Source: Paracoccaceae bacterium (GTDB lineage Bacteria; Pseudomonadota; Alphaproteobacteria; Rhodobacterales; Rhodobacteraceae). From it: DNA of 64,000 bases. The stretch spans positions 1 through 64,000 of the forward strand of contig JANSXY010000011.1 of the NCBI GenBank assembly GCA_024742695.1. The letters run 5' to 3'. The translations under genes and the position numbers were made by a program. The notes under the pieces are model-generated. The model did no database searches. It saw nothing but the letters and a program-made list of their open reading frames with translations, and had not been told where the DNA came from. Positions 1 to 64,000 of this stretch are shown here, one piece after another. How positions within the stretch are numbered: position 1 is the stretch's first letter; every line of letters starts with the position of its first letter.

Positions 1-450
1 CGTCGGCGCCGCGGGGCCCGCCCGCGACGGCATCGGCGGCTTCGGCGGCCGGGCGGGCGCGATGGCCGGGGTCGCGGGCGCGGGCAGCAGGACCGACGGA
101 TCGGGCACCGGCGCAAGCGGCCGGTCGGGCGCCGCGGCGGCCACCGGGATCGCGGGTGCGGCGAAGACCGGCGGCGGATCGGCCTGCGGAAGGCGCGGCG
201 GATCGGCGGGCGTGATCGGCACCGGGGCCGCGGCCAGGACGGCCGGCGCCACCTCCGGGGCCTGCCGCCAGTCGGCCAACCGCGCGGCAAGCGCCGGGGA
301 GGCCGCCAGCGTCACCGCGCCCGCGCCGTCGCCGCCCGCCGGGGCCGCGCCCTCGCGCCCGCCGCCAGGCAGGCCGATCCAGACCGCGGCATGCAGCGCC
401 GTGGCAAGCGTCAGGAAGGCCAGCGGTTCAGCCGCGCGGCGCAGCATCAT
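1..450 (-). CDS. tonB: TonB energy transducer, N-terminal part (cut by window edge)
   Basis: Reading leftwards from 450, the frame stays open for 150 codons to the window edge. It begins MMLRRAAEPLAFLTLA, a short cytoplasmic N-terminus followed by one membrane segment. A long Pro/Ala-rich stretch with many DPP, PAP and RPPKPP motifs follows, which is the usual periplasm-spanning region of TonB. The C-terminal receptor-contacting domain lies outside the window. The ATG overlaps the stop of the upstream exbD (ATGA), so translation is probably coupled. TonB carries proton-motive energy from ExbB/ExbD to outer-membrane receptors; here it probably serves the cobalamin receptor at the head of the same gene run. 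The call rests on composition and context, because the diagnostic C-terminal domain is not visible. Confidence 0.7.
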   Translation of the reverse strand, partial: MMLRRAAEPLAFLTLATALHAAVWIGLPGGGREGAAPAGGDGAGAVTLAASPALAARLADWRQAPEVAPAVLAAAPVPITPADPPRLPQADPPPVFAAPAIPVAAAAPDRPLAPVPDPSVLLPAPATPAIAPARPPKPPMPSRAGPAAPT

Positions 451-818
451 CCCGCCTCTGTCACCAGGCGGACCTCGGTCGCGCCCAGCGCGGCGAGCCG
501 TGCCAGAAGCCGCGCGAGGTCGGCGCCCGGAAGATCGCGATCGGCGCGCAGCACCACCGTCCCCCCGGCCACCGCCGCCTGCAGCGCCGCCGCGCCGCGT
601 GACGGTCCGAAGGCCAGCGTCCCGTCGGCAGCGGCGTAAAGCGCGCCGGGCGGCAGCTGGGCAAGCGCCACATCCGCGTCGGGCAGGTGCACATCGACCG
701 GCGGCGGGGCGCGCAGATCCGCCGACATCAGGAAGAAGATCAGCAGCAGGAACACGACATTGATCATCGGCACGATGCTTTCGGCGCGGGGGCGGCGGGT
801 CGGCACGGAAAACCGCAT
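447..818 (-). CDS. exbD: ExbD/TolR-family protein, second copy, lacks the membrane Asp
   Basis: This is a 123-residue ExbD-like protein with a short cytoplasmic N-terminus, one transmembrane helix (about residues 16-36) and a periplasmic domain. ExbD and TolR use a conserved Asp early in the helix (PMIDV motif) for proton-driven function. Here the motif reads PMINVVFLLLIFF: codon AAT gives Asn at the Asp position. The neighbouring exbD at 823-1227 keeps the Asp. The gene lies 4 bp after that copy and overlaps tonB. A mixed ExbD dimer with only one Asp would be a reasonable inference, and subfamilies with Asn at this site may exist. It is part of the ExbB-ExbD-ExbD-TonB energiser. Confidence 0.85.
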   Translation of the reverse strand: MRFSVPTRRPRAESIVPMINVVFLLLIFFLMSADLRAPPPVDVHLPDADVALAQLPPGALYAAADGTLAFGPSRGAAALQAAVAGGTVVLRADRDLPGADLARLLARLAALGATEVRLVTEAG

Positions 819-822
819 CGGC

Positions 823-1227
823 CTACTCCACCACCGCCAGCCGGGTGAAGCCCGCCGCCCGCAATCCGTCGAGCACGGCCACCAGCGCGCCGGTCGCCGC
901 CCCGTCCACGGCGCGCAGGACGACCGGATCCTCCGGCCCCGCCATCAGCGGCGCGAGCGCGGCGGGCAGATCGGCCGCCGCCAGTGCCACGCCGTTCAGG
1001 CGGATCGCGCCGCCGGGCGCGATCTCGACCAGCCGCGGCGGGCCGGACCAGTCCGCCCCCGCGGCTGGTGCGGCGAGGGTCAGGGTCAACGCGCCTTCGG
1101 CACCGAACCGCGCGGCCAGCATGAAGAACACCAGCAGCAGGAACACCACGTCGATCATCGGCGTCAGGCTGGGCCGCCGGGGACGACGCGGCGGGCCGAA
1201 GGACATCGCGCGCGCGGCCCCCGTCAT
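823..1227 (-). CDS. exbD: ExbD biopolymer transport protein, first copy
   Basis: This 134-residue ExbD/TolR family protein has its membrane helix near residues 22-42 and contains TPMIDVVFLLLVFF, with the proton-relay Asp present. A periplasmic domain of about 80 residues follows. The start ATG overlaps the end of exbB by 4 bp (ATGA), indicating coupled translation. With ExbB it forms the inner-membrane motor that energises TonB. It belongs to the same minus-strand run as the cobalamin transporter. Confidence 0.9.
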   Translation of the reverse strand: MTGAARAMSFGPPRRPRRPSLTPMIDVVFLLLVFFMLAARFGAEGALTLTLAAPAAGADWSGPPRLVEIAPGGAIRLNGVALAAADLPAALAPLMAGPEDPVVLRAVDGAATGALVAVLDGLRAAGFTRLAVVE

Positions 1228-1841
1228 GTCCCGCCCCCGCGCGTGAAGATCCGCGTCGCGGCGTCCTCCATGTCCTGTTGCAGCCGGTCCGCGAGGCTTT
1301 CGAACCAGACCAGCGCCGCGCCGGCGGGGATCGCAACCGCCATGCCGGCGGCGGTGGTCAGAAGCGCCTCCCAGATGCCGCCGGCCAGCGCGGCGGGATC
1401 GGCACGGCTACCGGCCTCTTCAAGCGCCTGGAAGGCCGCGATCATCCCCATCACCGTGCCCAGAAGCCCCAGCAGCGGCGCGATCGTGGAGACCAGTTCC
1501 AGCGCCCTCAACCCGCGCCGGGTTTCGGCCAGAAGCCCGCGCGCGACCCGCTCGGTTTCCTCGCGCGCGGCGGCCTCGGGCATCGTGGCGCGGGCCGTCA
1601 TCGCCGCCGCGACCAGCCGCGCGCGCAGCCCCGGCCGGCCGGTGACGGCGGCGCGGGCGGCCCCGGCCTGCCCGTCCTGCCACAGCGCCAGCGCGCGCGC
1701 GGCATGCGCACCGCCCCAGGCGCCCAGCCGCCACAGCCGCCAGACCTTCCACAGGATCAGCGCGGTCGTGGCGACCGACAGCGCGGCGATCACCGCCAGC
1801 GCCGGGCCACCCCTGGCGATGAATTCGGCCAATCCGGTCAT
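1224..1841 (-). CDS. exbB: ExbB/TolQ/MotA-family proton channel protein
   Basis: This 205-residue protein begins MTGLAEFIARGGPALAVI. It has an N-terminal membrane helix, a cytoplasmic loop, and the two C-terminal helices of the MotA/TolQ/ExbB domain, with the signature STIAPLLGLLGTVMGMIAAF and a later LLTTAAGMAVAIPA segment. The ATG at 1841 was chosen over an upstream in-frame ATG because it overlaps the stop of the preceding gene (ATGA). It forms the pentameric proton channel that works with the ExbD proteins and TonB, probably to energise cobalamin uptake given its place in the riboswitch-headed run. Confidence 0.9.
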   Translation of the reverse strand: MTGLAEFIARGGPALAVIAALSVATTALILWKVWRLWRLGAWGGAHAARALALWQDGQAGAARAAVTGRPGLRARLVAAAMTARATMPEAAAREETERVARGLLAETRRGLRALELVSTIAPLLGLLGTVMGMIAAFQALEEAGSRADPAALAGGIWEALLTTAAGMAVAIPAGAALVWFESLADRLQQDMEDAATRIFTRGGGT

Positions 1842-2641
1842 GCGCCCTCCACCCCCGTACTCTGGCCCGCGCCCCAAAGCGCCGCAAGCATCGCGTCAAG
1901 CCCGTCGGTCAGCGCGGCGGGGCCGGGTTGCAGGATCAGCGGCGACTTGATCTCGTGGATACGTCCGCCCTGCACCGCCGGAATCGCGCCCCAGCCCGGC
2001 CGCGCGGCGATTTTCCCGGCCCTGACCTTCTTGCCGCACCACGAGGCGAGGATGACATCGGGCGCGGCGGCGATCACGGCCTCGGGGGGCAGGATGCGGT
2101 TCACGGCCCTGCCCTCGCGCGCCAGTTCGGGGAAGGCATCCTGCCCGCCGGCGATGGTCACCAGTTCGCTGACCCAGCCGATGCCGGAAATCAGCGGCTC
2201 GTCCCATTCCTCGAACCAGACCTTCGGGCGGTGCGGGCGCGGGATCGCCGCGATCCGCGCCAGCCGGTCCTCGTAGCCCCGCGCCAGCGCCTCGGCCCGC
2301 TCCGGTACGCCGGTCAGGGCGCCAAGCATGCGGATCATCGCGAGGATGCCGGCGACATCGCGCTGGTTGAAGGCGTGGACGGCAATGCCGTGGCGAACAA
2401 GATCGGCGACGATATCGGCCTGAAGATCGGAGAAGGTGAGCACGAGATCGGGCGCCAGTGCGAGGATCTTCGGCACATCGGCCGAGGTGAAGGCGCCCAC
2501 GCGCGGCTTTTCGCGGCGCACCCGCGCGGGGCGCACGGCATAGCCGGTGACGCCGACGATCCGGTGCTCCTGCCCCAGCAGGTAGAGGGTTTCGACGGTC
2601 TCCTCGGTCAGGCAGACGATGCGGGACGGGGGATGGGTCAT
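1838..2641 (-). CDS. BtuF/TroA-fold cobalamin-binding-like protein without signal peptide
   Basis: This is a 267-residue class III periplasmic-binding-protein fold (BtuF/FecB-like). It starts MTHPPSRIVCLTEETVETLYLLG. Typical lines are APDLVLTFSDLQADIVADL, the FEEWDEPLISGIGWVSEL segment and APDVILASWCGKK. The ATG at 2641 places the first beta strand almost at the N-terminus, so there is no visible signal peptide. An upstream in-frame extension is Pro-rich and does not look like one either. It lies after the ABC ATPase and a strong GC hairpin, and overlaps exbB by 4 bp. A separate binding protein with a signal peptide (4524-5372) already serves the transporter, so this one may bind a corrinoid or other ligand in the cytoplasm or act as a sensor. 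That role is inference. Confidence 0.75.
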   Translation of the reverse strand: MTHPPSRIVCLTEETVETLYLLGQEHRIVGVTGYAVRPARVRREKPRVGAFTSADVPKILALAPDLVLTFSDLQADIVADLVRHGIAVHAFNQRDVAGILAMIRMLGALTGVPERAEALARGYEDRLARIAAIPRPHRPKVWFEEWDEPLISGIGWVSELVTIAGGQDAFPELAREGRAVNRILPPEAVIAAAPDVILASWCGKKVRAGKIAARPGWGAIPAVQGGRIHEIKSPLILQPGPAALTDGLDAMLAALWGAGQSTGVEGA

Positions 2642-2684
2642 GCCGCTGCCCCGCCAGCCGGAAGCGTGCCGAACCGCAACCAAA

Positions 2685-2724
2685 GGGCAGCGCCCGCCCC
2701 GGGGGGGCGGGTCGGGCGCTGCCC
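2685..2724 (-). terminator. GC-rich hairpin between ABC ATPase gene and the signal-less binding protein gene
   Basis: The arms GGGCAGCGCCCG and CGGGCGCTGCCC pair perfectly over 12 bp, with extra C/G runs inside. On the minus strand a short TTTGG follows. It sits in the 147-bp gap after the ATPase stop (2789) and before the next start (2641). It may be a partial terminator, or a processing element that lowers expression of the distal exbB-exbD-tonB part relative to the transporter. Confidence 0.45.
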
Positions 2725-2788
2725 GGGCCGGTGGCCCGGGCGGGGTGGTGGGCACAGGCCAACGCTTCGGAAACCGTGTTCGAGGGAG

Positions 2789-3541
2789 CTAGCCATCCTC
2801 GTCCCCCACCATCGCCACCGGCTGGAACACCAGCCCCTCCGCCGTCTCGGCCAGGTGCGCGCGGATGCCGAAGACCGGGCCCAGCACCTCGGGCACCAGC
2901 ACCGCGCGCGGCGGGCCATCGGCCACCAGCCGCCCGCCCGACAGGACGACGAGCCGGGTGCAGTGCCGCGCCGCAAGCCCAAGGTCGTGCAGCGCCGCCA
3001 GCACCGCCCGGCCCCCGGCGGCCTCGGCGGCGAAGACCTGCATCGCGGCAATCTGCGCGGCCGGGTCGAGCCCGGCGATCGGTTCGTCGGCCATCAGCAC
3101 CGGCGCCTCCTGCGCCAACGCGCGGGCGATCAGCACGCGCGCCTGTTCGCCGCCCGACAGTTCCGTCGCGCGCCGGTCGCGGAACGCTGCGAGCCCCATC
3201 CGCCGAAGCGCGCGGTCCACCGCCGCCGCGCCGTCGCCCCCCGGCCCGTGCGGCAGCCGGCCCAGCGCCACCAGGTCGGCCACCGAGACCGGCCAGGCGA
3301 TGTCCCGCGCCTGCGGCAGCCAGGCGGCGGCGCGGGCGCGCGCGGCGGGCGGCAGCGCCGCGAGGCTGGAGAGCCCGTCGAACGGCATCAGCCCCAGCGC
3401 GGCGCGCATCAGCGTTGTCTTGCCCGCGCCGTTCGGGCCGATCAGGCCGACGAACTCGCCCGGCGCAACCGCCAGGCTCACGCCGTCGACGACCGGGCAA
3501 AGGCCGCGCCGCACCGTCAGGTCGCGCAAGTCCAGCCGCAT
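2789..3541 (-). CDS. btuD: Cobalamin/iron-chelate-type ABC transporter ATPase (BtuD/HmuV family)
   Basis: This 250-residue ABC ATPase has Walker A GPNGAGKTT near residue 36, a Q-loop in AAWLPQARDIAWPV, signature LSGGEQARVLIARAL, Walker B VLMADEPIAGLD and the switch His in LAALHDLGL. This is the FecE/HmuV/BtuD pattern. The ATG at 3541 overlaps the permease stop (TGATG); a GTG codon directly upstream is also possible. It powers import through the BtuC-like permease. Cobalamin is the likely substrate because the whole run follows a B12 riboswitch. Confidence 0.88.
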   Translation of the reverse strand: MRLDLRDLTVRRGLCPVVDGVSLAVAPGEFVGLIGPNGAGKTTLMRAALGLMPFDGLSSLAALPPAARARAAAWLPQARDIAWPVSVADLVALGRLPHGPGGDGAAAVDRALRRMGLAAFRDRRATELSGGEQARVLIARALAQEAPVLMADEPIAGLDPAAQIAAMQVFAAEAAGGRAVLAALHDLGLAARHCTRLVVLSGGRLVADGPPRAVLVPEVLGPVFGIRAHLAETAEGLVFQPVAMVGDEDG

Positions 3542-4527
3542 CACGCCCCCTCCCGGCCCATGCGCCGGACGAGGTGCAAAAAGAACGGCGCCCCCACCAG
3601 CGCGGTCAGCACGCCAAGCTTCAGGTCACGGTCGGGCAGCACCAGCCGGGTGGCGATATCGGCGGCCAGCAGCATCGCCGCGCCGCCCAGCGCCGAGGCG
3701 GGCAGCAGCGCGGCGGGCCGCGCCCCCACTGCCCGGCGCAGCAGATGCGGCACGACAAGGCCGACGAACCCGACCGCGCCCGCCACCGCCGTCGCCGCAC
3801 CCACCAGCGCGGCGGTGCCGAAGACGATCCGCAGCCGCAACGCCGTCAGGCTGACGCCCAGGCTTTCGGCGGCGTCCTCGCCCAGCGTCAGGGCATCCAG
3901 CCCGCGCCCCGTCGCCGCCAGCAGCACGGCGCCGAGGCCGAGGAAAGGAAGCGCCAGCCAGACATGCTGCATCGACCTGTCGGCCAGAGAGCCCATCATC
4001 CAGAACACGATTTCCGTGGCGGCATAGGGCGAGGGCGCAAGGTTCAGCGCCAGCGCCGTCAACGCCCCCATCAGCGCCGAGATCGCGATCCCGGCAAGGA
4101 TCAGCGACAGCGCCCGCCCGCGCGGCCCGGCCAGCGCGAGGATCAGGCCGACGGCCACCGCCGCGCCGGCCAGCGCCATCAGCGGCAGCGCCAGCGCAAA
4201 GGCGGCGTAAAGCCCGGTGTGAATGGCGATCACCGCGCCCAGTGCCGCAGCAGACGAGGTGCCGATCAGCCCCGGTTCGGCCAGCGGGTTGCGCAGGAAG
4301 CCCTGCATCGCCGCGCCGGAAAGCCCCAGCGCCGCGCCGACGGCGAGGCCGAGGATCGCGCGCGGCAGCCGGATCTCGCGCATCACCAGCCCGGCCGCGC
4401 CCTCGCCGGTGACCAGCGCCGCCAGCCCCTCGGCCGCGCCGATCCCGGCCGGGCCGGTGACCAGCGAGACGAGGAACAGCGCCGCGACCAGCAGCCCCAG
4501 CGCGGGCAGAAGCCAGCGGCCCGTCAC
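3541..4527 (-). CDS. btuC: FecCD/BtuC-family ABC permease
   Basis: This 328-residue polytopic protein begins with a GTG codon (VTGRWLLPALGLLVAAL). It carries family marks such as REIRLPRAILGLAVGAALGLSG, GFLRNPLAEPGLIGTSS, GFVGLVVPHLLRR and the C-terminal GVLTALVGAPFFLHLVRR. The family has about ten membrane helices and forms a homodimer. The GTG overlaps the stop of the upstream binding-protein gene (GTGA), and the 3' end overlaps the ATPase start. It is the inner-membrane channel of the cobalamin importer. Confidence 0.9.
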   Translation of the reverse strand: MTGRWLLPALGLLVAALFLVSLVTGPAGIGAAEGLAALVTGEGAAGLVMREIRLPRAILGLAVGAALGLSGAAMQGFLRNPLAEPGLIGTSSAAALGAVIAIHTGLYAAFALALPLMALAGAAVAVGLILALAGPRGRALSLILAGIAISALMGALTALALNLAPSPYAATEIVFWMMGSLADRSMQHVWLALPFLGLGAVLLAATGRGLDALTLGEDAAESLGVSLTALRLRIVFGTAALVGAATAVAGAVGFVGLVVPHLLRRAVGARPAALLPASALGGAAMLLAADIATRLVLPDRDLKLGVLTALVGAPFFLHLVRRMGREGA

Positions 4528-5372
4528 CGCCCCGACTCCAGCTCCAGCCGCAGCGCCGCCAGCCGTTCGGCGGCGTCGAGCACGGCGGGCGTGGCGCAGG
4601 CCCAGTCGACATCGGTGGCCGCGCCCGCGGCCCGCACCCCGTCCAGCGCGGGATGCCGCAGCACCGCCTCGGCGCGCGACCGGCCCATCGCCCGGCCCGA
4701 GACGACGAGATCGGGCGCGGTCATCACCAGCTCTTCCAGCGCCAGCGTGCCGCCCCAGGGCAGGCCGGCATCCTCGGCCACGTTGGCGAAGCCCGCCGCA
4801 CCCAGGATCTGCCCCGCCAGCGTCGCCGGCCCGTAGGTATAGCCGCCCGGCCCGTAGAGCGCCGCACGCGGCGGATCGGCCGAGGCCGGCGGCAGCGCGG
4901 CCAGCCGCGCGTCGAACGCCGCCAGAACCTCGGCCGCGCGAGCCTCGCGGCCCAGCACCTGGCCCATGCGCAGGATGTTTTGGCGGATCTCGGCCATCGA
5001 CTGGCCCGGCGTGAACTGTTCCACCGGCACACCGAGCCGCGTCAGCATCGAAATCGTCGCGGGGGAAGACCAGACATCGGCAAGCACCAGATCGGGCCGC
5101 ATCAGGTAAAGCTCTTCCGCCCGGCCCCGGTTCGCGGGCAGGCCCTTGGCCAGATCGGCAAAGGCCGACATCGCCGGGTCGGCCGCGAAATGGCTGACCG
5201 ACACCACCTGCCCCGGCGCCGCGATCAGAAGCGCCAGCTGATCGGTGCACAGGTTCATCGACACCACCCGCGGCGGGGGCTCCGCCACGGCGGGAAAGGC
5301 CGCGCCGAGGGCAAGCCCCAGCGCGGCCACGAGGCGCCAAAGCGCCCTAGAAGCTCTTGCGCAGGCCGACAT
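4524..5372 (-). CDS. btuF: Periplasmic cobalamin-binding protein, BtuF-like
   Basis: This is a 282-residue binding protein with a signal peptide (hydrophobic LVAALGLALGAAF, cleavage after AVA about residue 30). The mature protein starts EPPPRVVSMNLCTDQLALL and contains the helical-backbone fold of class III binding proteins (MRPDLVLADVWSS; APDLVVSGRAMGR). The start at 5372 overlaps the last 26 bp of the receptor gene and yields the signal peptide; longer in-frame starts do not. It would pass cobalamin from the receptor to the BtuCD-type importer. Cobalamin specificity is inferred from the riboswitch. Confidence 0.85.
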   Translation of the reverse strand: MSACARASRALWRLVAALGLALGAAFPAVAEPPPRVVSMNLCTDQLALLIAAPGQVVSVSHFAADPAMSAFADLAKGLPANRGRAEELYLMRPDLVLADVWSSPATISMLTRLGVPVEQFTPGQSMAEIRQNILRMGQVLGREARAAEVLAAFDARLAALPPASADPPRAALYGPGGYTYGPATLAGQILGAAGFANVAEDAGLPWGGTLALEELVMTAPDLVVSGRAMGRSRAEAVLRHPALDGVRAAGAATDVDWACATPAVLDAAERLAALRLELESGR

Positions 5373-7188
5373 AGAACGCCCGGCCCGAGGTGCCGTAGCC
5401 ATCGACGAGTTCATAGTCCTCGTCCGCAAGGTTCTCCACCCGCAGGTAGGCTTCGGCGGCATTGCCCAGATCGTAGGTGACTGTCGCGTTCGCCACCGTG
5501 TAGTCCGGCAGCGTGGGACGATCGACGACATGCAAAAGCCCGATCGAGGCGGTCAGACGGTCCGACAGAACGGCATCGAGACCGAGGGCCAGCTGGTGGC
5601 GGCCAACCTCGGTGGACCACGCGCCACCGACACCAACCGGGTTCTCCGCGTCGGTATAGGTATAGGCGCCGCTCAGGGTCAGGCCCGGCGTCACCGCCTG
5701 CCGCGCCTCCAGTTCCAGGCCGCGCCGTTTCGTCGTGCCGGGCACCTGCTGATAGGTGAAGGTCGCGAAGCTGTAATCGATCAGGTCGTCGGTCTCGATG
5801 TCGAACAGCGTCGCGCGGATCATGCCCTCGGCCCCGAAGCGATGCTCGATGCCCAGATCGACCGACCGGCTTTCCTCGGGCGTCAGGTCGGGATTGCCGG
5901 CGAAGGGATCGGCCAGTTCGTAGCCCGAGGGCGCGCGGAACCCGGTGCCGGCCGAGAACCTCACGATCGTGTCCGGCCCGGCGCGCCAGGCGGCGGCGAG
6001 GCGGCCGGTCAGGTAGCCGCCGAAGGCCGAATGATCGTCATGGCGCAGCGTCGCGGTCACGTCGAGCGCATCGGAAAGTGCGACGTCGTACTCGGCGAAG
6101 ATGCCGGTGGTGGTGAATTCCTCGCCCGCCGCGCCGAAGCCGAAATCGTTGCCGTAGCTTTCCCGCGTGGCGTCGGCCCCGAAGCTCAGCCGCCCCGCGC
6201 CGATCTGGCGCGCGGCGGTCCAGGACAGGCTGTCACGCTCGCCGACATAGTCGAATTCGAAGGCCCCGAAGCCGTTCGTGCCGCTGAGCGTGCGGTCGAT
6301 CCGGAAGCCGGAAAGCGCGATCTCGTGGCTCAGGCCGAGGGCGTCGAATTCCGCGCCCAGCCGCAGCCCGCGCGAGGTCGCCTCGCTCACGTCGTCGGGG
6401 GTGCCGTCGAAGACCGTGCTGCCGAAACCCTCGTCGTAGTCGCCTTCGCTGCGCTCGGCGAAACCCGCGAAGGTCAGCGTCACGTCGCCCGCCAGCGCCT
6501 CGCCCCGCACCGACAGCCGGGTGGCCTCGTAGCCGTCGGCCTCGGTATTGCCGTCATCCTCGTTGGCGGCGGAGAACCCCTCGGTGCGCAGATGCGACAG
6601 CGTCAGGCCCAGCGCGCCGGTTTCGGTGCGGGTGCCGAAGCTGTAGCTGCCCGAAAGCGTCTCGTAGCTGCCGGCCTCGATCGCCGCGCGCTGTTCGGTC
6701 CCGACCGTGTCGGGCAGCGCGGTGCCGAGGCTGATCACGCCGGCCACCGCCTGGCTGCCGTAGACCGCCGATTGCGAGCCGCGCAGCACCTCGACCCGAT
6801 CAAGGCCGAACCGCGTCAGCCGGCCGAAATCGTAGGCGACCTGCGGCCCGGAGGGATCGGCGATGTCGATGCCGTCGAACAGCACCTTGACGTAGTTCCG
6901 GCTGACGCCGCGGATCGTGACCCCGGCGACGCCGCCAAGCGGCCCGTTCGAGGTGATCGCCACGCCGGGCAGGCGCGTGAGGATGTCGATCAGCCGCGTC
7001 TCTCCGGTCTTCTCGATCTCGGCGGCGTCGAGCACGCTGACCGAGGCGCCGGTGCGGCTGGCCTCGGTTTCGCCGATATTGGCCGACACCACGATCTCGG
7101 GGATCGCGAAGGCGTCCTGCGCGGAGGCGGGGGCGGCGAGGCCGGCCGCGAGGGCGGCGAGCGCGGTGGTGGTGCGAAGGCTGGTCAT
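5347..7188 (-). CDS. btuB: TonB-dependent outer-membrane cobalamin receptor (BtuB-like)
   Basis: This 613-residue outer-membrane barrel starts MTSLRTTTALAALAAGLAAP with a signal peptide ending at ASA-Q. A TonB box (PEIVVSA) follows, then the plug domain (TRLPGVAITSNGPLGG; TIRGVSRNYVKVLFDGIDIAD; RVEVLRGSQSAVYGS). A 22-strand-type beta barrel ends in ...YVGLRKSF with the usual terminal Phe. The ATG at 7188 was chosen over an upstream ATG at 7287 because it gives the signal peptide and has a GGGGAAG ribosome-binding sequence just upstream. It is the first gene after the B12 riboswitch, which strongly supports corrinoid as ligand. Confidence 0.9.
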   Translation of the reverse strand: MTSLRTTTALAALAAGLAAPASAQDAFAIPEIVVSANIGETEASRTGASVSVLDAAEIEKTGETRLIDILTRLPGVAITSNGPLGGVAGVTIRGVSRNYVKVLFDGIDIADPSGPQVAYDFGRLTRFGLDRVEVLRGSQSAVYGSQAVAGVISLGTALPDTVGTEQRAAIEAGSYETLSGSYSFGTRTETGALGLTLSHLRTEGFSAANEDDGNTEADGYEATRLSVRGEALAGDVTLTFAGFAERSEGDYDEGFGSTVFDGTPDDVSEATSRGLRLGAEFDALGLSHEIALSGFRIDRTLSGTNGFGAFEFDYVGERDSLSWTAARQIGAGRLSFGADATRESYGNDFGFGAAGEEFTTTGIFAEYDVALSDALDVTATLRHDDHSAFGGYLTGRLAAAWRAGPDTIVRFSAGTGFRAPSGYELADPFAGNPDLTPEESRSVDLGIEHRFGAEGMIRATLFDIETDDLIDYSFATFTYQQVPGTTKRRGLELEARQAVTPGLTLSGAYTYTDAENPVGVGGAWSTEVGRHQLALGLDAVLSDRLTASIGLLHVVDRPTLPDYTVANATVTYDLGNAAEAYLRVENLADEDYELVDGYGTSGRAFYVGLRKSF

Positions 7189-7208
7189 CTTCCCCAATGT
7201 CCTTTCCG

Positions 7209-7226
7209 GGCGGCTCCACAGCCGCC
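7209..7226 (-). promoter_or_regulatory. Short hairpin just upstream of the btuB ribosome-binding site
   Basis: The arms GGCGGCT and AGCCGCC pair perfectly with a 4-nt loop, about 20 nt before the btuB start codon and downstream of the riboswitch aptamer. It could be part of the expression platform. This is inference from position only. Confidence 0.35.
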
Positions 7227-7342
7227 TTGTCTTCTTCGAAGTCCTTGGAAAGGAATGCCTTTCCGCAGACGGTGCTTGCGTCACCACTGCGGAACGACCG
7301 CCTCCTCCGCGCCCCTCGCACGGCGGAAAGGGTGATCACCTC

Positions 7343-7540
7343 GGCAGGTCTCCTGGCTTGCGGGTCGTCGCTTCGGCCGGCCTTCCCGGCCCCTTTTTCG
7401 GGCCAGTGGCATTGTCGACCGTCGCTCGCCGCCTACAGTTGCGGGGGCAGCCCCGGAGTTGGACCCGCCCGAAGCATCGGACCGGCCCGCACCGGGTTCC
7501 CTTTTCATCCCGCCCCGAGAGACTCGGGGACGGGAACCGA
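7343..7540 (-). promoter_or_regulatory. Cobalamin (B12) riboswitch upstream of btuB
   Basis: Read on the minus strand, the region shows the ordered signature blocks of the AdoCbl riboswitch: GGTTCCCG, then GATGAAAAGGGAA and CCGGTGC. These are followed by CTGCCCCCGCAACTGTA, then GCCACTGG, GGGAAGG, and the B12 box GCAAGCCAGGAGACCTGCC ending at 7343. Spacing and order fit the class. The aptamer ends about 155 nt before the btuB ATG. It probably represses the whole downstream uptake run when cobalamin is plentiful. The rest of the 437-nt gap between phaC and btuB shows no gene. Confidence 0.95.
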
Positions 7541-7625
7541 GATGTCTTTGTCTGCGCCCTGCAGCCCCGGACTGTCAAGCGCGGCTTACGACCTTTCGCG
7601 GCATCGGACGACAACGCCGCGCGCC

Positions 7626-9542
7626 TCAGCGCATCCGCACATACGCCCCCGGCGCCTCGCCCAGCGGCGGATAATCCGCCGCGCCCATGTCCGGCGGATC
7701 GGTCGTGCCGCCGCCCTGCCCGGCCAGCCAGCCCGCCCAGGCCGGCCACCACGACCCCTCGCGCAGTTCCGCCCGCGGCAACCAGTCGTCGGGCGAGGTA
7801 TAGCGCGCGCCGGCGGGCCGATGGCCGATCCGGTAGTGCCGGTGCGGATGGCCGGGGTGCGACAGGATGCCGGCGTTGTGGCCACCCTTGGTCAGCGCGA
7901 AGGTGCAATCCGCCCCGGTGAACAGGTTGATCTTGTAAACCGATTTCCACGGCGCGATGTGATCGGTCTCGGTGCCGACAGCGAAGATCGGCACCCGGAT
8001 GTCCTTGAGCGCGATCACCTGCCCCTCGACCGCGAAACGCCCGGCCGACAGCCGGTTTTCCAGAAACAGGCTGCGCAGGTATTCCGAATGCATCCGCGCC
8101 GGCATCCGCGTCTGGTCGGCGTTCCAGGCGGTCAGGTCGATCATCCCGTCGCGCTCGCCCAGGAACCAGGCGCGCATCGCGCGCGACCACACCAGGTCGT
8201 CGGCCCGTAGCGCGCGGAACGCCCCCGACATCTGCCGGCTGTCCAGCACGCCCCGGTCCCACATCAGGTCTTCGAGAAAGGCGATCTGCGCCTCGTCGAC
8301 GAACAGCATCAACTCCCCGGCCTCGGAAAAATCGGTCTGCGCGGCCAACAGCGTGAGCGAGGCGATCCGGGCGTCGCCGTCGCGCGCCATCGTCGCCGCC
8401 GTGATCGCGGCCAGCGTGCCGCCCAGGCAGTAGCCGGCCAGCTGCACCTTCTGCCCCGGCACGATCGCGGCGACGGCATCGAGCGCCGCCATCACGCCCT
8501 CGGTGCGATAGGCGTCGAAGCCGAGGTCGCGATCCTCCGGGCCGGGATTGCGCCACGAGATCATGAAGACCGTGTGGCCCTGCGCCACGAGATAGCGCAC
8601 GAGCGAGTTCTGCGCGGAAAGGTCGAGGATGTAGTATTTCATGATCCAGGCCGGCACGATCAGCACGGGGCGCGCGGCAACCGTCGGCGTTGTCGGCGCA
8701 TACTGGATCAGTTCCATCAGGTGGGTCCGGGCCACCACCTTGCCCGGCGTCGCGGCCAGATCGGTGCCCGGTTCGAAGCCCTCGGGGATCGGGCGGGGGT
8801 ACGGGTCGATCTCGTCCAGCAGATCCTCGGCGAAGTGCCGCGCGCCGCGCACCAGGTTCGCACCGCGTTCGGCGGCGGTGCGGTGCAGGATCTCGGGGTT
8901 CAGCATCGGGTTGTTGGCCGGCGAGACGGCGTCGAGCATCTGCCCGGCCATGAAGCCGACGCGCTCGGCGTTGCGCGGACGCATGCCGCGGATCTGCCGG
9001 GTGGCCGATCGCCAGAACGCCTCGGTCGCCAGATGGGCCTGTGCGAGGGCGGCGAAGGGCATCGCCTGCCAGGCCTCGGCGGCGAAGCGGCGATCGCCCT
9101 GCGCCGGTGCCTGCGGCGGGTCCGCGTCAAGGCCCATCGCGCGGCGCGCCAGCCAGCCCCAGTACCGCGCCGCGCCCTGCCCGGCCTCCATCGCCAGTTC
9201 CGCCTGCCGGCCCGGCGCGCGCGCAAGGTGGCCGGCCCAGTCCGCCCAGGCCGCCACCGTGGCCTGCGGCGACACGCCCTGCGTCATCCGCCCGACGGCG
9301 GCGCGCAGCGCCCTGTCGAAGGCGTCCAGCCCGGCCGGCTCCGTCGGCGAAACCGCCGCGCCACCGCGATGCGGGGCGCCGTTGAGGACGTCGGGCGGCG
9401 GCGGTGGCGGCGCGTCGGGCGCGGCCGCGGCGGGCAGCGGCACGACCGCCCCGCCGGCCTTCGTCTTCGCAGCGGTCCGGGCATCGGTCGGGGCATCGGT
9501 CCGGGCGCCGGCCCGCGCGGGTCTTTTCGTCCTGGTCACCAT
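7626..9542 (-). CDS. phaC: Class I poly(3-hydroxyalkanoate) synthase
   Basis: This 638-residue PhaC polymerises hydroxyacyl-CoA into storage polyester on granules. The lipase-like box is GYCLGG with the catalytic Cys at about 372. The Asp lies in [10 protein letters not shown] (about 527) and the His in KGGHNAGI (about 555). The N-terminal PhaC domain precedes them ([17 protein letters not shown]). Residues 1-65 are a Lys/Arg/Ala/Pro-rich low-complexity extension with repeated DAPTDAR-like units, longer than in typical class I enzymes. No phaP, phaR or phaZ is visible nearby. Its stop lies 85 bp upstream of the B12 riboswitch. Confidence 0.95.
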
Positions 9543-9616
9543 TTTCGCCCCGTTCTTGCCGTAGCTTCCCGGCCCGCACCGTAGCGTCTGCCGATGACCG
9601 GGCGATGACGTCGATC

Positions 9617-12019
9617 TCAGCCCGCCGGCGCCGGGTCCAGTTCGGCCAGCATCTGCAAGGTCCGCAGCACCGAATCCGGCGTCAGCGAGATCGAATCGAT
9701 GCCGCAGCCGACGAGGAATTCCGCCATCTCGGGATAGTCCGAGGGCGCCTGCCCGCAGATCCCCACGTGCCGACCGTTGCGCTTCGCCCCGTCCACCGCC
9801 TGCTTGAGAAAGGCCATCACGCCGGGGTCGCGTTCATCGAAATCGAAAGCGACGAGCTGGCTGTCGCGGTCCACCCCCAGCGTGAGCTGCGTGAGATCGT
9901 TCGAGCCGATCGAGAACCCGTCGAACCGCTTGGCGAAGTCGTCGATCGAGATCACGTTGTTCGGGATCTCGCACATCACGTAGACCTCCAGCCCGTTCTC
10001 GCCGCGCTTCAGCCCGTGTTCGGCCATGAAGGCGATCACCCTGTCGGCCTCGTCCACCCGGCGGCAGAACGGCACCATCAGTTTCAGGTTGGTCAGCCCC
10101 ATCTCCTCGCGCACCCGGGTCATCGCGCGGCATTCCAGCACGAAGGCCTCGGCGAAGCTCGGATGGGTGTAGCGGGCCGCGCCGCGGAACCCGATCATCG
10201 GGTTTTCCTCCTTCGGCTCGAACTCCGCGCCGCCGATCAGCGCGGCATATTCGTTCGACTTGAAATCCGACAGCCGGGCGATCACCGGGCGCGGCCAGAA
10301 CGCCGCGGCGATGGTGCCCACCCCCTCGGCGAGCTTTTCCACGAAGAAATCGCCACCGTTGTCGTGATGCGCGATCATCCTGCCGATCTCGGCGCGCTGG
10401 CCCGCATCCGCCACCTTCTCGGGGTAGAGAAGCGCCATCGGATGCGCCTTGATGTATTCGTTGATGATGAATTCGAGCCGCGCGAGGCCGACGCCGTCGA
10501 CCGGCAGGAACGAGGTCTTCAGCGCCAGTTCCGGGTTGCCGAGATTGACCATCACATGCGCCGGCGGGCGCTTGATCGTTTCCAGGTCGGTGCGGCGCAC
10601 CTCGTAGGGCACCTCGCCCGCGTAGACACGGCCGACATCGCCCTCGGCGCAGGAGATCGTCACCACCTCGCCGGTCTTCAGCGTCGCGGTCGCGCCGTCG
10701 GCGCCGACGACGGCGGGGATGCCCAGTTCGCGCGCCACGATCGCCGCATGGCAGGTGCGCCCGCCGCGGTTCGTCACGATCGCCGCGGCGGTCTTCATCA
10801 CCGGTTCCCAGTCCGGCGTCGTGGTGTCCGACACCAGGACCTCGCCGGGTCTGAAGGCCGGCAGTTCCTCGGCGTTGCGGATCACCCGCACCGCGCCGGT
10901 GGCGCATTTCGTGCCCACCGCACGGCCCTGCACCCGCGTGGTTCCGGTGCCGGTGACGACATGTTCCTCCAGCACCCGCGCATCGGCCTGCGAGGTCACC
11001 GTCTCGGGCCGCGCCTGCACGATGTAAAGCTCGCCGTCGACCCCATCGAGGGCCCATTCGATGTCCATCGGCGTGGTATGGCCGTGGTGACGGGAATAGT
11101 GATCCTCGATCTTGATCGCGTAGTCGGCCAGCGTCAGCACTTGGTCGTCGGTCACGCAGAACCGCCCGCGTTCCTCGTCCGAGGTCGGGCGGTTGACGAC
11201 CGCCTCGCGGGTCCGGCCGCCTGCATAGACCATCTTCATCTGCTTGGCGCCCAGCACCCGGCGCACCAGCGCGCGATGGCCGTCGCGGAACCGCGGCTTG
11301 TGAACGAGGAATTCATCGACGTCGACGGCGCCCTGCACCACGTTCTCGCCCAGCCCCAGCGCGCCGGTGATGAACACGAAATCGGGATGACCCGACTCGG
11401 TATCGACGGTGAACATCACCCCGGCAGAGGCGAGGTCGGACCGCACCATCTTCATCACGCAGGCCGAGAGATAGACCTTGAAGTGGTCGAACCCCTTGTC
11501 CATCCGGTAGGAAATCGCCCGATCGGTGAACAGCGAGGCGTTGCAGCGGCGCACCGCGTCGAGCACCATCTCGTCGCCCCGGATGTTGAGATAGGTGTCG
11601 TGCTGGCCCGCGAAACTGGCCGTCGGCAGGTCTTCGGCAGTGGCCGAGGACCGCACGGCAACCGAGATGTCGGGCCCGTATTCGGCTTTCAGCCCGTCCA
11701 TCCCGGCGAGGATCTCGTCACGGGTCTGGGGCAGCAGGCCGGCGGCATAGACGATCTCGCGGCAGGCGGCGCCGGCACGGCGCAGCGCGGTGACGTCGGT
11801 CTTGTCGAGACCGTCCAGTTCCCGATGCAGCCGGTCCCAGGCCCCGGCGGCGTCCAGCGAAGCGCGATAGGCCTCGGCGGTCACCGCGAAGCCGTTGGCC
11901 TGGCGCACGCCCAAGGGGGCGAGTTCGCGATACATCTCGCCCAGCGAGGCGTTCTTGCCGCCCACCACGGGGACATCCTCGATCGTCAGGTCCGAAAACC
12001 AGCGCACATGGCCTGCCAT
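9617..12019 (-). CDS. ppsA: Phosphoenolpyruvate synthase (pyruvate, water dikinase)
   Basis: This 800-residue enzyme converts pyruvate, ATP and water to PEP, AMP and phosphate for gluconeogenesis. The N-terminal ATP-grasp domain ([32 protein letters not shown]) comes first. The swivelling phosphohistidine domain has catalytic His near 424 ([21 protein letters not shown] region). The C-terminal TIM-barrel PEP domain holds [13 protein letters not shown] and [17 protein letters not shown]. Length and motif order match PpsA. It stands alone; the 148-bp gap to the plus-strand gene at 12168 should hold divergent promoters. Confidence 0.95.
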
Positions 12020-12167
12020 CGTCTTCCTCCAGATACACCTTTGGCGCGAGCATGGCGAAGCGTCGGCGCCGCGGCCTTGATGCAGGACAAGCCGGGGCCG
12101 GCGGTCTGCGCGGTTGCGGCCGGGCCGCCGGGATGGTCAGATCGGGCGACGAGACCGGAGGCCACCG

Positions 12168-12824
12168 ATGCACTACGCCCCGGGGCGCGAGCCCTGCCCC
12201 CTGCCGTTTTCGCCTTTCAAGTCCTGCACCGTGCCGCGGCCGATCGGCTGGCTTTCGACCGTCTCGGCCGACGGGGTGGCCAATCTCGCCCCCTACAGCC
12301 AGTGGCAGAACCTCACCTTCGACCCGCCGAGGGTGATGTTCGCGGCCAACCAGTATGCCGACGGCCGGCGCAAGCACACGGTGCTGAACGCCGAGGCGAC
12401 GGGCTGGTTCGTGTGGAACATGGCGACCTATGACCTGCGCGAGGCGGTCAACATCTCGGCCGTGGAATGGCCCGACGGGGTGGACGAGTTCGACAAGGCC
12501 GGCGTGACCCCGGCCGCCTGCATCGACGCGCCGGGGCCGCGGGTGGCCGAAAGCCCGGCGCAGTTCGAATGCCGCTACCTGTCCACGCACCGGCTGCGCG
12601 GATCGTCGAACCACGGCTGGGTCGACGTGGTCTACGGCGAGGTGGCGCGCATCCATGTCGCCGACGAGGTGCTGACCGCGGACGGCAAGCTGGATATCGC
12701 GCGCATCCGGCCGCTGGCCCGGCTGGGGTATTACGACTACACCTCGGTGACCGAGGTGTTCGAGATGCGGATTCCAGGCGCCTCGCGGGCCGCGGCGGCG
12801 GGGCTGGAGGGCAAGGGCGGCTAG
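12168..12824 (+). CDS. Flavin reductase-like (FMN-binding split-barrel) family protein
   Basis: This 218-residue protein has a flavin-reductase-like split barrel. Marks are PLPFSPFKSCTVPRPIGWLSTVS, then GVANLAPYSQWQNLTFDPPRVMF, KHTVLNAEATGWFVWNMATY and a GEVARIHVADEVL segment. The ATG at 12168 has GGAG 8 bp upstream; an earlier in-frame ATG would add an Arg-rich tail unlike the family. Members bind FMN and act as reductases or orphan oxidoreductases; the substrate is unknown. It converges on phnM with a 4-bp overlap of the two 3' ends. Confidence 0.8.
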   Translation: MHYAPGREPCPLPFSPFKSCTVPRPIGWLSTVSADGVANLAPYSQWQNLTFDPPRVMFAANQYADGRRKHTVLNAEATGWFVWNMATYDLREAVNISAVEWPDGVDEFDKAGVTPAACIDAPGPRVAESPAQFECRYLSTHRLRGSSNHGWVDVVYGEVARIHVADEVLTADGKLDIARIRPLARLGYYDYTSVTEVFEMRIPGASRAAAAGLEGKGG

Positions 12825-13963
12825 GCCACCCGGCGGCCCTGCACCCAGGAGCCGCGCACCACGGCGGTGCCGCCGGCGCGGGCCACCCGGATCACGTCGG
12901 CGCGCGCGCCGGGTTCGATCCGGCCGCGATCGGCCAGCCCGGCCGCGGCGGCCGGCGCGGCGGTGACGGTGGCGAAGCCGCGCGCGAGGTCGCCCCAGAG
13001 ATCGGCCAGCATCAGCGCCCCGTTCAGCAGCGCGGCGGGCACGTAGTCCGACGACAGGATGTCCAGTAGCCCCGCCTGTGCCAGTTCCAGCGCCGCGACG
13101 TTGCCCGAATGCGACCCGCCGCGGATCAGGTTCGGCGCGCCCATCATCACCGCGATGCCGTGGTCGCGGCAGGCCTGCGCGGCCTCGACCGTCGTGGGAA
13201 ACTCCGCCAGCCTGATCCCGTATCCCGCCGAGGTCGCGACCTGACCGGCGGTGGTGTCGTCGTGGCTGGCCAGCACCGCGCCGAAGCGGCGCGCCTCGGC
13301 CACCGCGGCGGCCTCGTGATCGTCGCCGTAGGTGTCGCGCAGGCGCTGCAGGTTGGCGACATGCTGATCGAATTCCTCGGCCGTGAGGTTATGCTTGCCC
13401 ATCACGTAGCGCGCCAGCTTCGAGACGTCGCGGAACTGCCGCTGGCCGGGCGTATGATCCATCAGGCTGACGATGCCGACGCGGTCCTCGGGGCCGAATT
13501 CCTCGAGTTCCGCCACCAGCGTTTCCGAACAGACCTCGGCCCTGAGGTGCAGGAAATGGCTGATCCTGAGCGCGCCGGAGGCCCGCATCGCCAGAAGCTC
13601 GGTCGCGAGGCCGCGGGCGTATTTCGGATAGCGCGACTTGGTGTTGGTCACCACCGATCCGACCCGCATCGCGTCGAAGACCGTGGTGATTCCGACCCCG
13701 GCAAGCTCGGCGTCATGCGCGACGATCGCCGCGGCATGCGGCCAGTCGACCTTGGGGCGCGGCTGGATGTGGCGTTCGAGATTGTCGGTATGCAGCTCGA
13801 TCAACCCGGGCGCGAGGACATCGCCCTCGCAATCGACGGCGCCGGACGGCACCGCGCCGCCGGGTTCGATCGCCGCGATCCGGCCTTCGGACAGCGTCAG
13901 GCTGCCGCGCAGCACCTCTCGCGGCAGGACGAGCGTGGCATTGGCGAGTATCGTTTCGGTCAT
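12821..13963 (-). CDS. phnM: Alpha-D-ribose 1-methylphosphonate 5-triphosphate diphosphatase PhnM
   Basis: This 380-residue amidohydrolase-fold enzyme of the C-P lyase pathway removes pyrophosphate from ribose 1-phosphonate 5-triphosphate. Metal-binding and family motifs match the classical PhnM: LIELHTDNLERH, QPRPKVDWP, SLMDHTPGQRQF, LASHDDTTAGQ, EFPTT, MGAPNLIRGGSHSGNVAA and DILSSDYVPAAL. It is oriented away from the main phn operon and separated from it by a plus-strand gene. A second, more divergent PhnM-like gene lies at 21845-23026. Confidence 0.93.
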   Translation of the reverse strand: MTETILANATLVLPREVLRGSLTLSEGRIAAIEPGGAVPSGAVDCEGDVLAPGLIELHTDNLERHIQPRPKVDWPHAAAIVAHDAELAGVGITTVFDAMRVGSVVTNTKSRYPKYARGLATELLAMRASGALRISHFLHLRAEVCSETLVAELEEFGPEDRVGIVSLMDHTPGQRQFRDVSKLARYVMGKHNLTAEEFDQHVANLQRLRDTYGDDHEAAAVAEARRFGAVLASHDDTTAGQVATSAGYGIRLAEFPTTVEAAQACRDHGIAVMMGAPNLIRGGSHSGNVAALELAQAGLLDILSSDYVPAALLNGALMLADLWGDLARGFATVTAAPAAAAGLADRGRIEPGARADVIRVARAGGTAVVRGSWVQGRRVA

Positions 13964-14002
13964 CTCTGGTCCTTGGTCCGGCCAATCGTTATCAGGGCCT
14001 TG

Positions 14003-14020
14003 CCGTCATGATCGTGTAAT
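14003..14020 (+). promoter_or_regulatory. Weak PhoB-box-like sequence between phnM and the 2H-phosphoesterase gene
   Basis: CCGTCAT-GATC-GTGTAAT has the 7-4-7 spacing of a PhoB box, but only the first half matches the CTGTCAT consensus well. It lies 24 nt upstream of the plus-strand start at 14044. It is recorded as a weak candidate beside the two better sites elsewhere in the phn region. Confidence 0.25.
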
Positions 14021-14043
14021 GCGGCCGGCATAAAGGCGGGGGC

Positions 14044-14733
14044 ATGGAAGACTACAGGCGCTTTGCGATCTACTGGGCCCCGGAAGCCGGCCCGCTGGCG
14101 AGCTTCGCCGCGGCCTGGCTTGGCTGGGATCCGGCAGAGGGGCAGGACGTCGCCCATCCCGAAGTCCCCGGCCTTCCCGCCCCGGTTGAGGCGCTGACCG
14201 AGGCGCCGCGCAAATACGGTTTCCACGGCACGCTCAAGGCGCCGTTCCGGCTGGTCGAGGGCGCGACACAGGACGGGTTGCGGGCCGCGCTGGCCGCCTT
14301 CGCCGCGCGCACCGCGCCGGTCACGCTCGACGGGTTGCGGCTGACCCGGCTTGACCGGTTCCTCGCGCTCTTGCCCGAGGGCGAAGAGGCGCCGCTGACG
14401 CGGCTGGCCGGCGAGATCGTCGAGGCGTTCGAGCCGTTCCGCGCCCCGCTGTCGCCCGAGGACATGCTGCGCCGCCAGGCCGACGCGTTGCCGCCGCGCC
14501 AGCGCGACCTGCTGGGCCGCTACGGCTACCCCTACGTGATGGAAGAATTCCGCTTCCACCTCACCCTCACCGGCCCCCTGGAGCCGCAGGAGGCCGAGGC
14601 GGCGCACGCCGCGCTGGCCCCGGCGATCGCGCCGCTGCTGCCCCGGCCCTTCCGGATCGCGGCGATCTGCCTTTTCGGCGAGGCGGCGGACGGACGGTTC
14701 CACAACCTGCATCGCTACGCCCTGACCGGCTGA
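14044..14733 (+). CDS. DUF1045 phosphonate-metabolism protein, 2H-phosphoesterase-like
   Basis: This 229-residue protein belongs to the DUF1045 family found in phosphonate operons. It has the two H-x-T motifs of the 2H phosphoesterase superfamily: YGFHGTLKAPF near residue 60 and FRFHLTLTGPL near 173. Such proteins open or cleave cyclic phosphodiesters. No phnP (ribosyl cyclic phosphate phosphodiesterase) is seen in the window, so this protein is a plausible stand-in for that step; this is inference. Its 3' end overlaps the convergent phnN by 19 bp. Confidence 0.85.
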   Translation: MEDYRRFAIYWAPEAGPLASFAAAWLGWDPAEGQDVAHPEVPGLPAPVEALTEAPRKYGFHGTLKAPFRLVEGATQDGLRAALAAFAARTAPVTLDGLRLTRLDRFLALLPEGEEAPLTRLAGEIVEAFEPFRAPLSPEDMLRRQADALPPRQRDLLGRYGYPYVMEEFRFHLTLTGPLEPQEAEAAHAALAPAIAPLLPRPFRIAAICLFGEAADGRFHNLHRYALTG

Positions 14734-15269
14734 AGCGCGTCGAGAAACGCCGCCGCGGCGGTGTCCAGCGCGCCGTCGTTGCGGATCTCGAGAACCGGCA
14801 GGCCGGCCGGGAACGGATCGGTGCCACGCGCCAGCCGCCCGGCGATATCCGCCGCCGTCTCGCGCCCGCGCGCCGCCAGCCGTTCGGCCAGGATATCGGG
14901 CGCGGCGGTGACATGCAGCACGACCAGGCCGGGAAACACCGCCGCCGCGTCGCCCAGCATCCGCCGAGAGCCGTTGAACAGCACGGTGCGCCCCGCCGCC
15001 AGATCGCCGCGCACCGAGGCCGGGATGCCGTAGCTGAGCCCGTGCGCCTGCCAGTCCAGCGCAAAGCCGCCGGCGGCCTTGCGGCGCGCGAACTCCGCCG
15101 CGGTCACGCCCTCGAACGGTTCGCCGCCGGCGGCTTCGGGCCGGGTGATGACCCGGCGCACCAGGCACAGGTCGGGCCGCGCGGCACGGGCGGCCGCCAT
15201 CAGCGTGTCCTTCCCGGCGCCGGAGGGCCCGACGACGGCGAAGATCCGGCCCGGCCCGCGCCCGGCCAT
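14715..15269 (-). CDS. phnN: Ribose 1,5-bisphosphate phosphokinase PhnN
   Basis: This 184-residue guanylate-kinase-like P-loop enzyme makes PRPP from ribose 1,5-bisphosphate, the last step of C-P lyase salvage. The P-loop is VVGPSGAGKDTL near residue 12. Also visible are RRVITRPEAAGGE and a long helix LAERLAARGRETAADIAGRLARG. It starts 1 bp after the phnL stop, the distal end of the phnG-to-phnN run. Confidence 0.92.
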   Translation of the reverse strand: MAGRGPGRIFAVVGPSGAGKDTLMAAARAARPDLCLVRRVITRPEAAGGEPFEGVTAAEFARRKAAGGFALDWQAHGLSYGIPASVRGDLAAGRTVLFNGSRRMLGDAAAVFPGLVVLHVTAAPDILAERLAARGRETAADIAGRLARGTDPFPAGLPVLEIRNDGALDTAAAAFLDALQPVRA

Positions 15270-15270
15270 C

Positions 15271-15966
15271 TCAGGCCGCCCGCGGCGCGAAGGCCGTCAC
15301 GTCGATCTCGCGGTCGCAGACCTGTGCCCGCGCGTCGGCATCGTGGAAGATGCCCAGGATCGCCGCGCCGCGGGCCTTGGCCTCTTCGATCAGGTCCAGC
15401 ACCACGGCGCGGTTGGCGGCGTCGAGGCTGGCGGTGGGTTCGTCCAGCAGCAGCGCGGGGTATTCCCGGGCGAAGCCGCGGGCGATGTTGACCCGCTGCT
15501 GTTCGCCGCCCGAGAAGGTGGTGGGCGACAGCGACCACAGCCGTTCGGGCAGGTTCAGCCGCGCCAGCAGGTCCGCCGCCCGGTCGCGGGCCGCGTCGTC
15601 CTCCACCCCCAGCGCCAGCAGCGGCTCGGCGACGACGTCCAGCGTGGGAACCCGCGGCACGACGCGCAGGAACTGGCTGACGTAGCCCAGCGTTTCGCGC
15701 CTGAGCGCGAGGATGTCGCGCGGCGCGGCGCGCGCCACATCGGTGTCGCCGACCCGGATTTCCCCGGCCGCGGCCAGGTAATTGCCCCAGATCATCCGCA
15801 TCAGCGTCGACTTGCCCGCGCCCGAGGCGCCGACCAGCGCCACGCACTCGCCGGGCCGCACCGCAAGCTCGGCACCGCGCATCACCTCGATCACCGCGCC
15901 GCCCTGGTTGTGCAGGGTGAAGGACTTGGCCAGCCCCCGAACCTCGATCATCAGCTTCATGCACAT
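15271..15966 (-). CDS. phnL: C-P lyase ATP-binding subunit PhnL
   Basis: This 231-residue ABC-type ATPase is part of the C-P lyase core system. Walker A is VGASGAGKSTL (about 51). The signature is FSGGEQQRVNIARGF, Walker B is ALLLDEPTASLD, and the switch His lies in LGIFHDADARAQVCDREI. PhnL-specific features are GYVSQFLRVVPRVPTLDVVAEPL and the short C-terminus. ATG codons at 15966, 15960 and 15951 are all possible starts; the first lies 4 bp after the corA stop. PhnL with PhnGHI attaches phosphonate to ATP ribose. Confidence 0.92.
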   Translation of the reverse strand: MCMKLMIEVRGLAKSFTLHNQGGAVIEVMRGAELAVRPGECVALVGASGAGKSTLMRMIWGNYLAAAGEIRVGDTDVARAAPRDILALRRETLGYVSQFLRVVPRVPTLDVVAEPLLALGVEDDAARDRAADLLARLNLPERLWSLSPTTFSGGEQQRVNIARGFAREYPALLLDEPTASLDAANRAVVLDLIEEAKARGAAILGIFHDADARAQVCDREIDVTAFAPRAA

Positions 15967-15970
15967 CCCC

Positions 15971-16930
15971 TCACAGCCAGCGCTTCCACTTGAACACCAC
16001 CCAGGTCAGCGCCGCCGACGCGATCATCAGCCCGATCGCCGCGGGATAGCCCCAGGGCGCGTCGAGTTCCGGCATCACGGCGAAGTTCATCCCGTAGACC
16101 GAGGCGACCAGCGTCGGCGGCAGGAACAGCACCGCCACGGTCGAGACGATCCGCACCGTGGCGTTCTGTTCGAGGTTGATCAGCCCCAGCGTGGCGTCGA
16201 CGGCGAGGCTGACGCGGGTCGACAGGAAATCGGCATGCACGCCCAGCGCCTGGATGTCGCGCATCTGCGCCTTGAGCGCGGCGCGCAACTCCTCTCCCTC
16301 CATCCTCAGGCCCAGGGTCTGGCCGAAATAGGACAGCGCGCGTTCGACGGTCAGCAGCGCCAGACGCACCCGGCCCAGAAGCTCGCCCTGCCGGCCGACG
16401 CGCTCGAGCGTCTGGCGCAGCACCTCCGGCCGGCCCTGGGCCCCGCCCCCGAAGACCCCGCGCGCGGCCGCGTCCAGCTCGCCCCCGGCGCCTTCCAGAA
16501 GGTCGGCCAGCCGCGCCACGATCTCGTCCGTCAGGCCAAGGAAGATGCGTTCCGCCGATCCCGCGCCGAGCGCCGAGCGGTCGGCGCGTTCGGGATAGGT
16601 TTCGAACGGGCGCGGCGCGTGATGGCGCACCGTCACCAGCCGGCTTTCCGACAGGATGAAGGTCACCGGCCCGGCCATCGGGGCCTGCCCCGTGGACAGG
16701 CCGGGCAGCACCACGGTCATGTAATCGATCCCGCCCTGCCGGTTGAGCCGGCTGGAGATCTCGATCTCTTCCATGTCCTGCAACGTCGGCACCTCGAGCC
16801 CCAGTGCCGCCACCGCCGCCACCTGCGCCTCCTGCGGCGCGTAGAGGTCGATCCAGAGCGCCGCGCCGATATCCGCGCCGGCCTCCATCCGCTCCAGCCG
16901 TCCGTTCCGGTCGCGATAGGCGTAGAGCAT
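15971..16930 (-). CDS. corA: CorA-family magnesium/divalent-cation channel inserted in the phn operon
   Basis: This 319-residue CorA family protein has a large cytoplasmic alpha/beta and helical domain, then two C-terminal membrane helices. The pore signature YGMNFAVMPEL lies between them, near residue 281, and the protein ends FKWKRWL. It sits between phnK and phnL with gaps of 3 and 4 bp, so it is co-transcribed with C-P lyase genes. That is not part of the classical phn gene set. Supply of Mg for ATP- and PRPP-linked steps, or export of divalent metal freed with phosphate, are possible reasons; both are inference. Confidence 0.92.
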   Translation of the reverse strand: MLYAYRDRNGRLERMEAGADIGAALWIDLYAPQEAQVAAVAALGLEVPTLQDMEEIEISSRLNRQGGIDYMTVVLPGLSTGQAPMAGPVTFILSESRLVTVRHHAPRPFETYPERADRSALGAGSAERIFLGLTDEIVARLADLLEGAGGELDAAARGVFGGGAQGRPEVLRQTLERVGRQGELLGRVRLALLTVERALSYFGQTLGLRMEGEELRAALKAQMRDIQALGVHADFLSTRVSLAVDATLGLINLEQNATVRIVSTVAVLFLPPTLVASVYGMNFAVMPELDAPWGYPAAIGLMIASAALTWVVFKWKRWL

Positions 16931-16933
16931 GTT

Positions 16934-17749
16934 TCAGGCCTGCAGCACGGACGAGACGAGAAGCTGGGTATAGCCGTGCTGCGGATCGTCCAGCACCTGG
17001 TCGGTCAGCCCCTGTTCGACGACATGGCCGGATTTCATCACCATCAGCCGGTCGGCCAGCAGCCGGACAACGGCGAGGTCATGCGTGACGACGATGGCCG
17101 ACAGGCCCATCCGCCGCACCAGCCCGCGCAACAGGTCCAGCAGCCGGGCCTGCACCGACACGTCCAGCCCGCCGGTCGGTTCGTCCATGAACACCAGCCG
17201 CGGCCCGGTGACGAGATTGCGGGCGATCTGAAGCCGCTGCTGCATCCCGCCGGAAAAGGCCGAGGGCCGGTCATCGATCCGGCCGCCGTCGATCTCGACC
17301 CGGTCCAGCCAGTCGAGCGCCGTGGCGCGGATATCGCCGTAGTGGCGCGCGCCCACGGCCATCAGCCGCTCGCCGACGTTGCCGCCGGCCGAAACACCCA
17401 TGCGCAACCCGTCGCGCGGGTTCTGGTGAACGAAGGCCCAGTCGGTGCGCGACAGCATCCGCCGTTCCGGTTCCGGCATCGTCACCGTGTCGCGCGGGCC
17501 GTCCGCGCGGGTGTCAAAGATCACCTCGCCCCGATCCGGGGCGAGGTGGCCGGCCAGGCAGTTCAGGAGCGTGGACTTGCCCGAGCCGGATTCGCCGACG
17601 ATCCCCATGACCTCGCCGGGCCAGAGATCGAAACTCACGTCGGCGCAGCCGATCCGCGCGCCGTAGGTCTTCGCCAGTCCGCGCACCTGCAGCAGCGGCC
17701 GGTCCTGGGCCCGCGGGCCCGTGGCGCGAATGCGGGCCTGTTCGGTCAT
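16934..17749 (-). CDS. phnK: C-P lyase ATP-binding subunit PhnK
   Basis: This 271-residue ABC-type ATPase docks on the PhnGHIJ core. It starts MTEQARIRATGPRAQDRPLL. Walker A is VGESGSGKSTLLNCLAG; the family mark is DWAFVHQNPRDGLRMGVSAGGN; the signature is FSGGMQQRLQIARNL; Walker B is LVFMDEPTGGLDVSVQ; and the switch region is VVTHDLAVVRLLADRLMVM. The ATG at 17749 overlaps the phnJ stop (ATGA). A longer open frame upstream is only a shadow of phnJ. Confidence 0.93.
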   Translation of the reverse strand: MTEQARIRATGPRAQDRPLLQVRGLAKTYGARIGCADVSFDLWPGEVMGIVGESGSGKSTLLNCLAGHLAPDRGEVIFDTRADGPRDTVTMPEPERRMLSRTDWAFVHQNPRDGLRMGVSAGGNVGERLMAVGARHYGDIRATALDWLDRVEIDGGRIDDRPSAFSGGMQQRLQIARNLVTGPRLVFMDEPTGGLDVSVQARLLDLLRGLVRRMGLSAIVVTHDLAVVRLLADRLMVMKSGHVVEQGLTDQVLDDPQHGYTQLLVSSVLQA

Positions 17750-18627
17750 GCCCCGGCCTCCTCGAACGGCGCGGCCATGTCGCCCCGATGGCCGGCAGCC
17801 CGCCGCTCCGCACAATAGTCGGTATCCGAGCAGACGAACATCCGCCCGCCCGCATCGTCGGTGATCACCTCGTCGAGATAGCTGTCTTCGGCGCCGCACA
17901 GCGCGCAAAGGTGATCGGCCTTCGAGGGTTCGAAGGGATGATCCTCGAAATCGAGGCTGACCACGGCGGTATGCGGCGGCAGCGCGTAGATCCGCTGTTC
18001 GCGGCCCGCGCCGAAGAGTTGCAGCGCCGGGCAATCCGACAGTTTCGGGTTGTCGAATTTCGGGATCGGCGAGGGGTCCATCACGTAGCGGCCCTCGACC
18101 TTCACCGGGTAGGCGTAGGAGGTCGCGATGGCGCCGTGCCGGGCGATATCCTCGTAAAGCCGGACATGCATCAGGCCGTAATCCTCCAGCGCGTGCATCC
18201 GCCGGGTTTCGGTCTCGCGCGGTTCGAGAAACCGCAGCGGTTCGGGGATCGGCACCTGGTAGACGAGGATCTGCCCCTCGGACAGCGGGGTTTCGGGAAT
18301 CCTGTGCCGGGTCTGGATGACCGTCGCCTCGCCCGTGCGTTCCGTGACGGCGACCCCCGCCGTGCGCTGAAAGAACCGGCGGATCGAGACCGCGTTGGTG
18401 GTATCGTCCGCCCCCTGGTCGATCACCTTCAGCACGTCCTCCGGGCACAGGCAGGCCGCCGTCACCTGGACGCCGCCGGTACCCCAGCCATAGGGCATCG
18501 GCATCTCGCGGCTGGCAAAGGGCACCTGGTAGCCCGGCACCGCCACCGCCTTCAGCAGCGCGCGGCGGATCATCCGCTTCGTGTCCTCGTCGAGATAGGC
18601 GAAGTTGTATTGCCCGCTTTGGGTCAC
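17746..18627 (-). CDS. phnJ: Carbon-phosphorus lyase core complex subunit PhnJ
   Basis: This 293-residue radical-SAM enzyme breaks the C-P bond of ribose 1-phosphonate 5-phosphate. With the GTG start at 18627 the four essential cysteines fall at 241, 244, 266 and 272 (CALC, then FVCSDTDYC). The glycyl-radical Gly is at 32 (VPGYQVPF). These are the same positions as in E. coli PhnJ and support this start. An AGGGGG ribosome-binding sequence lies about 8 nt upstream. The stop overlaps phnK (ATGA). A gap of 190 bp to phnI is unusual for this operon. Confidence 0.95.
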   Translation of the reverse strand: MTQSGQYNFAYLDEDTKRMIRRALLKAVAVPGYQVPFASREMPMPYGWGTGGVQVTAACLCPEDVLKVIDQGADDTTNAVSIRRFFQRTAGVAVTERTGEATVIQTRHRIPETPLSEGQILVYQVPIPEPLRFLEPRETETRRMHALEDYGLMHVRLYEDIARHGAIATSYAYPVKVEGRYVMDPSPIPKFDNPKLSDCPALQLFGAGREQRIYALPPHTAVVSLDFEDHPFEPSKADHLCALCGAEDSYLDEVITDDAGGRMFVCSDTDYCAERRAAGHRGDMAAPFEEAGA

Positions 18628-18683
18628 AGTTCGGCCCCCTTTGGCTGGCATTCGGTGCCCGGCCCGCAACGAAGGAGACCCGA

Positions 18684-18803
18684 ATGCCGCTTTTCGACAT
18701 GATTTCCTTCGACGACATCGCGGGCAGTTTCGTGATCCTGGCGTTTCTGCGCGCCGCGGTTCTGCCGCTGGCCCTGCGGCTGCGGATCGCCGTCGGCGGC
18801 TAG
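18684..18803 (+). CDS. Candidate 39-residue membrane peptide, opposite strand in the phnI-phnJ gap
   Basis: This small open frame starts MPLFDMISFDDIAGSFVILA and contains a hydrophobic stretch SFVILAFLRAAVLPLAL, then a basic tail. The ATG is preceded by GAAGGAGA at good spacing, and third codon positions are about 85 percent G or C, as in real genes here. It runs against phnJ transcription and fits entirely inside the 190-bp gap. I do not recognise the product. A minus-strand frame over the same stretch (18624-18821) has phase overlaps with phnI and phnJ but poorer codon use. Either may be non-coding. Confidence 0.35.
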   Translation: MPLFDMISFDDIAGSFVILAFLRAAVLPLALRLRIAVGG

Positions 18804-18817
18804 ACGGGGCATCGGGA

Positions 18818-19909
18818 TCATTCCGCCGCCTTCCGGGCCGCGCGGGCCTGTTCGGCCTCGGCCCTGAGCTTGCGCACAAGTTCAAGTTCGGACTGGAAGT
18901 CCACGTAATGCGGCAGTTTTATATGCTCCAGAAACCCGGTGGCCTGGATGTTGTCGCAATGCGACAGAACGAATTCCTCGTCCTGCGCCGGGGCGCCGGT
19001 ATCGTCCTCGCCCAGCTCCCGCCAGCGTAGCGCGCGGTCGACGAGGCTCATCGCGATGGCCTTGCGTTCGGTCTGGCCGAAGGTCAGCCCGTAGCCGCGG
19101 GTGAACTGCGGCGGCTCGGTGCGCGACCCCTTGAACTGGTTGACCGTCTCGCATTCGGTCAACTCGACCTCGCCGATCTCGACGGCGAAGCCCAGTTCGG
19201 GGATTTCGATTTCCACCCCGACGGTTCCGATCCGAAGCTCGCCCACGAACGCATGGGTGCGGCCGTAGCCGCGCTGGGTGGAATAGGCCAGCCCCAGCAC
19301 GAAGCCCTCGTCGCCGCGCGCCAGCGCCTGCAGCCTGAGCGCCCGGTCGGCGGGCAGCGACAACGGCTCGCGCGTCAGGTCGCGCGGCTCGGCACCGGTG
19401 AATTCGGCCGGTTCGATCATCCCGTCCCGGCCGAGAAAGCCGGTGACATGCGGCACGGGTCCGGGCTGCGGTTCGGCCTGCGGCGCCTCGGGCACCGCGC
19501 CCTCGGCGGCCAGCGCGAAATCCAGCAGCCGGTGGGTGTAGTCGAAGGTCGGGCCCAGCACCTGCCCGCCCGGCGCATCCTTGAAGGTGGCCGATATCCG
19601 GCGGATGCAGGCCATGCCGGCGGTGTCCACCGGCACCGAGGCGCCGAACCGCGGCAGCGTTGTGCGATAGGCGCGGATCAGGAAGATCGCCTCGATCAGG
19701 TCGCCGCGGGCCTGCTTGATCGCCAGTGCCGCCAGCCCCCGGTCGAACAGGGAGCCTTCGGCCATCACCCGGTTCACCGCCAGCGCCAGTTGCCCGGCAA
19801 TCTGGTCGAGCCCCAGCGCCGGCACGGCGGGATCGCCGCGGCGTTCCTCGGCCAACCAGGCATGGGCGTTGTCGATGGCGCGTTCGCCGCCCTTGACCGC
19901 GACATACAT
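18818..19909 (-). CDS. phnI: C-P lyase core complex subunit PhnI
   Basis: This 363-residue PhnI starts MYVAVKGGERAIDNAHAWL. Typical lines are VNRVMAEGSLFDRGLAALAIKQARGD, the RISATFKDAPGGQVLGPTFDYTHR region, LGLAYSTQRGYGRTHAF, ECETVNQFKG, and FVLSHCDNIQATGFLEHIKLPHY. PhnI has nucleosidase activity and, with PhnG, H and L, exchanges adenine for the phosphonate on ATP. The ATG overlaps the phnH stop (TGATG). It ends in a Lys/Arg/Ala-rich helix. Confidence 0.95.
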   Translation of the reverse strand: MYVAVKGGERAIDNAHAWLAEERRGDPAVPALGLDQIAGQLALAVNRVMAEGSLFDRGLAALAIKQARGDLIEAIFLIRAYRTTLPRFGASVPVDTAGMACIRRISATFKDAPGGQVLGPTFDYTHRLLDFALAAEGAVPEAPQAEPQPGPVPHVTGFLGRDGMIEPAEFTGAEPRDLTREPLSLPADRALRLQALARGDEGFVLGLAYSTQRGYGRTHAFVGELRIGTVGVEIEIPELGFAVEIGEVELTECETVNQFKGSRTEPPQFTRGYGLTFGQTERKAIAMSLVDRALRWRELGEDDTGAPAQDEEFVLSHCDNIQATGFLEHIKLPHYVDFQSELELVRKLRAEAEQARAARKAAE

Positions 19910-20478
19910 CAGCCCGCCTCCACCCGTGTCGACCGCGGCAGCGCGGCCAGCCGCTCGCCGGCGGTGAAATAGCAATCGAAGCCCAGCGGAAACCGCGCGC
20001 GGTTCTCCGCGAAGGCCGCGGTCTCGGGCAGGTTCAGCGCCGCCGCCCCGGCGATGCCCGGCCCGGTCAGCCGCGCCCCCTCGGCGCGCAGCACTGTCTG
20101 CTCGACGATCAGCGTGACGGACCGGTCGGGATAGTCCGGCGTGCCGGTCGGGAACCGGCCGGGCGGCCGCAACCCCGCCCAGTCGCCCAGCGCGAAGGCC
20201 GCCCCGCCCGGCGCGGCGATCGGCGCGCCGGTCTGGAACGCGATCCAGTCTCGGACATCGGCGTGGTCGTGCGACGGGGCAAGCCAGACCGGCGTCGTGC
20301 GGTCGGTCAGCACCAGCAGCAGCACGCCGGCGGCGACCGACAGCGGCGCCGGTGGCGCGGCGCCGGTGACGCGGCGGATCGTGCCCGGCCGCGCCATCGC
20401 GTCGAGCACGGCGCGAAACGCCCGGGCCGACTCGACCGGCGGATCGGCGAAACCGCCCTGCAGGGCCGCGCTGTCCAT
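19909..20478 (-). CDS. phnH: C-P lyase core complex subunit PhnH
   Basis: This 189-residue PhnH begins MDSAALQGGFADPPVESARAF. It contains FRAVLDAMARPGTIRRV, LLVLTDRTTPVWLAP, the FQTGAPIAAP segment, GTPDYPDRSVTLIVEQ and LTGPGI, ending FPLGFDCYFTAGERLAALPRSTRV. It is a structural subunit of the C-P lyase core. Its start overlaps phnG and its stop overlaps phnI by one base each, giving tight translational coupling. Confidence 0.93.
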   Translation of the reverse strand: MDSAALQGGFADPPVESARAFRAVLDAMARPGTIRRVTGAAPPAPLSVAAGVLLLVLTDRTTPVWLAPSHDHADVRDWIAFQTGAPIAAPGGAAFALGDWAGLRPPGRFPTGTPDYPDRSVTLIVEQTVLRAEGARLTGPGIAGAAALNLPETAAFAENRARFPLGFDCYFTAGERLAALPRSTRVEAG

Positions 20479-20930
20479 CAGTCTTCCCCCCGGACCATCG
20501 TGAAGAATTCCACCTTCGTGGCCGCCGCCCGCGCGGCGCGGGCGCTGCGGCGCGCCGTTTCCTCGGCGGCCAGCGGCGCGAGGACGCGGGCCTCGATCTC
20601 TGTCGACCGCCCGGTTTGCATCAGCGCGTCGACCAGCGCCGCCTGGCGCGCATGATCGCGGTCGCGGCCCTGCACATAGGCATGGCCGACCACGCCCGAG
20701 GCCAGCCGCAGCGAACAGCGCGTCACCGTCATCTCGCCGAGGTTGAAGGCATCGCCCGCACCGCCGACCCGGCCGCGGACCATCACCGCGCCGATCTCGG
20801 GCGCGCGCAGAAGCACATGCTCGGGCAGGTCGGCACCCAGAAGCGCCGCCAGCCGGGCCGGTTCGGCGCGGGCCAGCAGCCCCATCCAGGCGCGGCGGTC
20901 GGCAGTGGCAACGGTCTCGGCGGTGCTCAT
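20478..20930 (-). CDS. phnG: C-P lyase core complex subunit PhnG
   Basis: This 150-residue PhnG starts MSTAETVATADRRAWMGLLARA. Family lines are LLRAPEIGAVMVRGRVGGAGDAFNLGE, TVTRCSLRLASGVVGHAYVQGRDRDHARQAALVDAL and a C-terminal KVEFFTMVRGED. It is the first gene of the C-P lyase operon. It is divergent from phnF and preceded by a perfect palindrome, the likely PhnF operator. Confidence 0.93.
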   Translation of the reverse strand: MSTAETVATADRRAWMGLLARAEPARLAALLGADLPEHVLLRAPEIGAVMVRGRVGGAGDAFNLGEMTVTRCSLRLASGVVGHAYVQGRDRDHARQAALVDALMQTGRSTEIEARVLAPLAAEETARRSARAARAAATKVEFFTMVRGED

Positions 20931-20947
20931 CTGGACATCTTGCCCGC

Positions 20948-20975
20948 TTGTCTAGCTTCATATACAACTAGACAA
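20948..20975. promoter_or_regulatory. Candidate PhnF operator palindrome in the phnF-phnG promoter region
   Basis: TTGTCTAG and CTAGACAA form a perfect 8-bp inverted repeat separated by 12 AT-rich bases (CTTCATATACAA). It is a strong contrast to the GC-rich surroundings. It lies 17 bp before the phnG start and 50 bp before the phnF start, the expected place for autoregulation and operon control by a HutC-type GntR repressor. Confidence 0.65.
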
Positions 20976-21025
20976 ATCCTAACCCTCGGCCGCGAGTCGA
21001 ACAACCCCCGCGCCATGAAGATTTC

Positions 21026-21745
21026 ATGACACAGGCCAAGCGAACCCCGATCTGGCAGGCAATCGCCGAAGCGCTGCGCGCCGAGATCGCCGAAGGGCTT
21101 TACCGCCCCGGCGACAGGCTGCCGACCGAGGCGCAACTGGCCGCGCGCTTCGGCGTGAACCGGCACACCGTGCGCCGCGGCCTCGCCGCGCTGGCCGCGG
21201 ACGGGCTGGTGCATGCGCGCCGCGGTTCCGGGGTGTTCGTGGCGGCGAAACCGGTCGACTACCCCCTGGGCCGGCGGGTGCGCTACCACCAGAGCCTGCG
21301 CGCCGCCGGCCAGATGCCCGGGCGCGAGATCCTGCGCCTTGAAACCCGCCCCGGCGCGGCGCGCGAAACCGAGGCGCTGGACCTGCCCGAGGGCGCGGAG
21401 GTGCATGTCTACGAAGGCGTCTCCTTCGCCGACGGGGTGCCGATGGCGCTGTTCCGCTCGGTCTTTCCCGCGGAGCGGTTTCCCGGCCTGCCGGACCGGC
21501 TGCGCGAGGATCGGTCGATCACCCGCGCCCTGGCGCTGGAGGGCGTGGCCGACTACACCCGCGCGATCACCCGCCTGTCGGCCGAACGCGCCACCGCGAC
21601 CGAGGCGCTGCGGCTGCGGCTGCCCGAGGGCGCGGCGCTGTTGCGCACCCGCGCCGTCAACGTCGATGCCGCGGGCCGGCCGGTGGAGTTCGGCACCGCC
21701 TGGTTCGCCGGCGACCGCGTGACGCTGACGGTGACGCCGGACTGA
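21026..21745 (+). CDS. phnF: GntR/HutC-family regulator of phosphonate metabolism PhnF
   Basis: This 239-residue protein has an N-terminal winged helix (PGDRLPTEAQLAARFGVNRH, then TVRRGLAALAADGLV) and a C-terminal UTRA ligand domain (about residues 95-235; ALDLPEGAEVHVYEGVSFADG; RPVEFGTAWFAGDRVTLTV). It is divergent from phnGHIJK-corA-LN and shares the intergenic palindrome with it. By family it should repress the C-P lyase operon in the absence of a phosphonate-derived or phosphate-linked signal. Confidence 0.9.
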   Translation: MTQAKRTPIWQAIAEALRAEIAEGLYRPGDRLPTEAQLAARFGVNRHTVRRGLAALAADGLVHARRGSGVFVAAKPVDYPLGRRVRYHQSLRAAGQMPGREILRLETRPGAARETEALDLPEGAEVHVYEGVSFADGVPMALFRSVFPAERFPGLPDRLREDRSITRALALEGVADYTRAITRLSAERATATEALRLRLPEGAALLRTRAVNVDAAGRPVEFGTAWFAGDRVTLTVTPD

Positions 21746-21780
21746 CGAAAAAACCGGCCGCGCGCGACAAGGCGCGGCGA

Positions 21781-21798
21781 TTGTCACCGGCCCGTCAC
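21781..21798 (+). promoter_or_regulatory. PhoB-box-like site upstream of the second phnM-like gene
   Basis: TTGTCAC-CGGC-CCGTCAC has two 7-base direct repeats with a 4-base spacer, close to the Pho-box consensus CTGTCAT-N4-CTGTCAC. It ends 46 bp before the ATG at 21845 in the right orientation. A similar site precedes phnC, so both could belong to the phosphate-starvation regulon. Confidence 0.5.
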
Positions 21799-21844
21799 GG
21801 ATTCGGGTTATCCACAGGACCCAATCGAGAACCGGAGCAGTCCC

Positions 21845-23026
21845 ATGGCAGCCGTCCTACCGCCCCTGCGCCTTGTCGGCGCAACGATCCTGCGCGACGG
21901 CGAGATGCAGTCGCGATCGGTCGCCATCGCCGACGGCCGGATCACCAAGGGTCCGCTGCCGGCGGTCGATCTTGCGGGGTTCCACGTCTTTCCCGGCATC
22001 ATCGATTTGCACGGCGACGCCTTCGAACGCCACCTGGCGCCGCGCCCGGGCACCGGTTTCGACCTGGTGGACGGGCTGGCCAGTGCCGAACGCGAGGCGG
22101 CGGCGAACGGCGTGACGACCGCCTGGTTCGCGCAAGGCTGGAGCTGGGAGGGCGCGCGCCGCGGCCCCGACCATGCCGAGGCGGTGCTGGAGGCGCTGGC
22201 CCGGCACCGGCGCCGGGCGATGATCGACATCCGGATGCAATTGCGCTGCGAAACCCACCTGGTCGATCACGGCGCCCGGCTGATCGAGACGGTGCGCCGC
22301 CACCGGGTCGATTACGTCGTGTTCAACAACCACCTGTCGGAGGCCGAGGAAACCCGCCGCGCCCGGCCCGAGGTCTTCGCGATGTGGGCCCATGCGCTGG
22401 GCCTGACGCCCGAGGATTACCTCGCCGGGCTGGAACGCGCCGCGGCGCGGGCGCGCGAGGTGCCGCGGCACCTGTGCACGCTGGCCGAGGCTTTCGACCG
22501 GATGGGCGTGGTCTATGGCAGCCATGACGATCCCGATGGCGAGACGCGCGAGCGGTTCTCGATGATCGGCGCGCGGATCGCGGAATTCCCCACGACGCGC
22601 CGCGCCGCGGCCGCCGCGCGGGCGATGAACGACCCGGTGCTGATGGGCGCGCCGAACGTGGTGCGCGGCGGCAGCCAGTCGGGCAACATCGCCGCCACCG
22701 ACCTGATCGAGGCGGGGCTGTGCGATGCGCTGGTGTCGGACTACTACTACCCGGCGCTGGTGCAGGCGGTCTGGACGCTGGTCGATGCCGGGCTGAAGAC
22801 CCTGCCCGAGGCCTGGGCGATGATCTCCACCCGCCCGGCCGAGATCCTGCGCCAGCCCGACCGCGGCGTGATCGCCCCGGGCAAGCGGGCCGACCTGACC
22901 ATCGTGAATGCCGAAACCCGGCGGGTGGAGGCGACGATCGCGGGCGGCCGGCTGGCCTACCTGGCCGGCGAGGCCGGGCGGCGGTTCCTGTCCGCGCCCG
23001 AGGTGCTGCGGATGGCGGCGGAGTGA
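21845..23026 (+). CDS. phnM: Second PhnM-like amidohydrolase
   Basis: This 393-residue PhnM-family protein keeps the hallmarks IIDLHGDAFERHLAPRPG, YGSHDDPDGETRERF, EFPTTRRAA, MGAPNVVRGGSQSGNIAA and SDYYYPALVQA. It differs from classical PhnM: HGDAF replaces HTDNL, an NNHLSEAEE segment replaces the usual SLMDHTPGQ, and SQSGN replaces SHSGN. Metal-binding His and Asp residues appear present. It stands alone on the plus strand with its own GGAG ribosome-binding sequence, Pho-box-like site and terminator. It may act on a related ribose phosphonate or phosphate triphosphate; that is inference. Confidence 0.85.
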   Translation: MAAVLPPLRLVGATILRDGEMQSRSVAIADGRITKGPLPAVDLAGFHVFPGIIDLHGDAFERHLAPRPGTGFDLVDGLASAEREAAANGVTTAWFAQGWSWEGARRGPDHAEAVLEALARHRRRAMIDIRMQLRCETHLVDHGARLIETVRRHRVDYVVFNNHLSEAEETRRARPEVFAMWAHALGLTPEDYLAGLERAAARAREVPRHLCTLAEAFDRMGVVYGSHDDPDGETRERFSMIGARIAEFPTTRRAAAAARAMNDPVLMGAPNVVRGGSQSGNIAATDLIEAGLCDALVSDYYYPALVQAVWTLVDAGLKTLPEAWAMISTRPAEILRQPDRGVIAPGKRADLTIVNAETRRVEATIAGGRLAYLAGEAGRRFLSAPEVLRMAAE

Positions 23027-23133
23027 CGGGGCGGGCCGCAGGATTCCTTAGGCTCCATACAGCCTTTAGGATGCAGGTTACCTTTGCGCGCTAGGGTCAG
23101 GGTGTTTTCAGCACCAAGACCTTTCGAATCGGC

Positions 23134-23161
23134 GGGGCGGCCCTTGGGCCGCCCCATTTTT
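23134..23161 (+). terminator. Rho-independent terminator after the second phnM-like gene
   Basis: GGGGCGGCCC and GGGCCGCCCC form a 10-bp stem with a minimal loop, directly followed by ATTTTTC on the plus strand. It ends the transcript from 21845. The minus strand has no T run, so it would not clearly stop the acetyltransferase transcript. Confidence 0.75.
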
Positions 23162-23191
23162 CTTGGCCCGCGCGCCGGGCTTCGGCCCGCC

Positions 23192-23809
23192 TTAGCCGCC
23201 GTGCCTTTCGAGGAACGCCTCGGCCGGCAGGGTGCGGAAATCCTCCAGCGCGGCGCGCAGGCGGTCATGGTCCCAGTCCCACCAGCCCAGCGCGATCAGG
23301 CGGTCCGCCACGGCCTTCGGCAGCCGCTCGCGCAGCGGCGCGGCGGGCACCCCGGCGACGATCGTGTAGGGCGCCACGTCGCGCGTGACCACCGCGCCCG
23401 CGGCCACCACCGCGCCGATCGCCACCGTCACCTCCGGCCGCACGATCGCGCCGTGGCCGATCCAGCTGTCATGGCCGATCACGCAGCGCCGCGCCCGGCG
23501 GCGGGCAAAGAAGCCCTCGTCATGCCCGGCATCGTCCCAGTAGTCGGCGGAGCGGTAGAGGAAATGGTGCAGGCTGGCATTGCCCATCGGGTGATCGGAG
23601 GGGCCGATCCGGGTGAAGGCCGCGATGTTGGCGAACTTGCCCACCGTCGCGTTGGCGATGTCGGCATAGCGGTCGCAATAGCTGTAGTCGCCGATCTCGG
23701 AATGCGACAGGCGGCTGCCCTGCCCGATCTCGACGAACCGGCCGAAGCGGGTTTCGGTGACCTGGCAATCGGGATGGATGACGGGGCTATCGGCGGACAG
23801 GCGTGCCAT
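23192..23809 (-). CDS. Hexapeptide-repeat acetyltransferase of the phosphonate cluster
   Basis: This 205-residue left-handed beta-helix acyltransferase is of the kind annotated in phosphonate operons. Hexapeptide repeats run through residues about 20-160 ([69 protein letters not shown]). The loop [19 protein letters not shown] holds the likely catalytic His. It is the last gene of the run phnC-D-E1-E2. Aminoalkylphosphonate acetylation, the role of the unrelated PhnO, is a plausible function but unproven. Confidence 0.82.
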
Positions 23810-23830
23810 TGGGTTCTCGGGGTTCGCGAC

Positions 23831-25174
23831 CTAAGCCTTGCCCTTGATCAGCCGGCCGCGCAACCAGCCCGACACGGTATCCATCAGCATGACCATGACC
23901 ACGATCAGGACGATGTAATAGGTGACCTCTTCCCAGTCCTTCTGGGTGATGATCGCCTGGGTCAGCATCAGGCCGATGCCGCCGCCGACGATCGCGCCGA
24001 TCACGGTCGCGCTGCGGGTATTCGATTCGAGGAAGTACAGCACCTGGCTCAGCAGCACCGGCACAAGCTGCGGCAGAACGCCGAACCGGGCGCGCTGCAC
24101 CGAATTGGCGCCGGTCGATTTCAGCCCCTCCACCTGCTTCTCGTCGACATTCTCCAGGGCCTCGGAGAACAGCTTGCCGAACGAGCCCGAGTCGGTGATC
24201 AGGATCGCCAGCGACCCGGTCAGCGGGCCGGGGCCGAAGGCGCGGCTGAGGATGATCGTCCAGATCAGGCCGTCGACCCCGCGCACGAAGTCGAAGACAC
24301 GGCGGGTGGCGAAGCGCAACGACCGCACCGGGGTGAAGTTCGCCGCCGCCAGGAAGGCCAGCGGCAGGGCCACCAGCGCCGCACCCATGGTGCCGAGGAA
24401 GGCCATCAGGATCGTCTCGAAGATCGCCCAGACGACATCCTTATGCCGCCACATCGCGTTGTTCCAGAAATCGCCGACCATGGACGCGAAGTTCGACCGC
24501 GCGGGATCGATCCGCTCGCCCGACAGCGCAAGGCCCGCCAGTTCCCCGAACGACTTGCCATGGAACGGGCTGTCGAGGGTGAAGAAGAACAGTTCCCACC
24601 CGTAGGAATAGACAAAGGTTTCCGTCCGGTTGCGGGTCATCGACATCCGGCCCCGATCGGTCGTGATGGTGACGCGCGTGTTCGAGGCGTTGATCCAGTC
24701 GGGCACCGCCTGCCCGCCGGTATCGAGCGCGACGCGCCCGTCGACGAGGTCCAGCACGATGGGGCCGAAATCGGGGTGGTCATAGGTCGCCGCCGTGCCG
24801 GCATAGGCCACCCGGTGCCCCTCGCCCAGGTCGATCAGAACGCTCTCGCCGGTCTCGGTCACGAAGCCGGGGATCATGCCCTCGGGATAGGTGCCCTTGT
24901 TCTCGCCCTCGATGGCATAGGTGATCCGGCCGTCGCGGTTGTCGCGCGACACATGGGTCTTGTAGCTGACGAAGTCGGAAACGAGGATCACCGCGTTGTC
25001 GAGCTTGGCGCGCCCGGCAAGGCCCGGAATGTCGAAGGCGAAGAACACGTAGACCAGGTAGGCCAGCACGAGCGCGGGCAGCCCGAAGGCCATCATCCGC
25101 TTGCGGGCGAACAGCCGCCCCACCTCGGCGCGGGTGGCGGACAGCCCATCGGTGCCGGTATCGGTCGCGGTCAT
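23831..25174 (-). CDS. phnE: Phosphonate ABC transporter permease PhnE2, with periplasmic insertion
   Basis: This 447-residue permease of the phosphonate importer starts MTATDTGTDGLSATRAEV. One membrane helix (FGLPALVLAYLVYVFFAF) is followed by a soluble insert of roughly 180 residues before the next helices, far larger than in the 250-290-residue PhnE type. The C-terminal half is the normal permease domain (LPLAFLAAANFTPVRSLRF; GSFGKLFSEALENVDEKQVEGLKSTGA; IGAIVGGGIGLML). The ATG at 25174 nearly abuts the phnE1 stop; an earlier ATG at 25192 is possible. Confidence 0.9.
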   Translation of the reverse strand: MTATDTGTDGLSATRAEVGRLFARKRMMAFGLPALVLAYLVYVFFAFDIPGLAGRAKLDNAVILVSDFVSYKTHVSRDNRDGRITYAIEGENKGTYPEGMIPGFVTETGESVLIDLGEGHRVAYAGTAATYDHPDFGPIVLDLVDGRVALDTGGQAVPDWINASNTRVTITTDRGRMSMTRNRTETFVYSYGWELFFFTLDSPFHGKSFGELAGLALSGERIDPARSNFASMVGDFWNNAMWRHKDVVWAIFETILMAFLGTMGAALVALPLAFLAAANFTPVRSLRFATRRVFDFVRGVDGLIWTIILSRAFGPGPLTGSLAILITDSGSFGKLFSEALENVDEKQVEGLKSTGANSVQRARFGVLPQLVPVLLSQVLYFLESNTRSATVIGAIVGGGIGLMLTQAIITQKDWEEVTYYIVLIVVMVMLMDTVSGWLRGRLIKGKA

Positions 25175-25175
25175 C

Positions 25176-26045
25176 TCAGTGCCCCCGGACAAGACGGTTG
25201 CGGTAGTGGCTGGAAGTCTGATCGACGATCACGATCGTCGCGAACAGCAGAAGGAAGATCGCCACGACCTCGTCATAGCGGCCCGTGCCCCACTGCATCG
25301 CGATCTTCAGGTCATAGCCGATGCCGCCCGAACCGACGAAACCGAGGATCGCCGAGGCGCGGATGTTGATCTCGAATCGCATCAGCCCGTAGGACAGCCA
25401 GTTCGGCGCCACCTGCGGCAGAACGCCCAGGTACATCTGCTGGAACCAGGTGGCCCCGACCGAGCGCAGCCCCTCGACCGGCTTCAGATCGGCATTCTCG
25501 GCCACTTCGGAGAAAAGCTTGCCCAGCGCGCCGCCGGTGTGGAAGGCGATGGCGATCATCGCGGGCACCGGGCCGCCGCCCAGCAGGAAGATCAGGATCA
25601 GCGCGATGACGATTTCCGGGATCGCACGCATCCCGTCCATCATCCGGCGGAACACCGGGATCAGGCGCGGAAACCGTGCCAGCCCGCGGGTGGACAGCAG
25701 CGACACGACCATCGCCACCAGCGCGCCCAGGAGCGTGGACACCGCAGCGATGTTCAGCGTCTCGATCAGCGAGGGAACGAATTGCCAGAACAGTTCGGGC
25801 AGGTTCGCCCGCTTTTCCCAGGCCTCGGCCACGACTTCCGAAGGGAAGTCGAAGAACATGTGGATCCCGTCCCAGAAGCCGCCGGCATTGCGCGCGTCGG
25901 CCAGGCGAAAGCCCGAGGCCATCAGCACGATGAAGATGACGATCAGGATGCCGCCGTACATCCGCTTGCGGCGGGTCAGCACCATGTAGTGGTCGCGCGT
26001 GGCGTCCACGGGGCGGCTGGCCCCTGCGGCGGTCAGATCGGTCAT
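25176..26045 (-). CDS. phnE: Phosphonate ABC transporter permease PhnE1
   Basis: This 289-residue permease pairs with PhnE2 in the phosphonate importer. The N-terminal helix is GGILIVIFIVLMASGFRL. Permease marks are LGALVAMVVSLLSTRGLARFPRLI, the RAIPEIVIALILIFLLGGGP region, and ALGKLFSEVAENADLKPVEGLRSVGAT with IRASAILGFVGSGGIGYDLK. It sits 61 bp after phnD, with a hairpin between, and directly before phnE2. Confidence 0.93.
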   Translation of the reverse strand: MTDLTAAGASRPVDATRDHYMVLTRRKRMYGGILIVIFIVLMASGFRLADARNAGGFWDGIHMFFDFPSEVVAEAWEKRANLPELFWQFVPSLIETLNIAAVSTLLGALVAMVVSLLSTRGLARFPRLIPVFRRMMDGMRAIPEIVIALILIFLLGGGPVPAMIAIAFHTGGALGKLFSEVAENADLKPVEGLRSVGATWFQQMYLGVLPQVAPNWLSYGLMRFEINIRASAILGFVGSGGIGYDLKIAMQWGTGRYDEVVAIFLLLFATIVIVDQTSSHYRNRLVRGH

Positions 26046-26067
26046 GGGCGGCCCCGGGCGAGGAAAG

Positions 26068-26094
26068 GGCGGGCGGGGTCATCCCCCGCCCGCC
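26068..26094 (-). other. GC hairpin after phnD
   Basis: GGCGGGCGGGG and CCCCGCCCGCC form an 11-bp perfect stem with a 5-nt loop, 12 bp past the phnD stop and before phnE1. There is no T run. Such hairpins after binding-protein genes often protect mRNA so that more binding protein than permease is made. Confidence 0.5.
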
Positions 26095-26106
26095 GGAACG
26101 TCACGA

Positions 26107-27009
26107 TCAGTTCGACTGGGCCTTGCGGACCGCGATGATCGATTCGTAGGCGTCGTGGCCGATCGGCTTGAAGCCGGCCGTTTCACCCGCGGCGATGTTG
26201 TAGGCGCACTGCGGATCCTTCTCGTGCATGCCGGCGACGAGCGCGGTGATCGTGTCCTTCACGTCCTGCGGCAGGGCCTTGCGCAGCGTCACGGGGCCTT
26301 CCGGGATCGGCTTGGAGATCCAGATCTGCACGAGGTCGTTCATGTCGACGAGGCCCGAGTCGACCGCCTTGCGCAGCGCGCCCGAGTTGTAGCCGTCTTC
26401 CCAGTTGCCCAGGCCGTCGGCCCAGGTCACGCCGGCGTCGACATCGCCGTTGTTGACAGCGACGATGGTCTGCTCGTGGCCGCCGGTGAAGACGACTTCA
26501 CCGAAGTAGTCGCCGTTTTCCATGGTGGCGCCGGTCGCCATCGGGATCTCGATCGAGGGGATCAGGTAGCCCGAGGTCGAGTTCGGGTCGCCGAAGCCGA
26601 ACTTCTTGCCCTTCATGTCATCGAGCGAGGCGATGCCGGCATCCTTCCGCGCGAAGCCGATCGAGTGGTACGAGAACGACCCGTCGAGGTTGGTCTTGAC
26701 CAGCACCGGCTCGACCGCTTCGGGGTCGGTCAGGAAGGCCTTGGCATAGGCCGAGGCGCCCAGCCACGACATGTCGATCGAACCGCCGACCATGCCCTGG
26801 ATCACGCCGTCGTAGTCGGCCGGGGTGAACAGCTTGACCGGAACGCCCAGGGCCTCTTCGGCATAGGCGCGCAGGCACTCGTTCGAGGTCAGGCGGTCCT
26901 GGGCGTTCTCGCCGCCGAGGATGCCGATCCGGAATTCGGTGATGTCCTGGGCCATGGCCGGGACGGCCAGGGCGGTGGTGGCCACGAGGGCGGCAAGCAG
27001 CTTCTTCAT
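26107..27009 (-). CDS. phnD: Phosphonate ABC transporter periplasmic binding protein PhnD
   Basis: This 300-residue binding protein starts MKKLLAALVATTALAVPAMA with a signal peptide cut after AMA-Q. The mature part reads DITEFRIGILGGENAQDRL, then FTPADYDGVIQGMVGGSIDMSWLGASAY, DDMKGKKFGFGDPNSTSGYL and VVFTGGHEQTIVAVNNGDVDAG. These are typical of PhnD (PF12974). The ATG at 27009 gives the signal peptide; a longer frame upstream is spurious. It captures phosphonates for PhnC/E. Confidence 0.95.
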   Translation of the reverse strand: MKKLLAALVATTALAVPAMAQDITEFRIGILGGENAQDRLTSNECLRAYAEEALGVPVKLFTPADYDGVIQGMVGGSIDMSWLGASAYAKAFLTDPEAVEPVLVKTNLDGSFSYHSIGFARKDAGIASLDDMKGKKFGFGDPNSTSGYLIPSIEIPMATGATMENGDYFGEVVFTGGHEQTIVAVNNGDVDAGVTWADGLGNWEDGYNSGALRKAVDSGLVDMNDLVQIWISKPIPEGPVTLRKALPQDVKDTITALVAGMHEKDPQCAYNIAAGETAGFKPIGHDAYESIIAVRKAQSN

Positions 27010-27029
27010 CGTCTTCCTCTCTGGTTGCG

Positions 27030-27051
27030 CCCCCGCCGGACGCGGCGGGGG
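27030..27051 (-). other. GC hairpin between phnC and phnD
   Basis: CCCCCGCCG and CGGCGGGGG pair over 9 bp, 14 bp past the phnC stop. There is no T run on the minus strand. It is possibly a processing or stability element between ATPase and binding-protein genes. Confidence 0.45.
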
Positions 27052-27065
27052 TGGTGAGACTTGGG

Positions 27066-27896
27066 TCAGGCTCGGATGACCTCGACTTCCTCCAGCATCG
27101 CCCGCGCGGCCGGGTCGAGCGCCGGCAGCGCGGTGGAGGTCGAGGATTCGGAAAAGGTTTCGTCGGCGCCGTAGATGTCGCGCGCGACGCCGGTCGTCAG
27201 CTGCTCGGGCGTGCCGTCGAAGACGATCCGGCCCGCGCGCATGCCGATCACCCGGTCGCAGTAGCGCCGCGCGGTGTCGAGCGTGTGCAGGTTCGCGATC
27301 ACGGTGCGCCGGTCTTCCTCGTGGATCCGGCGCAGGCTGTCCATCACCACCTGCGCGTTCATCGGATCGAGGCTGGCGATCGGCTCGTCGGCGAGGATGA
27401 CCTTCGGATCCTGCATCAGCGCCCGTGCGATGGCGACGCGCTGCTGCTGGCCGCCCGACAGCGCCTCGGCCCGCTTGGCCGCCTGTTCGGCGATGCCAAG
27501 CCGGTCGAGAATGTCGATGGCGCGGTGAATGTCGGCCTGGCCCCACAGGTTGAACATCGTCGCGAGGGTGGAGCGCTTGTTCAGAAGCCCGTGCAGCACG
27601 TTCGAGACGACATCCATCCGCGGCACCAAGTTGAACTGCTGGAAGATCATCGCGCAGTCGCCCTGCCAGGCGCGTTTCTCCGCGCCCTTGAGCGCCAGCA
27701 CGTCGCGCCCCTCGACCACAAGCCGGCCAGAGGTGGCATCGGTCAGGCGGTTCATCATCCGCAGGAAGGTGGACTTGCCCGCGCCGGACCGGCCGATGAT
27801 GCCCACGAAGGCCGGGCGGTCCACGGCGAAGGTCGCCGAGTCCACGGCCACGTTCTGCCCGAAGACCTTCGTCACGCCGTCAACCTGGATCAGCAT
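27066..27896 (-). CDS. phnC: Phosphonate ABC transporter ATPase PhnC
   Basis: This 276-residue ABC ATPase has Walker [18 protein letters not shown] (about 36), Q-loop [16 protein letters not shown], signature [15 protein letters not shown], Walker [17 protein letters not shown], and the switch His in [19 protein letters not shown]. The pattern matches PhnC. It is the first gene of phnC-D-E1-E2-acetyltransferase. A PhoB-box-like site lies 66 bp upstream. Confidence 0.94.
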
Positions 27897-27961
27897 GCAT
27901 CCCCCTTCACCCGACCGACGGCGGGTTTAGGAGGGCGGCGTCACGCGAATGTATCGGAGAG

Positions 27962-27979
27962 GTGAAAGTTTCGTGACGG
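27962..27979 (-). promoter_or_regulatory. PhoB-box-like site upstream of phnC
   Basis: Read on the minus strand, CCGTCAC-GAAA-CTTTCAC gives two 7-base repeats with a 4-base AT-leaning spacer, close to CTGTCAT-AAAT-CTGTCAC. It ends 66 bp upstream of the phnC start and points toward it. It suggests control of the transporter by PhoB under phosphate limitation. Confidence 0.55.
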
Positions 27980-27998
27980 ACCCGGCCGCGCGCGGCGG

Positions 27999-29132
27999 CT
28001 ATTCACCCGCCGCCCGGACGATCCGCGGCAGCGGCGCGAGGCTGTCGGCCACCAGGTTCACCGCACGGCCCTCGGTGGCGGAGAGCTGCGCCGCCTGGCC
28101 CATCGCGACGGCCCACCAGCCATCGTCCACCGTCACCTCGACGGGGCCGAGCGCGCGCGCGGCGCGGGCGAAGCGGTCATGCTGGAAGAATGTCGATCCG
28201 TTGTGATCGCCCGCGGCCAGAAGGATCGGATCGACCGGGATCTCGATCCGCCGCGGGCCCTTCGGCGCGCGCGGCGAATGCACGACCTCGGCCACCGGCG
28301 CGGGGCCGAGATCGGCGGGCCAGAACCGGCCGGGGCCGGGCACGAAGGCTTCGATCTTGCCCGCCGGGCCGATGGCGGCAATCTCTTCCTGGTAACGCGC
28401 GCCTTCGGCGAACATGCACAGTTCCAGCATCGCCCGCGCGCCCGAGGCGAAATCGACGATCACGTAGCCGTGGTCCCAGATATCCGGCACCTCGTCGCCG
28501 TAGCGTTCGTCGAGATGGTTCACCGCCTGCCCCGCCGTGGCCATGACGCGCACCGGGTCGGAGCGCAGGATGAGCCGCATCAGGTCGAAGAAATGGCAGC
28601 ATTTCTCGACAAGGGTGCCGCCGGAATTGCGGTTGAAGCGGTTCCAGTCGCCGACCTTGGGCAGGAACGGAAACCGGTGTTCGCGGATCGACAGCATCCG
28701 CACGCCGCCGGTCACCGCCTCGGCCTCGGCGATCAGGCGGGCGACGGGCGGCATGTAGCGGTATTCCATCGCCACCCAGACCGGCGCGGGATAGCGGTCG
28801 CGGAACGCGGCGACGCGGGGCGCGGCGGCGGGATCGGTGAACAGCGGCTTTTCCACCAGAACCGGCAGCGCCCGGCCGGTGGCGGCCACCGCCTCGAGCT
28901 GGTCGAGGTGGTGGTGGTTGGGCGAGGCGATCAGCACCGCGTCGATCTCCGGCCGGGCCAGCAGCGCGGGCAGATCGTCGACCAGCGCCGCGCCGGGTGC
29001 AAGGCCGGCCGCCGCCCGCCGCATGCCGGCGTCCGGCTCCCAGATCGCCGCCACCGAGGCGCCGGGCACCAGCGCGATGTTGCGCAGATGCTCCTGTCCC
29101 ATCATGCCGCAGCCGATGATTCCCCAACGCAT
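27999..29132 (-). CDS. Gfo/Idh/MocA-family oxidoreductase
   Basis: This 377-residue NAD(P)-dependent oxidoreductase has an N-terminal Rossmann motif (RWGIIGCGMMGQEHLRN), the family VLVEKPLFTDP motif with the Lys, and NSGGTLVEKCCHFFDLMRL with the usual catalytic His region. The fold acts on sugars, inositols and sugar derivatives. The ATG at 29132 has GGGAG upstream. It is downstream of the GntR gene on the same strand and so probably belongs to the same cluster as the monooxygenase genes. The substrate is unknown; a sugar or sulfo-sugar is possible. Confidence 0.85.
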   Translation of the reverse strand: MRWGIIGCGMMGQEHLRNIALVPGASVAAIWEPDAGMRRAAAGLAPGAALVDDLPALLARPEIDAVLIASPNHHHLDQLEAVAATGRALPVLVEKPLFTDPAAAPRVAAFRDRYPAPVWVAMEYRYMPPVARLIAEAEAVTGGVRMLSIREHRFPFLPKVGDWNRFNRNSGGTLVEKCCHFFDLMRLILRSDPVRVMATAGQAVNHLDERYGDEVPDIWDHGYVIVDFASGARAMLELCMFAEGARYQEEIAAIGPAGKIEAFVPGPGRFWPADLGPAPVAEVVHSPRAPKGPRRIEIPVDPILLAAGDHNGSTFFQHDRFARAARALGPVEVTVDDGWWAVAMGQAAQLSATEGRAVNLVADSLAPLPRIVRAAGE

Positions 29133-29197
29133 TCCGTTTGCTCCCTGCCCCGTCATTCCGACCCCGTCATTCCGACCCCCTCACTCGCGTCCCGAAC

Positions 29198-29899
29198 TCA
29201 CTTGATCCGCGCCACGTAGCGCACCACGTCGGCGTCGAACCAGGCGCGCGAGACCTCGGCCCGCGCCCCGTCGCGCGCCAGGCTGACCCGTTCGACCAGC
29301 CCGGCAGGCGCCCCGGCGGGCTTGCCGAAGGGGGCCGGCGCCCAGTCCGGCACGATGCCGATGCCGACACGATCCTCCGCCGCGGTGATCCACAGGCCCA
29401 GGCGCTGGCGGTAGAACAGATACAGCGAGGGCGTGAGGTCCGCGGGTGCGATCCGGTCGGCATAGCCGCCGTCGAGCCAGATCTCTTCCACCGCCGCGGG
29501 CTGGCCGCCGACGCGGCGCAGCCGGCGGATCCGGTGGCCTTCCGCCGCCGTGCCGAAGGCGGGCCAGCCGGCGGGCTTCGCCAGACGGTCGACCGAGATC
29601 ACCTCGGCCGTCGGCAGCCCGCCGCCCTGCAACAGTTCCAGCCGGAACAGCGCGTAGACCGAGGGCACGTCGGCCCGCGCCCGGACGTAGTTGCCCGAGC
29701 CCTGCACCCGTTCCACCAGCCCCTTGGCCGTCAGATCGGCCAGCGCCTTCCTCAGCGTGCCCACGGCCACGCCCAGCTCCGCCGCCATCTCGCGTTCGGG
29801 CGGCAGCCGCGCGCCGTCCGGCAGGCGGCCCGAGGCGATCTCGCGGATCAGCATCTCCGCGAGGTCCAGGTAAAGCGGCAAGGCGCCCGGTTTCGGCAT
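29198..29899 (-). CDS. GntR/HutC-family transcriptional regulator with UTRA domain
   Basis: This 233-residue regulator starts MPKPGALPLYLDLAEMLIRE. The winged helix is GRLPDGARLPPEREMAAELG followed by VAVGTLRKALADLTAKGLVER. The C-terminal UTRA ligand domain includes VEEIWLDGGYADRI and FYRQRLGLWITAAEDRVGI. It is divergent from the flavin monooxygenase operon, so it likely senses a metabolite of that pathway and represses both sides. The ATG at 29899 was chosen because the longer frame adds a sequence unlike the family. Confidence 0.85.
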   Translation of the reverse strand: MPKPGALPLYLDLAEMLIREIASGRLPDGARLPPEREMAAELGVAVGTLRKALADLTAKGLVERVQGSGNYVRARADVPSVYALFRLELLQGGGLPTAEVISVDRLAKPAGWPAFGTAAEGHRIRRLRRVGGQPAAVEEIWLDGGYADRIAPADLTPSLYLFYRQRLGLWITAAEDRVGIGIVPDWAPAPFGKPAGAPAGLVERVSLARDGARAEVSRAWFDADVVRYVARIK

Positions 29900-29929
29900 C
29901 GCACCCCGGCTGCGACAATTGATACACGA

Positions 29930-29943
29930 TTGATCTACATCAA
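29930..29943. promoter_or_regulatory. Exact FNR/FnrL consensus between the GntR gene and the monooxygenase operon
   Basis: TTGAT-CTAC-ATCAA matches the FNR half-site consensus at all ten specified positions. It lies 40 bp before the monooxygenase ATG at 29983 and 31 bp before the GntR ATG. Two ATTGAT repeats overlap it. It suggests oxygen-linked regulation of an apparently oxygen-dependent enzyme. Confidence 0.6.
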
Positions 29944-29982
29944 GGCGGGTGCTACGCAAGCACAAATTTCGTGGAGGAATCG

Positions 29983-31137
29983 ATGACGATCGTGCCCATC
30001 ACCTCGCCCGATCTCGACGCCTGCGAGGTGTCGTGGTTCGCCGCGCTGTGTTCCGACGACTACCGCTATCTCGGCGTGCCGGACGGCAGCCTGCGATCGT
30101 CCTGGGCGCATTGTTCCGAGATCGTGAAGACCGCCGAAGAGCTGGGTTTTCGCAACATCCTGTGCCCGTCGTCCTACCAGGTCGGGCAGGACACGCTGTC
30201 CTTCGTCGCCGGCTGCGCGCCGATCACCGACCGGATCAACCTGCTGGCCGCCGTCCGCTGCGGCGAGATGCAGCCGATCATGCTGGCGCGCACGATCGCC
30301 ACGCTCGACCACATGCTGGAAGGCCGGCTGACGGTGAACATCATCTCGTCGGACTTTCCCGGCGAACAGGCGGAGTCGCGTTATCGCTACCAGCGCTCGC
30401 GCGAGGTCGTGCAGATCCTCAAGCAGGCCTGGACGCGGGAGGTGATCGACCACGAGGGCGAGGTCTATTCGTTCCGGGGCCTGACCACCGATCCGGCGAA
30501 ACCCTACCAGACCGGCGGGCCGCTGCTGTATTTCGGCGGCTATTCGCCCGACGCGCTGGAGCTTTGCGGCGAACACTGCGACGTCTACCTGATGTGGCCC
30601 GAGACGAAGGAGATGCTGGCCGAAAGGATGCGCGCGGTGCACGAACGCGCCGCCGCGCATGGCCGGACGCTGGATTACGGGCTGCGGGTGCACATGATCG
30701 TGCGCGACACCGAGGCCGAGGCGCGGGACTACGCGCGCGAGCTTGTCTCGCGGCTCGACGACGGCGCGGGGGCGGCGATCCGCGACCGCGCGCTCGACGC
30801 GACATCGCTGGGCGTGGCCCATCAGGCGGCCAACCGTTCCCTTGCCGACGACGCGGGCTATATCGAACGGCACCTGTGGACCGGCGTGGGCCGCGCCCGG
30901 TCGGGCTGCGGGGCCGCGCTGGTGGGATCGACGGACCAGGTGATGAGCGAGATCGAGGCATATCGGAAGATGGGTATCCGGGCGTTCATTTTTTCCGGCT
31001 ATCCCCATCTGGAGGAAGCGCGGCATTTCGGAACCCGCGTTCTGCCGGGGCTGAAGACCTGCTCGCTGCCGCAGGAATACGGGCGGGTGCCGGCCGGCAT
31101 GCCGGCCACGCCGCTGGGAACGGGAGAGAGGCGTTGA
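29983..31137 (+). CDS. SsuD-type FMNH2-dependent (luciferase-like) monooxygenase, probable sulfonate desulfonase
   Basis: This 384-residue member of the bacterial luciferase-like superfamily aligns with alkanesulfonate monooxygenase SsuD along its length. Shared stretches are [20 protein letters not shown] (SsuD Arg226/His228 region), [19 protein letters not shown] (Arg297 region) and [14 protein letters not shown] (Tyr331 region), with [16 protein letters not shown] in the barrel. The Cys of SsuD position 54 is not conserved; a Cys occurs in NILCPSS instead. Such enzymes use FMNH2 and O2 to release sulfite. The ATG at 29983 follows GGAGG. It overlaps the next gene by one base. Confidence 0.88.
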
Positions 31138-32030
31138 TGGAACGGGTACACCTGGGCGCGGGGCTGAGCTTCAGCCGGATCGTCTACGGGCTGTGGCGGC
31201 TGGGCGACGCGGCCGATACCTCGGCCGATGCCGTGCGCGCCAAGATCGACGCCTGCCTTTCGCAGGGCATCACCACCTTCGACGAGGCCGACATCTATGG
31301 CGATTACGAAAGCGAGGCGCTGTTCGGCGCCGCGCTGAAGGCCGACCCGGCGCTGCGCGACCGGATCGAGATCGTCACGAAATGCGACATCATGCTGACC
31401 TCGGCCAAGTACCCGGCCCGGCGGGTGAAGCATTACGACACCTCGGCGGCGCATATCCGCGCCTCGGTCGAGGCCTCGTTGCAACGCATGGGCATCGACC
31501 GGATCGACATGCTGCTGTTGCATCGCCCCGATCCGCTGATGGACCCGGCCGAAACCGGCGCGGCGCTGGACGCGCTGGTGGCCGAGGGCAAGGTGCGCGG
31601 CGTCGGCGTGTCGAACTTCCGGCCATGGGACATAACCCTGCTGCAAGCGGCGATGGCGGAAAGGCTGGCGGTGAACCAGATCGAGCTGAGCCTGGTCGCC
31701 CCCGAGGCGCTGGTGAACGGCGACATGGCCTTCCACATGGAGCACGGGGTGGCGACGATGGCCTGGTCGCCGCTGGGCGGCGGCGCGCTCTTTGCCACCG
31801 CGCGGGAGCCGCTGCGCGCCGCGCTGGAGCGGATCGCCGAGGCGCAGGGCACCGAACCGGCGGCGGTCGCGGTGGCCTGGCTGTTGCGGCATCCCGCGGG
31901 CATCCTGCCGGTGATGGGCACCAACGACCTGTCGCGCATCGCCCGGCTGGGCGAGGCCACGACGGTCGAGATCGACCGCGAGACCTGGTTCGAGCTTTAC
32001 GAGGCCGCGCGCGGCCACGAGGTGGCATGA
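31137..32030 (+). CDS. Aldo/keto reductase (YdhF-like)
   Basis: This 297-residue aldo/keto reductase has the catalytic tetrad visible as Asp and Tyr in [13 protein letters not shown], Lys in IVTKCD, and His in [23 protein letters not shown] and [14 protein letters not shown] (NADPH site) are also present. It is coupled to the monooxygenase gene (TGATG) and to the flavin reductase gene (ATGA). In a desulfonation pathway it could reduce the aldehyde left after sulfite release, as the Smo pathway does with 6-dehydroglucose; this assignment is inference. Confidence 0.88.
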
Positions 32031-32536
32031 CCGCGCCCGGCCCGCAGATCCTGGACCCGGCCACCGGCGACGCGCGCGCGTTCCGCGCGGCGCTGGGGCG
32101 CTATGCCACCGGGGTGACGGTGGTGACCGCGCAGGGCCCGGACGGCCCGCTGGGGATGACCGCGAACAGCTTCACCTCGCTGTCGCTCGACCCGCCGCTG
32201 GTGCTGTGGTGCCCGGCCACCGGATCGGCGCGCTATCCCGCCTTCGCGGCGGCAGAGCACTACGCGATCCACGTGCTCGCCGCCGACCAGATCGACCTGT
32301 GCCGCCGGTTCGCGCGCGACGGTCGCGATTTCTCGGGGACCGGGGCCGAGGAAACGCCCGAGGGCGTGCCGGCCCTGCCCGGTTGCCTCGCCCGGTTCGA
32401 CTGCGTGGCCGAGGCCCGCCATCCCGGCGGCGATCACGCGATCCTCGTGGGCCGGGTGCTGCGGGCGGTGACCGGGCCGGGCGATCCGCTGCTGTTCTGG
32501 GGCGGGCGCTACGGCGACTTCATGCACCACGGCTGA
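32027..32536 (+). CDS. NAD(P)H:FMN reductase, partner of the monooxygenase
   Basis: This 169-residue flavin reductase-like protein has the split-barrel marks [18 protein letters not shown], the [19 protein letters not shown] segment, [18 protein letters not shown], and [11 protein letters not shown]. It ends with the GGRYGDF motif common in FMN reductases that feed two-component monooxygenases. It is the third gene of the plus-strand operon and presumably supplies FMNH2 to the SsuD-type enzyme. Confidence 0.88.
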
Positions 32537-32548
32537 CGCGCCGGGGCG

Positions 32549-33148
32549 TCACCACACGTCCGGGTCGATCCCCTTCGCCTCCAGCTCGGCGAACTTGTCC
32601 TGCAGGTAGCGCTGGAACGGCTGGCGGGCGTGTTCGCCGGTCGCCACGTATTCCAGCGACGACAGGTAATGGAACGGCTTCAGGTAGCCCGGCATCCGGA
32701 AGGTTTCGGCCGCGCGCGGGTCGCTCGCGCCGGCGTTAGCCTTGTCGAACAGGATCGTCGTCGGGGTGAAGTTCACGAACCACTTGGCGGCCAGCGCCCG
32801 TTCTTCCAGCGCCTCGCCGTCGAAGTCGGTCACCTCGCGCGCGCCCCAAAGATCGAGCTGCACGACGAGGAAATGCGCCGCGATGTAGTCCGAGATCTCC
32901 GGCCGGGCGAAGTTGACACGGTGCAGTTCGCGGCAATAGGGGCAGCCGGCCTGTTCATAGAGCACCATGAGGTGCCGGCCCGAGGCCGCGGCCTCGGCCA
33001 GATCCTCGCCCAGATCGAGGAACCCCTCGTGAAACCACGGCTGCTTGTGCAGCCCGTCGGCGGCCGGCGTCGGTTCGGCCCGCGCCGGGGCGGCCAGCGC
33101 CGCCATCCCGGCCGGCAGCGCGGCCAGCAGCTTGCGTCTGTCGATCAT
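32549..33148 (-). CDS. SoxW-like periplasmic thioredoxin, second copy
   Basis: This 199-residue exported thioredoxin-fold protein starts MIDRRKLLAALPAGMAALAA (signal peptide cut near ARA-E). The active site CPYC lies in YEQAGCPYCRELHRVNF, and the cis-Pro region is FVNFTPTTILFD. It is clearly related to the SoxW encoded at 42070-42630 (shared HEG/KPEW-type start, VVQLDLWG versus VVQMNLFG, and VTDFDGE). It lies after the soxF terminator with its own GGAGG. It probably maintains the reductant state of Sox carrier proteins or cytochromes. Confidence 0.85.
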   Translation of the reverse strand: MIDRRKLLAALPAGMAALAAPARAEPTPAADGLHKQPWFHEGFLDLGEDLAEAAASGRHLMVLYEQAGCPYCRELHRVNFARPEISDYIAAHFLVVQLDLWGAREVTDFDGEALEERALAAKWFVNFTPTTILFDKANAGASDPRAAETFRMPGYLKPFHYLSSLEYVATGEHARQPFQRYLQDKFAELEAKGIDPDVW

Positions 33149-33203
33149 CGCGCATCCTCCCTGCGGACAGGATAGCACGCGCCGCGGCGCGGCCGGAGTC
33201 ACG

Positions 33204-33230
33204 AAAACGGGCGCGGGAGGCCCCGCGCCC
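33204..33230 (-). terminator. Terminator after soxF
   Basis: On the minus strand GGGCGCGG and CCGCGCCC pair over 8 bp and are followed by GTTTTCGTGAC. It lies 23 bp past the soxF stop and before the SoxW-like gene, so the main sox transcript probably ends here. Confidence 0.6.
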
Positions 33231-33253
33231 GTCCGGTTCCGCGCCGTTGCGGA

Positions 33254-34519
33254 TCAGCCGAAGATGTCGGCGGTGATCCCGGCGTACCAGCCCAGCGATT
33301 CCTCGAAAGTCACCTTGCGCAGCGCGGCATCCTCGCCGGTCTGGCTGATGAAGCTGGAGACCGAGGCGATCTTTTCCTCGGTCGGCTCGTAAGAGGCGCC
33401 GACCTTGATGCCGTCCTCGGTGTCGATCAGAGACCAGCAGGTGTTCGAGTATTTCGCCGGGAACACCCGCGAGCCGGTCAGGGCGCCGCGGATATGCATC
33501 GCGGCCACCTTGGCCTGGCTGTTGGCCGAGAAGCCCGACTTCGGCATGTCGCCCTGCGCCGAGGCGTCGCCCAGCACGTAGACGTTCTCGTCGGCCTTGG
33601 TGGCCATCGAGAACGGATCGACCGGCGCCCAGTCGCCCTCGGTCACGCCGGCGACATGGGCGATCCGGCCGGCCTGCTGGCCGGGGATCACGTTGCAGAC
33701 ATCGACCTTCTCGACGGTGCCGTCGATCTCGACCTCCATCGTGTCGGGCCGGACCGAGACATTGGCGCCGCCGAAATCCGGGCCGATGCGTTCGATCATG
33801 CCGGAATAGTGCTTCTGCCAGCCTTCCTCGAACAGCGCCTGCTTGGAGAATTTCTCCTTCGGGTCGACAAGCAGGATCTTGGCCGTCGGGTTCCGCTCGC
33901 GCAGGACATGGGCGACCATGCTGATCCGCTCGTAGGGACCGGGCGGGCAGCGGTAGGGGTTGGGCGGTGCGACCATGCAGAAGACGCCGCCCTCCGGCAT
34001 CGCCTCGATCTGGGCCTTGAGCAGCTGGGTCTGCGGCCCGGCCTTGTAGGCATGCGGCATGATCTCGGCCGCCGCCAGATCCCAGCCCGGCACCGCGCCG
34101 TCGCGGAAGTCGATCCCCGGCGCGATCACCAGCCGGTCGTAGGACAGCACCTCGCCGCTGGCCAGCGTGACGGTCTTGGCGTCACGGTCGACGCCCTCGG
34201 CGGTGGTCTGGGCCAGCGTGATGCCATACTCGCCGGTCAGCTTGTCGTAGCTGTGCGCGAGGCTTTCGAAGGTCCGGAACCCGCCGATGTAGAGGTTGGA
34301 GAAATAGCAGGTGTAGTAGGTCGCGTTCGGTTCCACCAGCGTCACGTCGATGGCGCCGTCGCTGTCCTTGGCGATGTAGCGCGCGCAGGTCGCGCCGCCG
34401 GTGCCGCCGCCGATCACGACGACGCGGGGCTTGGCCTGGCCGATCACGGCCGGGGCGGCCAGCGTGGCCGCGGTGAAGGCGGCCGCGCCGCCCAGGAATG
34501 TCCGTCTGTTATGTGCCAC
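33254..34519 (-). CDS. soxF: SoxF, flavoprotein of flavocytochrome c sulfide dehydrogenase
   Basis: This 421-residue FAD protein is exported by Tat (NRRTFLGGAAAFTAATLAAP near the N-terminus). The dinucleotide motif is VVIGGGTGGATCARYI. Redox cysteines are in YYTCYFSNLYIGG and NTCWSLIDTEDG, as in FccB. C-terminal FCSD domain marks follow (GASYEPTEEKIASV). The GTG start at 34519 has GGGAGGG upstream and gives the Tat signal. With SoxE it oxidises sulfide and passes electrons to cytochrome c. Confidence 0.93.
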   Translation of the reverse strand: MAHNRRTFLGGAAAFTAATLAAPAVIGQAKPRVVVIGGGTGGATCARYIAKDSDGAIDVTLVEPNATYYTCYFSNLYIGGFRTFESLAHSYDKLTGEYGITLAQTTAEGVDRDAKTVTLASGEVLSYDRLVIAPGIDFRDGAVPGWDLAAAEIMPHAYKAGPQTQLLKAQIEAMPEGGVFCMVAPPNPYRCPPGPYERISMVAHVLRERNPTAKILLVDPKEKFSKQALFEEGWQKHYSGMIERIGPDFGGANVSVRPDTMEVEIDGTVEKVDVCNVIPGQQAGRIAHVAGVTEGDWAPVDPFSMATKADENVYVLGDASAQGDMPKSGFSANSQAKVAAMHIRGALTGSRVFPAKYSNTCWSLIDTEDGIKVGASYEPTEEKIASVSSFISQTGEDAALRKVTFEESLGWYAGITADIFG

Positions 34520-34548
34520 TTGTACTCCCTCCCTTGAGTTACTCTCGG

Positions 34549-35259
34549 TCACTGGGGTTCCAGCGTCGCGTAATAGGCCGCGAGCGCCGCAATCTCTTCG
34601 TCGGTCAGGCGCCCGGCCATCATCTGCATCACCGGATGCGGGCGCAGTTTCTGCTTGTAGGCATGCATCGCGACCACGAAATCCTCCTCGGGCCAGGCCA
34701 CGATCGAGGGGATGCCCTGGTCGGATCCGTCGCCCTGGTGGCAGGTGCCGCATTCCGAGGCGAGGTATTCGCCGAAATCCGGGTCGCCCTGCAGCGCCAG
34801 CACCTCGTCCGCCAGCTGCGGCTGGCTGGTGACGATACTGGGCTCGGCCTCGGGGATGTCGCGCGGCTTGTCGGAGAACTCGCGGATGAAGGCGATCAGG
34901 TCGGCCCGGTCCTGCGGATCCTTCAGCCCGCGATAGGCCATCCGGGTGCCGGACACCAGCGCCTTGGGATTGTCGATATAGGCATCGAGCGTCTCGAACG
35001 TCCAGGTCAGCCCGTCCGACCCCATCCGCGCCATGCTCTTGGAATACTTGAAGCCCTCGACCGCGCCGGCGCGACGGCCGAAGATGCCGTTCAGCGGCGG
35101 CCCGATCCGGTTGCGCGCCTCGGGGCCGATCATGTGGCAGCCCTTGCACTGGTTCCAGAATCCCTCGCCGCGGTCGGCGTCGCCGGCCAGCTGCGCGAAG
35201 GCCGGCGCGGCAAGGCTCGCCAGCAGTGTCATGGTAGCAATAAACCGCGCCTGGCGCAT
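34549..35259 (-). CDS. soxE: SoxE, diheme cytochrome c partner of SoxF
   Basis: This 236-residue exported protein starts MRQARFIATMTLLASLAAPAFA. It carries two c-type heme motifs: CKGCH near residue 38 in a class I cytochrome domain (MIGPEARNRIGPPLNGIFG), and CGTCH near 170 in the second domain. It is the electron-accepting subunit of the SoxEF sulfide dehydrogenase. It starts 185 bp after soxD, with a strong hairpin in between, so its level may be set separately. Confidence 0.92.
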   Translation of the reverse strand: MRQARFIATMTLLASLAAPAFAQLAGDADRGEGFWNQCKGCHMIGPEARNRIGPPLNGIFGRRAGAVEGFKYSKSMARMGSDGLTWTFETLDAYIDNPKALVSGTRMAYRGLKDPQDRADLIAFIREFSDKPRDIPEAEPSIVTSQPQLADEVLALQGDPDFGEYLASECGTCHQGDGSDQGIPSIVAWPEEDFVVAMHAYKQKLRPHPVMQMMAGRLTDEEIAALAAYYATLEPQ

Positions 35260-35404
35260 TGCGCCCGTCCTCCCTCACTCGTCCGGTACCAGCGTATGGG
35301 GACGGCCGCTTCCGGCATATGTCCCCAAAAGGATAGGCAGGTCCACCGGAGTATTCGTGCCCTCACCACTCCCGAACGGCCCTCCCAGCCGATCGGGGCG
35401 ATGC

Positions 35405-35436
35405 CTGCCGGGGGCGGTTCACGCCGCCCCCGGCAG
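35405..35436 (-). other. GC hairpin just after soxD
   Basis: CTGCCGGGGGCGG and CCGCCCCCGGCAG form a 13-bp perfect stem 8 bp beyond the soxD stop. No T run follows. It may be a partial terminator or a 3' processing/stability element separating soxABCD from soxEF. Confidence 0.55.
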
Positions 35437-35444
35437 ATCGTCGA

Positions 35445-36536
35445 TCACATCGCGCCCGCGGTCGCGATATAGGCGATCACCGCGTCGATCTCTTCCTGCT
35501 TCTTGAGACCGGCGAAGGACATCTTGTTGCGCGGGATGTAGCCGCGCGGATCGGCCAGGTAGGCCCCCAGCGTCTCGTCGGTCCAGACCAGGCCGTTCTC
35601 GCCGGCCTCCAGCATCGCCTTGGAATAGCGGAAGCCCTCGATCGAGCCGGCCGTGTGGCCGATCACGCCGTTCAGGTGCGGCCCGGTGCCGTTCTTCGCG
35701 CCTTCGCCGATCTTGTGGCAGGCCTTGCACTTGTTGAACACCCGCTCGCCCGCGGCGACCAGTTCGGGATCGTAGGCCGCGGCCATCTCCGCCGCCGGTT
35801 CCTCGGCCGCGGCGGGTTCGGCCTCGGCGGTCTCGGTCGCCTCAACCTCGGCCGCCTCGGCCGAGGCCATGATCGGCGGCAGGGTGCCGGCGGGCTTGCC
35901 GTCGGGATCCTCGGGGGTGACGTTGAGGGTGACCGCGCGCTTGGTGATCTCCACGGGCTCGCGGCAATCGCTCATGCAGGGCGCGGCAGAGAACCGGGGA
36001 TACTCGGTCTCGGCCCGGTCGTCGACGATGAAGCCCCCGGCATTGGGCAGCACGACCTCGGTGAAGTTCTCGTGGCTGAGAACGAAGTCGTCATCCACCA
36101 GCCCGTTCGAATAGAGGATGTAGGCCACGATCGCGTAGGTATCGTCGGCGCTGATCGTCTGCGCGGCGCCGAACGGCATCGAGCGGTGGACATAGTCCCA
36201 CACCGTCGAGACATAGGGCCAGTAGGAGCCCACGGTCTTGACCGGCCGGCGATCCTGCAGGCTGCCGAGACCGCCGGCGAGCGGCGGCCAGCTGTCGATC
36301 CCCTCGGCGAAATCGCCGTGGCAGGCCGCGCAGGCCTCGGCAAAGACCTCGTCGCCGGTCCAGACGTCGCCGGAGCCTTCCGGCAGGCCGGTGCCGTCGG
36401 GCAGCACCGCGACGTCCCACGCCGCGATTTCCTCGGGCAGCGCCTCGCGGCCAAGGCCGAAGCCCTCGGCCTGCGCCGCGCCCGCGGTGACGGCCAGCAG
36501 GGCCGCGCCGGTCAGGACATTAGCCAACTTCGACAT
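35445..36536 (-). CDS. soxD: SoxD, diheme cytochrome c subunit of sulfane dehydrogenase SoxCD
   Basis: This 363-residue exported cytochrome starts MSKLANVLTGAALLAVTAG. The N-terminal domain has CAACH (about residue 69). An extra Cys pair lies in PCMSDCREP. A 35-residue Ala/Glu-rich linker leads to a C-terminal cytochrome domain with CKACH and KIGEGAKNGTGPHLNGVIG. It accepts electrons from the Mo centre of SoxC. The ATG overlaps the soxC end by 17 bp. Confidence 0.94.
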   Translation of the reverse strand: MSKLANVLTGAALLAVTAGAAQAEGFGLGREALPEEIAAWDVAVLPDGTGLPEGSGDVWTGDEVFAEACAACHGDFAEGIDSWPPLAGGLGSLQDRRPVKTVGSYWPYVSTVWDYVHRSMPFGAAQTISADDTYAIVAYILYSNGLVDDDFVLSHENFTEVVLPNAGGFIVDDRAETEYPRFSAAPCMSDCREPVEITKRAVTLNVTPEDPDGKPAGTLPPIMASAEAAEVEATETAEAEPAAAEEPAAEMAAAYDPELVAAGERVFNKCKACHKIGEGAKNGTGPHLNGVIGHTAGSIEGFRYSKAMLEAGENGLVWTDETLGAYLADPRGYIPRNKMSFAGLKKQEEIDAVIAYIATAGAM

Positions 36537-37791
36537 TCTCGACCTCCCCATCCTCACGGACCCACCAGGTCTGGATGCCGTTGTTGTGGTAGACATTGTT
36601 CAGCCCGCGGATCTCGCGCAGCTCGTCCTTGGTGGGCTGCACGTAGCCGGTCTCGTCGATCGCGCGGGACTGCAGGATCATCTCCGACCCGTCCCAGTCG
36701 ATGTCGAGATGGAAGCGGGTCAGCGCCTTGGACTTGACGTCGCCGGTCAGCCGCGCCTCCTGCCAGTTCACGCCACCGTCGAGCGAGACGTCGACGCGGG
36801 CGATCTTGCCGTGGCCGGACCAGGCGAGGCCGGTGATCACCAGCGGGCCCTTGCCATGCCGGATCGGCGCCTGCGGCGAGGGCGACGTGATGACGGACTT
36901 CGCATCCATCACCCAGGTCCACTTGCGGGCGGTGCCGTCGGCCATCAGGTCGGTGTATTTCGAGGTCTCCTCGCGGCTTTCGACCGCGGCGTGGTAGACG
37001 CCGACGCGGCGCAGCCACTTGACCCACATGTTGCCTTCCCAGCCGGGCACGACAAGGCGGACAGGATAGCCATGCTCCTTACGCAGCGCCTCGCCGTTGG
37101 CGTAGAAGGCCACGAGCACGTCGTCCATCGCCTTTTCCATCGGGATCGAGCGACCGTTCGACGAGGCATCGGCGCCCTCGACATAGATCCAGGTGCCCTC
37201 GGGCTGCACGCCGGCCTCTTCGAGTAGCAGACGCAGCGGGACGCCGATGTATTCCATATTGTGGATCATGCCCTGGGTGAACTGGCAGCCTTCCAGCTGC
37301 GCGCCGCCCCATTCCATGCCGCCGTTCGCCGCGCATTCGCAGAACGCGGTGGTCGAGGCGCGCGGAAACCGCATCAGATCCTCGTAGGTGAAGACCAGCG
37401 GCTTGTCGACGAGGCCGTTGATCATCAGCCGGTAGTCGGCCTTCGACAGTTCGATCGCGCCCGAATGATGCCGTTCGAAGGCGCAGCCCTGCGGGGTGAT
37501 CGTGCCTTCCAGCGCGTGGATCGGGGTGAAGTTGATCGACGAGACCGGGCTTTCGGTCAGCCATTCGACGTTGCGGCGCACGACATGGCTTTCGAACCGG
37601 ATCGGCATGCCGTAGGGCGTGGCATCCACGGGGTCGCCGAAGCTCGACGCCCAGTCCTGAACTTCGGTGATCAACGGGTCGGGCCCGGCCGCACGGGCCG
37701 CCGTGGCCGCGCCGACGACGGCGCCTCCGGCGGCGGCGGCGGTGCCGAGGAAGCCCCGGCGCGTGGTGCCCTTGTGGGTGTCATCCGACAT
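36520..37791 (-). CDS. soxC: SoxC, molybdenum subunit of sulfane dehydrogenase
   Basis: This 423-residue sulfite-oxidase-fold protein has a Tat signal (TTRRGFLGTAAAAGGAVVG). The Mo-ligating Cys lies in TAFCECAANGG (Cys153). The dimerisation domain follows (GKIARVDVSLDGGVNWQEA). SoxC with SoxD oxidises the sulfane sulfur carried on SoxY, allowing full oxidation of thiosulfate to sulfate without stored sulfur globules. The ATG at 37791 has AGGA about 6 bp upstream. Confidence 0.95.
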   Translation of the reverse strand: MSDDTHKGTTRRGFLGTAAAAGGAVVGAATAARAAGPDPLITEVQDWASSFGDPVDATPYGMPIRFESHVVRRNVEWLTESPVSSINFTPIHALEGTITPQGCAFERHHSGAIELSKADYRLMINGLVDKPLVFTYEDLMRFPRASTTAFCECAANGGMEWGGAQLEGCQFTQGMIHNMEYIGVPLRLLLEEAGVQPEGTWIYVEGADASSNGRSIPMEKAMDDVLVAFYANGEALRKEHGYPVRLVVPGWEGNMWVKWLRRVGVYHAAVESREETSKYTDLMADGTARKWTWVMDAKSVITSPSPQAPIRHGKGPLVITGLAWSGHGKIARVDVSLDGGVNWQEARLTGDVKSKALTRFHLDIDWDGSEMILQSRAIDETGYVQPTKDELREIRGLNNVYHNNGIQTWWVREDGEVENVEVG

Positions 37792-37844
37792 GACAGTCCT
37801 CCTTGGGTTGGTCGGCTCCGCCGGGGCGGAACCGGGCGATGGAT

Positions 37845-37866
37845 GCCGGGGCGTCACCGCCCCGGC
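37845..37866 (-). other. GC hairpin directly after soxB
   Basis: GCCGGGGCG and CGCCCCGGC pair over 9 bp with a TCAC/GTGA loop, 4 bp past the soxB stop. No T run follows. It is one of several similar hairpins at sox gene ends. Confidence 0.5.
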
Positions 37867-37870
37867 GGGG

Positions 37871-39562
37871 TCAGATCCCGGTCACGGTGACCGAGGTGTT
37901 GGGTTCAAGCTTGACGGTGCCGATCTTGCGGATGTGGGATTCGATGACTTCCCAGATCTGCGGCCCCTCGGTGCCCTCGTTGACGCTGGCCCAGCCGCCG
38001 ACCGTGTAGGTCTTGGCCGGATCGAGCGTCTCGCCGGTGGCCACGAGGCTCATGTCGGTGATCCGCTCGCCGATCGGCTTCGAGACGTCGCAGGAGAACG
38101 CCAGCCCGCCGATCCGCACCATGTCGCCGCCCTGCTGGTAGTAGGGATCGGGGTTGAAGATGTTGTCGGCCACGTCCTCGAGGATCGTGTGGATGAACTC
38201 GCCGGTCATCTCGGTGCGGTAGCAGGCGCCGTAGGTCATCGTGCAGACGTTGTGGATGTCCTCGCGGGTGATCGCGTCGCCCGGCAGCATCGAGGCCCCC
38301 CAGCGCACGCCCGGCGACATCGCGATCTGCACGTCGCGTTCCTCGATGATCGCCTGGCAGATCAGGTCGTCCCAGGTGCCCTGGAAGTTGCCGCGGCGGT
38401 ACAGCAGGCTTTCCGTGGTGCCGATCACCTCTTCGAGCTGATCCTTGTAGGGCGCGCGCTCGGCCTCGATCAGGCTGGCCATCTCGGCATCCGGCGCGAT
38501 CACGTCGGCGAAAACCGGGATCAGCTTGTGGCGGAAGCCCATCATCCGGCCGTCGCGCACATCGAGATCGACGCGGCTGACGAACTTGCCGTGGCTGCCC
38601 GACGCGATCAGGATCGTTTCGCCCACCAGCACCGGTTCGGGCAGCGCGTCATGGGTGTGGCCGGTGAGGATCACGTCGATGCCGGTCACCCGGCTGGCCA
38701 TCTTGCGATCCACGTCGAAGCCGTTGTGCGACAGGCAGACCACCAGGTCGACACCCTCGGCGCGGACCTCGTCGACGACTTCCTGCATCCGCTCCTCGCG
38801 GATGCCGAAGGAGTATTCGGGGAACATCCAGCCCGGATTGGCGATCGGCATGTAGGGGAACGCCTGGCCGATCACCGCCACCCGCAACCCGTTCTGGTCG
38901 AAGATCTGGTAGGGTTCGAAGGCCGGTTCGTCCCATTCGCTGTCGAAGATGTTCGCCCCGAGGAACGGGAACGGCAGGTTTTCGACGATTTCCAGCACGC
39001 GTTCGGTGCCGAAGGTCCATTCCCAGTGCGAGGTCATCGCGTCGACCCCGAGCTTGTTCATCACGTTGACCATGTCCTGGCCCTTCGTGAGGAACGAGGT
39101 CATCGACCCGTGCCAGGTATCGCCGCCGTCGAGCAGCAGCGAGTTCGGCCGTTCGGCGCGGATCGACTTGACGATCGTGGCGACACGATCCATGCCGCCC
39201 ATCCGGCCGTAGGTGCGACCCAGCGCGGCGAAATCCTCGTAGGTCAGCGCATAGGCCTCGGGGCTGCCCGGCGCGATGTCGAACATCTTGAGGAAGTCGC
39301 TGCCGACCACATGCGGCGGCTTGCCCTTCACCTCGCCGACGCCGATGTTCCATTCCGGCTCGCGGAACCAGATCGGCTTGAGCTGGGCGTGGATGTCGGT
39401 GACGTGGATCAGCGTGAAGTTCCCGAACCCGTCGAATTGCAGAAGCTGGTCCTGGGTCAGCGCCTGCTGCGCGGCCAGCCGCGCCCAGTTGCCGACGCCC
39501 GAGGCCCCGACGATCGCCGAGGCCGCCACCGAGGCTTGCAGGAATTCACGCCGCGAGATCAT
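37871..39562 (-). CDS. soxB: SoxB, sulfate thiohydrolase
   Basis: This 563-residue protein of the 5'-nucleotidase-like metallophosphatase fold starts MISRREFLQASVAASAIVG (Tat signal). Dinuclear Mn ligands are in HVTDIHAQLKP, GGDTWHGS, LSHNGFDVDRK and LTGHTHDALPEP; SHWEWTFG is the SoxB form of the usual NHE motif. The C-terminal domain holds TYGACYRTEMTGEFIH. It hydrolyses the sulfate group off SoxY-bound thiosulfonate. The ATG at 39562 follows AAGGAGA. Confidence 0.96.
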   Translation of the reverse strand: MISRREFLQASVAASAIVGASGVGNWARLAAQQALTQDQLLQFDGFGNFTLIHVTDIHAQLKPIWFREPEWNIGVGEVKGKPPHVVGSDFLKMFDIAPGSPEAYALTYEDFAALGRTYGRMGGMDRVATIVKSIRAERPNSLLLDGGDTWHGSMTSFLTKGQDMVNVMNKLGVDAMTSHWEWTFGTERVLEIVENLPFPFLGANIFDSEWDEPAFEPYQIFDQNGLRVAVIGQAFPYMPIANPGWMFPEYSFGIREERMQEVVDEVRAEGVDLVVCLSHNGFDVDRKMASRVTGIDVILTGHTHDALPEPVLVGETILIASGSHGKFVSRVDLDVRDGRMMGFRHKLIPVFADVIAPDAEMASLIEAERAPYKDQLEEVIGTTESLLYRRGNFQGTWDDLICQAIIEERDVQIAMSPGVRWGASMLPGDAITREDIHNVCTMTYGACYRTEMTGEFIHTILEDVADNIFNPDPYYQQGGDMVRIGGLAFSCDVSKPIGERITDMSLVATGETLDPAKTYTVGGWASVNEGTEGPQIWEVIESHIRKIGTVKLEPNTSVTVTGI

Positions 39563-39661
39563 CCGCGTCTCCTTGTCCTTGCGCATGCGGGGGCCGGGCA
39601 CACGGAAAGACTTCCGCGCGGCAGGCCGCCCGAGTTCGGTTTCGAAATTATCCTAGCATGT

Positions 39662-39688
39662 CGGCCGGGCGACCACGCCGCCCGGCCG
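39662..39688 (-). other. GC hairpin after soxA
   Basis: CGGCCGGGCG and CGCCCGGCCG form a perfect 10-bp stem with a 7-nt loop, 10 bp past the soxA stop, in the gap before soxB. Confidence 0.5.
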
Positions 39689-39698
39689 GATCATCAAG

Positions 39699-40556
39699 TC
39701 AGTTGCGCACCGCCGGCCCTTCGACCGACAGGCCGTTGCCGCGCGAGGCGACGTAGAGCTCCAGCGCCACGAATTCCGGCGACCCCTCTGCGAAGGTCTC
39801 GGCGCGGGTGTCGCGGATGCAGCCGCGGAAGCGGTTGTGGATCGACACCAGCGCGGCGTTCTTCAGGCGGTAGGTCGGGAAGCCGTTGATCTGGCCCTGG
39901 CTCAGGTGATCGGCGCGGATGTAGTTGCCGTAGTTGTCTTCGTGGCAATTCGCGCAGGACAGTTCGAGCTGGCCGTAGCGGGTGTAGTAGATTTCCTCAC
40001 CCTTCTTCCAGAATTCCTCGGCCGGGCCATCGATCGCGACGTTCATCGGCATGCCGCGCGACTGCATCGTGATCGCCGCGGTCATCGCGACCATGTCGCC
40101 GCCGCTCCACTTCCAGGCGTCGGCGCCCATCCGCTCGGTACGGCAGTCGTTGACGTACATCTCCATCGAATAGAGCTCGCCCTTCGCCTCGTTGTACTTC
40201 GGCAGCGTGGGGCGCAAGCCGGCCATCGAGTCGATTCCGCCGTGGCAATCCGCGCAGGACTTGCCCTCGGTACCGTCGGCGGTTTCCCAAAGCGCGAGGC
40301 CGGCTTCGGCCGCCAGCATGCCCGGATTGTCGAAGTCGTCGGCCTGCATCGCGCGCGTCTCGCCTTCGCGGAAGTGCCAGCCCGACCACTGCTCGTAGAG
40401 CCCCGGAATGTAGTCCGGCGCCGACTCGTTGTAGGTCGTCATCTCGATCTCGCCGTTGACGACGAGCGTATCCTCAACCGGTTCCGCACCCGCGGTCATC
40501 GCCCCGAAAACAAGGGCGGCGGCGGCAACACTGCCTGCAAACCTGCTGTAATTCAT
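39699..40556 (-). CDS. soxA: SoxA, diheme cytochrome c subunit of SoxAX
   Basis: This 285-residue exported cytochrome starts MNYSRFAGSVAAAALVFGAM. Heme motifs are CADCH (101-105) and CANCH (201-205). The active-site heme ligand, a cysteine persulfide, is Cys246 in RGCIRDTRAE. SoxAX oxidatively links thiosulfate to the SoxY cysteine. It is preceded by soxZ and a hairpin, and followed by soxB. Confidence 0.95.
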   Translation of the reverse strand: MNYSRFAGSVAAAALVFGAMTAGAEPVEDTLVVNGEIEMTTYNESAPDYIPGLYEQWSGWHFREGETRAMQADDFDNPGMLAAEAGLALWETADGTEGKSCADCHGGIDSMAGLRPTLPKYNEAKGELYSMEMYVNDCRTERMGADAWKWSGGDMVAMTAAITMQSRGMPMNVAIDGPAEEFWKKGEEIYYTRYGQLELSCANCHEDNYGNYIRADHLSQGQINGFPTYRLKNAALVSIHNRFRGCIRDTRAETFAEGSPEFVALELYVASRGNGLSVEGPAVRN

Positions 40557-40578
40557 CCCATTTCCTCCCTGAGAGCGC

Positions 40579-40606
40579 CCCCGCCGCCGTCTCCCCGGCG
40601 GCGGGG
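40579..40606 (-). other. GC hairpin after soxZ
   Basis: CCCCGCCGCCG and CGGCGGCGGGG form an 11-bp stem with a 6-nt loop, 24 bp beyond the soxZ stop. It may set higher levels of the carrier genes soxXYZ than of the following enzymes. Confidence 0.5.
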
Positions 40607-40630
40607 TTCGTTGGTCATGGATGGCCGCGA

Positions 40631-40960
40631 TCAGTTCAGCGCGATCGCCTTGGTGTCGGTGTAGACCGACCCGTCGTCGTCGTACCAGGTGAACACGATG
40701 TCGCCGGCTTCCTCGATCTTGGCGTCGAACTCGATATACGGGTTCGTCGAGATCGCGGGTTCCATCGTCACGTCGACCACCAGGTTGCCGTTCACCTCGC
40801 AGGTGAAGCGGTTGATGATCGAGCGCGGGATCAGGTTGCCGTCGGCATCCTTGCGCACGCCCGATTCCATCGGGTGGCTGATGAGGGTCTTGATGGTGAT
40901 CACCTCGCCGGCATCGGCCGACTTGGGAACCTTCACGCGGGGCTTGACGTTGTCTGCCAT
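40631..40960 (-). CDS. soxZ: SoxZ, sulfur carrier complex subunit
   Basis: This 109-residue protein has no signal peptide (MADNVKPRVKVPKSADAGEV). Typical features are the HPMESGVRKDADGNLIPRSI segment and VVDVTMEPAISTNPYIEF, ending FTWYDDDGSVYTDTKAIAL. It is an immunoglobulin-like partner of SoxY and is exported with it as a heterodimer. It starts 22 bp after soxY. Confidence 0.95.
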   Translation of the reverse strand: MADNVKPRVKVPKSADAGEVITIKTLISHPMESGVRKDADGNLIPRSIINRFTCEVNGNLVVDVTMEPAISTNPYIEFDAKIEEAGDIVFTWYDDDGSVYTDTKAIALN

Positions 40961-40982
40961 GTCTTTCTCTCCCGATCCTGGA

Positions 40983-41402
40983 TCAGCCGCCGCAGCCGCC
41001 GATGGTGACCTTCACGTTGGCCGAAGCCTGAACGAAGCTGCCGTCCGCCATCTTGGCGACCGCGATCACGTCCTGCGTCTTGGCAAGGCGGATACGGGTC
41101 GAGGCGACCTGCGAACCGGCCGCCGGGCCGAAGTTGAAGGTGCAGACCGGCGGGGTCGGGTTGCCATTGGCCAGAAGCATGACGGACACGGCGCCCGGCG
41201 CGTCGACGCCGATCGGCACGGTGTTGCCGTTCTCGGCGATCTCCGGGGCGGTGATCGTGATGCCGCCGGTGCCGACTGCTGCGCCGCCGGTGAATTCGCC
41301 GATCAGTTCCTCGACCGTGGCGGCCGAGGCGGGCATCGGCAGCGCGGCCATGGCGATGCCGCCGAGGCCGAGCGCGATGGCTTCGCGTCTGTTGAGTTTC
41401 AT
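40983..41402 (-). CDS. soxY: SoxY, sulfur covalent carrier protein
   Basis: This 139-residue protein has a Tat-type N-terminus (MKLNRREAIALGLGGIAMAA). It ends in the swinging arm VTIGGCGG, whose Cys carries the sulfur intermediates. Family core lines include VPIGVDAPGAVSVMLLANGNPTPPV and ASTRIRLAKTQDVIAVAKM. SoxY shuttles bound sulfur between SoxAX, SoxB and SoxCD. Confidence 0.96.
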   Translation of the reverse strand: MKLNRREAIALGLGGIAMAALPMPASAATVEELIGEFTGGAAVGTGGITITAPEIAENGNTVPIGVDAPGAVSVMLLANGNPTPPVCTFNFGPAAGSQVASTRIRLAKTQDVIAVAKMADGSFVQASANVKVTIGGCGG

Positions 41403-41433
41403 TTCGGTCTCCTCTCAGATCGGAATGACTGGG

Positions 41434-41907
41434 TCACTCTTTCAGGGTGAGCAGGTAAGCCACGACATCCTCGACCTGCTGGGCGGTGAGGATCGGGCCG
41501 AAGGTGTCCGTCGCGGCCTTTCCGGTGTAGCCGTCGCCGGGGCGGATGAAGCCGGAGGTCTTGTAGAATGCCGGCATGACGGTGCCGTCGAAGGCCTGCT
41601 TCGAATCGACGAGCAGCCCGCGAAGCTCCGCCTCGGTCCAGCGGTCGCCGGCACCGTCGAGCGCCGGGCCGACATTGCCCTGGAACGGAACGTCCGGCAT
41701 CGTGCCGACCATGTGGCAGGCCACGCAATTGCCCTGGCCGCGGTTCGTCATGACCTTGGCGCCGGCCTCGGCGTCGCCCGCAACGCCCGTGAGGGACGCC
41801 TCGACGGCGTATTCATTGAACACCACGTCATCCGGGGCCGTTTCACTGATCGCGGCCGGGGCCGCGAAAGCCGACACCGCGGCGGCCAGCACAAATTGGC
41901 GCTTCAT
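41434..41907 (-). CDS. soxX: SoxX, monoheme cytochrome c subunit of SoxAX
   Basis: This 157-residue exported cytochrome starts MKRQFVLAAAVSAFAAPAAI. The single heme motif CVACH lies in GQGNCVACHMVGTMPD, and the distal Met is probably in GTVMPAFYKTSG. A C-terminal ILTAQQVEDVVAYLLTLKE helix is typical of SoxX. The upstream gap to soxW is AT-rich with palindromes and probably holds a second sox promoter. Confidence 0.94.
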   Translation of the reverse strand: MKRQFVLAAAVSAFAAPAAISETAPDDVVFNEYAVEASLTGVAGDAEAGAKVMTNRGQGNCVACHMVGTMPDVPFQGNVGPALDGAGDRWTEAELRGLLVDSKQAFDGTVMPAFYKTSGFIRPGDGYTGKAATDTFGPILTAQQVEDVVAYLLTLKE

Positions 41908-41949
41908 CGGGGTCCTCCCTTGTATTCTCCCGACTCGAACCTACCCGAG

Positions 41950-42007
41950 GCATGCCATTGCATGCAACATAAAATTCCAATTCTTGCATGTGAATTGACA
42001 TCAACAT
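41950..42007. promoter_or_regulatory. AT-rich promoter/operator region between soxW and soxX
   Basis: This stretch is far lower in GC than its surroundings. It contains the perfect palindrome TTGCATGCAA (41958-41967), a second TGCATG about 30 bp away, and TTGACATCAA. In related organisms SoxR binds the soxW-soxX gap, so this is a plausible SoxR operator and internal promoter for soxX onward. The exact site is not established. Confidence 0.45.
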
Positions 42008-42069
42008 GTCCCGGCGGCGCGTGGCCGCCGGGCCCGGCGCCGGCCCCGGACCCGGTCCGTCCGGGCCGG

Positions 42070-42630
42070 TCAGCCGCCCTGGTTGATCCGCTCGGCGAGG
42101 TATTTCTGGAAGTGCTGGCCGCTTTCGTAGCCCTTGTCCTTCACCCAGGTGAAGAGCGCCGATGTCGTGCCGCGCTTGAAGGCGCCCGGCACCGTGACGA
42201 CGGCGGCCTGCGCCGCGGTCTGGCCCTCGGCCACCTCCTCGGGCATGAACATCATCGTCGGCGTGAAGACCACGCCCCAGCGCACGGCCATGTCCTTTTC
42301 GGGCAGGGTGGTGCCGTCGAAATCGGTGACCTCGACATCCCCGAACAGGTTCATCTGCACGACGAAGAAATTGTCGCGGATCAGCGCGTCGATCTCGGGG
42401 TCGGGAAACACCGAGGTATGCATCTCGGTGCAGTAGATGCAGCCGCGCTGCTCGAAGATGATCATCAGGCGCTTGCCCTCGGCATTGGCCTCGGCGAGGT
42501 CGTCGGACATGTCCTTGAAGGTGTCGCGCAGCCACTCGGGCTTGTGCAGCCCGTCGTCGCCGAGTTCGGCGGCGGCGGCGGGCAGCGCGAGGGCGAGGCA
42601 GGTGGCGATGGCGGCGGTCAGTCGAAGCAT
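42070..42630 (-). CDS. soxW: SoxW, periplasmic thioredoxin
   Basis: This 186-residue exported thioredoxin-like protein starts MLRLTAAIATCLALALPAAA. The active site CIYC lies in FEQRGCIYCTEMHTSVF, and the cis-Pro lies in GVVFTPTMMFM. It follows soxV by 19 bp; SoxV passes reductant across the membrane to SoxW. The ATG at 42630 has GGGAGG upstream and gives the signal peptide. Confidence 0.93.
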   Translation of the reverse strand: MLRLTAAIATCLALALPAAAAELGDDGLHKPEWLRDTFKDMSDDLAEANAEGKRLMIIFEQRGCIYCTEMHTSVFPDPEIDALIRDNFFVVQMNLFGDVEVTDFDGTTLPEKDMAVRWGVVFTPTMMFMPEEVAEGQTAAQAAVVTVPGAFKRGTTSALFTWVKDKGYESGQHFQKYLAERINQGG

Positions 42631-42649
42631 GCTTTCCTCCCTGGGCGGT

Positions 42650-43387
42650 TCAGCGCAACGTCGCGCTCCAGTCAAAGTTCTCGATCATCCAGTTCGAGAT
42701 GATGGTGATGCTGTTCGTCGCGATCAGCACCGCGAACAGGATCAGCATCACGCCCATCACCTTCTCGACATAGCCCATGTACCTGCGGTTGCGCTGCATC
42801 CAGCCCAGGAACGGCCGCGCGAAGGCGGCCGCGACCACGAAGGGCGAGGTCATCGCCAGCCCGAACACCAGCACCAGCCCGGTGCCCTGCCACAGCGTGT
42901 CCTTCATCGAGGCGATCATCAGGATCGAGGCCAGCACCGGGCCCACGCAGGCGGTCCAGCCGAAGCCGAAGGCCAGCCCCATCAGGTAGGCGCCGGCCAC
43001 CGTCGACGGGTCCGATTTCGATTCCATCCGCGCCTCGCGCATCAGGAACGGGATGCGCAGGATGCCGAGAAAATGCAGCCCGAAGACGAAGATCACCGCG
43101 GCGGCAAGGTAGGAAAGTTCCTCTTTCCACATCCGGAACGCCTGCCCCGCGGCGGTGGCGCCAAGGCCCAGCAGGCCGAAGATCGTGGTCACGCCCAGCG
43201 CGAAGAACAGCGCCGAGACGACGAGGCGGCGCTGTGCGCCCGGCTGAATCTCGTCGTCGCCGCGCAGTTCGGACATCGAGATGCCGGCCATGTAGCTGAG
43301 GTAGAAGGGCACCATCGGCAGGATGCAGGGCGAAAAGAAGGCCAGCAATCCCGCCAGCGCGGCGCCGCCGTAAGAAACCTCCAGCAT
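42650..43387 (-). CDS. soxV: SoxV, CcdA/DsbD-like thiol transporter
   Basis: This 245-residue membrane protein has six predicted helices of the CcdA family. It starts MLEVSYGGAALAGLLAFFSP. The redox cysteines are in FSPCILPMVPFYLSYM and GWTACVGPVLASI. It carries electrons from cytoplasmic thioredoxin to periplasmic SoxW. It is the first gene of the minus-strand sox operon, divergent from soxS. The ATG at 43387 sits after GGGGAGGA. Confidence 0.93.
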   Translation of the reverse strand: MLEVSYGGAALAGLLAFFSPCILPMVPFYLSYMAGISMSELRGDDEIQPGAQRRLVVSALFFALGVTTIFGLLGLGATAAGQAFRMWKEELSYLAAAVIFVFGLHFLGILRIPFLMREARMESKSDPSTVAGAYLMGLAFGFGWTACVGPVLASILMIASMKDTLWQGTGLVLVFGLAMTSPFVVAAAFARPFLGWMQRNRRYMGYVEKVMGVMLILFAVLIATNSITIISNWMIENFDWSATLR

Positions 43388-43451
43388 CGTTCCTCCCCGG
43401 CGCGGAAGTCCGCGCCGCCCCGTGCCGATCTTGCGCAGATCGCGAAGACAC

Positions 43452-43472
43452 ATTACGATCTTTATATGTAAT
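43452..43472. promoter_or_regulatory. Candidate SoxR operator between soxV and soxS
   Basis: ATTAC and GTAAT form an inverted repeat around an AT-rich centre (GATCTTTATAT) in the divergent soxV-soxS promoter gap. ArsR-family repressors of this type bind such AT-rich dyads, and SoxR is known to bind the soxS-soxV region in related bacteria. It ends 16 bp before the soxS ATG. Confidence 0.5.
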
Positions 43473-43488
43473 CCCCGAGGCGTCAATC

Positions 43489-43869
43489 ATGCTCGTGCAT
43501 CTGCGTCGCTCCCTTGTCGCCCTGGCCTTCGCGGCCGGCCTTGCCGGGCCGGCATCGGCTGCGCCGGACCTGCGGCTGGTGATGGTCGAGCAGCCGGGCT
43601 GCACCTATTGCCAGCAATGGCACAGCGAGATCGGCCCGATCTATCCCAAGACGCCCGAGGGCGCCGCCGCGCCGCTCGAGGTGATGCGCCTGAACGCACC
43701 GCCGCCCGATGGCATCACCTTCGAAAGCCCGCCGGTTTTCACCCCGACCTTCGTGCTGGTTCGGGACGGGGCCGAGATCGCCCGGATCGAGGGCTATCCG
43801 GGCGAGGATTTCTTCTGGGGGCTTCTGGGCCAGATGCTGACGCAAAGCGGCAACTGGACCGGCCCGTGA
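43489..43869 (+). CDS. soxS: SoxS, periplasmic thioredoxin-like protein
   Basis: This 126-residue exported protein starts MLVHLRRSLVALAFAAGLAG. The active site is CTYC in VEQPGCTYCQQWHSEIGP, and the cis-Pro is in VFTPTFVLVRDG. In related bacteria SoxS reactivates the SoxYZ carrier by reducing wrongly bound sulfur. It is divergent from soxV and upstream of soxR. Confidence 0.92.
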   Translation: MLVHLRRSLVALAFAAGLAGPASAAPDLRLVMVEQPGCTYCQQWHSEIGPIYPKTPEGAAAPLEVMRLNAPPPDGITFESPPVFTPTFVLVRDGAEIARIEGYPGEDFFWGLLGQMLTQSGNWTGP

Positions 43870-44003
43870 TCATGTCCTTGCAATGCGGGCTTTGCGCCGC
43901 ATGGACATGCGCTATAACGTGACCGGCCATGTGCCTGCGGCAACGCGGGTCGGCGTAACGAGGACCGGGCGACCCCGGATGGGAGCAACGAGGGAGGCCA
44001 CCG

Positions 44004-44369
44004 ATGGCCCCTGACACGCGCAAGAGCGATCTGGAGGCGGATTTCCCGCAGCAGGAAACCTGCGCCGCGCTCGATCCCGCCGACATGATGGCGCGCGCGC
44101 AGGACGCGTCGAACTTCCTCAAGGCGCTGGCGCACGAAGGCCGGCTGATGATCCTGTGTCACCTGTCGTCTGGCGAGAAATCGGTCACCGAGCTTGAAAA
44201 CCTTCTGTCCTCGCGCCAAGCTGCAGTGAGCCAGCAGCTCGCGCGGCTGCGGCTCGAGGGGCTGGTGTCGTGCCGGCGTGACGGCAAGGCGATCTATTAC
44301 TCGCTCTCCGATCCCAAGGCCGCGCGGCTGATCGAACTGGTCTACGATATGTTCTGCAAGGCCGGCTGA
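44004..44369 (+). CDS. soxR: SoxR, ArsR-family persulfide-sensing repressor
   Basis: This 121-residue winged-helix protein of the BigR/SqrR/SoxR group contains LKALAHEGRLMILCHLSSGE, then SSRQAAVSQQLARLRLEGLV and GKAIYYSLSD. The sensor pair is Cys52 and Cys118, 66 residues apart as in SqrR; oxidation by sulfane sulfur should form a polysulfide link and release DNA. Two more cysteines (20 and 90) are present. It probably represses the sox operons through the soxV-soxS and soxW-soxX gaps. Confidence 0.93.
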   Translation: MAPDTRKSDLEADFPQQETCAALDPADMMARAQDASNFLKALAHEGRLMILCHLSSGEKSVTELENLLSSRQAAVSQQLARLRLEGLVSCRRDGKAIYYSLSDPKAARLIELVYDMFCKAG

Positions 44370-44410
44370 CGCGGGGGAACACCCGCGCGGGCGCCCCAGG
44401 GGAGGGAGCC

Positions 44411-45457
44411 ATGGAACATCTGCCTTACGGCGTTCTGGCGGCACTGGTCGGGCTGGCGGGAGGCGCGGTGCTGGGCCTCGCGGCGCGGCTTGGCGATTTC
44501 TGCACGCTCGGCGCGATCGAGACCGCCAGCTGGGGCGGCGACCAGCGCCGGCTGCGGTTGTGGGGCGTGGTGCTGGGCACCGCGATCCTCGGCGCCTTCG
44601 TGGCCGAGGCGGCGGGCTGGGCGCGGATCACGCAGACCTTCTACCACACCATCGCCTGGAACCCGCTGGCCTCGGTCCTCGGCGGGCTGCTCTTCGGCTA
44701 CGGCATGGCAATGGCCGGCAATTGCGGCTTCGGCGCGCTGGTGCGGTTCGGCAGCGGCGACCTGCGCAGCCTGGTGATCGTGGTGGTGCTGGGGATCTTC
44801 GCCTTCGTGACCCTGTCCGGCCCGCTCGCGCCGATCCGGATCGCGCTGTTCCCGCAAGAGGATGCGACGGCCCCGCAGGGCATCGCGCACTGGCTGTCGG
44901 CCCGCACCGGGCTTGCGCCGCTGCTGTTCGCGCTGCCGGTGGCGGCGCTGGCCTTCGGCTGGGCCTTCGCGCATGCGCCGCTGCGCGCCGAACGGCGGAT
45001 GATCGGCTGGGGCGTGGCCGCCGGGCTGGCGGTGACCGGCTGCCTTGTCGGCACCTCGGCGATCCATGCCGCGAGCTTCGGCGAGATCGGGGTCGAGGGC
45101 GCGTCGTTCACCGCGCCGGTGGGGCGCACGATCATCTTCTTCATGACCTCGACCGCCGGGGGCATCACCTTTTCCGTCGGCCTGGTGGCCGGGGTGCTGG
45201 CCGGGGCGCTGGCAGGATCGACGATCCGCGGCCTGTTCCGCTGGGAGGCCTGCGAAGACCCGCGCGAACTCGGCCGGCAGGTGGGCGGCGCGGCGCTGAT
45301 GGGCGTGGGCGGCACCATCGCGCTGGGCTGTTCGGTGGGCCAGGGGGTCACCGCGATGTCGGTGCTGGCGTTCTCGGCCCCGGTGACGCTGGCGGCGATC
45401 TATGCCGGCGCGCTGGTCGGTCTGCGCCACCTGATCGGCGGGTTCCAGCCGGAGTAG
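44411..45457 (+). CDS. soxT: YeeE/YedE-family sulfur transporter (SoxT-like)
   Basis: This 348-residue membrane protein of the YeeE/YedE (TsuA) family has about nine helices. Conserved Cys motifs are GNCGFGALVRFGSGDLRS and GCSVGQGVTAMSVLAF, plus RLGDFCTLGAI near the N-terminus. TsuA-type proteins import thiosulfate; SoxT members are linked to sox loci for uptake or signalling to SoxR. It starts 41 bp after soxR with GGAGGGAG before the ATG. Confidence 0.85.
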   Translation: MEHLPYGVLAALVGLAGGAVLGLAARLGDFCTLGAIETASWGGDQRRLRLWGVVLGTAILGAFVAEAAGWARITQTFYHTIAWNPLASVLGGLLFGYGMAMAGNCGFGALVRFGSGDLRSLVIVVVLGIFAFVTLSGPLAPIRIALFPQEDATAPQGIAHWLSARTGLAPLLFALPVAALAFGWAFAHAPLRAERRMIGWGVAAGLAVTGCLVGTSAIHAASFGEIGVEGASFTAPVGRTIIFFMTSTAGGITFSVGLVAGVLAGALAGSTIRGLFRWEACEDPRELGRQVGGAALMGVGGTIALGCSVGQGVTAMSVLAFSAPVTLAAIYAGALVGLRHLIGGFQPE

Positions 45458-45637
45458 GCGCGGGGCGGCATGGGCGATGGCCGGCCACGTCCCGACCATC
45501 TCGGGCCGCGAAGGCAGGCCGGCGTCAAGAACGGCGAAAGGCCGACAATCGCCGCGAGTTGAGCGATGGCCACCGTGCTGCCAGCGCGGTCATTATCGGG
45601 GCACCCGAAATGGCCGTTGCGTGATTGCGCCTGCGCC

Positions 45638-46000
45638 TCAGCGTTCCCCCCGACGGATCGATCCGATCACGCGCCGGAGCCACGTTGCCACCAGGAACAG
45701 CACAAACCACGGCGCCGCGTAGATCAAGGCGACCACCCATCCGAAGAACGCCGCGAAGACGAGGGGGCCACCGTCCGAATATGCCTGATCCAGGAGTTCC
45801 TGGCTTGGGTTTTCCGTGTTCTCGACGCGTTCGTACAACTCTTCGAAGTGGTCGACGACGGCGAAGAAATACGCCGCCCAACCCACGACGACGATCAATG
45901 CGACGATCACCCACCAGGGCGGCCTGCCCCAAACAAGGCGCGCCGCCAAGAGCACCGCGGGCACCGCGGCAAAAATGCCCCCGAACAAAAGACCATACAT
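45638..46000 (-). CDS. Hypothetical small membrane protein
   Basis: This is a 120-residue protein with three hydrophobic segments (residues about 1-21, 29-49 and 79-106). An acidic loop between helices 2 and 3 contains HFEELYERVENTENPSQELLDQ, and the end is basic (RRVIGSIRRGER). Codon use is slightly less GC-rich than in neighbours. I do not recognise a family. It is isolated between the sox and VOC genes; the 289 bp upstream of it show no clear gene. Confidence 0.6.
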   Translation of the reverse strand: MYGLLFGGIFAAVPAVLLAARLVWGRPPWWVIVALIVVVGWAAYFFAVVDHFEELYERVENTENPSQELLDQAYSDGGPLVFAAFFGWVVALIYAAPWFVLFLVATWLRRVIGSIRRGER

Positions 46001-46289
46001 CGAAATCGAAGTCCTTCCCGGCTACGCCCTCGCGCGGCTCGATGCGACCGTTGCAGGCTTCTGGCGAGAATGGTCGACAGGGTCTTTAAGGCACGTCAAT
46101 GCCAAGGATACGGCGTCAGGCCCCGGTGGGGTCAGCCCGGGCCACGGCCGGGGCCTCGGGTTCAACCGGATACTTCCGTGCAGTGCCCGATGGTGACCTT
46201 GGCTGCCCGGCAACTCAGGTCCGGCCCGGGTTCGAAGCCGTCGATCGCTGCGCACAGGCCGACGATCCGCTCTGGCCCGGCGCCCTGCC

Positions 46290-46706
46290 CTACCCGTCCC
46301 GTCCCGGTTCGTTGGGGTTGCTGGCGAAAAGCGCGATCTTGTTGCCCTGCGGGTCGCGTAGGTAGCCGACGTAGAACTGCGGTCCGTAGCCGGCGCGGAA
46401 GCCCGGCTGGCCCTCGTCCGTCCCGCCCGCCAGAAGGGCGGCGGCGTGAAGGTCGCGAACCTGCTGCTGATTGCGCGCCTCGAAGGCGACCATGGCCCCG
46501 TTGCCGGCCGAGGCCGGGCGCCCGTCGAAGGGTGGCTTGACGTAGAAGTCGGGCAGGACGGGCGACTGGCCCGGCGCGACCGGCAGGGCATAGCTCAGCC
46601 CGGCGGGCCCTTCCTCCAGTTCGTAGCCAAGCTTCGGCAGGAACGCGGAATAGAACCGTTTCGCACGCGCGATGTCATCCGCGCCGACCGTGACGTAGGC
46701 GATCAT
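46290..46706 (-). CDS. VOC (glyoxalase/bleomycin resistance fold) family protein
   Basis: This 138-residue vicinal-oxygen-chelate protein contains IAYVTVGADDIARAKRFYSA, the FYVKPPFDGRPASAGNG region, VAFEARNQQQVRDLHAAAL and the closing YLRDPQGNKIALF motif. Metal ligands are only partly evident, so it may be a binding protein rather than an enzyme. The ATG at 46706 begins the typical first strand; a longer frame upstream is unlikely. Confidence 0.8.
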   Translation of the reverse strand: MIAYVTVGADDIARAKRFYSAFLPKLGYELEEGPAGLSYALPVAPGQSPVLPDFYVKPPFDGRPASAGNGAMVAFEARNQQQVRDLHAAALLAGGTDEGQPGFRAGYGPQFYVGYLRDPQGNKIALFASNPNEPGRDG

Positions 46707-47015
46707 GTGCCGCGTGTCTTTCCCGAGAAGATGGTGTGACAAGGGTCGCCGGACTCTAGGCCAGGACGGAAGCCTGTTCAATGAACGGCCCCGGGAACGC
46801 GCCGCGGCGATCCCCAAACCCGGCATTGCCGGATCCGCCATGAAGGTGCGCGTCGCCCGTTGCGACACGGCCGGCAAAGGATCGCCCCGACCGGGCATCC
46901 CGCCTGCACACCGCGCCGAGGCGCCGTTCCACCGGTTCGTATCCGCCTGCCCCGTGGCACGAACGACAAGGGGCGCGCCAACGGCACGCCCCCTGCCCCG
47001 TTCCTTTCCCGCCGG
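46707..47015. other. 309-bp gap between the VOC gene and the RND pump
   Basis: No open frame here looks like a gene. The only notable element is a probable terminator of the efflux operon near the right end (46970-46992). Confidence 0.6.
46970..46992 (-). terminator. Probable terminator of the RND efflux operon
   Basis: On the minus strand GGGGCGTGCC and GGCGCGCCCC pair, with one mismatch, and are followed by TTGTCGTT. It lies 24 bp beyond the stop of the pump gene. Confidence 0.45.
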
Positions 47016-50000
47016 TCAGGTCCGCAGCACCCGGTAGATCGCCGGGATCACCAGCACCGTCAGCAGCGTCGAGCTCAGCAGCCCGAACAGCAGCGAGATC
47101 GCCAGCCCCTGGAAGATCGGGTCGGCCAGGATCACCACCGCGCCGATCATCGCCGCGATCGCGGTCAGCAGGATCGGCTTGAACCGGATCGCCCCGGCCT
47201 CGATCAGGATGTCGAGCTTCGACTTGCCGGTCGGGTCGGCGTGGCGGATGAAATCCACCAACAGGATCGAGTTCCGCACGATGATGCCGGCCAGCGCAAT
47301 GAAGCCGATCATCGAGGTGGCCGAGAACGGCGCGGCGAACAGCCAGTGCCCGCCCATGATCCCCAGGAAGGTCAGCGGGATCGGCGTGAGGATCACCAGC
47401 GGCAGCTTGAACGAGCCGAACTGCGCCACCACGAGGATGTAGATGCCCAGCAGCGCCACGCCGAAGGCCGCGCCCATGTCGCGGAACGTGACCCAGGTCA
47501 CCTCCCATTCGCCGTCCCAAAGCAGCGTCACCGCGCTTTCGTCGTCGGGCTGGCCGTTGAGCCGGATCACGGGCTTCTCGCCGTCCTCCCAGTCCATCGC
47601 GTCAAGCGCCTCGGCGACCGCGATCATGCCGTAAAGCGGCGCCTCGAACGCGCCGGCCAGTTCGGCGGTGACCATTTCCGCCTCGCGGCCGTTGTGGCGG
47701 AAGATCGGGTAGCTCGCCCGCTCTTCCGTTACCCGCACCACGTCGCCCAGTTCGACGACACCGCGCGCCCCGGGCAGCACGTTCGCCGGGATCGGGGTGG
47801 ACAGCGCCTCGGCGTCGATCACCCGCTCGCCCCGCGGCCGTTCGACCAAGAGCGGGATCGGCTGGCGGCCCTCGCCGCGATGCGAATAGCCCACGGCGGT
47901 GGAGCCGTTGAGGATGCCGAGCGTGTCGAACACGTCCTGCTCCTGCACCTGGAAGAACTCCAGATCGTCGGTCGACACGGTGGCGCGCAGCCGCCGCGGC
48001 CGTTCGCCGAAGCTGTCGTCGACATCGACGACAAAGGGCACGGACTCGAAGGCTTCGCGGATCTTCGTCGCCGCCGCGCGCCGGGTCTCGGCATCGGGGC
48101 CGTAGACCTCGGCCAGAAGCGTGGCGATCACCGGGGGGCCGGGCGGCGGTTCGACCGTTTTCAGCACCGTGCCCGGCGGCAGGTCGAGCGCCTCAAGCCG
48201 CTCGCGGATATCCAGCGCGATCTCGTGGCTGGTGCGCTCGCGGTGATGCTTGGCGTCGAGGTTGATCTGCACGTCGCCGAGGTTCGGTTCCGCCCTGAGG
48301 TAGTAGTGCCGCACGAGCCCGTTGAAGTTGAACGGCGCCGCGGTGCCCGCATGGGTCTGGACCGAAAGCACCTCGGGCAGTTCGGTGACCACCGCCGCCA
48401 CCCGCTGCGCCACGGCATCGGTGGCCTCGACGCTGGCGCCCTCGGGCAGGTCGATCACCACCGACAGTTCCGACTTGTTGTCGAAGGGCAGCAGCTTCAC
48501 CGTCACGTCCTTGGTGTAAAGGAGCGCCAGCGAGCCGAACGACAGGGCGGCGGAGACCAGCAGGAACAGCAGGCTGCGGCCCTTGGTCGCCAGGATCGGC
48601 CGGGCGACGGCGGAGTACATCCGCCCCAGCGTGCCGCCATGCGCCGCGCCCGCGTCATGGGCATGGGCCGGGGCCTTGCCGGCGACCTTGACCATCAGCC
48701 AGGGCGTGATCATCACCGCCACGAAGAACGAAAAGATCATCGCCGCCGAGGCATTGGCGGGGATCGGCGACATGTAGGGCCCCATCAGGCCCGAGACGAA
48801 CAGCATCGGCAGAAGTGCCGCGACAACCGTGAGCGTCGCCACGATCGTCGGGTTGCCGACCTCGGCCACCGCCTCGATCGCGCTTTGCACGCGGTTGCGC
48901 GCCCCGCCCATGCCCCAGTGTCGGGCGATGTTCTCGATCACCACGATCGCGTCGTCGACGAGGATACCGATCGAGAAGATCAGCGCGAAGAGCGACACGC
49001 GGTTCAGCGTGTAGCCCATCACCTGCGCGGCGAAGAGCGTCAGCAGGATCGTCACCGGGATGACGATCGCCACCACGATGCTTTCGCGCCAGCCGATCGC
49101 CAAGAGCACGAGGCCGATGATCGACACGGTGGCAAGGCCCAGGTGGAACAGCAGTTCGTTGGCCTTTTCATTCGCGGTCTCGCCGTAGTCGCGGGTGACC
49201 TGAACCTCGACCTCGGCGGGGATCAGATGACCCTCCAGTTCCGCGACCTTGTGCAGGATTTCCTCGGCCACGACGACGGCATTGGCCCCGGCGCGCTTGG
49301 CCACGGCCAGCGTGACGGCCGGGGTGCGCAGCAACGCGCCATCCTCGCCGCGCACCACGTTGGCGACGATGTGATCGGAGGTGTCGGGCACGAAATCCAC
49401 ATCGGCCACGTCGCCGACATAGACGGCGCGGCCGTCACGCGCGGTCATCAGAAGCCCGGCGACCTCGGCGGGCGCGGTCAGCGTCTGGCCGGCGACGAGG
49501 CCGATCTGTTCGCCGCCGTCGCGCACGAGACCCGTGGCGAAGGCGCGGTTGGCCTGTTGCACCTTGCCCGCCAGCTGCTGCAGCGTGATCCCGTAGAGCG
49601 CCAGCCGCTCCGGGTCCGGGGCGATGCGGATCGCCTCGGGCGCCTCGCCGACGATGTAGGTCAGGCCGACATCCTCGATCTTGGTGACCTCGGCCTGCAC
49701 CTCGCGCACCACGCGGGTCAGGTCGTTCGCCGTCACCGGGCTGTCCGGCGCGGCGGAAAAGGTGAGCGAGACGATCGCGACGTCGTCGATGCCGCGGCCA
49801 ACGACCAGCGGCTCGGCGATGCCGACCGGGATCCTGTCCATGTTGGCGCGCAGCTTGTCGTGCACGCGCAGGATCGCCGTATCGGCCGAGGTGCCGACCT
49901 CGAACCGCGCGGTAACCATCGCGTAGTCGTCGCGGGTTTGCGAATAGACGTGTTCGACGTCGTTGATCGCCTTGACGATCGTCTCCATCGGCTCGGTGAC

Positions 50001-50222
50001 GAGCTTGACGGCGTCCTCCGCCTTCAGCCCCGGCGCCTGGATGTGGATGTCGACCAGCGGAACGGAGATCTGCGGCTCCTCCTCGCGCGGCAGCGACACC
50101 AGCGCGACAAGGCCCACCGCCAGCGCGGCGAGGATGAACAGCGGCGTCAGCGGCGAGGTGATGAAGCCCTTGGTCAGCCAGCCGGCCAGGCCCAGCTTCT
50201 GCGGTTCGGTCGCGTCACTCAT
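47016..50222 (-). CDS. RND-family efflux pump, inner-membrane permease
   Basis: This 1068-residue AcrB/MexF-type proton antiporter has twelve membrane helices and two large periplasmic loops. Helix 4 has the proton-relay pair in IGILVDDAIVVIENIA. Other marks are LVSLPREEEPQISVPLVDI at the N-terminus, FVSGLMGPYMSPI, and the repeat ALAGIIVRNSILLVDFI near the C-terminus. It overlaps the adaptor gene by 8 bp. No outer-membrane factor gene is next to it, so it must use one encoded elsewhere. The substrate is unknown. Confidence 0.93.
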   Translation of the reverse strand: MSDATEPQKLGLAGWLTKGFITSPLTPLFILAALAVGLVALVSLPREEEPQISVPLVDIHIQAPGLKAEDAVKLVTEPMETIVKAINDVEHVYSQTRDDYAMVTARFEVGTSADTAILRVHDKLRANMDRIPVGIAEPLVVGRGIDDVAIVSLTFSAAPDSPVTANDLTRVVREVQAEVTKIEDVGLTYIVGEAPEAIRIAPDPERLALYGITLQQLAGKVQQANRAFATGLVRDGGEQIGLVAGQTLTAPAEVAGLLMTARDGRAVYVGDVADVDFVPDTSDHIVANVVRGEDGALLRTPAVTLAVAKRAGANAVVVAEEILHKVAELEGHLIPAEVEVQVTRDYGETANEKANELLFHLGLATVSIIGLVLLAIGWRESIVVAIVIPVTILLTLFAAQVMGYTLNRVSLFALIFSIGILVDDAIVVIENIARHWGMGGARNRVQSAIEAVAEVGNPTIVATLTVVAALLPMLFVSGLMGPYMSPIPANASAAMIFSFFVAVMITPWLMVKVAGKAPAHAHDAGAAHGGTLGRMYSAVARPILATKGRSLLFLLVSAALSFGSLALLYTKDVTVKLLPFDNKSELSVVIDLPEGASVEATDAVAQRVAAVVTELPEVLSVQTHAGTAAPFNFNGLVRHYYLRAEPNLGDVQINLDAKHHRERTSHEIALDIRERLEALDLPPGTVLKTVEPPPGPPVIATLLAEVYGPDAETRRAAATKIREAFESVPFVVDVDDSFGERPRRLRATVSTDDLEFFQVQEQDVFDTLGILNGSTAVGYSHRGEGRQPIPLLVERPRGERVIDAEALSTPIPANVLPGARGVVELGDVVRVTEERASYPIFRHNGREAEMVTAELAGAFEAPLYGMIAVAEALDAMDWEDGEKPVIRLNGQPDDESAVTLLWDGEWEVTWVTFRDMGAAFGVALLGIYILVVAQFGSFKLPLVILTPIPLTFLGIMGGHWLFAAPFSATSMIGFIALAGIIVRNSILLVDFIRHADPTGKSKLDILIEAGAIRFKPILLTAIAAMIGAVVILADPIFQGLAISLLFGLLSSTLLTVLVIPAIYRVLRT

Positions 50223-51216
50223 CGCCGGTCACCACGGTTTCGCCGGCGGCGAGGCCGGTCACGATCTCGATCATCCCGTCCTCGGCCGCGCCGGTGACGA
50301 CGGTGCGCGGCAGCGTGCCCTGCGCCGTCTCGACGGTCACGAAATCAAGGCCCGAGACGGTATGCACGGCCGCCGCGGGCACAAGGATCGCCTGCCGGGT
50401 GCCGACGGGCAGGCGTACCAGCACACGGGCATCGACGAAGGCCGCGTTCATCCCCGGCACCTCGACATCGGCCACCACCCGGCCGTTCTCGATCTGCGGA
50501 TAAAGCTTGGCCAGCCGGCCTTCGGTCGCCCCCGCGCCGGTTTCGATGGCGATCGGGTCGCCCTCGGCCAGATCGGTTGCGTGCCGTTCCGGCACCGCCA
50601 GCCGCAGGAAGAAGCCGCCGCCCCCGACCGCGGCCACGACCTCGCCGGGCATCACCACCGCGCCGGCCGCGACAGGGACCGACAGAACCCGCCCGGCGAT
50701 CGGGGCCAGCACCACGCCCTCGTCGCGCTGCTGTTCGACCACGCGCCGCTGCGCCGCCTGCGCCTCGATCTGGCCTTTCAGAACCTCGACCTGGGTGCGC
50801 AGCGCATCCAGCCGCTGCGCGGTCGTCACACCACGCGCCAGCAGTTCCTCGCCGCGCTTGAGCTCGGCCTCGGCATTGACCAGTTGCGAGTCGAGCGCCT
50901 GCAACTGCGCCTCGATGGCCCCCAGCTGGAAGTCGAGCTTCTCGTCGACGATCCGGGCGATCGGCTGGCCCGCGGCCACCGTCGCGCCCTCGCTCACCGA
51001 CAGGTCGACCAGCGTGCCGCCGATCCGCGCGCGCGCCGGGATCCTGTCCTTCGCCTCGATCCGGCCGTAGACCGCCTTCCATTCGGTCACCGGTTGCGGG
51101 GCGATGGTGATCGTCTCGGCCTGCGCTGGCCCGGCAAGGCCCGCACCGATCGTCAGGGCAAGGGCCTGGGCCAGGGCCAGGGTCAGTGCCAGGGTCGGTC
51201 GCCTCGGCTGGGTCAT
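50215..51216 (-). CDS. RND efflux periplasmic adaptor (HlyD/MFP family)
   Basis: This 333-residue exported adaptor starts MTQPRRPTLALTLALAQALA with a signal peptide. Lipoyl halves are RIEAKDRIPARARIGGTLV and VVLAPIAGRVLSVPV. A coiled-coil hairpin lies between them (about residues 80-150; IEAQLQALDSQLVNAEAELKRG), then a beta-barrel. It links the RND pump to an outer-membrane channel. The ATG at 51216 follows GAAGGAGA; an in-frame ATG further upstream is less likely. Confidence 0.9.
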   Translation of the reverse strand: MTQPRRPTLALTLALAQALALTIGAGLAGPAQAETITIAPQPVTEWKAVYGRIEAKDRIPARARIGGTLVDLSVSEGATVAAGQPIARIVDEKLDFQLGAIEAQLQALDSQLVNAEAELKRGEELLARGVTTAQRLDALRTQVEVLKGQIEAQAAQRRVVEQQRDEGVVLAPIAGRVLSVPVAAGAVVMPGEVVAAVGGGGFFLRLAVPERHATDLAEGDPIAIETGAGATEGRLAKLYPQIENGRVVADVEVPGMNAAFVDARVLVRLPVGTRQAILVPAAAVHTVSGLDFVTVETAQGTLPRTVVTGAAEDGMIEIVTGLAAGETVVTGDE

Positions 51217-51441
51217 GTCCGGTCTCCTTCCGTCGCGCTTCATATTCGCGTTTTTGAATGTGATGTCCCTAGCCGGCATTTCAAGGGGCCGCAAGCCCTG
51301 CGTCCATGATGCCGGTCAAATCGGAACCGCGCCGCGGATTGGCCTTGGCAAAACCTGAGTATTTCAGTACAGTTTTTTGTGATCCCAGCCAGGCCCCGCC
51401 GAGCACGGAGACGAACGAGACACCGGACAGGGAGCCACGAG

Positions 51442-51594
51442 ATGACCAGAGACTTTCCTCTTCACCGCCCGGGCGATCCCCGGCCCGCGCCGCAAGGCGA
51501 GGGGGCCGAGATTCTGCGCGCCGCGCTGGCGGGGCTGTGCCCGACGCTGATGCGGCTGGAGGCGCTGATCGACCGGGTGGAGGCGCGGCGATGA
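51442..51594 (+). CDS. Small protein coupled to hemP
   Basis: This 50-residue protein starts MTRDFPLHRPGDPRPAPQGE and ends with an amphipathic helix (ILRAALAGLCPTLMRLEALI). The ATG follows GGGAG, and the stop overlaps the hemP start (ATGA). I do not recognise it. Coupling suggests a role with heme uptake or simple translational support of hemP. About 75 bp upstream, TGAGTATTTCA is an AT-rich dyad in a 225-bp gap, possibly an iron-regulator site. Confidence 0.55.
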   Translation: MTRDFPLHRPGDPRPAPQGEGAEILRAALAGLCPTLMRLEALIDRVEARR

Positions 51595-51755
51595 CCCTGC
51601 AGGGAAATCCCCCGGCGCTGCCGCCCGTCGATACGGTGCCGGTTCACGATGCCTCGCGCCTGACCGCCGGCGGCAACCAGGCCCGTATCGTGCTGGCCGG
51701 GCAGGTCTACACGTTGCGAATCACCCGCGCGGGCAAGCTGATCCTGACGAAGTGA
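51591..51755 (+). CDS. hemP: Hemin uptake protein HemP
   Basis: This 54-residue protein matches the HemP family: DASRLTAGGNQARIVLAGQ followed by YTLRITRAGKLILTK, with the highly conserved LR-T--GKLILTK end. HemP is a small regulator or accessory factor of heme and iron acquisition. No heme receptor or transporter is next to it here. It converges on gnd, whose stop is 14 bp away. Confidence 0.85.
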   Translation: MTLQGNPPALPPVDTVPVHDASRLTAGGNQARIVLAGQVYTLRITRAGKLILTK

Positions 51756-51768
51756 CGCCGCCCGGGCG

Positions 51769-53178
51769 TCAGCCGTCGCCGGCCCAGGGGCCGTGTTGGC
51801 CGGCGCTGCCGTCATCGAGCCGGGCGAAACCGTGCAGGCCGAAGAAATCGCGCTGCGCCTGGATCAGGTTGGCGGTGCCGCGCGCGGTGCGCATCGCGTC
51901 GAAATAGGCCAGCCCCGCCGACAGTGCCGGAACGGAAATGCCGTGCAGCGCGGCAAGGCTCACCACCTGCCGCAGGTCGTCATGGCTGCCCCGAAGCATG
52001 TCGGCGAAGCGCGGCGCCAGCATCAGGCTGCGCGCCGGATCCTCGGCCAGCGCCGCGGCCATTTCGTCGAGCATGGCGGACCGGATGATGCAGCCCGCCC
52101 GCCAGATCCGCGCCACGGTCGGCAGCGGCAGCGGGTCGCCGAAGGCCGCACCGGCGGCTGCGATCATCCCGAACCCCTGCGCGTAGCACAGCACCTTGCC
52201 CGCGATCAGCGCGCGTTCCAGCCGGTCCGGCGGCAGGGCGCCCGCCGCGACCGGGCGCGGGCCGGGGCCGAAGGCCGCCTGCCCCGCCGCGCGTTCGCCC
52301 CGCCGGGCGGACAGGTTGCGCGCCGCCACCGCCGCCTCGATCACCGGCACCGGCGCGGCGAGGTGCTGCGCCTCGATCGCGGTCCAGCGCCCGGTGCCCT
52401 TCTGCCCGGCGGCGTCCACGATCACGTCCAGCAGCGGCCCGCCGCTGGCCGCATCGACCGTGCCGGCCACCTTCGCCGTGATCTCGACGAGGTAGGAGCG
52501 CAGGATCCCCGTGTTCCAGCGATCGAAAACCGCGCCGATCTCGCCCGCCGCCATCCCCAGCCCGTCGCGCATCAGCCCGTAGGCCTCGGCGATCATCTGC
52601 ATGTCGGCATATTCGATGCCGTTGTGGACGGTCTTGACGAAATGCCCCGCGCCGCCGTTGCCCAGCCAGGCCGCGCAGGGTTCGCCCTGATGCCGGGCGG
52701 CGATGGCGGTCAGGACCGGGGCCACCCGGTCCCAGGCCGGGCGCGGCCCGCCGGCCATGATCGAGGGGCCGTGCCGCGCGCCCTCCTCGCCGCCGGACAC
52801 GCCGACGCCGAGGATGGCGATGTCGCCCGCTCCGGCCGCGCGGCGGTCGGTATCGTGGAAATTGGCGTTGCCGCCGTCGAGGATCACGTCGCCGGGATCG
52901 AGCAGCGGGCGCAGCGCGGCGATCTGGTCGTCCACCGCCGGGCCGGCCGGCACCATCAGGAGGATCGCGCGCGGTCGGCGCAGCGCGGCGACCAGCGCCG
53001 CGGGCGTCGCGGCCGGAACGATCCGGTCGCCGAGGTCGCCGGCGCGTGACATCAGGTCGTCGACGCGGCCCGGACTGCGGTTCCACACGGCGACCGGAAA
53101 ACCCTTGTCGGCGATGTTGAGCGCCAGCGCCGCCCCCATCGTGCCCAGCCCGACGACGCCGATCTCGCAGTCTGCCAT
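51769..53178 (-). CDS. gnd: 6-phosphogluconate dehydrogenase (decarboxylating)
   Basis: This 469-residue enzyme of the pentose phosphate pathway starts MADCEIGVVGLGTMGAALAL. The cofactor loop VWNRSPGR fits NADP use. Substrate-site motifs are ILGVGVSGGEEGARHGPSIM, the KTVHNGIEYADMQMIAEAY helix (catalytic Lys and nearby Asn) and KGTGRWTAIEA. Length is normal. It follows the sulfite dehydrogenase genes by 40 bp and may be cotranscribed. The ATG at 53178 was chosen over an upstream ATG that adds Arg-rich residues. Confidence 0.94.
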   Translation of the reverse strand: MADCEIGVVGLGTMGAALALNIADKGFPVAVWNRSPGRVDDLMSRAGDLGDRIVPAATPAALVAALRRPRAILLMVPAGPAVDDQIAALRPLLDPGDVILDGGNANFHDTDRRAAGAGDIAILGVGVSGGEEGARHGPSIMAGGPRPAWDRVAPVLTAIAARHQGEPCAAWLGNGGAGHFVKTVHNGIEYADMQMIAEAYGLMRDGLGMAAGEIGAVFDRWNTGILRSYLVEITAKVAGTVDAASGGPLLDVIVDAAGQKGTGRWTAIEAQHLAAPVPVIEAAVAARNLSARRGERAAGQAAFGPGPRPVAAGALPPDRLERALIAGKVLCYAQGFGMIAAAGAAFGDPLPLPTVARIWRAGCIIRSAMLDEMAAALAEDPARSLMLAPRFADMLRGSHDDLRQVVSLAALHGISVPALSAGLAYFDAMRTARGTANLIQAQRDFFGLHGFARLDDGSAGQHGPWAGDG

Positions 53179-53218
53179 GTCCTGCCCCCTCCCGTCCCGC
53201 CGGCGCGGCAACCGTGCC

Positions 53219-54157
53219 TCAGGCCCGCGCGCGGCCGTAGTACAGCTGGCTGACGTGCTCGGCCTCGGCGAAGAACAGCCAGCGTTCGGTCAGCACCCCG
53301 GCGGCGGCAAGCGGCAGGGCCGGGATCAGCGGCCAGGCCGCGCCCAGCGCCAGCGCCAGCGCCACGAGCGCGCCGGGCAGCGCGAAAAGGCCCAGCATCA
53401 CCCCGCGCCGCAGCGTCAGCGCGTGCCGGCGCGCCACCGAATAGCCCATCTCGCGCATCACGAAATTCGGCTGGGTATGCGGCGGGTCGAGCGGGCGCAC
53501 CCGCCCCAGCGCGCCAAGGCCGGTGGCCTGTTCGGCGGTGAAGCGGCCCGGATCGGCGTCGATCCCGGCCCAGTAGCGCCATTTCAGCGCCGCCGCCACG
53601 GCCAGCGCCGCCAGCCCGGCCAGCGCAACCCAGCCCGGCCCGGCCGCCGGCCCCGCCGCCGCGAAGGGCGCCAGCCCCAGCGCCCCGGTCGCCGCGGCCA
53701 GCGCCAGGTAAACCGGCCCCACATCGCCCCGATGCCACTGCCGCACCGTGCGCAGCGAGGCGTAGATCATCGCGGTCGACCAGACTGTCGCCACCGCGCC
53801 CAGCGCCGCCAGCCCGGCCAGCAGCGGCACCGCCCCGGCCCAAAGCCCGGTGACCCAGGCCAGCCACCACAGCCCCGCGGGCAGGTAGGTCGCCACCGCC
53901 AGCACCCCCTCGCGCGACAGCCAGGATGTGCGCCACTGGCTCAGCGCCCGCCAGGCCCGTTCGGGATGGCCCAGGTGGAAGGTCGAGGACAGAAGCCCGA
54001 GGGTGACGAGCGCGAGCGCCAGCGTCAGCGCCGCGATCCCCGTCCAGCCCGGCCCCGGCCCCGCGCCAAGGGCGGCGGCCAGCCCCAGCCAGAACAACAT
54101 GCCGTAGCCCGCGCCCGAGGCGGTGGTGAACAGGATCACGGAATAGGCGGGATGCAT
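53219..54157 (-). CDS. soeC: SoeC, membrane anchor of sulfite dehydrogenase (DmsC/NrfD-like)
   Basis: This 312-residue protein has eight or so membrane helices. It starts MHPAYSVILFTTASGAGYGM. STFHLGHPERAWRALSQWRTSWLSREG is the DmsC-family line (given here in two parts: STFHLGHPERAWRALSQ, WRTSWLSREG). The C-terminus reads FAEAEHVSQLYYGRARA. It anchors SoeAB and passes electrons to quinone. It lies 3 bp after soeB. The general family also serves DMSO reductases; the sulfite role comes from the SoeA/B type and sox context. Confidence 0.85.
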   Translation of the reverse strand: MHPAYSVILFTTASGAGYGMLFWLGLAAALGAGPGPGWTGIAALTLALALVTLGLLSSTFHLGHPERAWRALSQWRTSWLSREGVLAVATYLPAGLWWLAWVTGLWAGAVPLLAGLAALGAVATVWSTAMIYASLRTVRQWHRGDVGPVYLALAAATGALGLAPFAAAGPAAGPGWVALAGLAALAVAAALKWRYWAGIDADPGRFTAEQATGLGALGRVRPLDPPHTQPNFVMREMGYSVARRHALTLRRGVMLGLFALPGALVALALALGAAWPLIPALPLAAAGVLTERWLFFAEAEHVSQLYYGRARA

Positions 54158-54160
54158 CCG

Positions 54161-54916
54161 TCAGCCCCCCCGCCCCGAAAGCGCCCGGTCGACCCAGGCG
54201 AAGAACCCCTCCACCGTCGATCCGCCCGGCGCCGCCACCGGCTCCGGTGCCGGCGCGGGTTCGGCGGCGACGGTGTTGATCCGCGGCGGCAGGTACTTGT
54301 TGACCGGCTTGTAGCCGAATTCCGCCAGCAGGTCGAAGCCGCCCCGGTCGGCGACCTGCCGCGACACCGCGCTGTCGGGATCGCCGAGATCGCCGAAGGC
54401 CCGCGCCCCGGTCGGACAGGCGCGCACGCAGGCCGGCACCCGGTCTTCCTCGGCCAGCGTCTCGTTGTAGATCCGGTCCACGCACAGCGTGCACTTCTTC
54501 ATCACGCCGTCGTCGTGGTCGTACTCCCGCGCGCCGTAGGGGCAGGCCCAGGAACACAGCTTGCAGCCGATGCAGGTATCGGGATTGACCAGCACGATCC
54601 CGTCCTCGGCGCGCTTGTAGCTGGCCCCGGTCGGGCAGACGGTGACGCAGTCGGGCTCCTCGCAGTGCAGGCAGGAGCGCGGGAAATGCACGGTCCGGCC
54701 GCCGCCCGCGGGGCCGGTCACCTCGTAGGAATGGATCCGGTTCAGCCAGGCCCCCGACGGGTCCGCGCCGTAGGGGTCGTGATCGGACAGCGGCGCCGAA
54801 TAGCCGCCGGTGTTCCATTCCTTGCACGAGGTCGCGCAGGCCTGGCAGCCCACGCAGATGTCAAGATCGATGACGAGGCCAAGCTTCCTGCCCGTCCCCT
54901 CCGGCAGCGCGGTCAT
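54161..54916 (-). CDS. soeB: SoeB, four-cluster iron-sulfur subunit of sulfite dehydrogenase
   Basis: This 251-residue ferredoxin-like protein has four [4Fe-4S] Cys groups: CVGCQACATSCKEW, CLHCEEPDCVTVCP, CIGCKLCSWACPYG, and CTLCVDRI with VPACVRACP. A Pro/Ala-rich linker precedes a short C-terminal tail (EGFFAWVDRALSG). It carries electrons from SoeA to SoeC. The ATG overlaps the soeA stop (ATGA). Confidence 0.88.
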   Translation of the reverse strand: MTALPEGTGRKLGLVIDLDICVGCQACATSCKEWNTGGYSAPLSDHDPYGADPSGAWLNRIHSYEVTGPAGGGRTVHFPRSCLHCEEPDCVTVCPTGASYKRAEDGIVLVNPDTCIGCKLCSWACPYGAREYDHDDGVMKKCTLCVDRIYNETLAEEDRVPACVRACPTGARAFGDLGDPDSAVSRQVADRGGFDLLAEFGYKPVNKYLPPRINTVAAEPAPAPEPVAAPGGSTVEGFFAWVDRALSGRGG

Positions 54917-57768
54917 GCCCCCCTCCCCCGCCATTCGGCGCCGAAGGCCAGCCGGTCGGGCGCGGCGGGGCGGCCCGCGGTGCCCAGCGGTTCGAAATAG
55001 GGCTCCGTCCGCTCGCCCGGCTCGGCCTTCTCGATCGCCACGCGCAGGTCGAACCACGCCGCCTGGCCGGTGATCGGGTCGGAATTGGAATAGCGATAGC
55101 CGCCGCCGCCTTCGGGCAGAAGCTCGGATATCAGGTGGTTGAGCAGGAAACCCCGCGCGCTTTCCGGCGCATCGCCCGACAGCCCCCAGGCGCCGCGCCG
55201 CTTGCCGATCGCGTTCCAGGTCCAGACCGTGTCGGGATTGACGCCCTCCATCAGCCGGACCTGGCACTTCACCCGGCCAAGGTGCGACGTCAGCCATACC
55301 CAGTCCTCGTCCACGACCCCGATCCGCGCGCCAAGGTCGCGGTGGATGTAAAGCCGGTTCTCCGCCGTGATCTGCCGCAGCCACGCGTTCTGCGATCCCC
55401 AGGAATGATACATGTGCATCGGCCGCTGGGTGATCGCGTGCAGCGGATAGGCGCCCGCCGCCACCAGCTCGCCCTCGAAGGGCGGATACCAGAACGGCAG
55501 CGGATCGAAATGCCGGATGATCCGGTCGCGGGCATGGTCGGGCGGCTGGCGATCCCCATGCCCCTCCGCCGCCAGCCGGAACCGCTGCAACGGTTCGCAG
55601 TAAAGCTGGAAGACCGTGGGCGCGGCGGTCGGGCGAAAGCCGATCTCCACCGCCCAGTCGAGGTAGCCGCGATTGGCGTGCTTGTAATAGGCGTGTTCCG
55701 GCGCGATCGGGATAGTGCAGAACGCGCCGTTGGCGATGTAGCGATCCAGCTGGCCGGGGTTCGGCGCGCCGACCCCGGTCTTGTCGCCCTCGGCCCCGCG
55801 CCAGCCGGCGAGCGGGCCGACGCCGGGCTTGCGTTCATGGTTGACGATGTAGTCGGGATAGCCGCCGGGATAGCGTGGCGCGCCGTCGTCGGTCACGAAA
55901 CCGGGCAGCTTCAGCCGCGCGCCGAGGTCTATCAGCACCTCCTGGAAGCCGCGCACGTCGCGTTCGGGCGTGACCACCGGATGCCGGATCGCATCCGCCG
56001 CGTGGTCGGGTTCCGAGATCGGCCTGTCGAGCAGCGAGATGCAATCCCACCGCTCCAGGTAGGTCGTGTCGGGCAGGATCAGGTCGGCGAAGGGCACGGT
56101 TTCGGAATAATAGGCATCCGAATAGATGATCTTCGGGATCAGGTAGTCGCCGTTCTCGTCCGTCGCGGTCAGCGCGTCGAGCGTGCCGGGCACGTTCATC
56201 GACGAGTTCCACGCCATGTTCGCCATGTACATGAACAGCACGTCGATCCCGTAGGGATCGCGCGTCGCGGCGTTGTTGATCACCATGTGCATCAGCCCGT
56301 GGGCCGACATCGGCGCATCCCAGGAAAACCCCTTGTCGATCCGCGCCGGCCGGCCGTCGCCGTCCAGCAGCAGATGCTCGGGCCCCAGCGGAAAGCCCAG
56401 GTGCGGGCCGGGCAGCGGGGTGTCCGGCGCCACCTCGTCGGGCCGGCCATGCGGGCGCAGCGGCGGCGGGGCGGTGTTCGGATAGGGCGGCTTGTAGCGA
56501 AACCCGCCGGGGCAATCGATCGTGCCCAGCAGGATCTGCAGCACATGGATCATCCGGCAGGTCTGGAAGCCGTTGGAATGGGCCGAGATCCCGCGCATCG
56601 CATGCATCGACACCGGCCGCCCGATCATCCTGTCGTGGCGCCGGCCCCAGGCGTCGGTCCAGGGCCGGTCGAGCACGATTTCCTCGCGGAAGGCGACATG
56701 GGCAAGCTCTGCCGCGATCCGGCGGGTCTGATCCGCCGGCACGCCGCAGCGCTCGGCCACCGCCTCGGGGGCGTATTCGTCCGACAGGTAGCGTTCGGCC
56801 ATCATCTCGAACACCGGCCGCGCCCGTCGCCCGTCGGGCAGAACCCGCGCCCCGGTCATCGCCGGCGCGGTCTCGCCGGCCATGCCGCTGGCGAAATCAC
56901 CCGTCGCGGTCGACCAGACCATCGGGTTGCCCTCGGCGTCGCGGGCGAACAGGCCGTGATCGGCCATGCCCGGCGCGTCGATCACCAGCCAGGGCGCGTT
57001 GGTGTAGCGCGCGAGGTAGTCCAGATCGACCTGCCGGGTGCGGAACAGCTCTTGGATCAGCGCGCCGACGAACAGCCCGTCTGTGCCGGGCCGGATGCCC
57101 ACCCATTCGTCGGCCACCGCGTTGTAGCCGGTCCGCACCGGGTTGACCGACACCACCTTGACGCCGCGGCCCTTCAGCTTGCCGATGCCGATCTTGATCG
57201 GGTTCGAGGCGTGATCCTCCGCCACCCCGAACAGCAGGAAATACCGCGTATGCTCCCAGTCCGGATCACCGAATTCCCAGAACGCGCCGCCGAAGGTGTA
57301 AAGCCCGCCGGCGGCCATGTTGACCGAACAGAACCCGCCATGCGCGGCGAAGTTCGGCGTGCCGAACTGCATCGCCCAGTAGCCGGTGAGCGACTGGCTC
57401 TGGTCGCGGCCGGTGAAGAAGGCCAGCTTCCTGGGATCGGTGCGCCGCACCTCGGCCAGCCAGCCGGTCGCGATCTGAAGCGCCTCGTCCCAGCCGATCT
57501 CCTCGAACCGGCCCGATCCCCGCGGCCCCACCCGCTTCATCGGCGCCGACAGCCGCGCCGGCGAGTAGTGCTGCATGATCCCGGCCGACCCCTTGCCGCA
57601 CAGCACGCCGCGGTTCACCGGGTGGTCGCGGTTGCCCTCGATGTAGCGCACCTTGCCGTCGCGGACATGCACGTCGATGCCGCAGCGGCAGGCGCACATG
57701 TAGCAGGTGGTCTTCGCGACATGGTCGCCGACCTTCGCATGCAGGTCGATCCTGGGTTCGTGGCCCAC
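54913..57768 (-). CDS. soeA: SoeA, molybdopterin catalytic subunit of cytoplasmic sulfite dehydrogenase
   Basis: This 951-residue molybdopterin oxidoreductase has an N-terminal [4Fe-4S] motif TTCYMCACRCG with the fourth Cys in RGVLCGKGSAG, then the complex-iron-sulfur-molybdoenzyme domains and a C-terminal dinucleotide-binding domain (LGARIGVVDEDWVWLTSHLG). No Tat signal is seen, in line with the cytoplasmic SoeABC that oxidises sulfite to sulfate. The GTG start at 57768 has GGAGGAAG upstream; the longer frame is Arg-rich. Related polysulfide or DMSO-type enzymes are the alternative. Confidence 0.83.
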   Translation of the reverse strand: MGHEPRIDLHAKVGDHVAKTTCYMCACRCGIDVHVRDGKVRYIEGNRDHPVNRGVLCGKGSAGIMQHYSPARLSAPMKRVGPRGSGRFEEIGWDEALQIATGWLAEVRRTDPRKLAFFTGRDQSQSLTGYWAMQFGTPNFAAHGGFCSVNMAAGGLYTFGGAFWEFGDPDWEHTRYFLLFGVAEDHASNPIKIGIGKLKGRGVKVVSVNPVRTGYNAVADEWVGIRPGTDGLFVGALIQELFRTRQVDLDYLARYTNAPWLVIDAPGMADHGLFARDAEGNPMVWSTATGDFASGMAGETAPAMTGARVLPDGRRARPVFEMMAERYLSDEYAPEAVAERCGVPADQTRRIAAELAHVAFREEIVLDRPWTDAWGRRHDRMIGRPVSMHAMRGISAHSNGFQTCRMIHVLQILLGTIDCPGGFRYKPPYPNTAPPPLRPHGRPDEVAPDTPLPGPHLGFPLGPEHLLLDGDGRPARIDKGFSWDAPMSAHGLMHMVINNAATRDPYGIDVLFMYMANMAWNSSMNVPGTLDALTATDENGDYLIPKIIYSDAYYSETVPFADLILPDTTYLERWDCISLLDRPISEPDHAADAIRHPVVTPERDVRGFQEVLIDLGARLKLPGFVTDDGAPRYPGGYPDYIVNHERKPGVGPLAGWRGAEGDKTGVGAPNPGQLDRYIANGAFCTIPIAPEHAYYKHANRGYLDWAVEIGFRPTAAPTVFQLYCEPLQRFRLAAEGHGDRQPPDHARDRIIRHFDPLPFWYPPFEGELVAAGAYPLHAITQRPMHMYHSWGSQNAWLRQITAENRLYIHRDLGARIGVVDEDWVWLTSHLGRVKCQVRLMEGVNPDTVWTWNAIGKRRGAWGLSGDAPESARGFLLNHLISELLPEGGGGYRYSNSDPITGQAAWFDLRVAIEKAEPGERTEPYFEPLGTAGRPAAPDRLAFGAEWRGRGA

Positions 57769-57948
57769 GCGTCTTCCTCCCTGTCCGGCCCGGCGGCACG
57801 ATCGCCGGGCGGCGCAGCCGCCGCGCGCCGATCCGAGACAGGCCATGAGCCATATGCGGCACCGGCCGCCCCGGGGCCGCGATTCGCTGCCGGGATATGA
57901 CGCACGAGGACGCGGCCGGGCGAAACCCCCGATCCGCCGAAGACCCGA

Positions 57949-58980
57949 TCAGGCGGCCCAGTCCAGCACCACCTTGCCCGAGCGGCCCGATGCCATCGCG
58001 GCGAAGCCTTTCGCGAAATCGGCCGCGGGGAACCGGTGGGTGATCACCCGGCTGACGTCGAGGCCGTTTTGCAGCATCGCGATCATCTTGTACCAGGTCT
58101 CGAACATCTCGCGGCCATAGACGCCCTTGATCGTGATCGCCTTGAAGACGATGCGGCTCCAGTCCACCGGCGAGACGCCGGGCGGGATGCCGAGAAGGGC
58201 GATCTTGCCGCCCATCACCAGCGCCTCGACCATCTGGTCGAGCGCGGCCTGGCTGCCCGACATTTCCAGCCCGACGTCGAAGCCCTGTTTCAGCCCCAGG
58301 TCAGCGATCACGTCGCGCAGATCCTCGCGCCCGGCATCGACGCAGCGCGCGGTGGGCACGACCTGCGCGGCCAGCGCCAGCCGGTCGGGGTTGATGTCGG
58401 TGATCACCACGTGCCGCGCCCCGGCATGGCGGCAGACGGCCGCCGCCATGATCCCGATCGGCCCGGCGCCGGTGATCAGCACGTCCTCGCCCAGCAGATC
58501 GAAGCTGAGCGCGGTGTGCACGGCATTGCCCAGCGGGTCGAGGATCGCGCCGATCTCGTCGGGAATGTCGTCGGGCAGCGGCACGACGTTGAAGGCCGGC
58601 AGGGCCAGGTACTCGGCGAAGGCGCCCTGCACGTTCACGCCGATCCCGCGGGTGCCGGGGTCAAGGTGGAACCTGCCCGCGCGCGATTGCCGGCTGTCGG
58701 TGCCGATCAGGTGGCCCTCGCCCGAACAGCGCTGACCCACCGCCAGCCCGGTGACGTCGCGGCCGATCTCGACGATCTCGCCGGCGAATTCGTGGCCGGT
58801 GATCATCGGCACCGGCACGGTGTGGGCGGCCCAGTCGTCCCAGTTCCAGATATGCACGTCGGTGCCGCAGATGCCGGTCTTGCGCACCCGGATCAGCACG
58901 TCGTCGGGCCCGATTTCGGGCACCGGCGCCTCGATTCGCCACAGGCCGGGTTCGGGCCGCGATTTTTCCAGCGCGGTCAT
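57949..58980 (-). CDS. tdh: L-threonine 3-dehydrogenase
   Basis: This 343-residue zinc medium-chain dehydrogenase oxidises threonine to 2-amino-3-ketobutyrate. The catalytic zinc Cys38 lies in [15 protein letters not shown], and [11 protein letters not shown] follows. The NAD motif is [14 protein letters not shown]. The structural-zinc Cys loop is altered: the segment [20 protein letters not shown] keeps none of the four cysteines of the E. coli enzyme. That loop is worth checking. It is downstream of kbl with a 14-bp gap. Confidence 0.92.
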
Positions 58981-58994
58981 GGTGGCGGGCCGGG

Positions 58995-60194
58995 TCACGC
59001 GATCACCCCCAGTTCGCGGCCGGCGGTTTCGAAGGCCGCCAGCGCGGTGTCGAGATCCGCGCGCGTCAGCGCCGCCGACATCTGGGTGCGGATCCGCGCC
59101 TGCCCCTTCGGCACCACCGGGAAGAAGAACCCCGCGACGAACACGCCCAGCGCGTCCAGCCGCGCCGCCATCGCCTGCGCCAGCTTCGCCTCGCCCAGCA
59201 TCACCGGCACGATCGGGTGGTCGCCCGGCAGAAGATCGAAGCCCAGCCGCGTCAGCCCGGCGCGCCAGTAGGCGGCATTGTCGAACAGCCGCGCGCGCAG
59301 GTCGTCGCCGTCGCGCACCAGCCGCAGGGCCGCGATCCCGGCGGCGGTGATCGCGGGCGGCAGCGCGTTCGAGAACAGGTAGGGCCGGGCGCGCTGGCGC
59401 AACAGGTCGATCACCGGTTGCGGCCCGGCGATGTAGCCGCCCAGCGCGCCGCCCAGCGCCTTGCCCAGCGTGCCGGTCAGGATGTCGACCTTCACCCCGA
59501 AATGCGCGGGCGTGCCGGCGCCCGCCGGCCCCATGAAACCCGTGGCATGGCAATCGTCGACCATCACCATCGCGTCGTAAGCCTTTGCCAGCGCGGTGAT
59601 TTCCGGCAGTTTCGCGAGGTATCCGTCCATCGAGAACACGCCGTCGGTCGCGATCATCACGAACCGCGCGCCCGCGTCGCGTGCCGCGCGCAACTGCGCC
59701 TCGAGGTCGGCCATGTCGGAATTGGCGTAGCGATAGCGCCGCGCCTTGCACAGCCGGATCCCGTCGATGATCGAGGCATGGTTCAGCGCGTCCGAGATCA
59801 CCGCGTCCTCCGGCCCCAGGAGGGGTTCGAACAGCCCGCCATTGGCGTCGAAACAGGCCGCGAACAGGATCGCGTCGTCCTTGCCGAGAAAGGCGGCGAG
59901 ATCGGTCTCCAGCCGGCGGTGCAGATCCTGCGTGCCGCAGATGAACCGGACCGAGGCCATGCCGAAGCCGTGATCGCGCATGGCGGACGCGGCCGCGCCG
60001 ACAAGCTCGGGATGGTCGGCGAGGCCCAGGTAGTTGTTGGCGCACAGGTTGATCATCCGGCGCGCGCCGCCTTCGCCGGCCACCGCGATCCGCCCCGATT
60101 GGGGCGAGGTGATCAACCGCTCGCGCTTCGTCAGACCGTCGCGCTCGATCTCGCCCAGCGTTTCGGCGACATGGGCGAGGAATGCGTCGGACAT
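58995..60194 (-). CDS. kbl: 2-amino-3-ketobutyrate CoA ligase (glycine C-acetyltransferase)
   Basis: This 399-residue PLP enzyme splits 2-amino-3-ketobutyrate with CoA to glycine and acetyl-CoA. The PLP Lys is about 245 in [10 protein letters not shown]. Other marks are [26 protein letters not shown] and [11 protein letters not shown]. It works with tdh in threonine breakdown. The ATG at 60194 has GGGAGGGT upstream. Confidence 0.95.
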
Positions 60195-60227
60195 CGGACC
60201 CTCCCGCAGCCTATCCGTCATGCTGGC

Positions 60228-60256
60228 AGAATGATCCGATATCACGGATATGTCAA
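60228..60256 (-). promoter_or_regulatory. Promoter of kbl-tdh
   Basis: On the minus strand a perfect -35 TTGACA (60256-60251) is followed after 17 bp by CATTCT (60233-60228). The spacer holds repeated ATATC units (ATATCCGTGATATCGG), a likely binding site for the XRE-cupin regulator encoded just upstream. Confidence 0.5.
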
Positions 60257-60288
60257 TATACTGGAATCTTGCCGTTATACCGGAGCCG

Positions 60289-60855
60289 TCATCCGCCCTG
60301 CACGATCAGCAGCGCCCGCGCCGGCGCCTCGGCCCGGATCGCATGGGCAAGATCGGCGGCATATCGCACCGTGTCGCCCGCCGCCGCCTGCACGACCTCC
60401 GCGCCCGAGGCGATTTCCAGCCGACCTTCCAGCACCGTGAGGTGTTCCACCGTGCCGGCCTCGTGCGCCGTGCTTTCCAGCGCCGCGCCGGCGGCAAGGC
60501 GGAGATCGTAGACCTCGGTTCGCCCGACCGACTCGGCGCTGCTGAGGATCCGGATCTCGCACCCCGCCGCGCGATTGCGAATCACCGGTGTGCGGTCGGC
60601 GGTCATCACCTCGCGGATCGGGTTCTCGGCGGCGCGTTCGCTGTCGAGCAGGGCGGAGAAATCGATGTTGAGCGCGCGGGTGAGGTTCCACAGGCTCGCC
60701 ACCGTGGGGCTGGATTCGCCGCGCTCGATCTGGCTCAGCATCGAGCGCGACACGCCCGACAGCTTCGCCAGCGCATCGAGGCTGAGGCCCTTCTCGGTGC
60801 GTTCCTCGCGCAGCCGCGCGGCCAGCCTCTGGGTGATCTCGGCCCTGTCCTTCAT
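60289..60855 (-). CDS. XRE-family regulator with C-terminal cupin domain
   Basis: This 188-residue protein has an N-terminal helix-turn-helix ([20 protein letters not shown], then [20 protein letters not shown]) and a C-terminal cupin barrel (about 110-188; [35 protein letters not shown]). Such regulators sense small metabolites through the cupin. It is upstream of kbl-tdh on the same strand, 94 bp apart, so it probably controls threonine or related amino-acid catabolism. That target is inference. Confidence 0.88.
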
Positions 60856-61119
60856 GCCCCCTGCCCCGGATCGGCGCTGTCCCGTGCCACCGTAGCGCCG
60901 GAACCGGGTGGCGGCCAATGGGATATCGCCGGCCGGCCGCCCCGGGCCGCGCCGCCCGGCCTTCGCGTGGGCGTCCCGCGGAGCACCGACGACAAGGGTT
61001 TGGGCGACGTGGTCGCGGACCGGCCGGATCGGAACCGCAGATGATGAAGGTCATGGACCCGCGCGCCCGCCGGCGCGATGATTGGGGCAGTTTGGGCTCG
61101 GCAAGTCTCGGAGGGTAGG

Positions 61120-61488
61120 ATGGACGATGTGGAGAAGCTGCTGAAGGGCACGGTCGACGAGCTTGACCGTCTCCTGAACGCGCGCAACGTGCTGGGCGAT
61201 CCGATCGAACGCGACGGCGCGACGATCGTCCCGATCGTCAGTTTCGGCTTCGCCTTCGGCGCCGGCGGCGGCACCGGCGGCAAGGCCGGCGCCCAGGGCA
61301 GCGGCGGCGGCACCGGCGCAGGCGGCGGCATCCGCCCGCTCGGCGCGATCATCATCGACGACAAGGGCGCCCGCGTCGAGGCGATCAAGGGCGCGATGGC
61401 CAGCGTCGCCGGTGTCCTTGGAGAGGCCGCCTACAAGGTGGCGACCCAGCGCGGTACCGGCGGCAAGACCGGGCCGGACAAGGCGTGA
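61120..61488 (+). CDS. GerW/YtfJ-family protein
   Basis: This 122-residue protein starts MDDVEKLLKGTVDELDRLLN. It has the GerW (sporulation YtfJ) pattern: VLGDPIERDGATIVPIVSFGFAF, then a Gly-rich region GAGGGTGGKAGAQGSGGG and AIIIDDKGARVEAI. In Bacillus it is a spore germination factor; in a non-sporing alphaproteobacterium the role is unknown. The ATG at 61120 follows GGAGGGT. It is followed by a DUF2953-like gene, as in Bacillus ytfJ-ytfI. Confidence 0.85.
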   Translation: MDDVEKLLKGTVDELDRLLNARNVLGDPIERDGATIVPIVSFGFAFGAGGGTGGKAGAQGSGGGTGAGGGIRPLGAIIIDDKGARVEAIKGAMASVAGVLGEAAYKVATQRGTGGKTGPDKA

Positions 61489-61495
61489 GGCGGCG

Positions 61496-62086
61496 TTGCT
61501 CTGGTCGCTGATCGCCGGTCTCGCGGCGGTCGTACTGGCGCTTGTCGCGGCGATCGTGCTGGCGCTGTGCCTGCCATGGTTCGTCTCGCTGGCGGCGCGC
61601 ACCGCACCGCAGGCCGGCTTCCGGCTGGAACTGCGCCCGTTCGGCCCGCGGTTCCCGGCGCTCTTGCGGCTTCGGGGCCTGTCGTGGCCGAGAGGGCCGC
61701 GTCCGGCGGAGGAAACCGGCGTCGCCCCGGCCCCGCCGGCCACCCGCCGGCATCGGCGAGGCGCGGCGGGGCGCCGTCTGACACCGCGGCTCCTGCACCA
61801 TGCGCCGGTTCTGCTGGGCGGCCTTCGCGCGGTGTTCCGGATCGAGCGGCTGGTGCTCAGCGGCCGGGTCGGCCTGCCTGATCCGGCCGATACCGGGCAG
61901 CTCTTCGGGGTGATCCTGCCGCTCTCCCACGCCTGCCCCTCCGACCGGGTCGCGATCGCGGTCGAGCCGGTGTTCGACGGTCCGGCCTTCGAGGCCGAGG
62001 CCGAGGCCCGCCTCCGCGTCCAGCCGATCCGCCTGCTGCCCTCGGTCGTCCGGTTCGGCTGGCGCGTCTTCGTGCGGCCGGCATGA
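61496..62086 (+). CDS. DUF2953-like membrane-anchored protein
   Basis: This protein of about 196 residues begins with one long membrane segment (LIAGLAAVVLALVAAIVLAL), then an Arg-rich soluble part ending in VQPIRLLPSVVRFGWRVFV, typical of DUF2953. The start is uncertain: TTG at 61496 lies just after the gerW-like stop, while an ATG at 61412 would overlap it by 77 bp. The family usually partners GerW/YtfJ. The biochemical role is unknown. Confidence 0.55.
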   Translation: MLWSLIAGLAAVVLALVAAIVLALCLPWFVSLAARTAPQAGFRLELRPFGPRFPALLRLRGLSWPRGPRPAEETGVAPAPPATRRHRRGAAGRRLTPRLLHHAPVLLGGLRAVFRIERLVLSGRVGLPDPADTGQLFGVILPLSHACPSDRVAIAVEPVFDGPAFEAEAEARLRVQPIRLLPSVVRFGWRVFVRPA

Positions 62087-62313
62087 CGGTGCGCATCGAA
62101 CCGCCGGTGGTGGTTGCCGGCCACGTGCTGCGCGCGGTCGTGACGGTTCGCCGCGATGCCGCGCCGATGGGCGCGCGCGGGATCGCCGCGCACGGCGAAA
62201 AGCGCCCCGTCGCGATCATCGTCGGCACTGGCGCGGCAGCCCGCCTGCTGGGCCTTGACGGCGCCGAGCGCGCACCCGAGGACTTCGGCCTGACCCCACA
62301 GGACATCGCGTAG
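62083..62313 (+). CDS. Small hypothetical protein coupled to the DUF2953-like gene
   Basis: This 76-residue protein starts MTVRIEPPVVVAGHVLRAVV and is predicted mostly beta. Its ATG overlaps the stop of the preceding gene (ATGA). No signal peptide, membrane segment or recognised motif is seen. It probably completes a three-gene unit with the GerW-like and DUF2953-like genes. Confidence 0.5.
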   Translation: MTVRIEPPVVVAGHVLRAVVTVRRDAAPMGARGIAAHGEKRPVAIIVGTGAAARLLGLDGAERAPEDFGLTPQDIA

Positions 62314-62377
62314 CCCGGCACCCCGCTGCGCCACCGCCCGCTGCCCGCCGTCCGCCCCGGCGCTGGGCCGCCGCTGT

Positions 62378-62391
62378 TTGATCCAGATCAT
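62378..62391. promoter_or_regulatory. FNR-like box upstream of the split YeeE/YedE genes
   Basis: TTGAT-CCAG-ATCAT matches the FNR consensus TTGAT-N4-ATCAA except for the last base. It lies 57 bp before the ATG at 62449, a normal activator distance. Confidence 0.45.
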
Positions 62392-62448
62392 TCTCCGTCA
62401 AATGCGGAAAGATGAATGTGAGATCACAACCAAGGGAGGAGCGACGCC

Positions 62449-62964
62449 ATGCAGTCACCACCACGTCCATTCTGGAACCCCCTGGCAGCCGGCATCGTGC
62501 TGGGCCTCGCGCTGCTTCTGACCTTCGTGATCACCGGCAACGGGTTGGGCGCCTCGGGTTTCGTCACCCGCATGGCGGTGCAGGTCAACGCCTGGGCCGC
62601 GCCGGAGGCGGCGGCGGCCAATGCCTATTTCGGCCCCTTCGTGCTGGCCGGCGCGCCCCTGGTGTCGTGGATCACCTGGGAGGTGATCGGGGTGCTGATC
62701 GGCGCCTGGCTGGGCGCCCGCGGCGCGGGCCGCACCCGCGTGACGGTGGAACGCGGGCGGCAGGTCTCGGTCGGCGAACGCTTTGCCTGGGCCTTCGCCG
62801 GCGGCGCGCTGGTGGGCTTCGGCGCGCGGCTGGCGCGCGGCTGCACCTCGGGGCTTGGCCTGTCGGGTGGCGCGACGCTGGCGGTGGCGGGCTTCGTCTT
62901 CCTGGCCGGGTTCTTCCTCGCCGGCTTCGCCGTTTCGATGATGTTCCGGAGGATCTGGCAATGA
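62449..62964 (+). CDS. YeeE/YedE-family half-transporter, first subunit
   Basis: This 171-residue membrane protein has four or five helices. It matches the N-terminal half of YeeE/YedE sulfur transporters. The conserved Cys motif is GARLARGCTSGLGLSGGATL. A strong GGGAGGAG precedes the ATG. It overlaps the second half-gene by 4 bp (ATGA). Together they form the two-subunit type of this family, likely moving thiosulfate or another sulfur anion. Confidence 0.85.
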   Translation: MQSPPRPFWNPLAAGIVLGLALLLTFVITGNGLGASGFVTRMAVQVNAWAAPEAAAANAYFGPFVLAGAPLVSWITWEVIGVLIGAWLGARGAGRTRVTVERGRQVSVGERFAWAFAGGALVGFGARLARGCTSGLGLSGGATLAVAGFVFLAGFFLAGFAVSMMFRRIWQ

Positions 62965-63596
62965 GCTTTCCGCTTTACGACCTGAGCCTGCCGAGCGGTC
63001 TGCTGGCCGGCCTGCTGTTCGGCTACGCGCTGGAGGCCGCGGGCTTCGGCAGCCCGCGCAAGCTGACGGCGCAGTTCTCGCTGCGCGATTTCGCGGTGTT
63101 CAAGGTGATGTTCACCGCGGTGCTGGTGGCCGCGATCGGGCTTTACCTTCTGCGGCTTGGCGGCGTGATCGGCGTGCAATCGGTCTATATCCCCACGCTC
63201 TATTTCTGGGCGATCCTCGCCGGCGGCCTGCTGATCGGCGGCGGGTTCGCACTGGGCGGCTACTGTCCCGGCACCTCGATCGTCGGGCTTGCCTCGGGAC
63301 GGATCGACGCGGTGGTGTTCGTCGCCGGCATGATCGCCGGCACCACCGCCTTCGCCTATGTCTTCGAGCCGCTGACCGGCTTCTATTTCGCCTCCAAGGG
63401 CCCGGATGCACAGCGTCTGCCCGATCTTCTGGGCCTGCCGGAATGGCTGATCCTGGCCGCGCTGGTCGCTGTCGCGGTGCTGGGCTTCGTGCTCGGCTCG
63501 CGGCTGGAACGCGCGCGCGGCGGCCCGCTGACCGCCGAAGAGGTCTGCGCCGACGCGGATACGGCCGCGCCCCGCGGCGCGATGGCCCGCCCCTGA
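62961..63596 (+). CDS. YeeE/YedE-family half-transporter, second subunit
   Basis: This 211-residue membrane protein starts MSFPLYDLSLPSGLLAGLLF. It matches the other half of the YeeE/YedE family, with the Cys motif GGYCPGTSIVGLASGRIDAV and about five helices, then an acidic C-terminal tail (TAEEVCADADTAA). It is translationally coupled to the first subunit. The linked downstream gene encodes an exported protein. Confidence 0.85.
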   Translation: MSFPLYDLSLPSGLLAGLLFGYALEAAGFGSPRKLTAQFSLRDFAVFKVMFTAVLVAAIGLYLLRLGGVIGVQSVYIPTLYFWAILAGGLLIGGGFALGGYCPGTSIVGLASGRIDAVVFVAGMIAGTTAFAYVFEPLTGFYFASKGPDAQRLPDLLGLPEWLILAALVAVAVLGFVLGSRLERARGGPLTAEEVCADADTAAPRGAMARP

Positions 63597-63622
63597 AACC
63601 GCCAACCGAGGAGGAAAGACCG

Positions 63623-64000
63623 ATGAGGACGAAAGAGACCCGCAAGAGCCTTCTGGCCGCAGCGCTCGGCCCGGTGGCGGCGCTCGCCGTCGGCGCCGCC
63701 GCGCCCGCCCCCGCCGCGGCGCAGGCGGTGAACCCCTGCGCCCCGGCCGCCGTGGCGCCCACCAATCCCTGCGCCCCGGCCGCGGCCCCGGCCAATCCCT
63801 GCGCACCCGCCGCCGCGCCCGCGCAGACGGCCGAGGCCCCGGCCGCCGACCTGCCCAAGGGCCCCTACGACACGACGACGAAGTATCCGCAGGCCGTCTA
63901 CGGCAACCAGATGCCGAACATCGTCAACAACTACCTGCGCGCCACGCCCTACATCGGCACCGGCGGCGTGATCGATCCGACGGGAATGCCGATCCTGAAA
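63623..64000 (+). CDS. Exported protein with NPCAP repeats, 5' part (cut by window edge)
   Basis: The open frame runs 126 codons to the window end. It starts MRTKETRKSLLAAALGPVAA with a signal peptide ending near AAA-Q. Three NPCAPAA units follow in an Ala/Pro-rich linker. A folded domain then begins (PYDTTTKYPQAVYGNQMPNI, then VNNYLRATPYIGTGGVIDP). That start recalls periplasmic tyrosine-phosphatase-like or DUF442-type domains, but too little is visible to decide. The GAGGAGG site and 26-bp gap put it in the YeeE/YedE operon. Confidence 0.7.
   Translation, partial: MRTKETRKSLLAAALGPVAALAVGAAAPAPAAAQAVNPCAPAAVAPTNPCAPAAAPANPCAPAAAPAQTAEAPAADLPKGPYDTTTKYPQAVYGNQMPNIVNNYLRATPYIGTGGVIDPTGMPILK

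Follow-up and report, generated by a model that had tools for sequence, protein, structure and literature searches.

A probable sulfo-SMO cassette for sulfoquinovose sulfolysis, with a GH188 glycosidase, in a Paracoccaceae genome

The smo gene cluster of Agrobacterium tumefaciens encodes a GH31 sulfoquinovosidase together with an ABC transporter for sugars, e.g., SmoE-H. It was reportedly described by Sharma et al. 2022. The available part of a review also treats this cluster (PMC9594981). In marine Roseobacter clade bacteria, the combination of SmoC, SmoB, and SmoA with a GH188 SqgA is near-universal in sulfo-SMO clusters, according to the accessible portion of Kaur et al. 2023 (PMC10755693). 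A published criterion for the sulfo-SMO pathway, as worded in the available part of its source, is that SmoB and SmoC are encoded inside a 10-gene window (PMC13372026).

Here, we analyze a window of 64,000 nucleotides from a Paracoccaceae bacterium (contig JANSXY010000011.1) and find five genes that, judged by their sequences, very likely form a sulfo-SMO cassette for the sulfolysis of sulfoquinovose (SQ), with a glycosidase of family GH188.

Layout and conservation of the cassette

All five cassette ORFs are present and each is uninterrupted (Table 1). The genes are identified by homology, and the arrangement, a motif, and active-site residues are conserved. The Pfam domains are Bac_luciferase (smoC), Aldo_ket_red (smoB), Flavin_Reduct (smoA), GntR with UTRA (gntR), and GFO_IDH_MocA (sqgA). 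The original prediction had three plus-strand genes joined by 1- and 4-bp overlaps, in agreement with the coordinates (position 31137 for smoC/smoB, 32027 to 32030 for smoB/smoA), and an accompanying regulator and Gfo/Idh/MocA gene, both of which the Pfam matches confirm. Divergent from smoC-smoB-smoA are gntR and sqgA. The start of smoC is most likely 29983 (MTIVPITSP...), not 29971. Being adjacent with a 1-bp overlap, SmoB and SmoC fall within the 10-gene window of the published criterion.

Table 1. Features of the cassette and its surroundings in the window
Feature	Assignment	Position	Strand	Basis
smoC	Predicted FMNH2-dependent sulfoquinovose monooxygenase	29983..31137	+	PDB match scores, identity, tree
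smoB	Predicted aldo/keto reductase (6-dehydroglucose reductase)	31137..32030	+	PDB match scores; 1 bp overlap with smoC
smoA	Predicted flavin reductase supplying FMNH2	32027..32536	+	Pfam, NCBIfam, PDB; 4 bp overlap with smoB
gntR	GntR/UTRA regulator that probably represses the two divergent units	29198..29899 (listed ORF to 29965)	-	Pfam
sqgA	Predicted GH188 NAD+-dependent sulfoquinovosidase, Gfo/Idh/MocA fold	27999..29156	-	PDB matches, residues
phnC-phnD-phnE-phnE	Phosphonate ABC importer; neighbor, not counted in the cassette	23831..27896	-	NCBIfam equivalogs
sox cluster	Neighbor, not counted in the cassette	32549..41907	-	Equivalogs and Pfam
Operator-like motif	AATTGATACACGATTGATCTACATCAA	29917..29943	none	Between gntR and smoC

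Among the best 80 of 562 confirmed smoC relatives, whose neighboring genes were sought by tblastn, smoC is accompanied by GntR in 80, SqgA in 79, SmoA in 74, and SmoB in 69, with identical strands relative to smoC wherever a cassette gene was found. Since companion genes and strands recur across this set, the arrangement is not due to chance. In addition, the cassette is found in 10 of 36 other genomes of the same family.

The 27-bp operator-like motif AATTGATACACGATTGATCTACATCAA, which contains ATTGAT repeats, lies upstream of smoC in all of the best 80 of 562 relatives (74 in the first scan plus 6 more) and has a single site in this genome at ≤3 mismatches of its 21-base core. Because the longer gntR ORF would overrun the conserved motif at 29918 to 29938, translation probably starts at 29899 rather than 29965. 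On the smoC side, the motif overlaps a promoter-like element (TTGATC-17-TACGCA) recognized by eye, which the consensus scan did not report; that scan for promoters and terminators detected no promoter of the sigma-70 type, and its single terminator-like hit, within smoC, is below the number obtained with shuffled sequences. The GntR/UTRA protein reaches the cutoff of none of the 25 NCBIfam families listed. In the titles and abstract openings listed by our literature searches, neither a GntR operator nor a TRAP importer for SQ is described.

Identity of the monooxygenase, its partners, and the glycosidase

The best PDB matches of SmoC are 7OH2 (718 bits, 80.2% identity) and 7OLF (709 bits, 78.3%), with SsuD/MsuD structures at ~206 bits and E. 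coli SsuD at 36.2% identity. We take 7OH2 and 7OLF to be SmoC proteins with generic PDB names, the depositors having called them “Alkanesulfonate monooxygenase” and “Methanesulfonate sulfonatase.” SmoC stays below the cutoff of all 23 NCBIfam families listed, including the best of them, the SsuD equivalog TIGR03565 (244 versus 518 bits). Our trees took in 21 of the best 80 of 562 SmoC relatives. In a first tree of 36 rows, SsuD fell among the SmoC rows, on long branches; this ceased once L111_Sphing_b and L113_Spiro, two rows that fitted poorly, were removed. In the final tree of 34 rows, a 100/100 branch parts SsuD and MsuD from the remaining 32 rows, and the window SmoC lies within a group of 27 SmoC rows that includes both crystal structures (support, 81/88), a placement that fixes its group membership and not its exact position among the SmoC rows. 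Under the numbering that we assume for the SsuD catalytic positions, Cys54 included, the W, R, H, R, and Y positions are kept in the window SmoC, and the Cys54 position is Val in 27/27 SmoC rows, the window included. The enzyme had been proposed to be SsuD-type and is instead of the SmoC type (80% identity to 7OH2 versus 36% to SsuD; 100/100 branch). The suggested phylogeny against SsuD and SmoC thus sets it apart from SsuD/MsuD, among SmoC rows, and the proposed refuting condition, a grouping with non-sulfonate luciferase-like enzymes, does not overturn the desulfonation reading.

SmoB scores 396 bits against PDB 7BBZ/7BBY, presumably SmoB proteins under generic PDB names, with the next best match at 219. 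The proposed SmoC/SmoB/SmoA-like oxidative desulfonation set is therefore upheld, SmoC and SmoB matching structures of their own types and the tree agreeing. The smoA product (Flavin_Reduct PF01613; NCBIfam FerA, 264 bits against a cutoff of 260; PDB 4XHY, 208 bits) is the predicted flavin reductase partner of SmoC. In Mesorhizobium genomes, we also observe cassettes with no close SmoB, where some other enzyme might have to act on 6-dehydroglucose; a Mesorhizobium SQ cluster is named in the Figure 5 legend of Kaur et al., in its accessible portion (PMC10755693).

For SqgA, the PDB matches are 8ZN9 (541 bits), 8QC3 (378), and 8QC2 (376), the next best scoring 62; the available part of PMC10755693 gives the name SqgA to both 8QC2 and 8QC3. 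The protein is 50% identical to ArSqgA and keeps 8 of the 9 active-site residues checked: ArSqgA Lys107, Tyr136, Arg166, Leu170, Lys172, Glu189, His193, and His321 correspond to window K103, Y132, R161, L165, K167, E184, H188, and H318. Of these, Arg166, Leu170, and Lys172 bind the sulfonate and Lys107, Tyr136, Glu189, His193, and His321 are substrate-binding or catalytic, according to the accessible text of PMC10755693; R166, L170, and K172 are present in 98.3, 96.0, and 96.7% of GH188 sequences, respectively (PMC11465081). The same accessible text puts Glu163 of ArSqgA at the position of GH109 Tyr226 (PMC10755693); by our numbering, ArSqgA has Val at position 163, where the window has Arg, and the adjacent Glu164 is kept as window E159. 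An assignment as an inositol-type dehydrogenase was rejected (TIGR04380, 105 bits against a cutoff of 355, versus 376 to 541 bits for the GH188 structures). No GH31 match was found in this genome by a Pfam-family search that was positive in 6/14 controls, and a search at E 1e-30 gave no further GH188. The original prediction saw a Gfo/Idh/MocA dehydrogenase in place of a glycosidase and hence a possible variant pathway. Structure matches and residues indicate that this gene itself encodes the GH188 NAD+-dependent sulfoquinovosidase, so that, as far as the glycosidase is concerned, the cluster is no variant, and this identity explains why a “dehydrogenase” stands where a glycosidase was expected.

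Neighboring genes and the route of uptake

PhnC, PhnD, and both PhnE proteins score above NCBIfam equivalog cutoffs, as do PhnH, PhnK, and PhnM (C-P lyase genes) further on. On the other side, SoxX, SoxA, and SoxC pass equivalog cutoffs, and the other sox names are our reading of Pfam domains (thioredoxin-like, flavocytochrome c, cytochrome c, and 5'-nucleotidase-like genes). The sox genes had been placed directly beside the cassette, as is the case (the last ends 12 bp from smoA), and soe genes nearby, which holds less well: the putative “soe” genes (53219 to 57846) lie ~21 kb away and carry domains of a molybdopterin/4Fe-4S/DmsC complex, with no SoeABC-named model among their matches. Oxidation of the released sulfite by sox or “soe” gene products is possible. 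Neither SoxF nor PhnD was found in the fetched flanks of the best 80 of 562 relatives (0/80; E 1e-10) or of the same-family cassettes (0/10; E 1e-20), and thus sox and phn are not part of a conserved unit.

A linked SQ importer is usual for sulfo-SMO but lies outside the published criterion and is not defining; none is linked to this cassette. TRAP genes of one family occur in the fetched stretch of 55 of the best 80 of 562 relatives. We find no match to them on the window's contig, and homologues elsewhere in the genome are not close (best, 31% for the binding protein and 42 to 43% for the permease), so the suggested genome search for a matching transporter yielded none. Both the TRAP and the ABC family are likewise missing from the stretch fetched for 10 of the best 80 of 562 relatives (L062 being cut by a contig end and L073 keeping the small TRAP subunit), and from 2 of the 10 same-family cassettes. 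The ABC transporter C65 of this genome, a possible SQ importer, was considered and not taken up. Relative L001 has a binding protein with 74% identity to that of C65, but the surroundings of C65 include a GH88-like gene (our own reading) and an 832-aa gene without Pfam domains; in relative L078, a binding protein gene directly follows smoA, yet its product is only 40% identical to that of C65. A phmmer search of two ABC and one TRAP binding proteins against PDB gave no SQ-named chain among the matches listed.

The cassette had been described as lacking an ABC transporter, which is true of one linked for SQ, while PhnCDEE adjoins it and scores as a phosphonate importer. It is unlikely that the genome lost a dedicated SQ importer and that the cassette is fed by an importer of a class without a previous link to SQ, in the boldest version PhnCDEE next door; if true, phosphonate and sulfosugar uptake would share one door. 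The specific proposal that PhnCDEE was recruited to import SQ or sulfoquinovosyl glycerol, phn and smo cooperating, concerns the importer only and is compatible with the sulfo-SMO reading. The phn importer adjoins sqgA on the same strand across a 102-bp gap in which no terminator-like site was reported, and the lack of any close relative of the usual TRAP importer in this genome also counts for recruitment. However, the phosphonate equivalog scores, the C-P lyase genes alongside, the PhnD count of 0/80 (best 80 of 562), and the single genomic site of the operator-like motif (≤3 mismatches), which leaves none upstream of phnC, make this quite improbable.

Predicted pathway and comparison with known systems

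Homologues are our basis for every enzyme activity and for the mode of regulation set out here. SqgA would hydrolyze SQ glycosides, e.g., sulfoquinovosyl glycerol, to SQ via transient NAD+-dependent oxidation at C3. SmoA would make FMNH2, with which SmoC and O2 would cleave the C-S bond of SQ to give sulfite and 6-dehydroglucose, and SmoB would reduce the latter to glucose, which would enter the usual routes of sugar metabolism. Binding at the motif, the GntR/UTRA protein would probably hold both divergent units repressed until SQ or one of its products releases it.

An SsuD/MsuD-like system for scavenging sulfur, with a general monooxygenase for alkanesulfonates or methanesulfonate, would fit the enzyme superfamily of SmoC, its matches well above chance to TIGR03565 and SsuD structures, and the depositor names of 7OH2/7OLF. 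An SsuD-type scavenging system is nevertheless rejected on the structure match scores, the 36% identity, and the 100/100 branch, and with sugar enzymes linked to SmoC (SmoB type and GH188 SqgA) and phn and sox, not ssu, among the genes scanned on either side, the general reading is extremely unlikely. The same enzymes might instead act on another sulfosugar, e.g., sulfofucose or a beta-linked SQ conjugate, in a variant pathway: the substrate is predicted from sequence, the importer was not found, and GH188 cleaves both alpha and beta SQ glycosides, as stated in the available part of PMC10755693. Against this, the ArSqgA residues holding the SQ sulfonate and hydroxyls are kept in the window SqgA and SmoC is 78 to 80% identical to solved SmoC-type enzymes, which makes such a variant very unlikely, and we retain SQ as the predicted substrate.

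Like SsuD/SsuE, the system has a flavin-dependent sulfonate monooxygenase with the W, R, H, R, and Y positions kept; unlike it, SmoC shows 36% identity, a 100/100 branch, a changed Cys54 position, and linkage to sugar enzymes. The closest structures, 7OH2 (80% identity to SmoC) and 7BBZ (similar to SmoB), are presumably proteins of the Agrobacterium tumefaciens smo cluster, from which this cassette differs in having GH188 instead of GH31 and no ABC sugar transporter like SmoE-H alongside. It resembles the Roseobacter sulfo-SMO/SqgA clusters, as presented in the accessible portion of PMC10755693, in joining SmoC, SmoB, SmoA, and GH188 SqgA in one cluster, in a genome without a GH31 match. Two small testable points arise, namely, how SQ enters cells without cassette TRAP genes and whether the gntR-smoC motif, a candidate operator, acts as one. 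Unlike the 55 TRAP-bearing relatives (best 80 of 562), the window cassette has no linked transporter, and its phn and sox neighbors stand beside the cassette in none of those 80. The cassette is thus of a known, common alphaproteobacterial SQ type of marine and soil bacteria, whose substrate sugar comes from plant sulfolipid, and the missing transporter is a real departure from an otherwise ordinary cassette.

The monooxygenase and its companion enzymes

In phmmer searches against the PDB, the smoC product scores best with 7OH2 (718 bits) and 7OLF (709 bits), followed by MsuD/SsuD structures at 206 bits. The two leading entries carry generic PDB names, and we take them to be SmoC from Agrobacterium and from Rhizobium; pairwise identity to them is 80.2% and 78.3%, respectively, versus 36.2% to Escherichia coli SsuD. 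A phylogeny against SsuD and SmoC, proposed as a check in the original prediction, groups the enzyme with SmoC: in a 34-row tree, a 100/100 branch splits SsuD and MsuD from all other rows, and the window protein is placed among 27 SmoC rows (support, 81/88), with no firm position within them. A second group, of 52 to 55% identity, adjoins these rows. The 34-row tree was obtained by removing two ill-fitting rows from a 36-row version, in which SsuD nested among the SmoC rows, with long branches. The SsuD catalytic residues W, R, H, R, and Y, at what we assume to be their alignment positions, are all retained, and the position of SsuD Cys54 is Val in all 27 SmoC rows, window included. A second SmoC match is absent from the window's genome (E, 0.001).

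The aldo/keto reductase (SmoB) reaches 396 bits against 7BBZ/7BBY, again shown under generic names and presumably SmoB, with the next-best structure at 219 bits. The flavin reductase (SmoA) is a PF01613 member and narrowly passes the FerA model (264 against a cut-off of 260). The Gfo/Idh/MocA protein (SqgA) matches 8ZN9 (541 bits), 8QC3 (378 bits), and 8QC2 (376 bits), the next structure scoring 62; eight of nine published active-site residues checked are retained, and the ninth, Glu163, is not placeable. According to Kaur et al. (2023, PMC10755693), 8QC2 and 8QC3 are GH188 NAD+-dependent sulfoquinovosidases, and nearly all sulfo-SMO clusters in the marine Roseobacter clade include a GH188 gene; these bacteria were previously reported without GH31. 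The window's genome holds one GH188 copy and zero GH31 matches.

Cassette layout, conservation, and an upstream motif

All five genes of the cassette are intact. The original prediction described three plus-strand genes coupled by 1- and 4-bp overlaps, and the intact reading frames bear this out (smoC/smoB, 1 bp; smoB/smoA, 4 bp).

Features of the window and of related loci (window positions unless stated otherwise)
Feature	Coordinates	Strand	Remark
CorA-like gene	15971-16930		among C-P lyase genes, directly downstream of PhnK gene
phnC-phnD-phnE-phnE	23831..27896	-	starts 102 bp from sqgA; C-P lyase genes next
sqgA	27999..29156	-	Gfo/Idh/MocA
gntR	29198..29899	-	divergent from smoC; start at 29899 probable
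Operator-like motif	29917..29943		between gntR and smoC
smoC	29983..31137	+	start best placed here
smoB	31137..32030	+
smoA	32027..32536	+
sox cluster	32549..41907	-	last gene ends 12 bp downstream of smoA, opposite direction
Molybdopterin/4Fe-4S/DmsC gene set	53219-57846
TRAP genes	G000:C65:14462-17228		another contig of the window's genome
GH88-like, Pfam-less, and ABC genes (L104)	G000:C65, about 204700-212900		unlinked to cassette
SmoB-less cassettes	about 11100-20700		of each full-length locus
LacI/KduI-like/ABC cluster	L002, about 11600-21158		counterparts in other loci

Among the best 80 of 562 confirmed SmoC relatives, some of whose loci end at contig edges, GntR is found in 80, SqgA in 79, SmoA in 74, and SmoB in 69. 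SmoC occurs at 75 to 83% identity in 10 of 36 other same-family genomes; SmoB is linked in nine of these cassettes. SqgA is also linked in nine, the contig being short in its tenth case.

The motif ATTGATACACTATTGATCTAC is present within four mismatches in the last 130 bases before smoC in the window and 74 of 79 relatives; in the remaining five (L022, L052, L071, L073, and L075), it lies approximately 200 bases upstream of smoC. It is present too in L053, which falls outside this count as its smoC start was unrecognised. Allowing six mismatches, the 27-base consensus has exactly one site in 71 of 80 loci and none in nine, and its reversed form matches none of the 80. In the window's genome, the 21-base core has a single site at up to three mismatches and the reversed pattern none. 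Within the motif, 12 columns show no variation (2 bits), and most of the columns ahead of it stay below 0.6, in relatives that are not independent. A second conserved block, TGCTACGCAAG, follows. The motif is probably the GntR operator, and TTGATC-17-TACGCA is a predicted smoC promoter; a consensus promoter scan reported neither.

Variant loci

Eleven of the 80 relatives (L002 to L009, L053, L069, and L074; L003 and L005 are one strain) carry smoC and smoA with no SmoB match in the locus examined. Genomes were searched for nine of these at E 1e-40, where two controls gave 64 and 67%: all eight Mesorhizobium genomes, of unstated completeness, lack a SmoB match, unlike that of Aminobacter (L074), with a 51% match elsewhere. 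In all 11 loci and L001, the smo genes are followed by a cluster of LacI, KduI-like, Pfam-less 840-aa, and sugar ABC genes, including a GH88 gene in nine of the 11. The window's genome carries, at L104, a GH88-like gene (by our reading), a Pfam-less 832-aa gene, and an ABC transporter of the same family. A link of this cluster to sulfoquinovose use is conceivable.

Two same-family variants are also observed: L121 (genome G002) has smoC and smoA without linked smoB, and L123 (genome G036) has smoC-smoB and sqgA-gntR-smoA separated by approximately 5 kb; its motif sites carry four and seven mismatches. A more distant SmoC relative (52% identity), on a Spirosoma oryzicola plasmid (L113), neighbors SusC/SusD, an amidohydrolase, an amino acid permease, cytochrome c, and a soxC-named sulfite dehydrogenase. 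The stretch lacks an annotated aldo/keto reductase, and the locus possibly represents another sulfonate pathway.

Sulfite, transport, and the published cassette

SoxC in the window passes the "sulfite dehydrogenase" equivalog cut-off; SoxC and the molybdopterin/4Fe-4S/DmsC gene set are possible candidates for processing sulfite released from sulfoquinovose. The sox neighborhood is not common to the relatives examined, and PhnD, SoxF, and the thioredoxin-like gene occur in 0 of 80 examined flanks (best 80 of 562). PhnCDEE scores as a phosphonate importer. The CorA-like gene scores 131 bits, not reaching its cut-off of 200.75.

When families are clustered at 35% identity across 60% of the length, a TRAP family lies within the locus in 55 of the best 80 of 562 relatives, an ABC binding-protein family in 15 others, and neither in 10. 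Among the 10 same-family cassettes, six have linked TRAP genes, two an ABC binding protein, and two neither. In Rhizobium, Paracoccus, and Roseicitreum, annotated plasmids carry the TRAP genes immediately after smoA. The contig of the window gives no TRAP match, and the best ones from the rest of its genome reach 31% (binding protein) and 42 to 43% (permease). The TRAP genes scoring best against the missing sulfoquinovose importer each have one TGA inside the matched stretch, which may point to decay of the system or arise artefactually from where the matches end. Because the genome has a single motif site, no importer gene outside the locus visibly shares the regulon. The cassette matches its published form except for the missing transporter.
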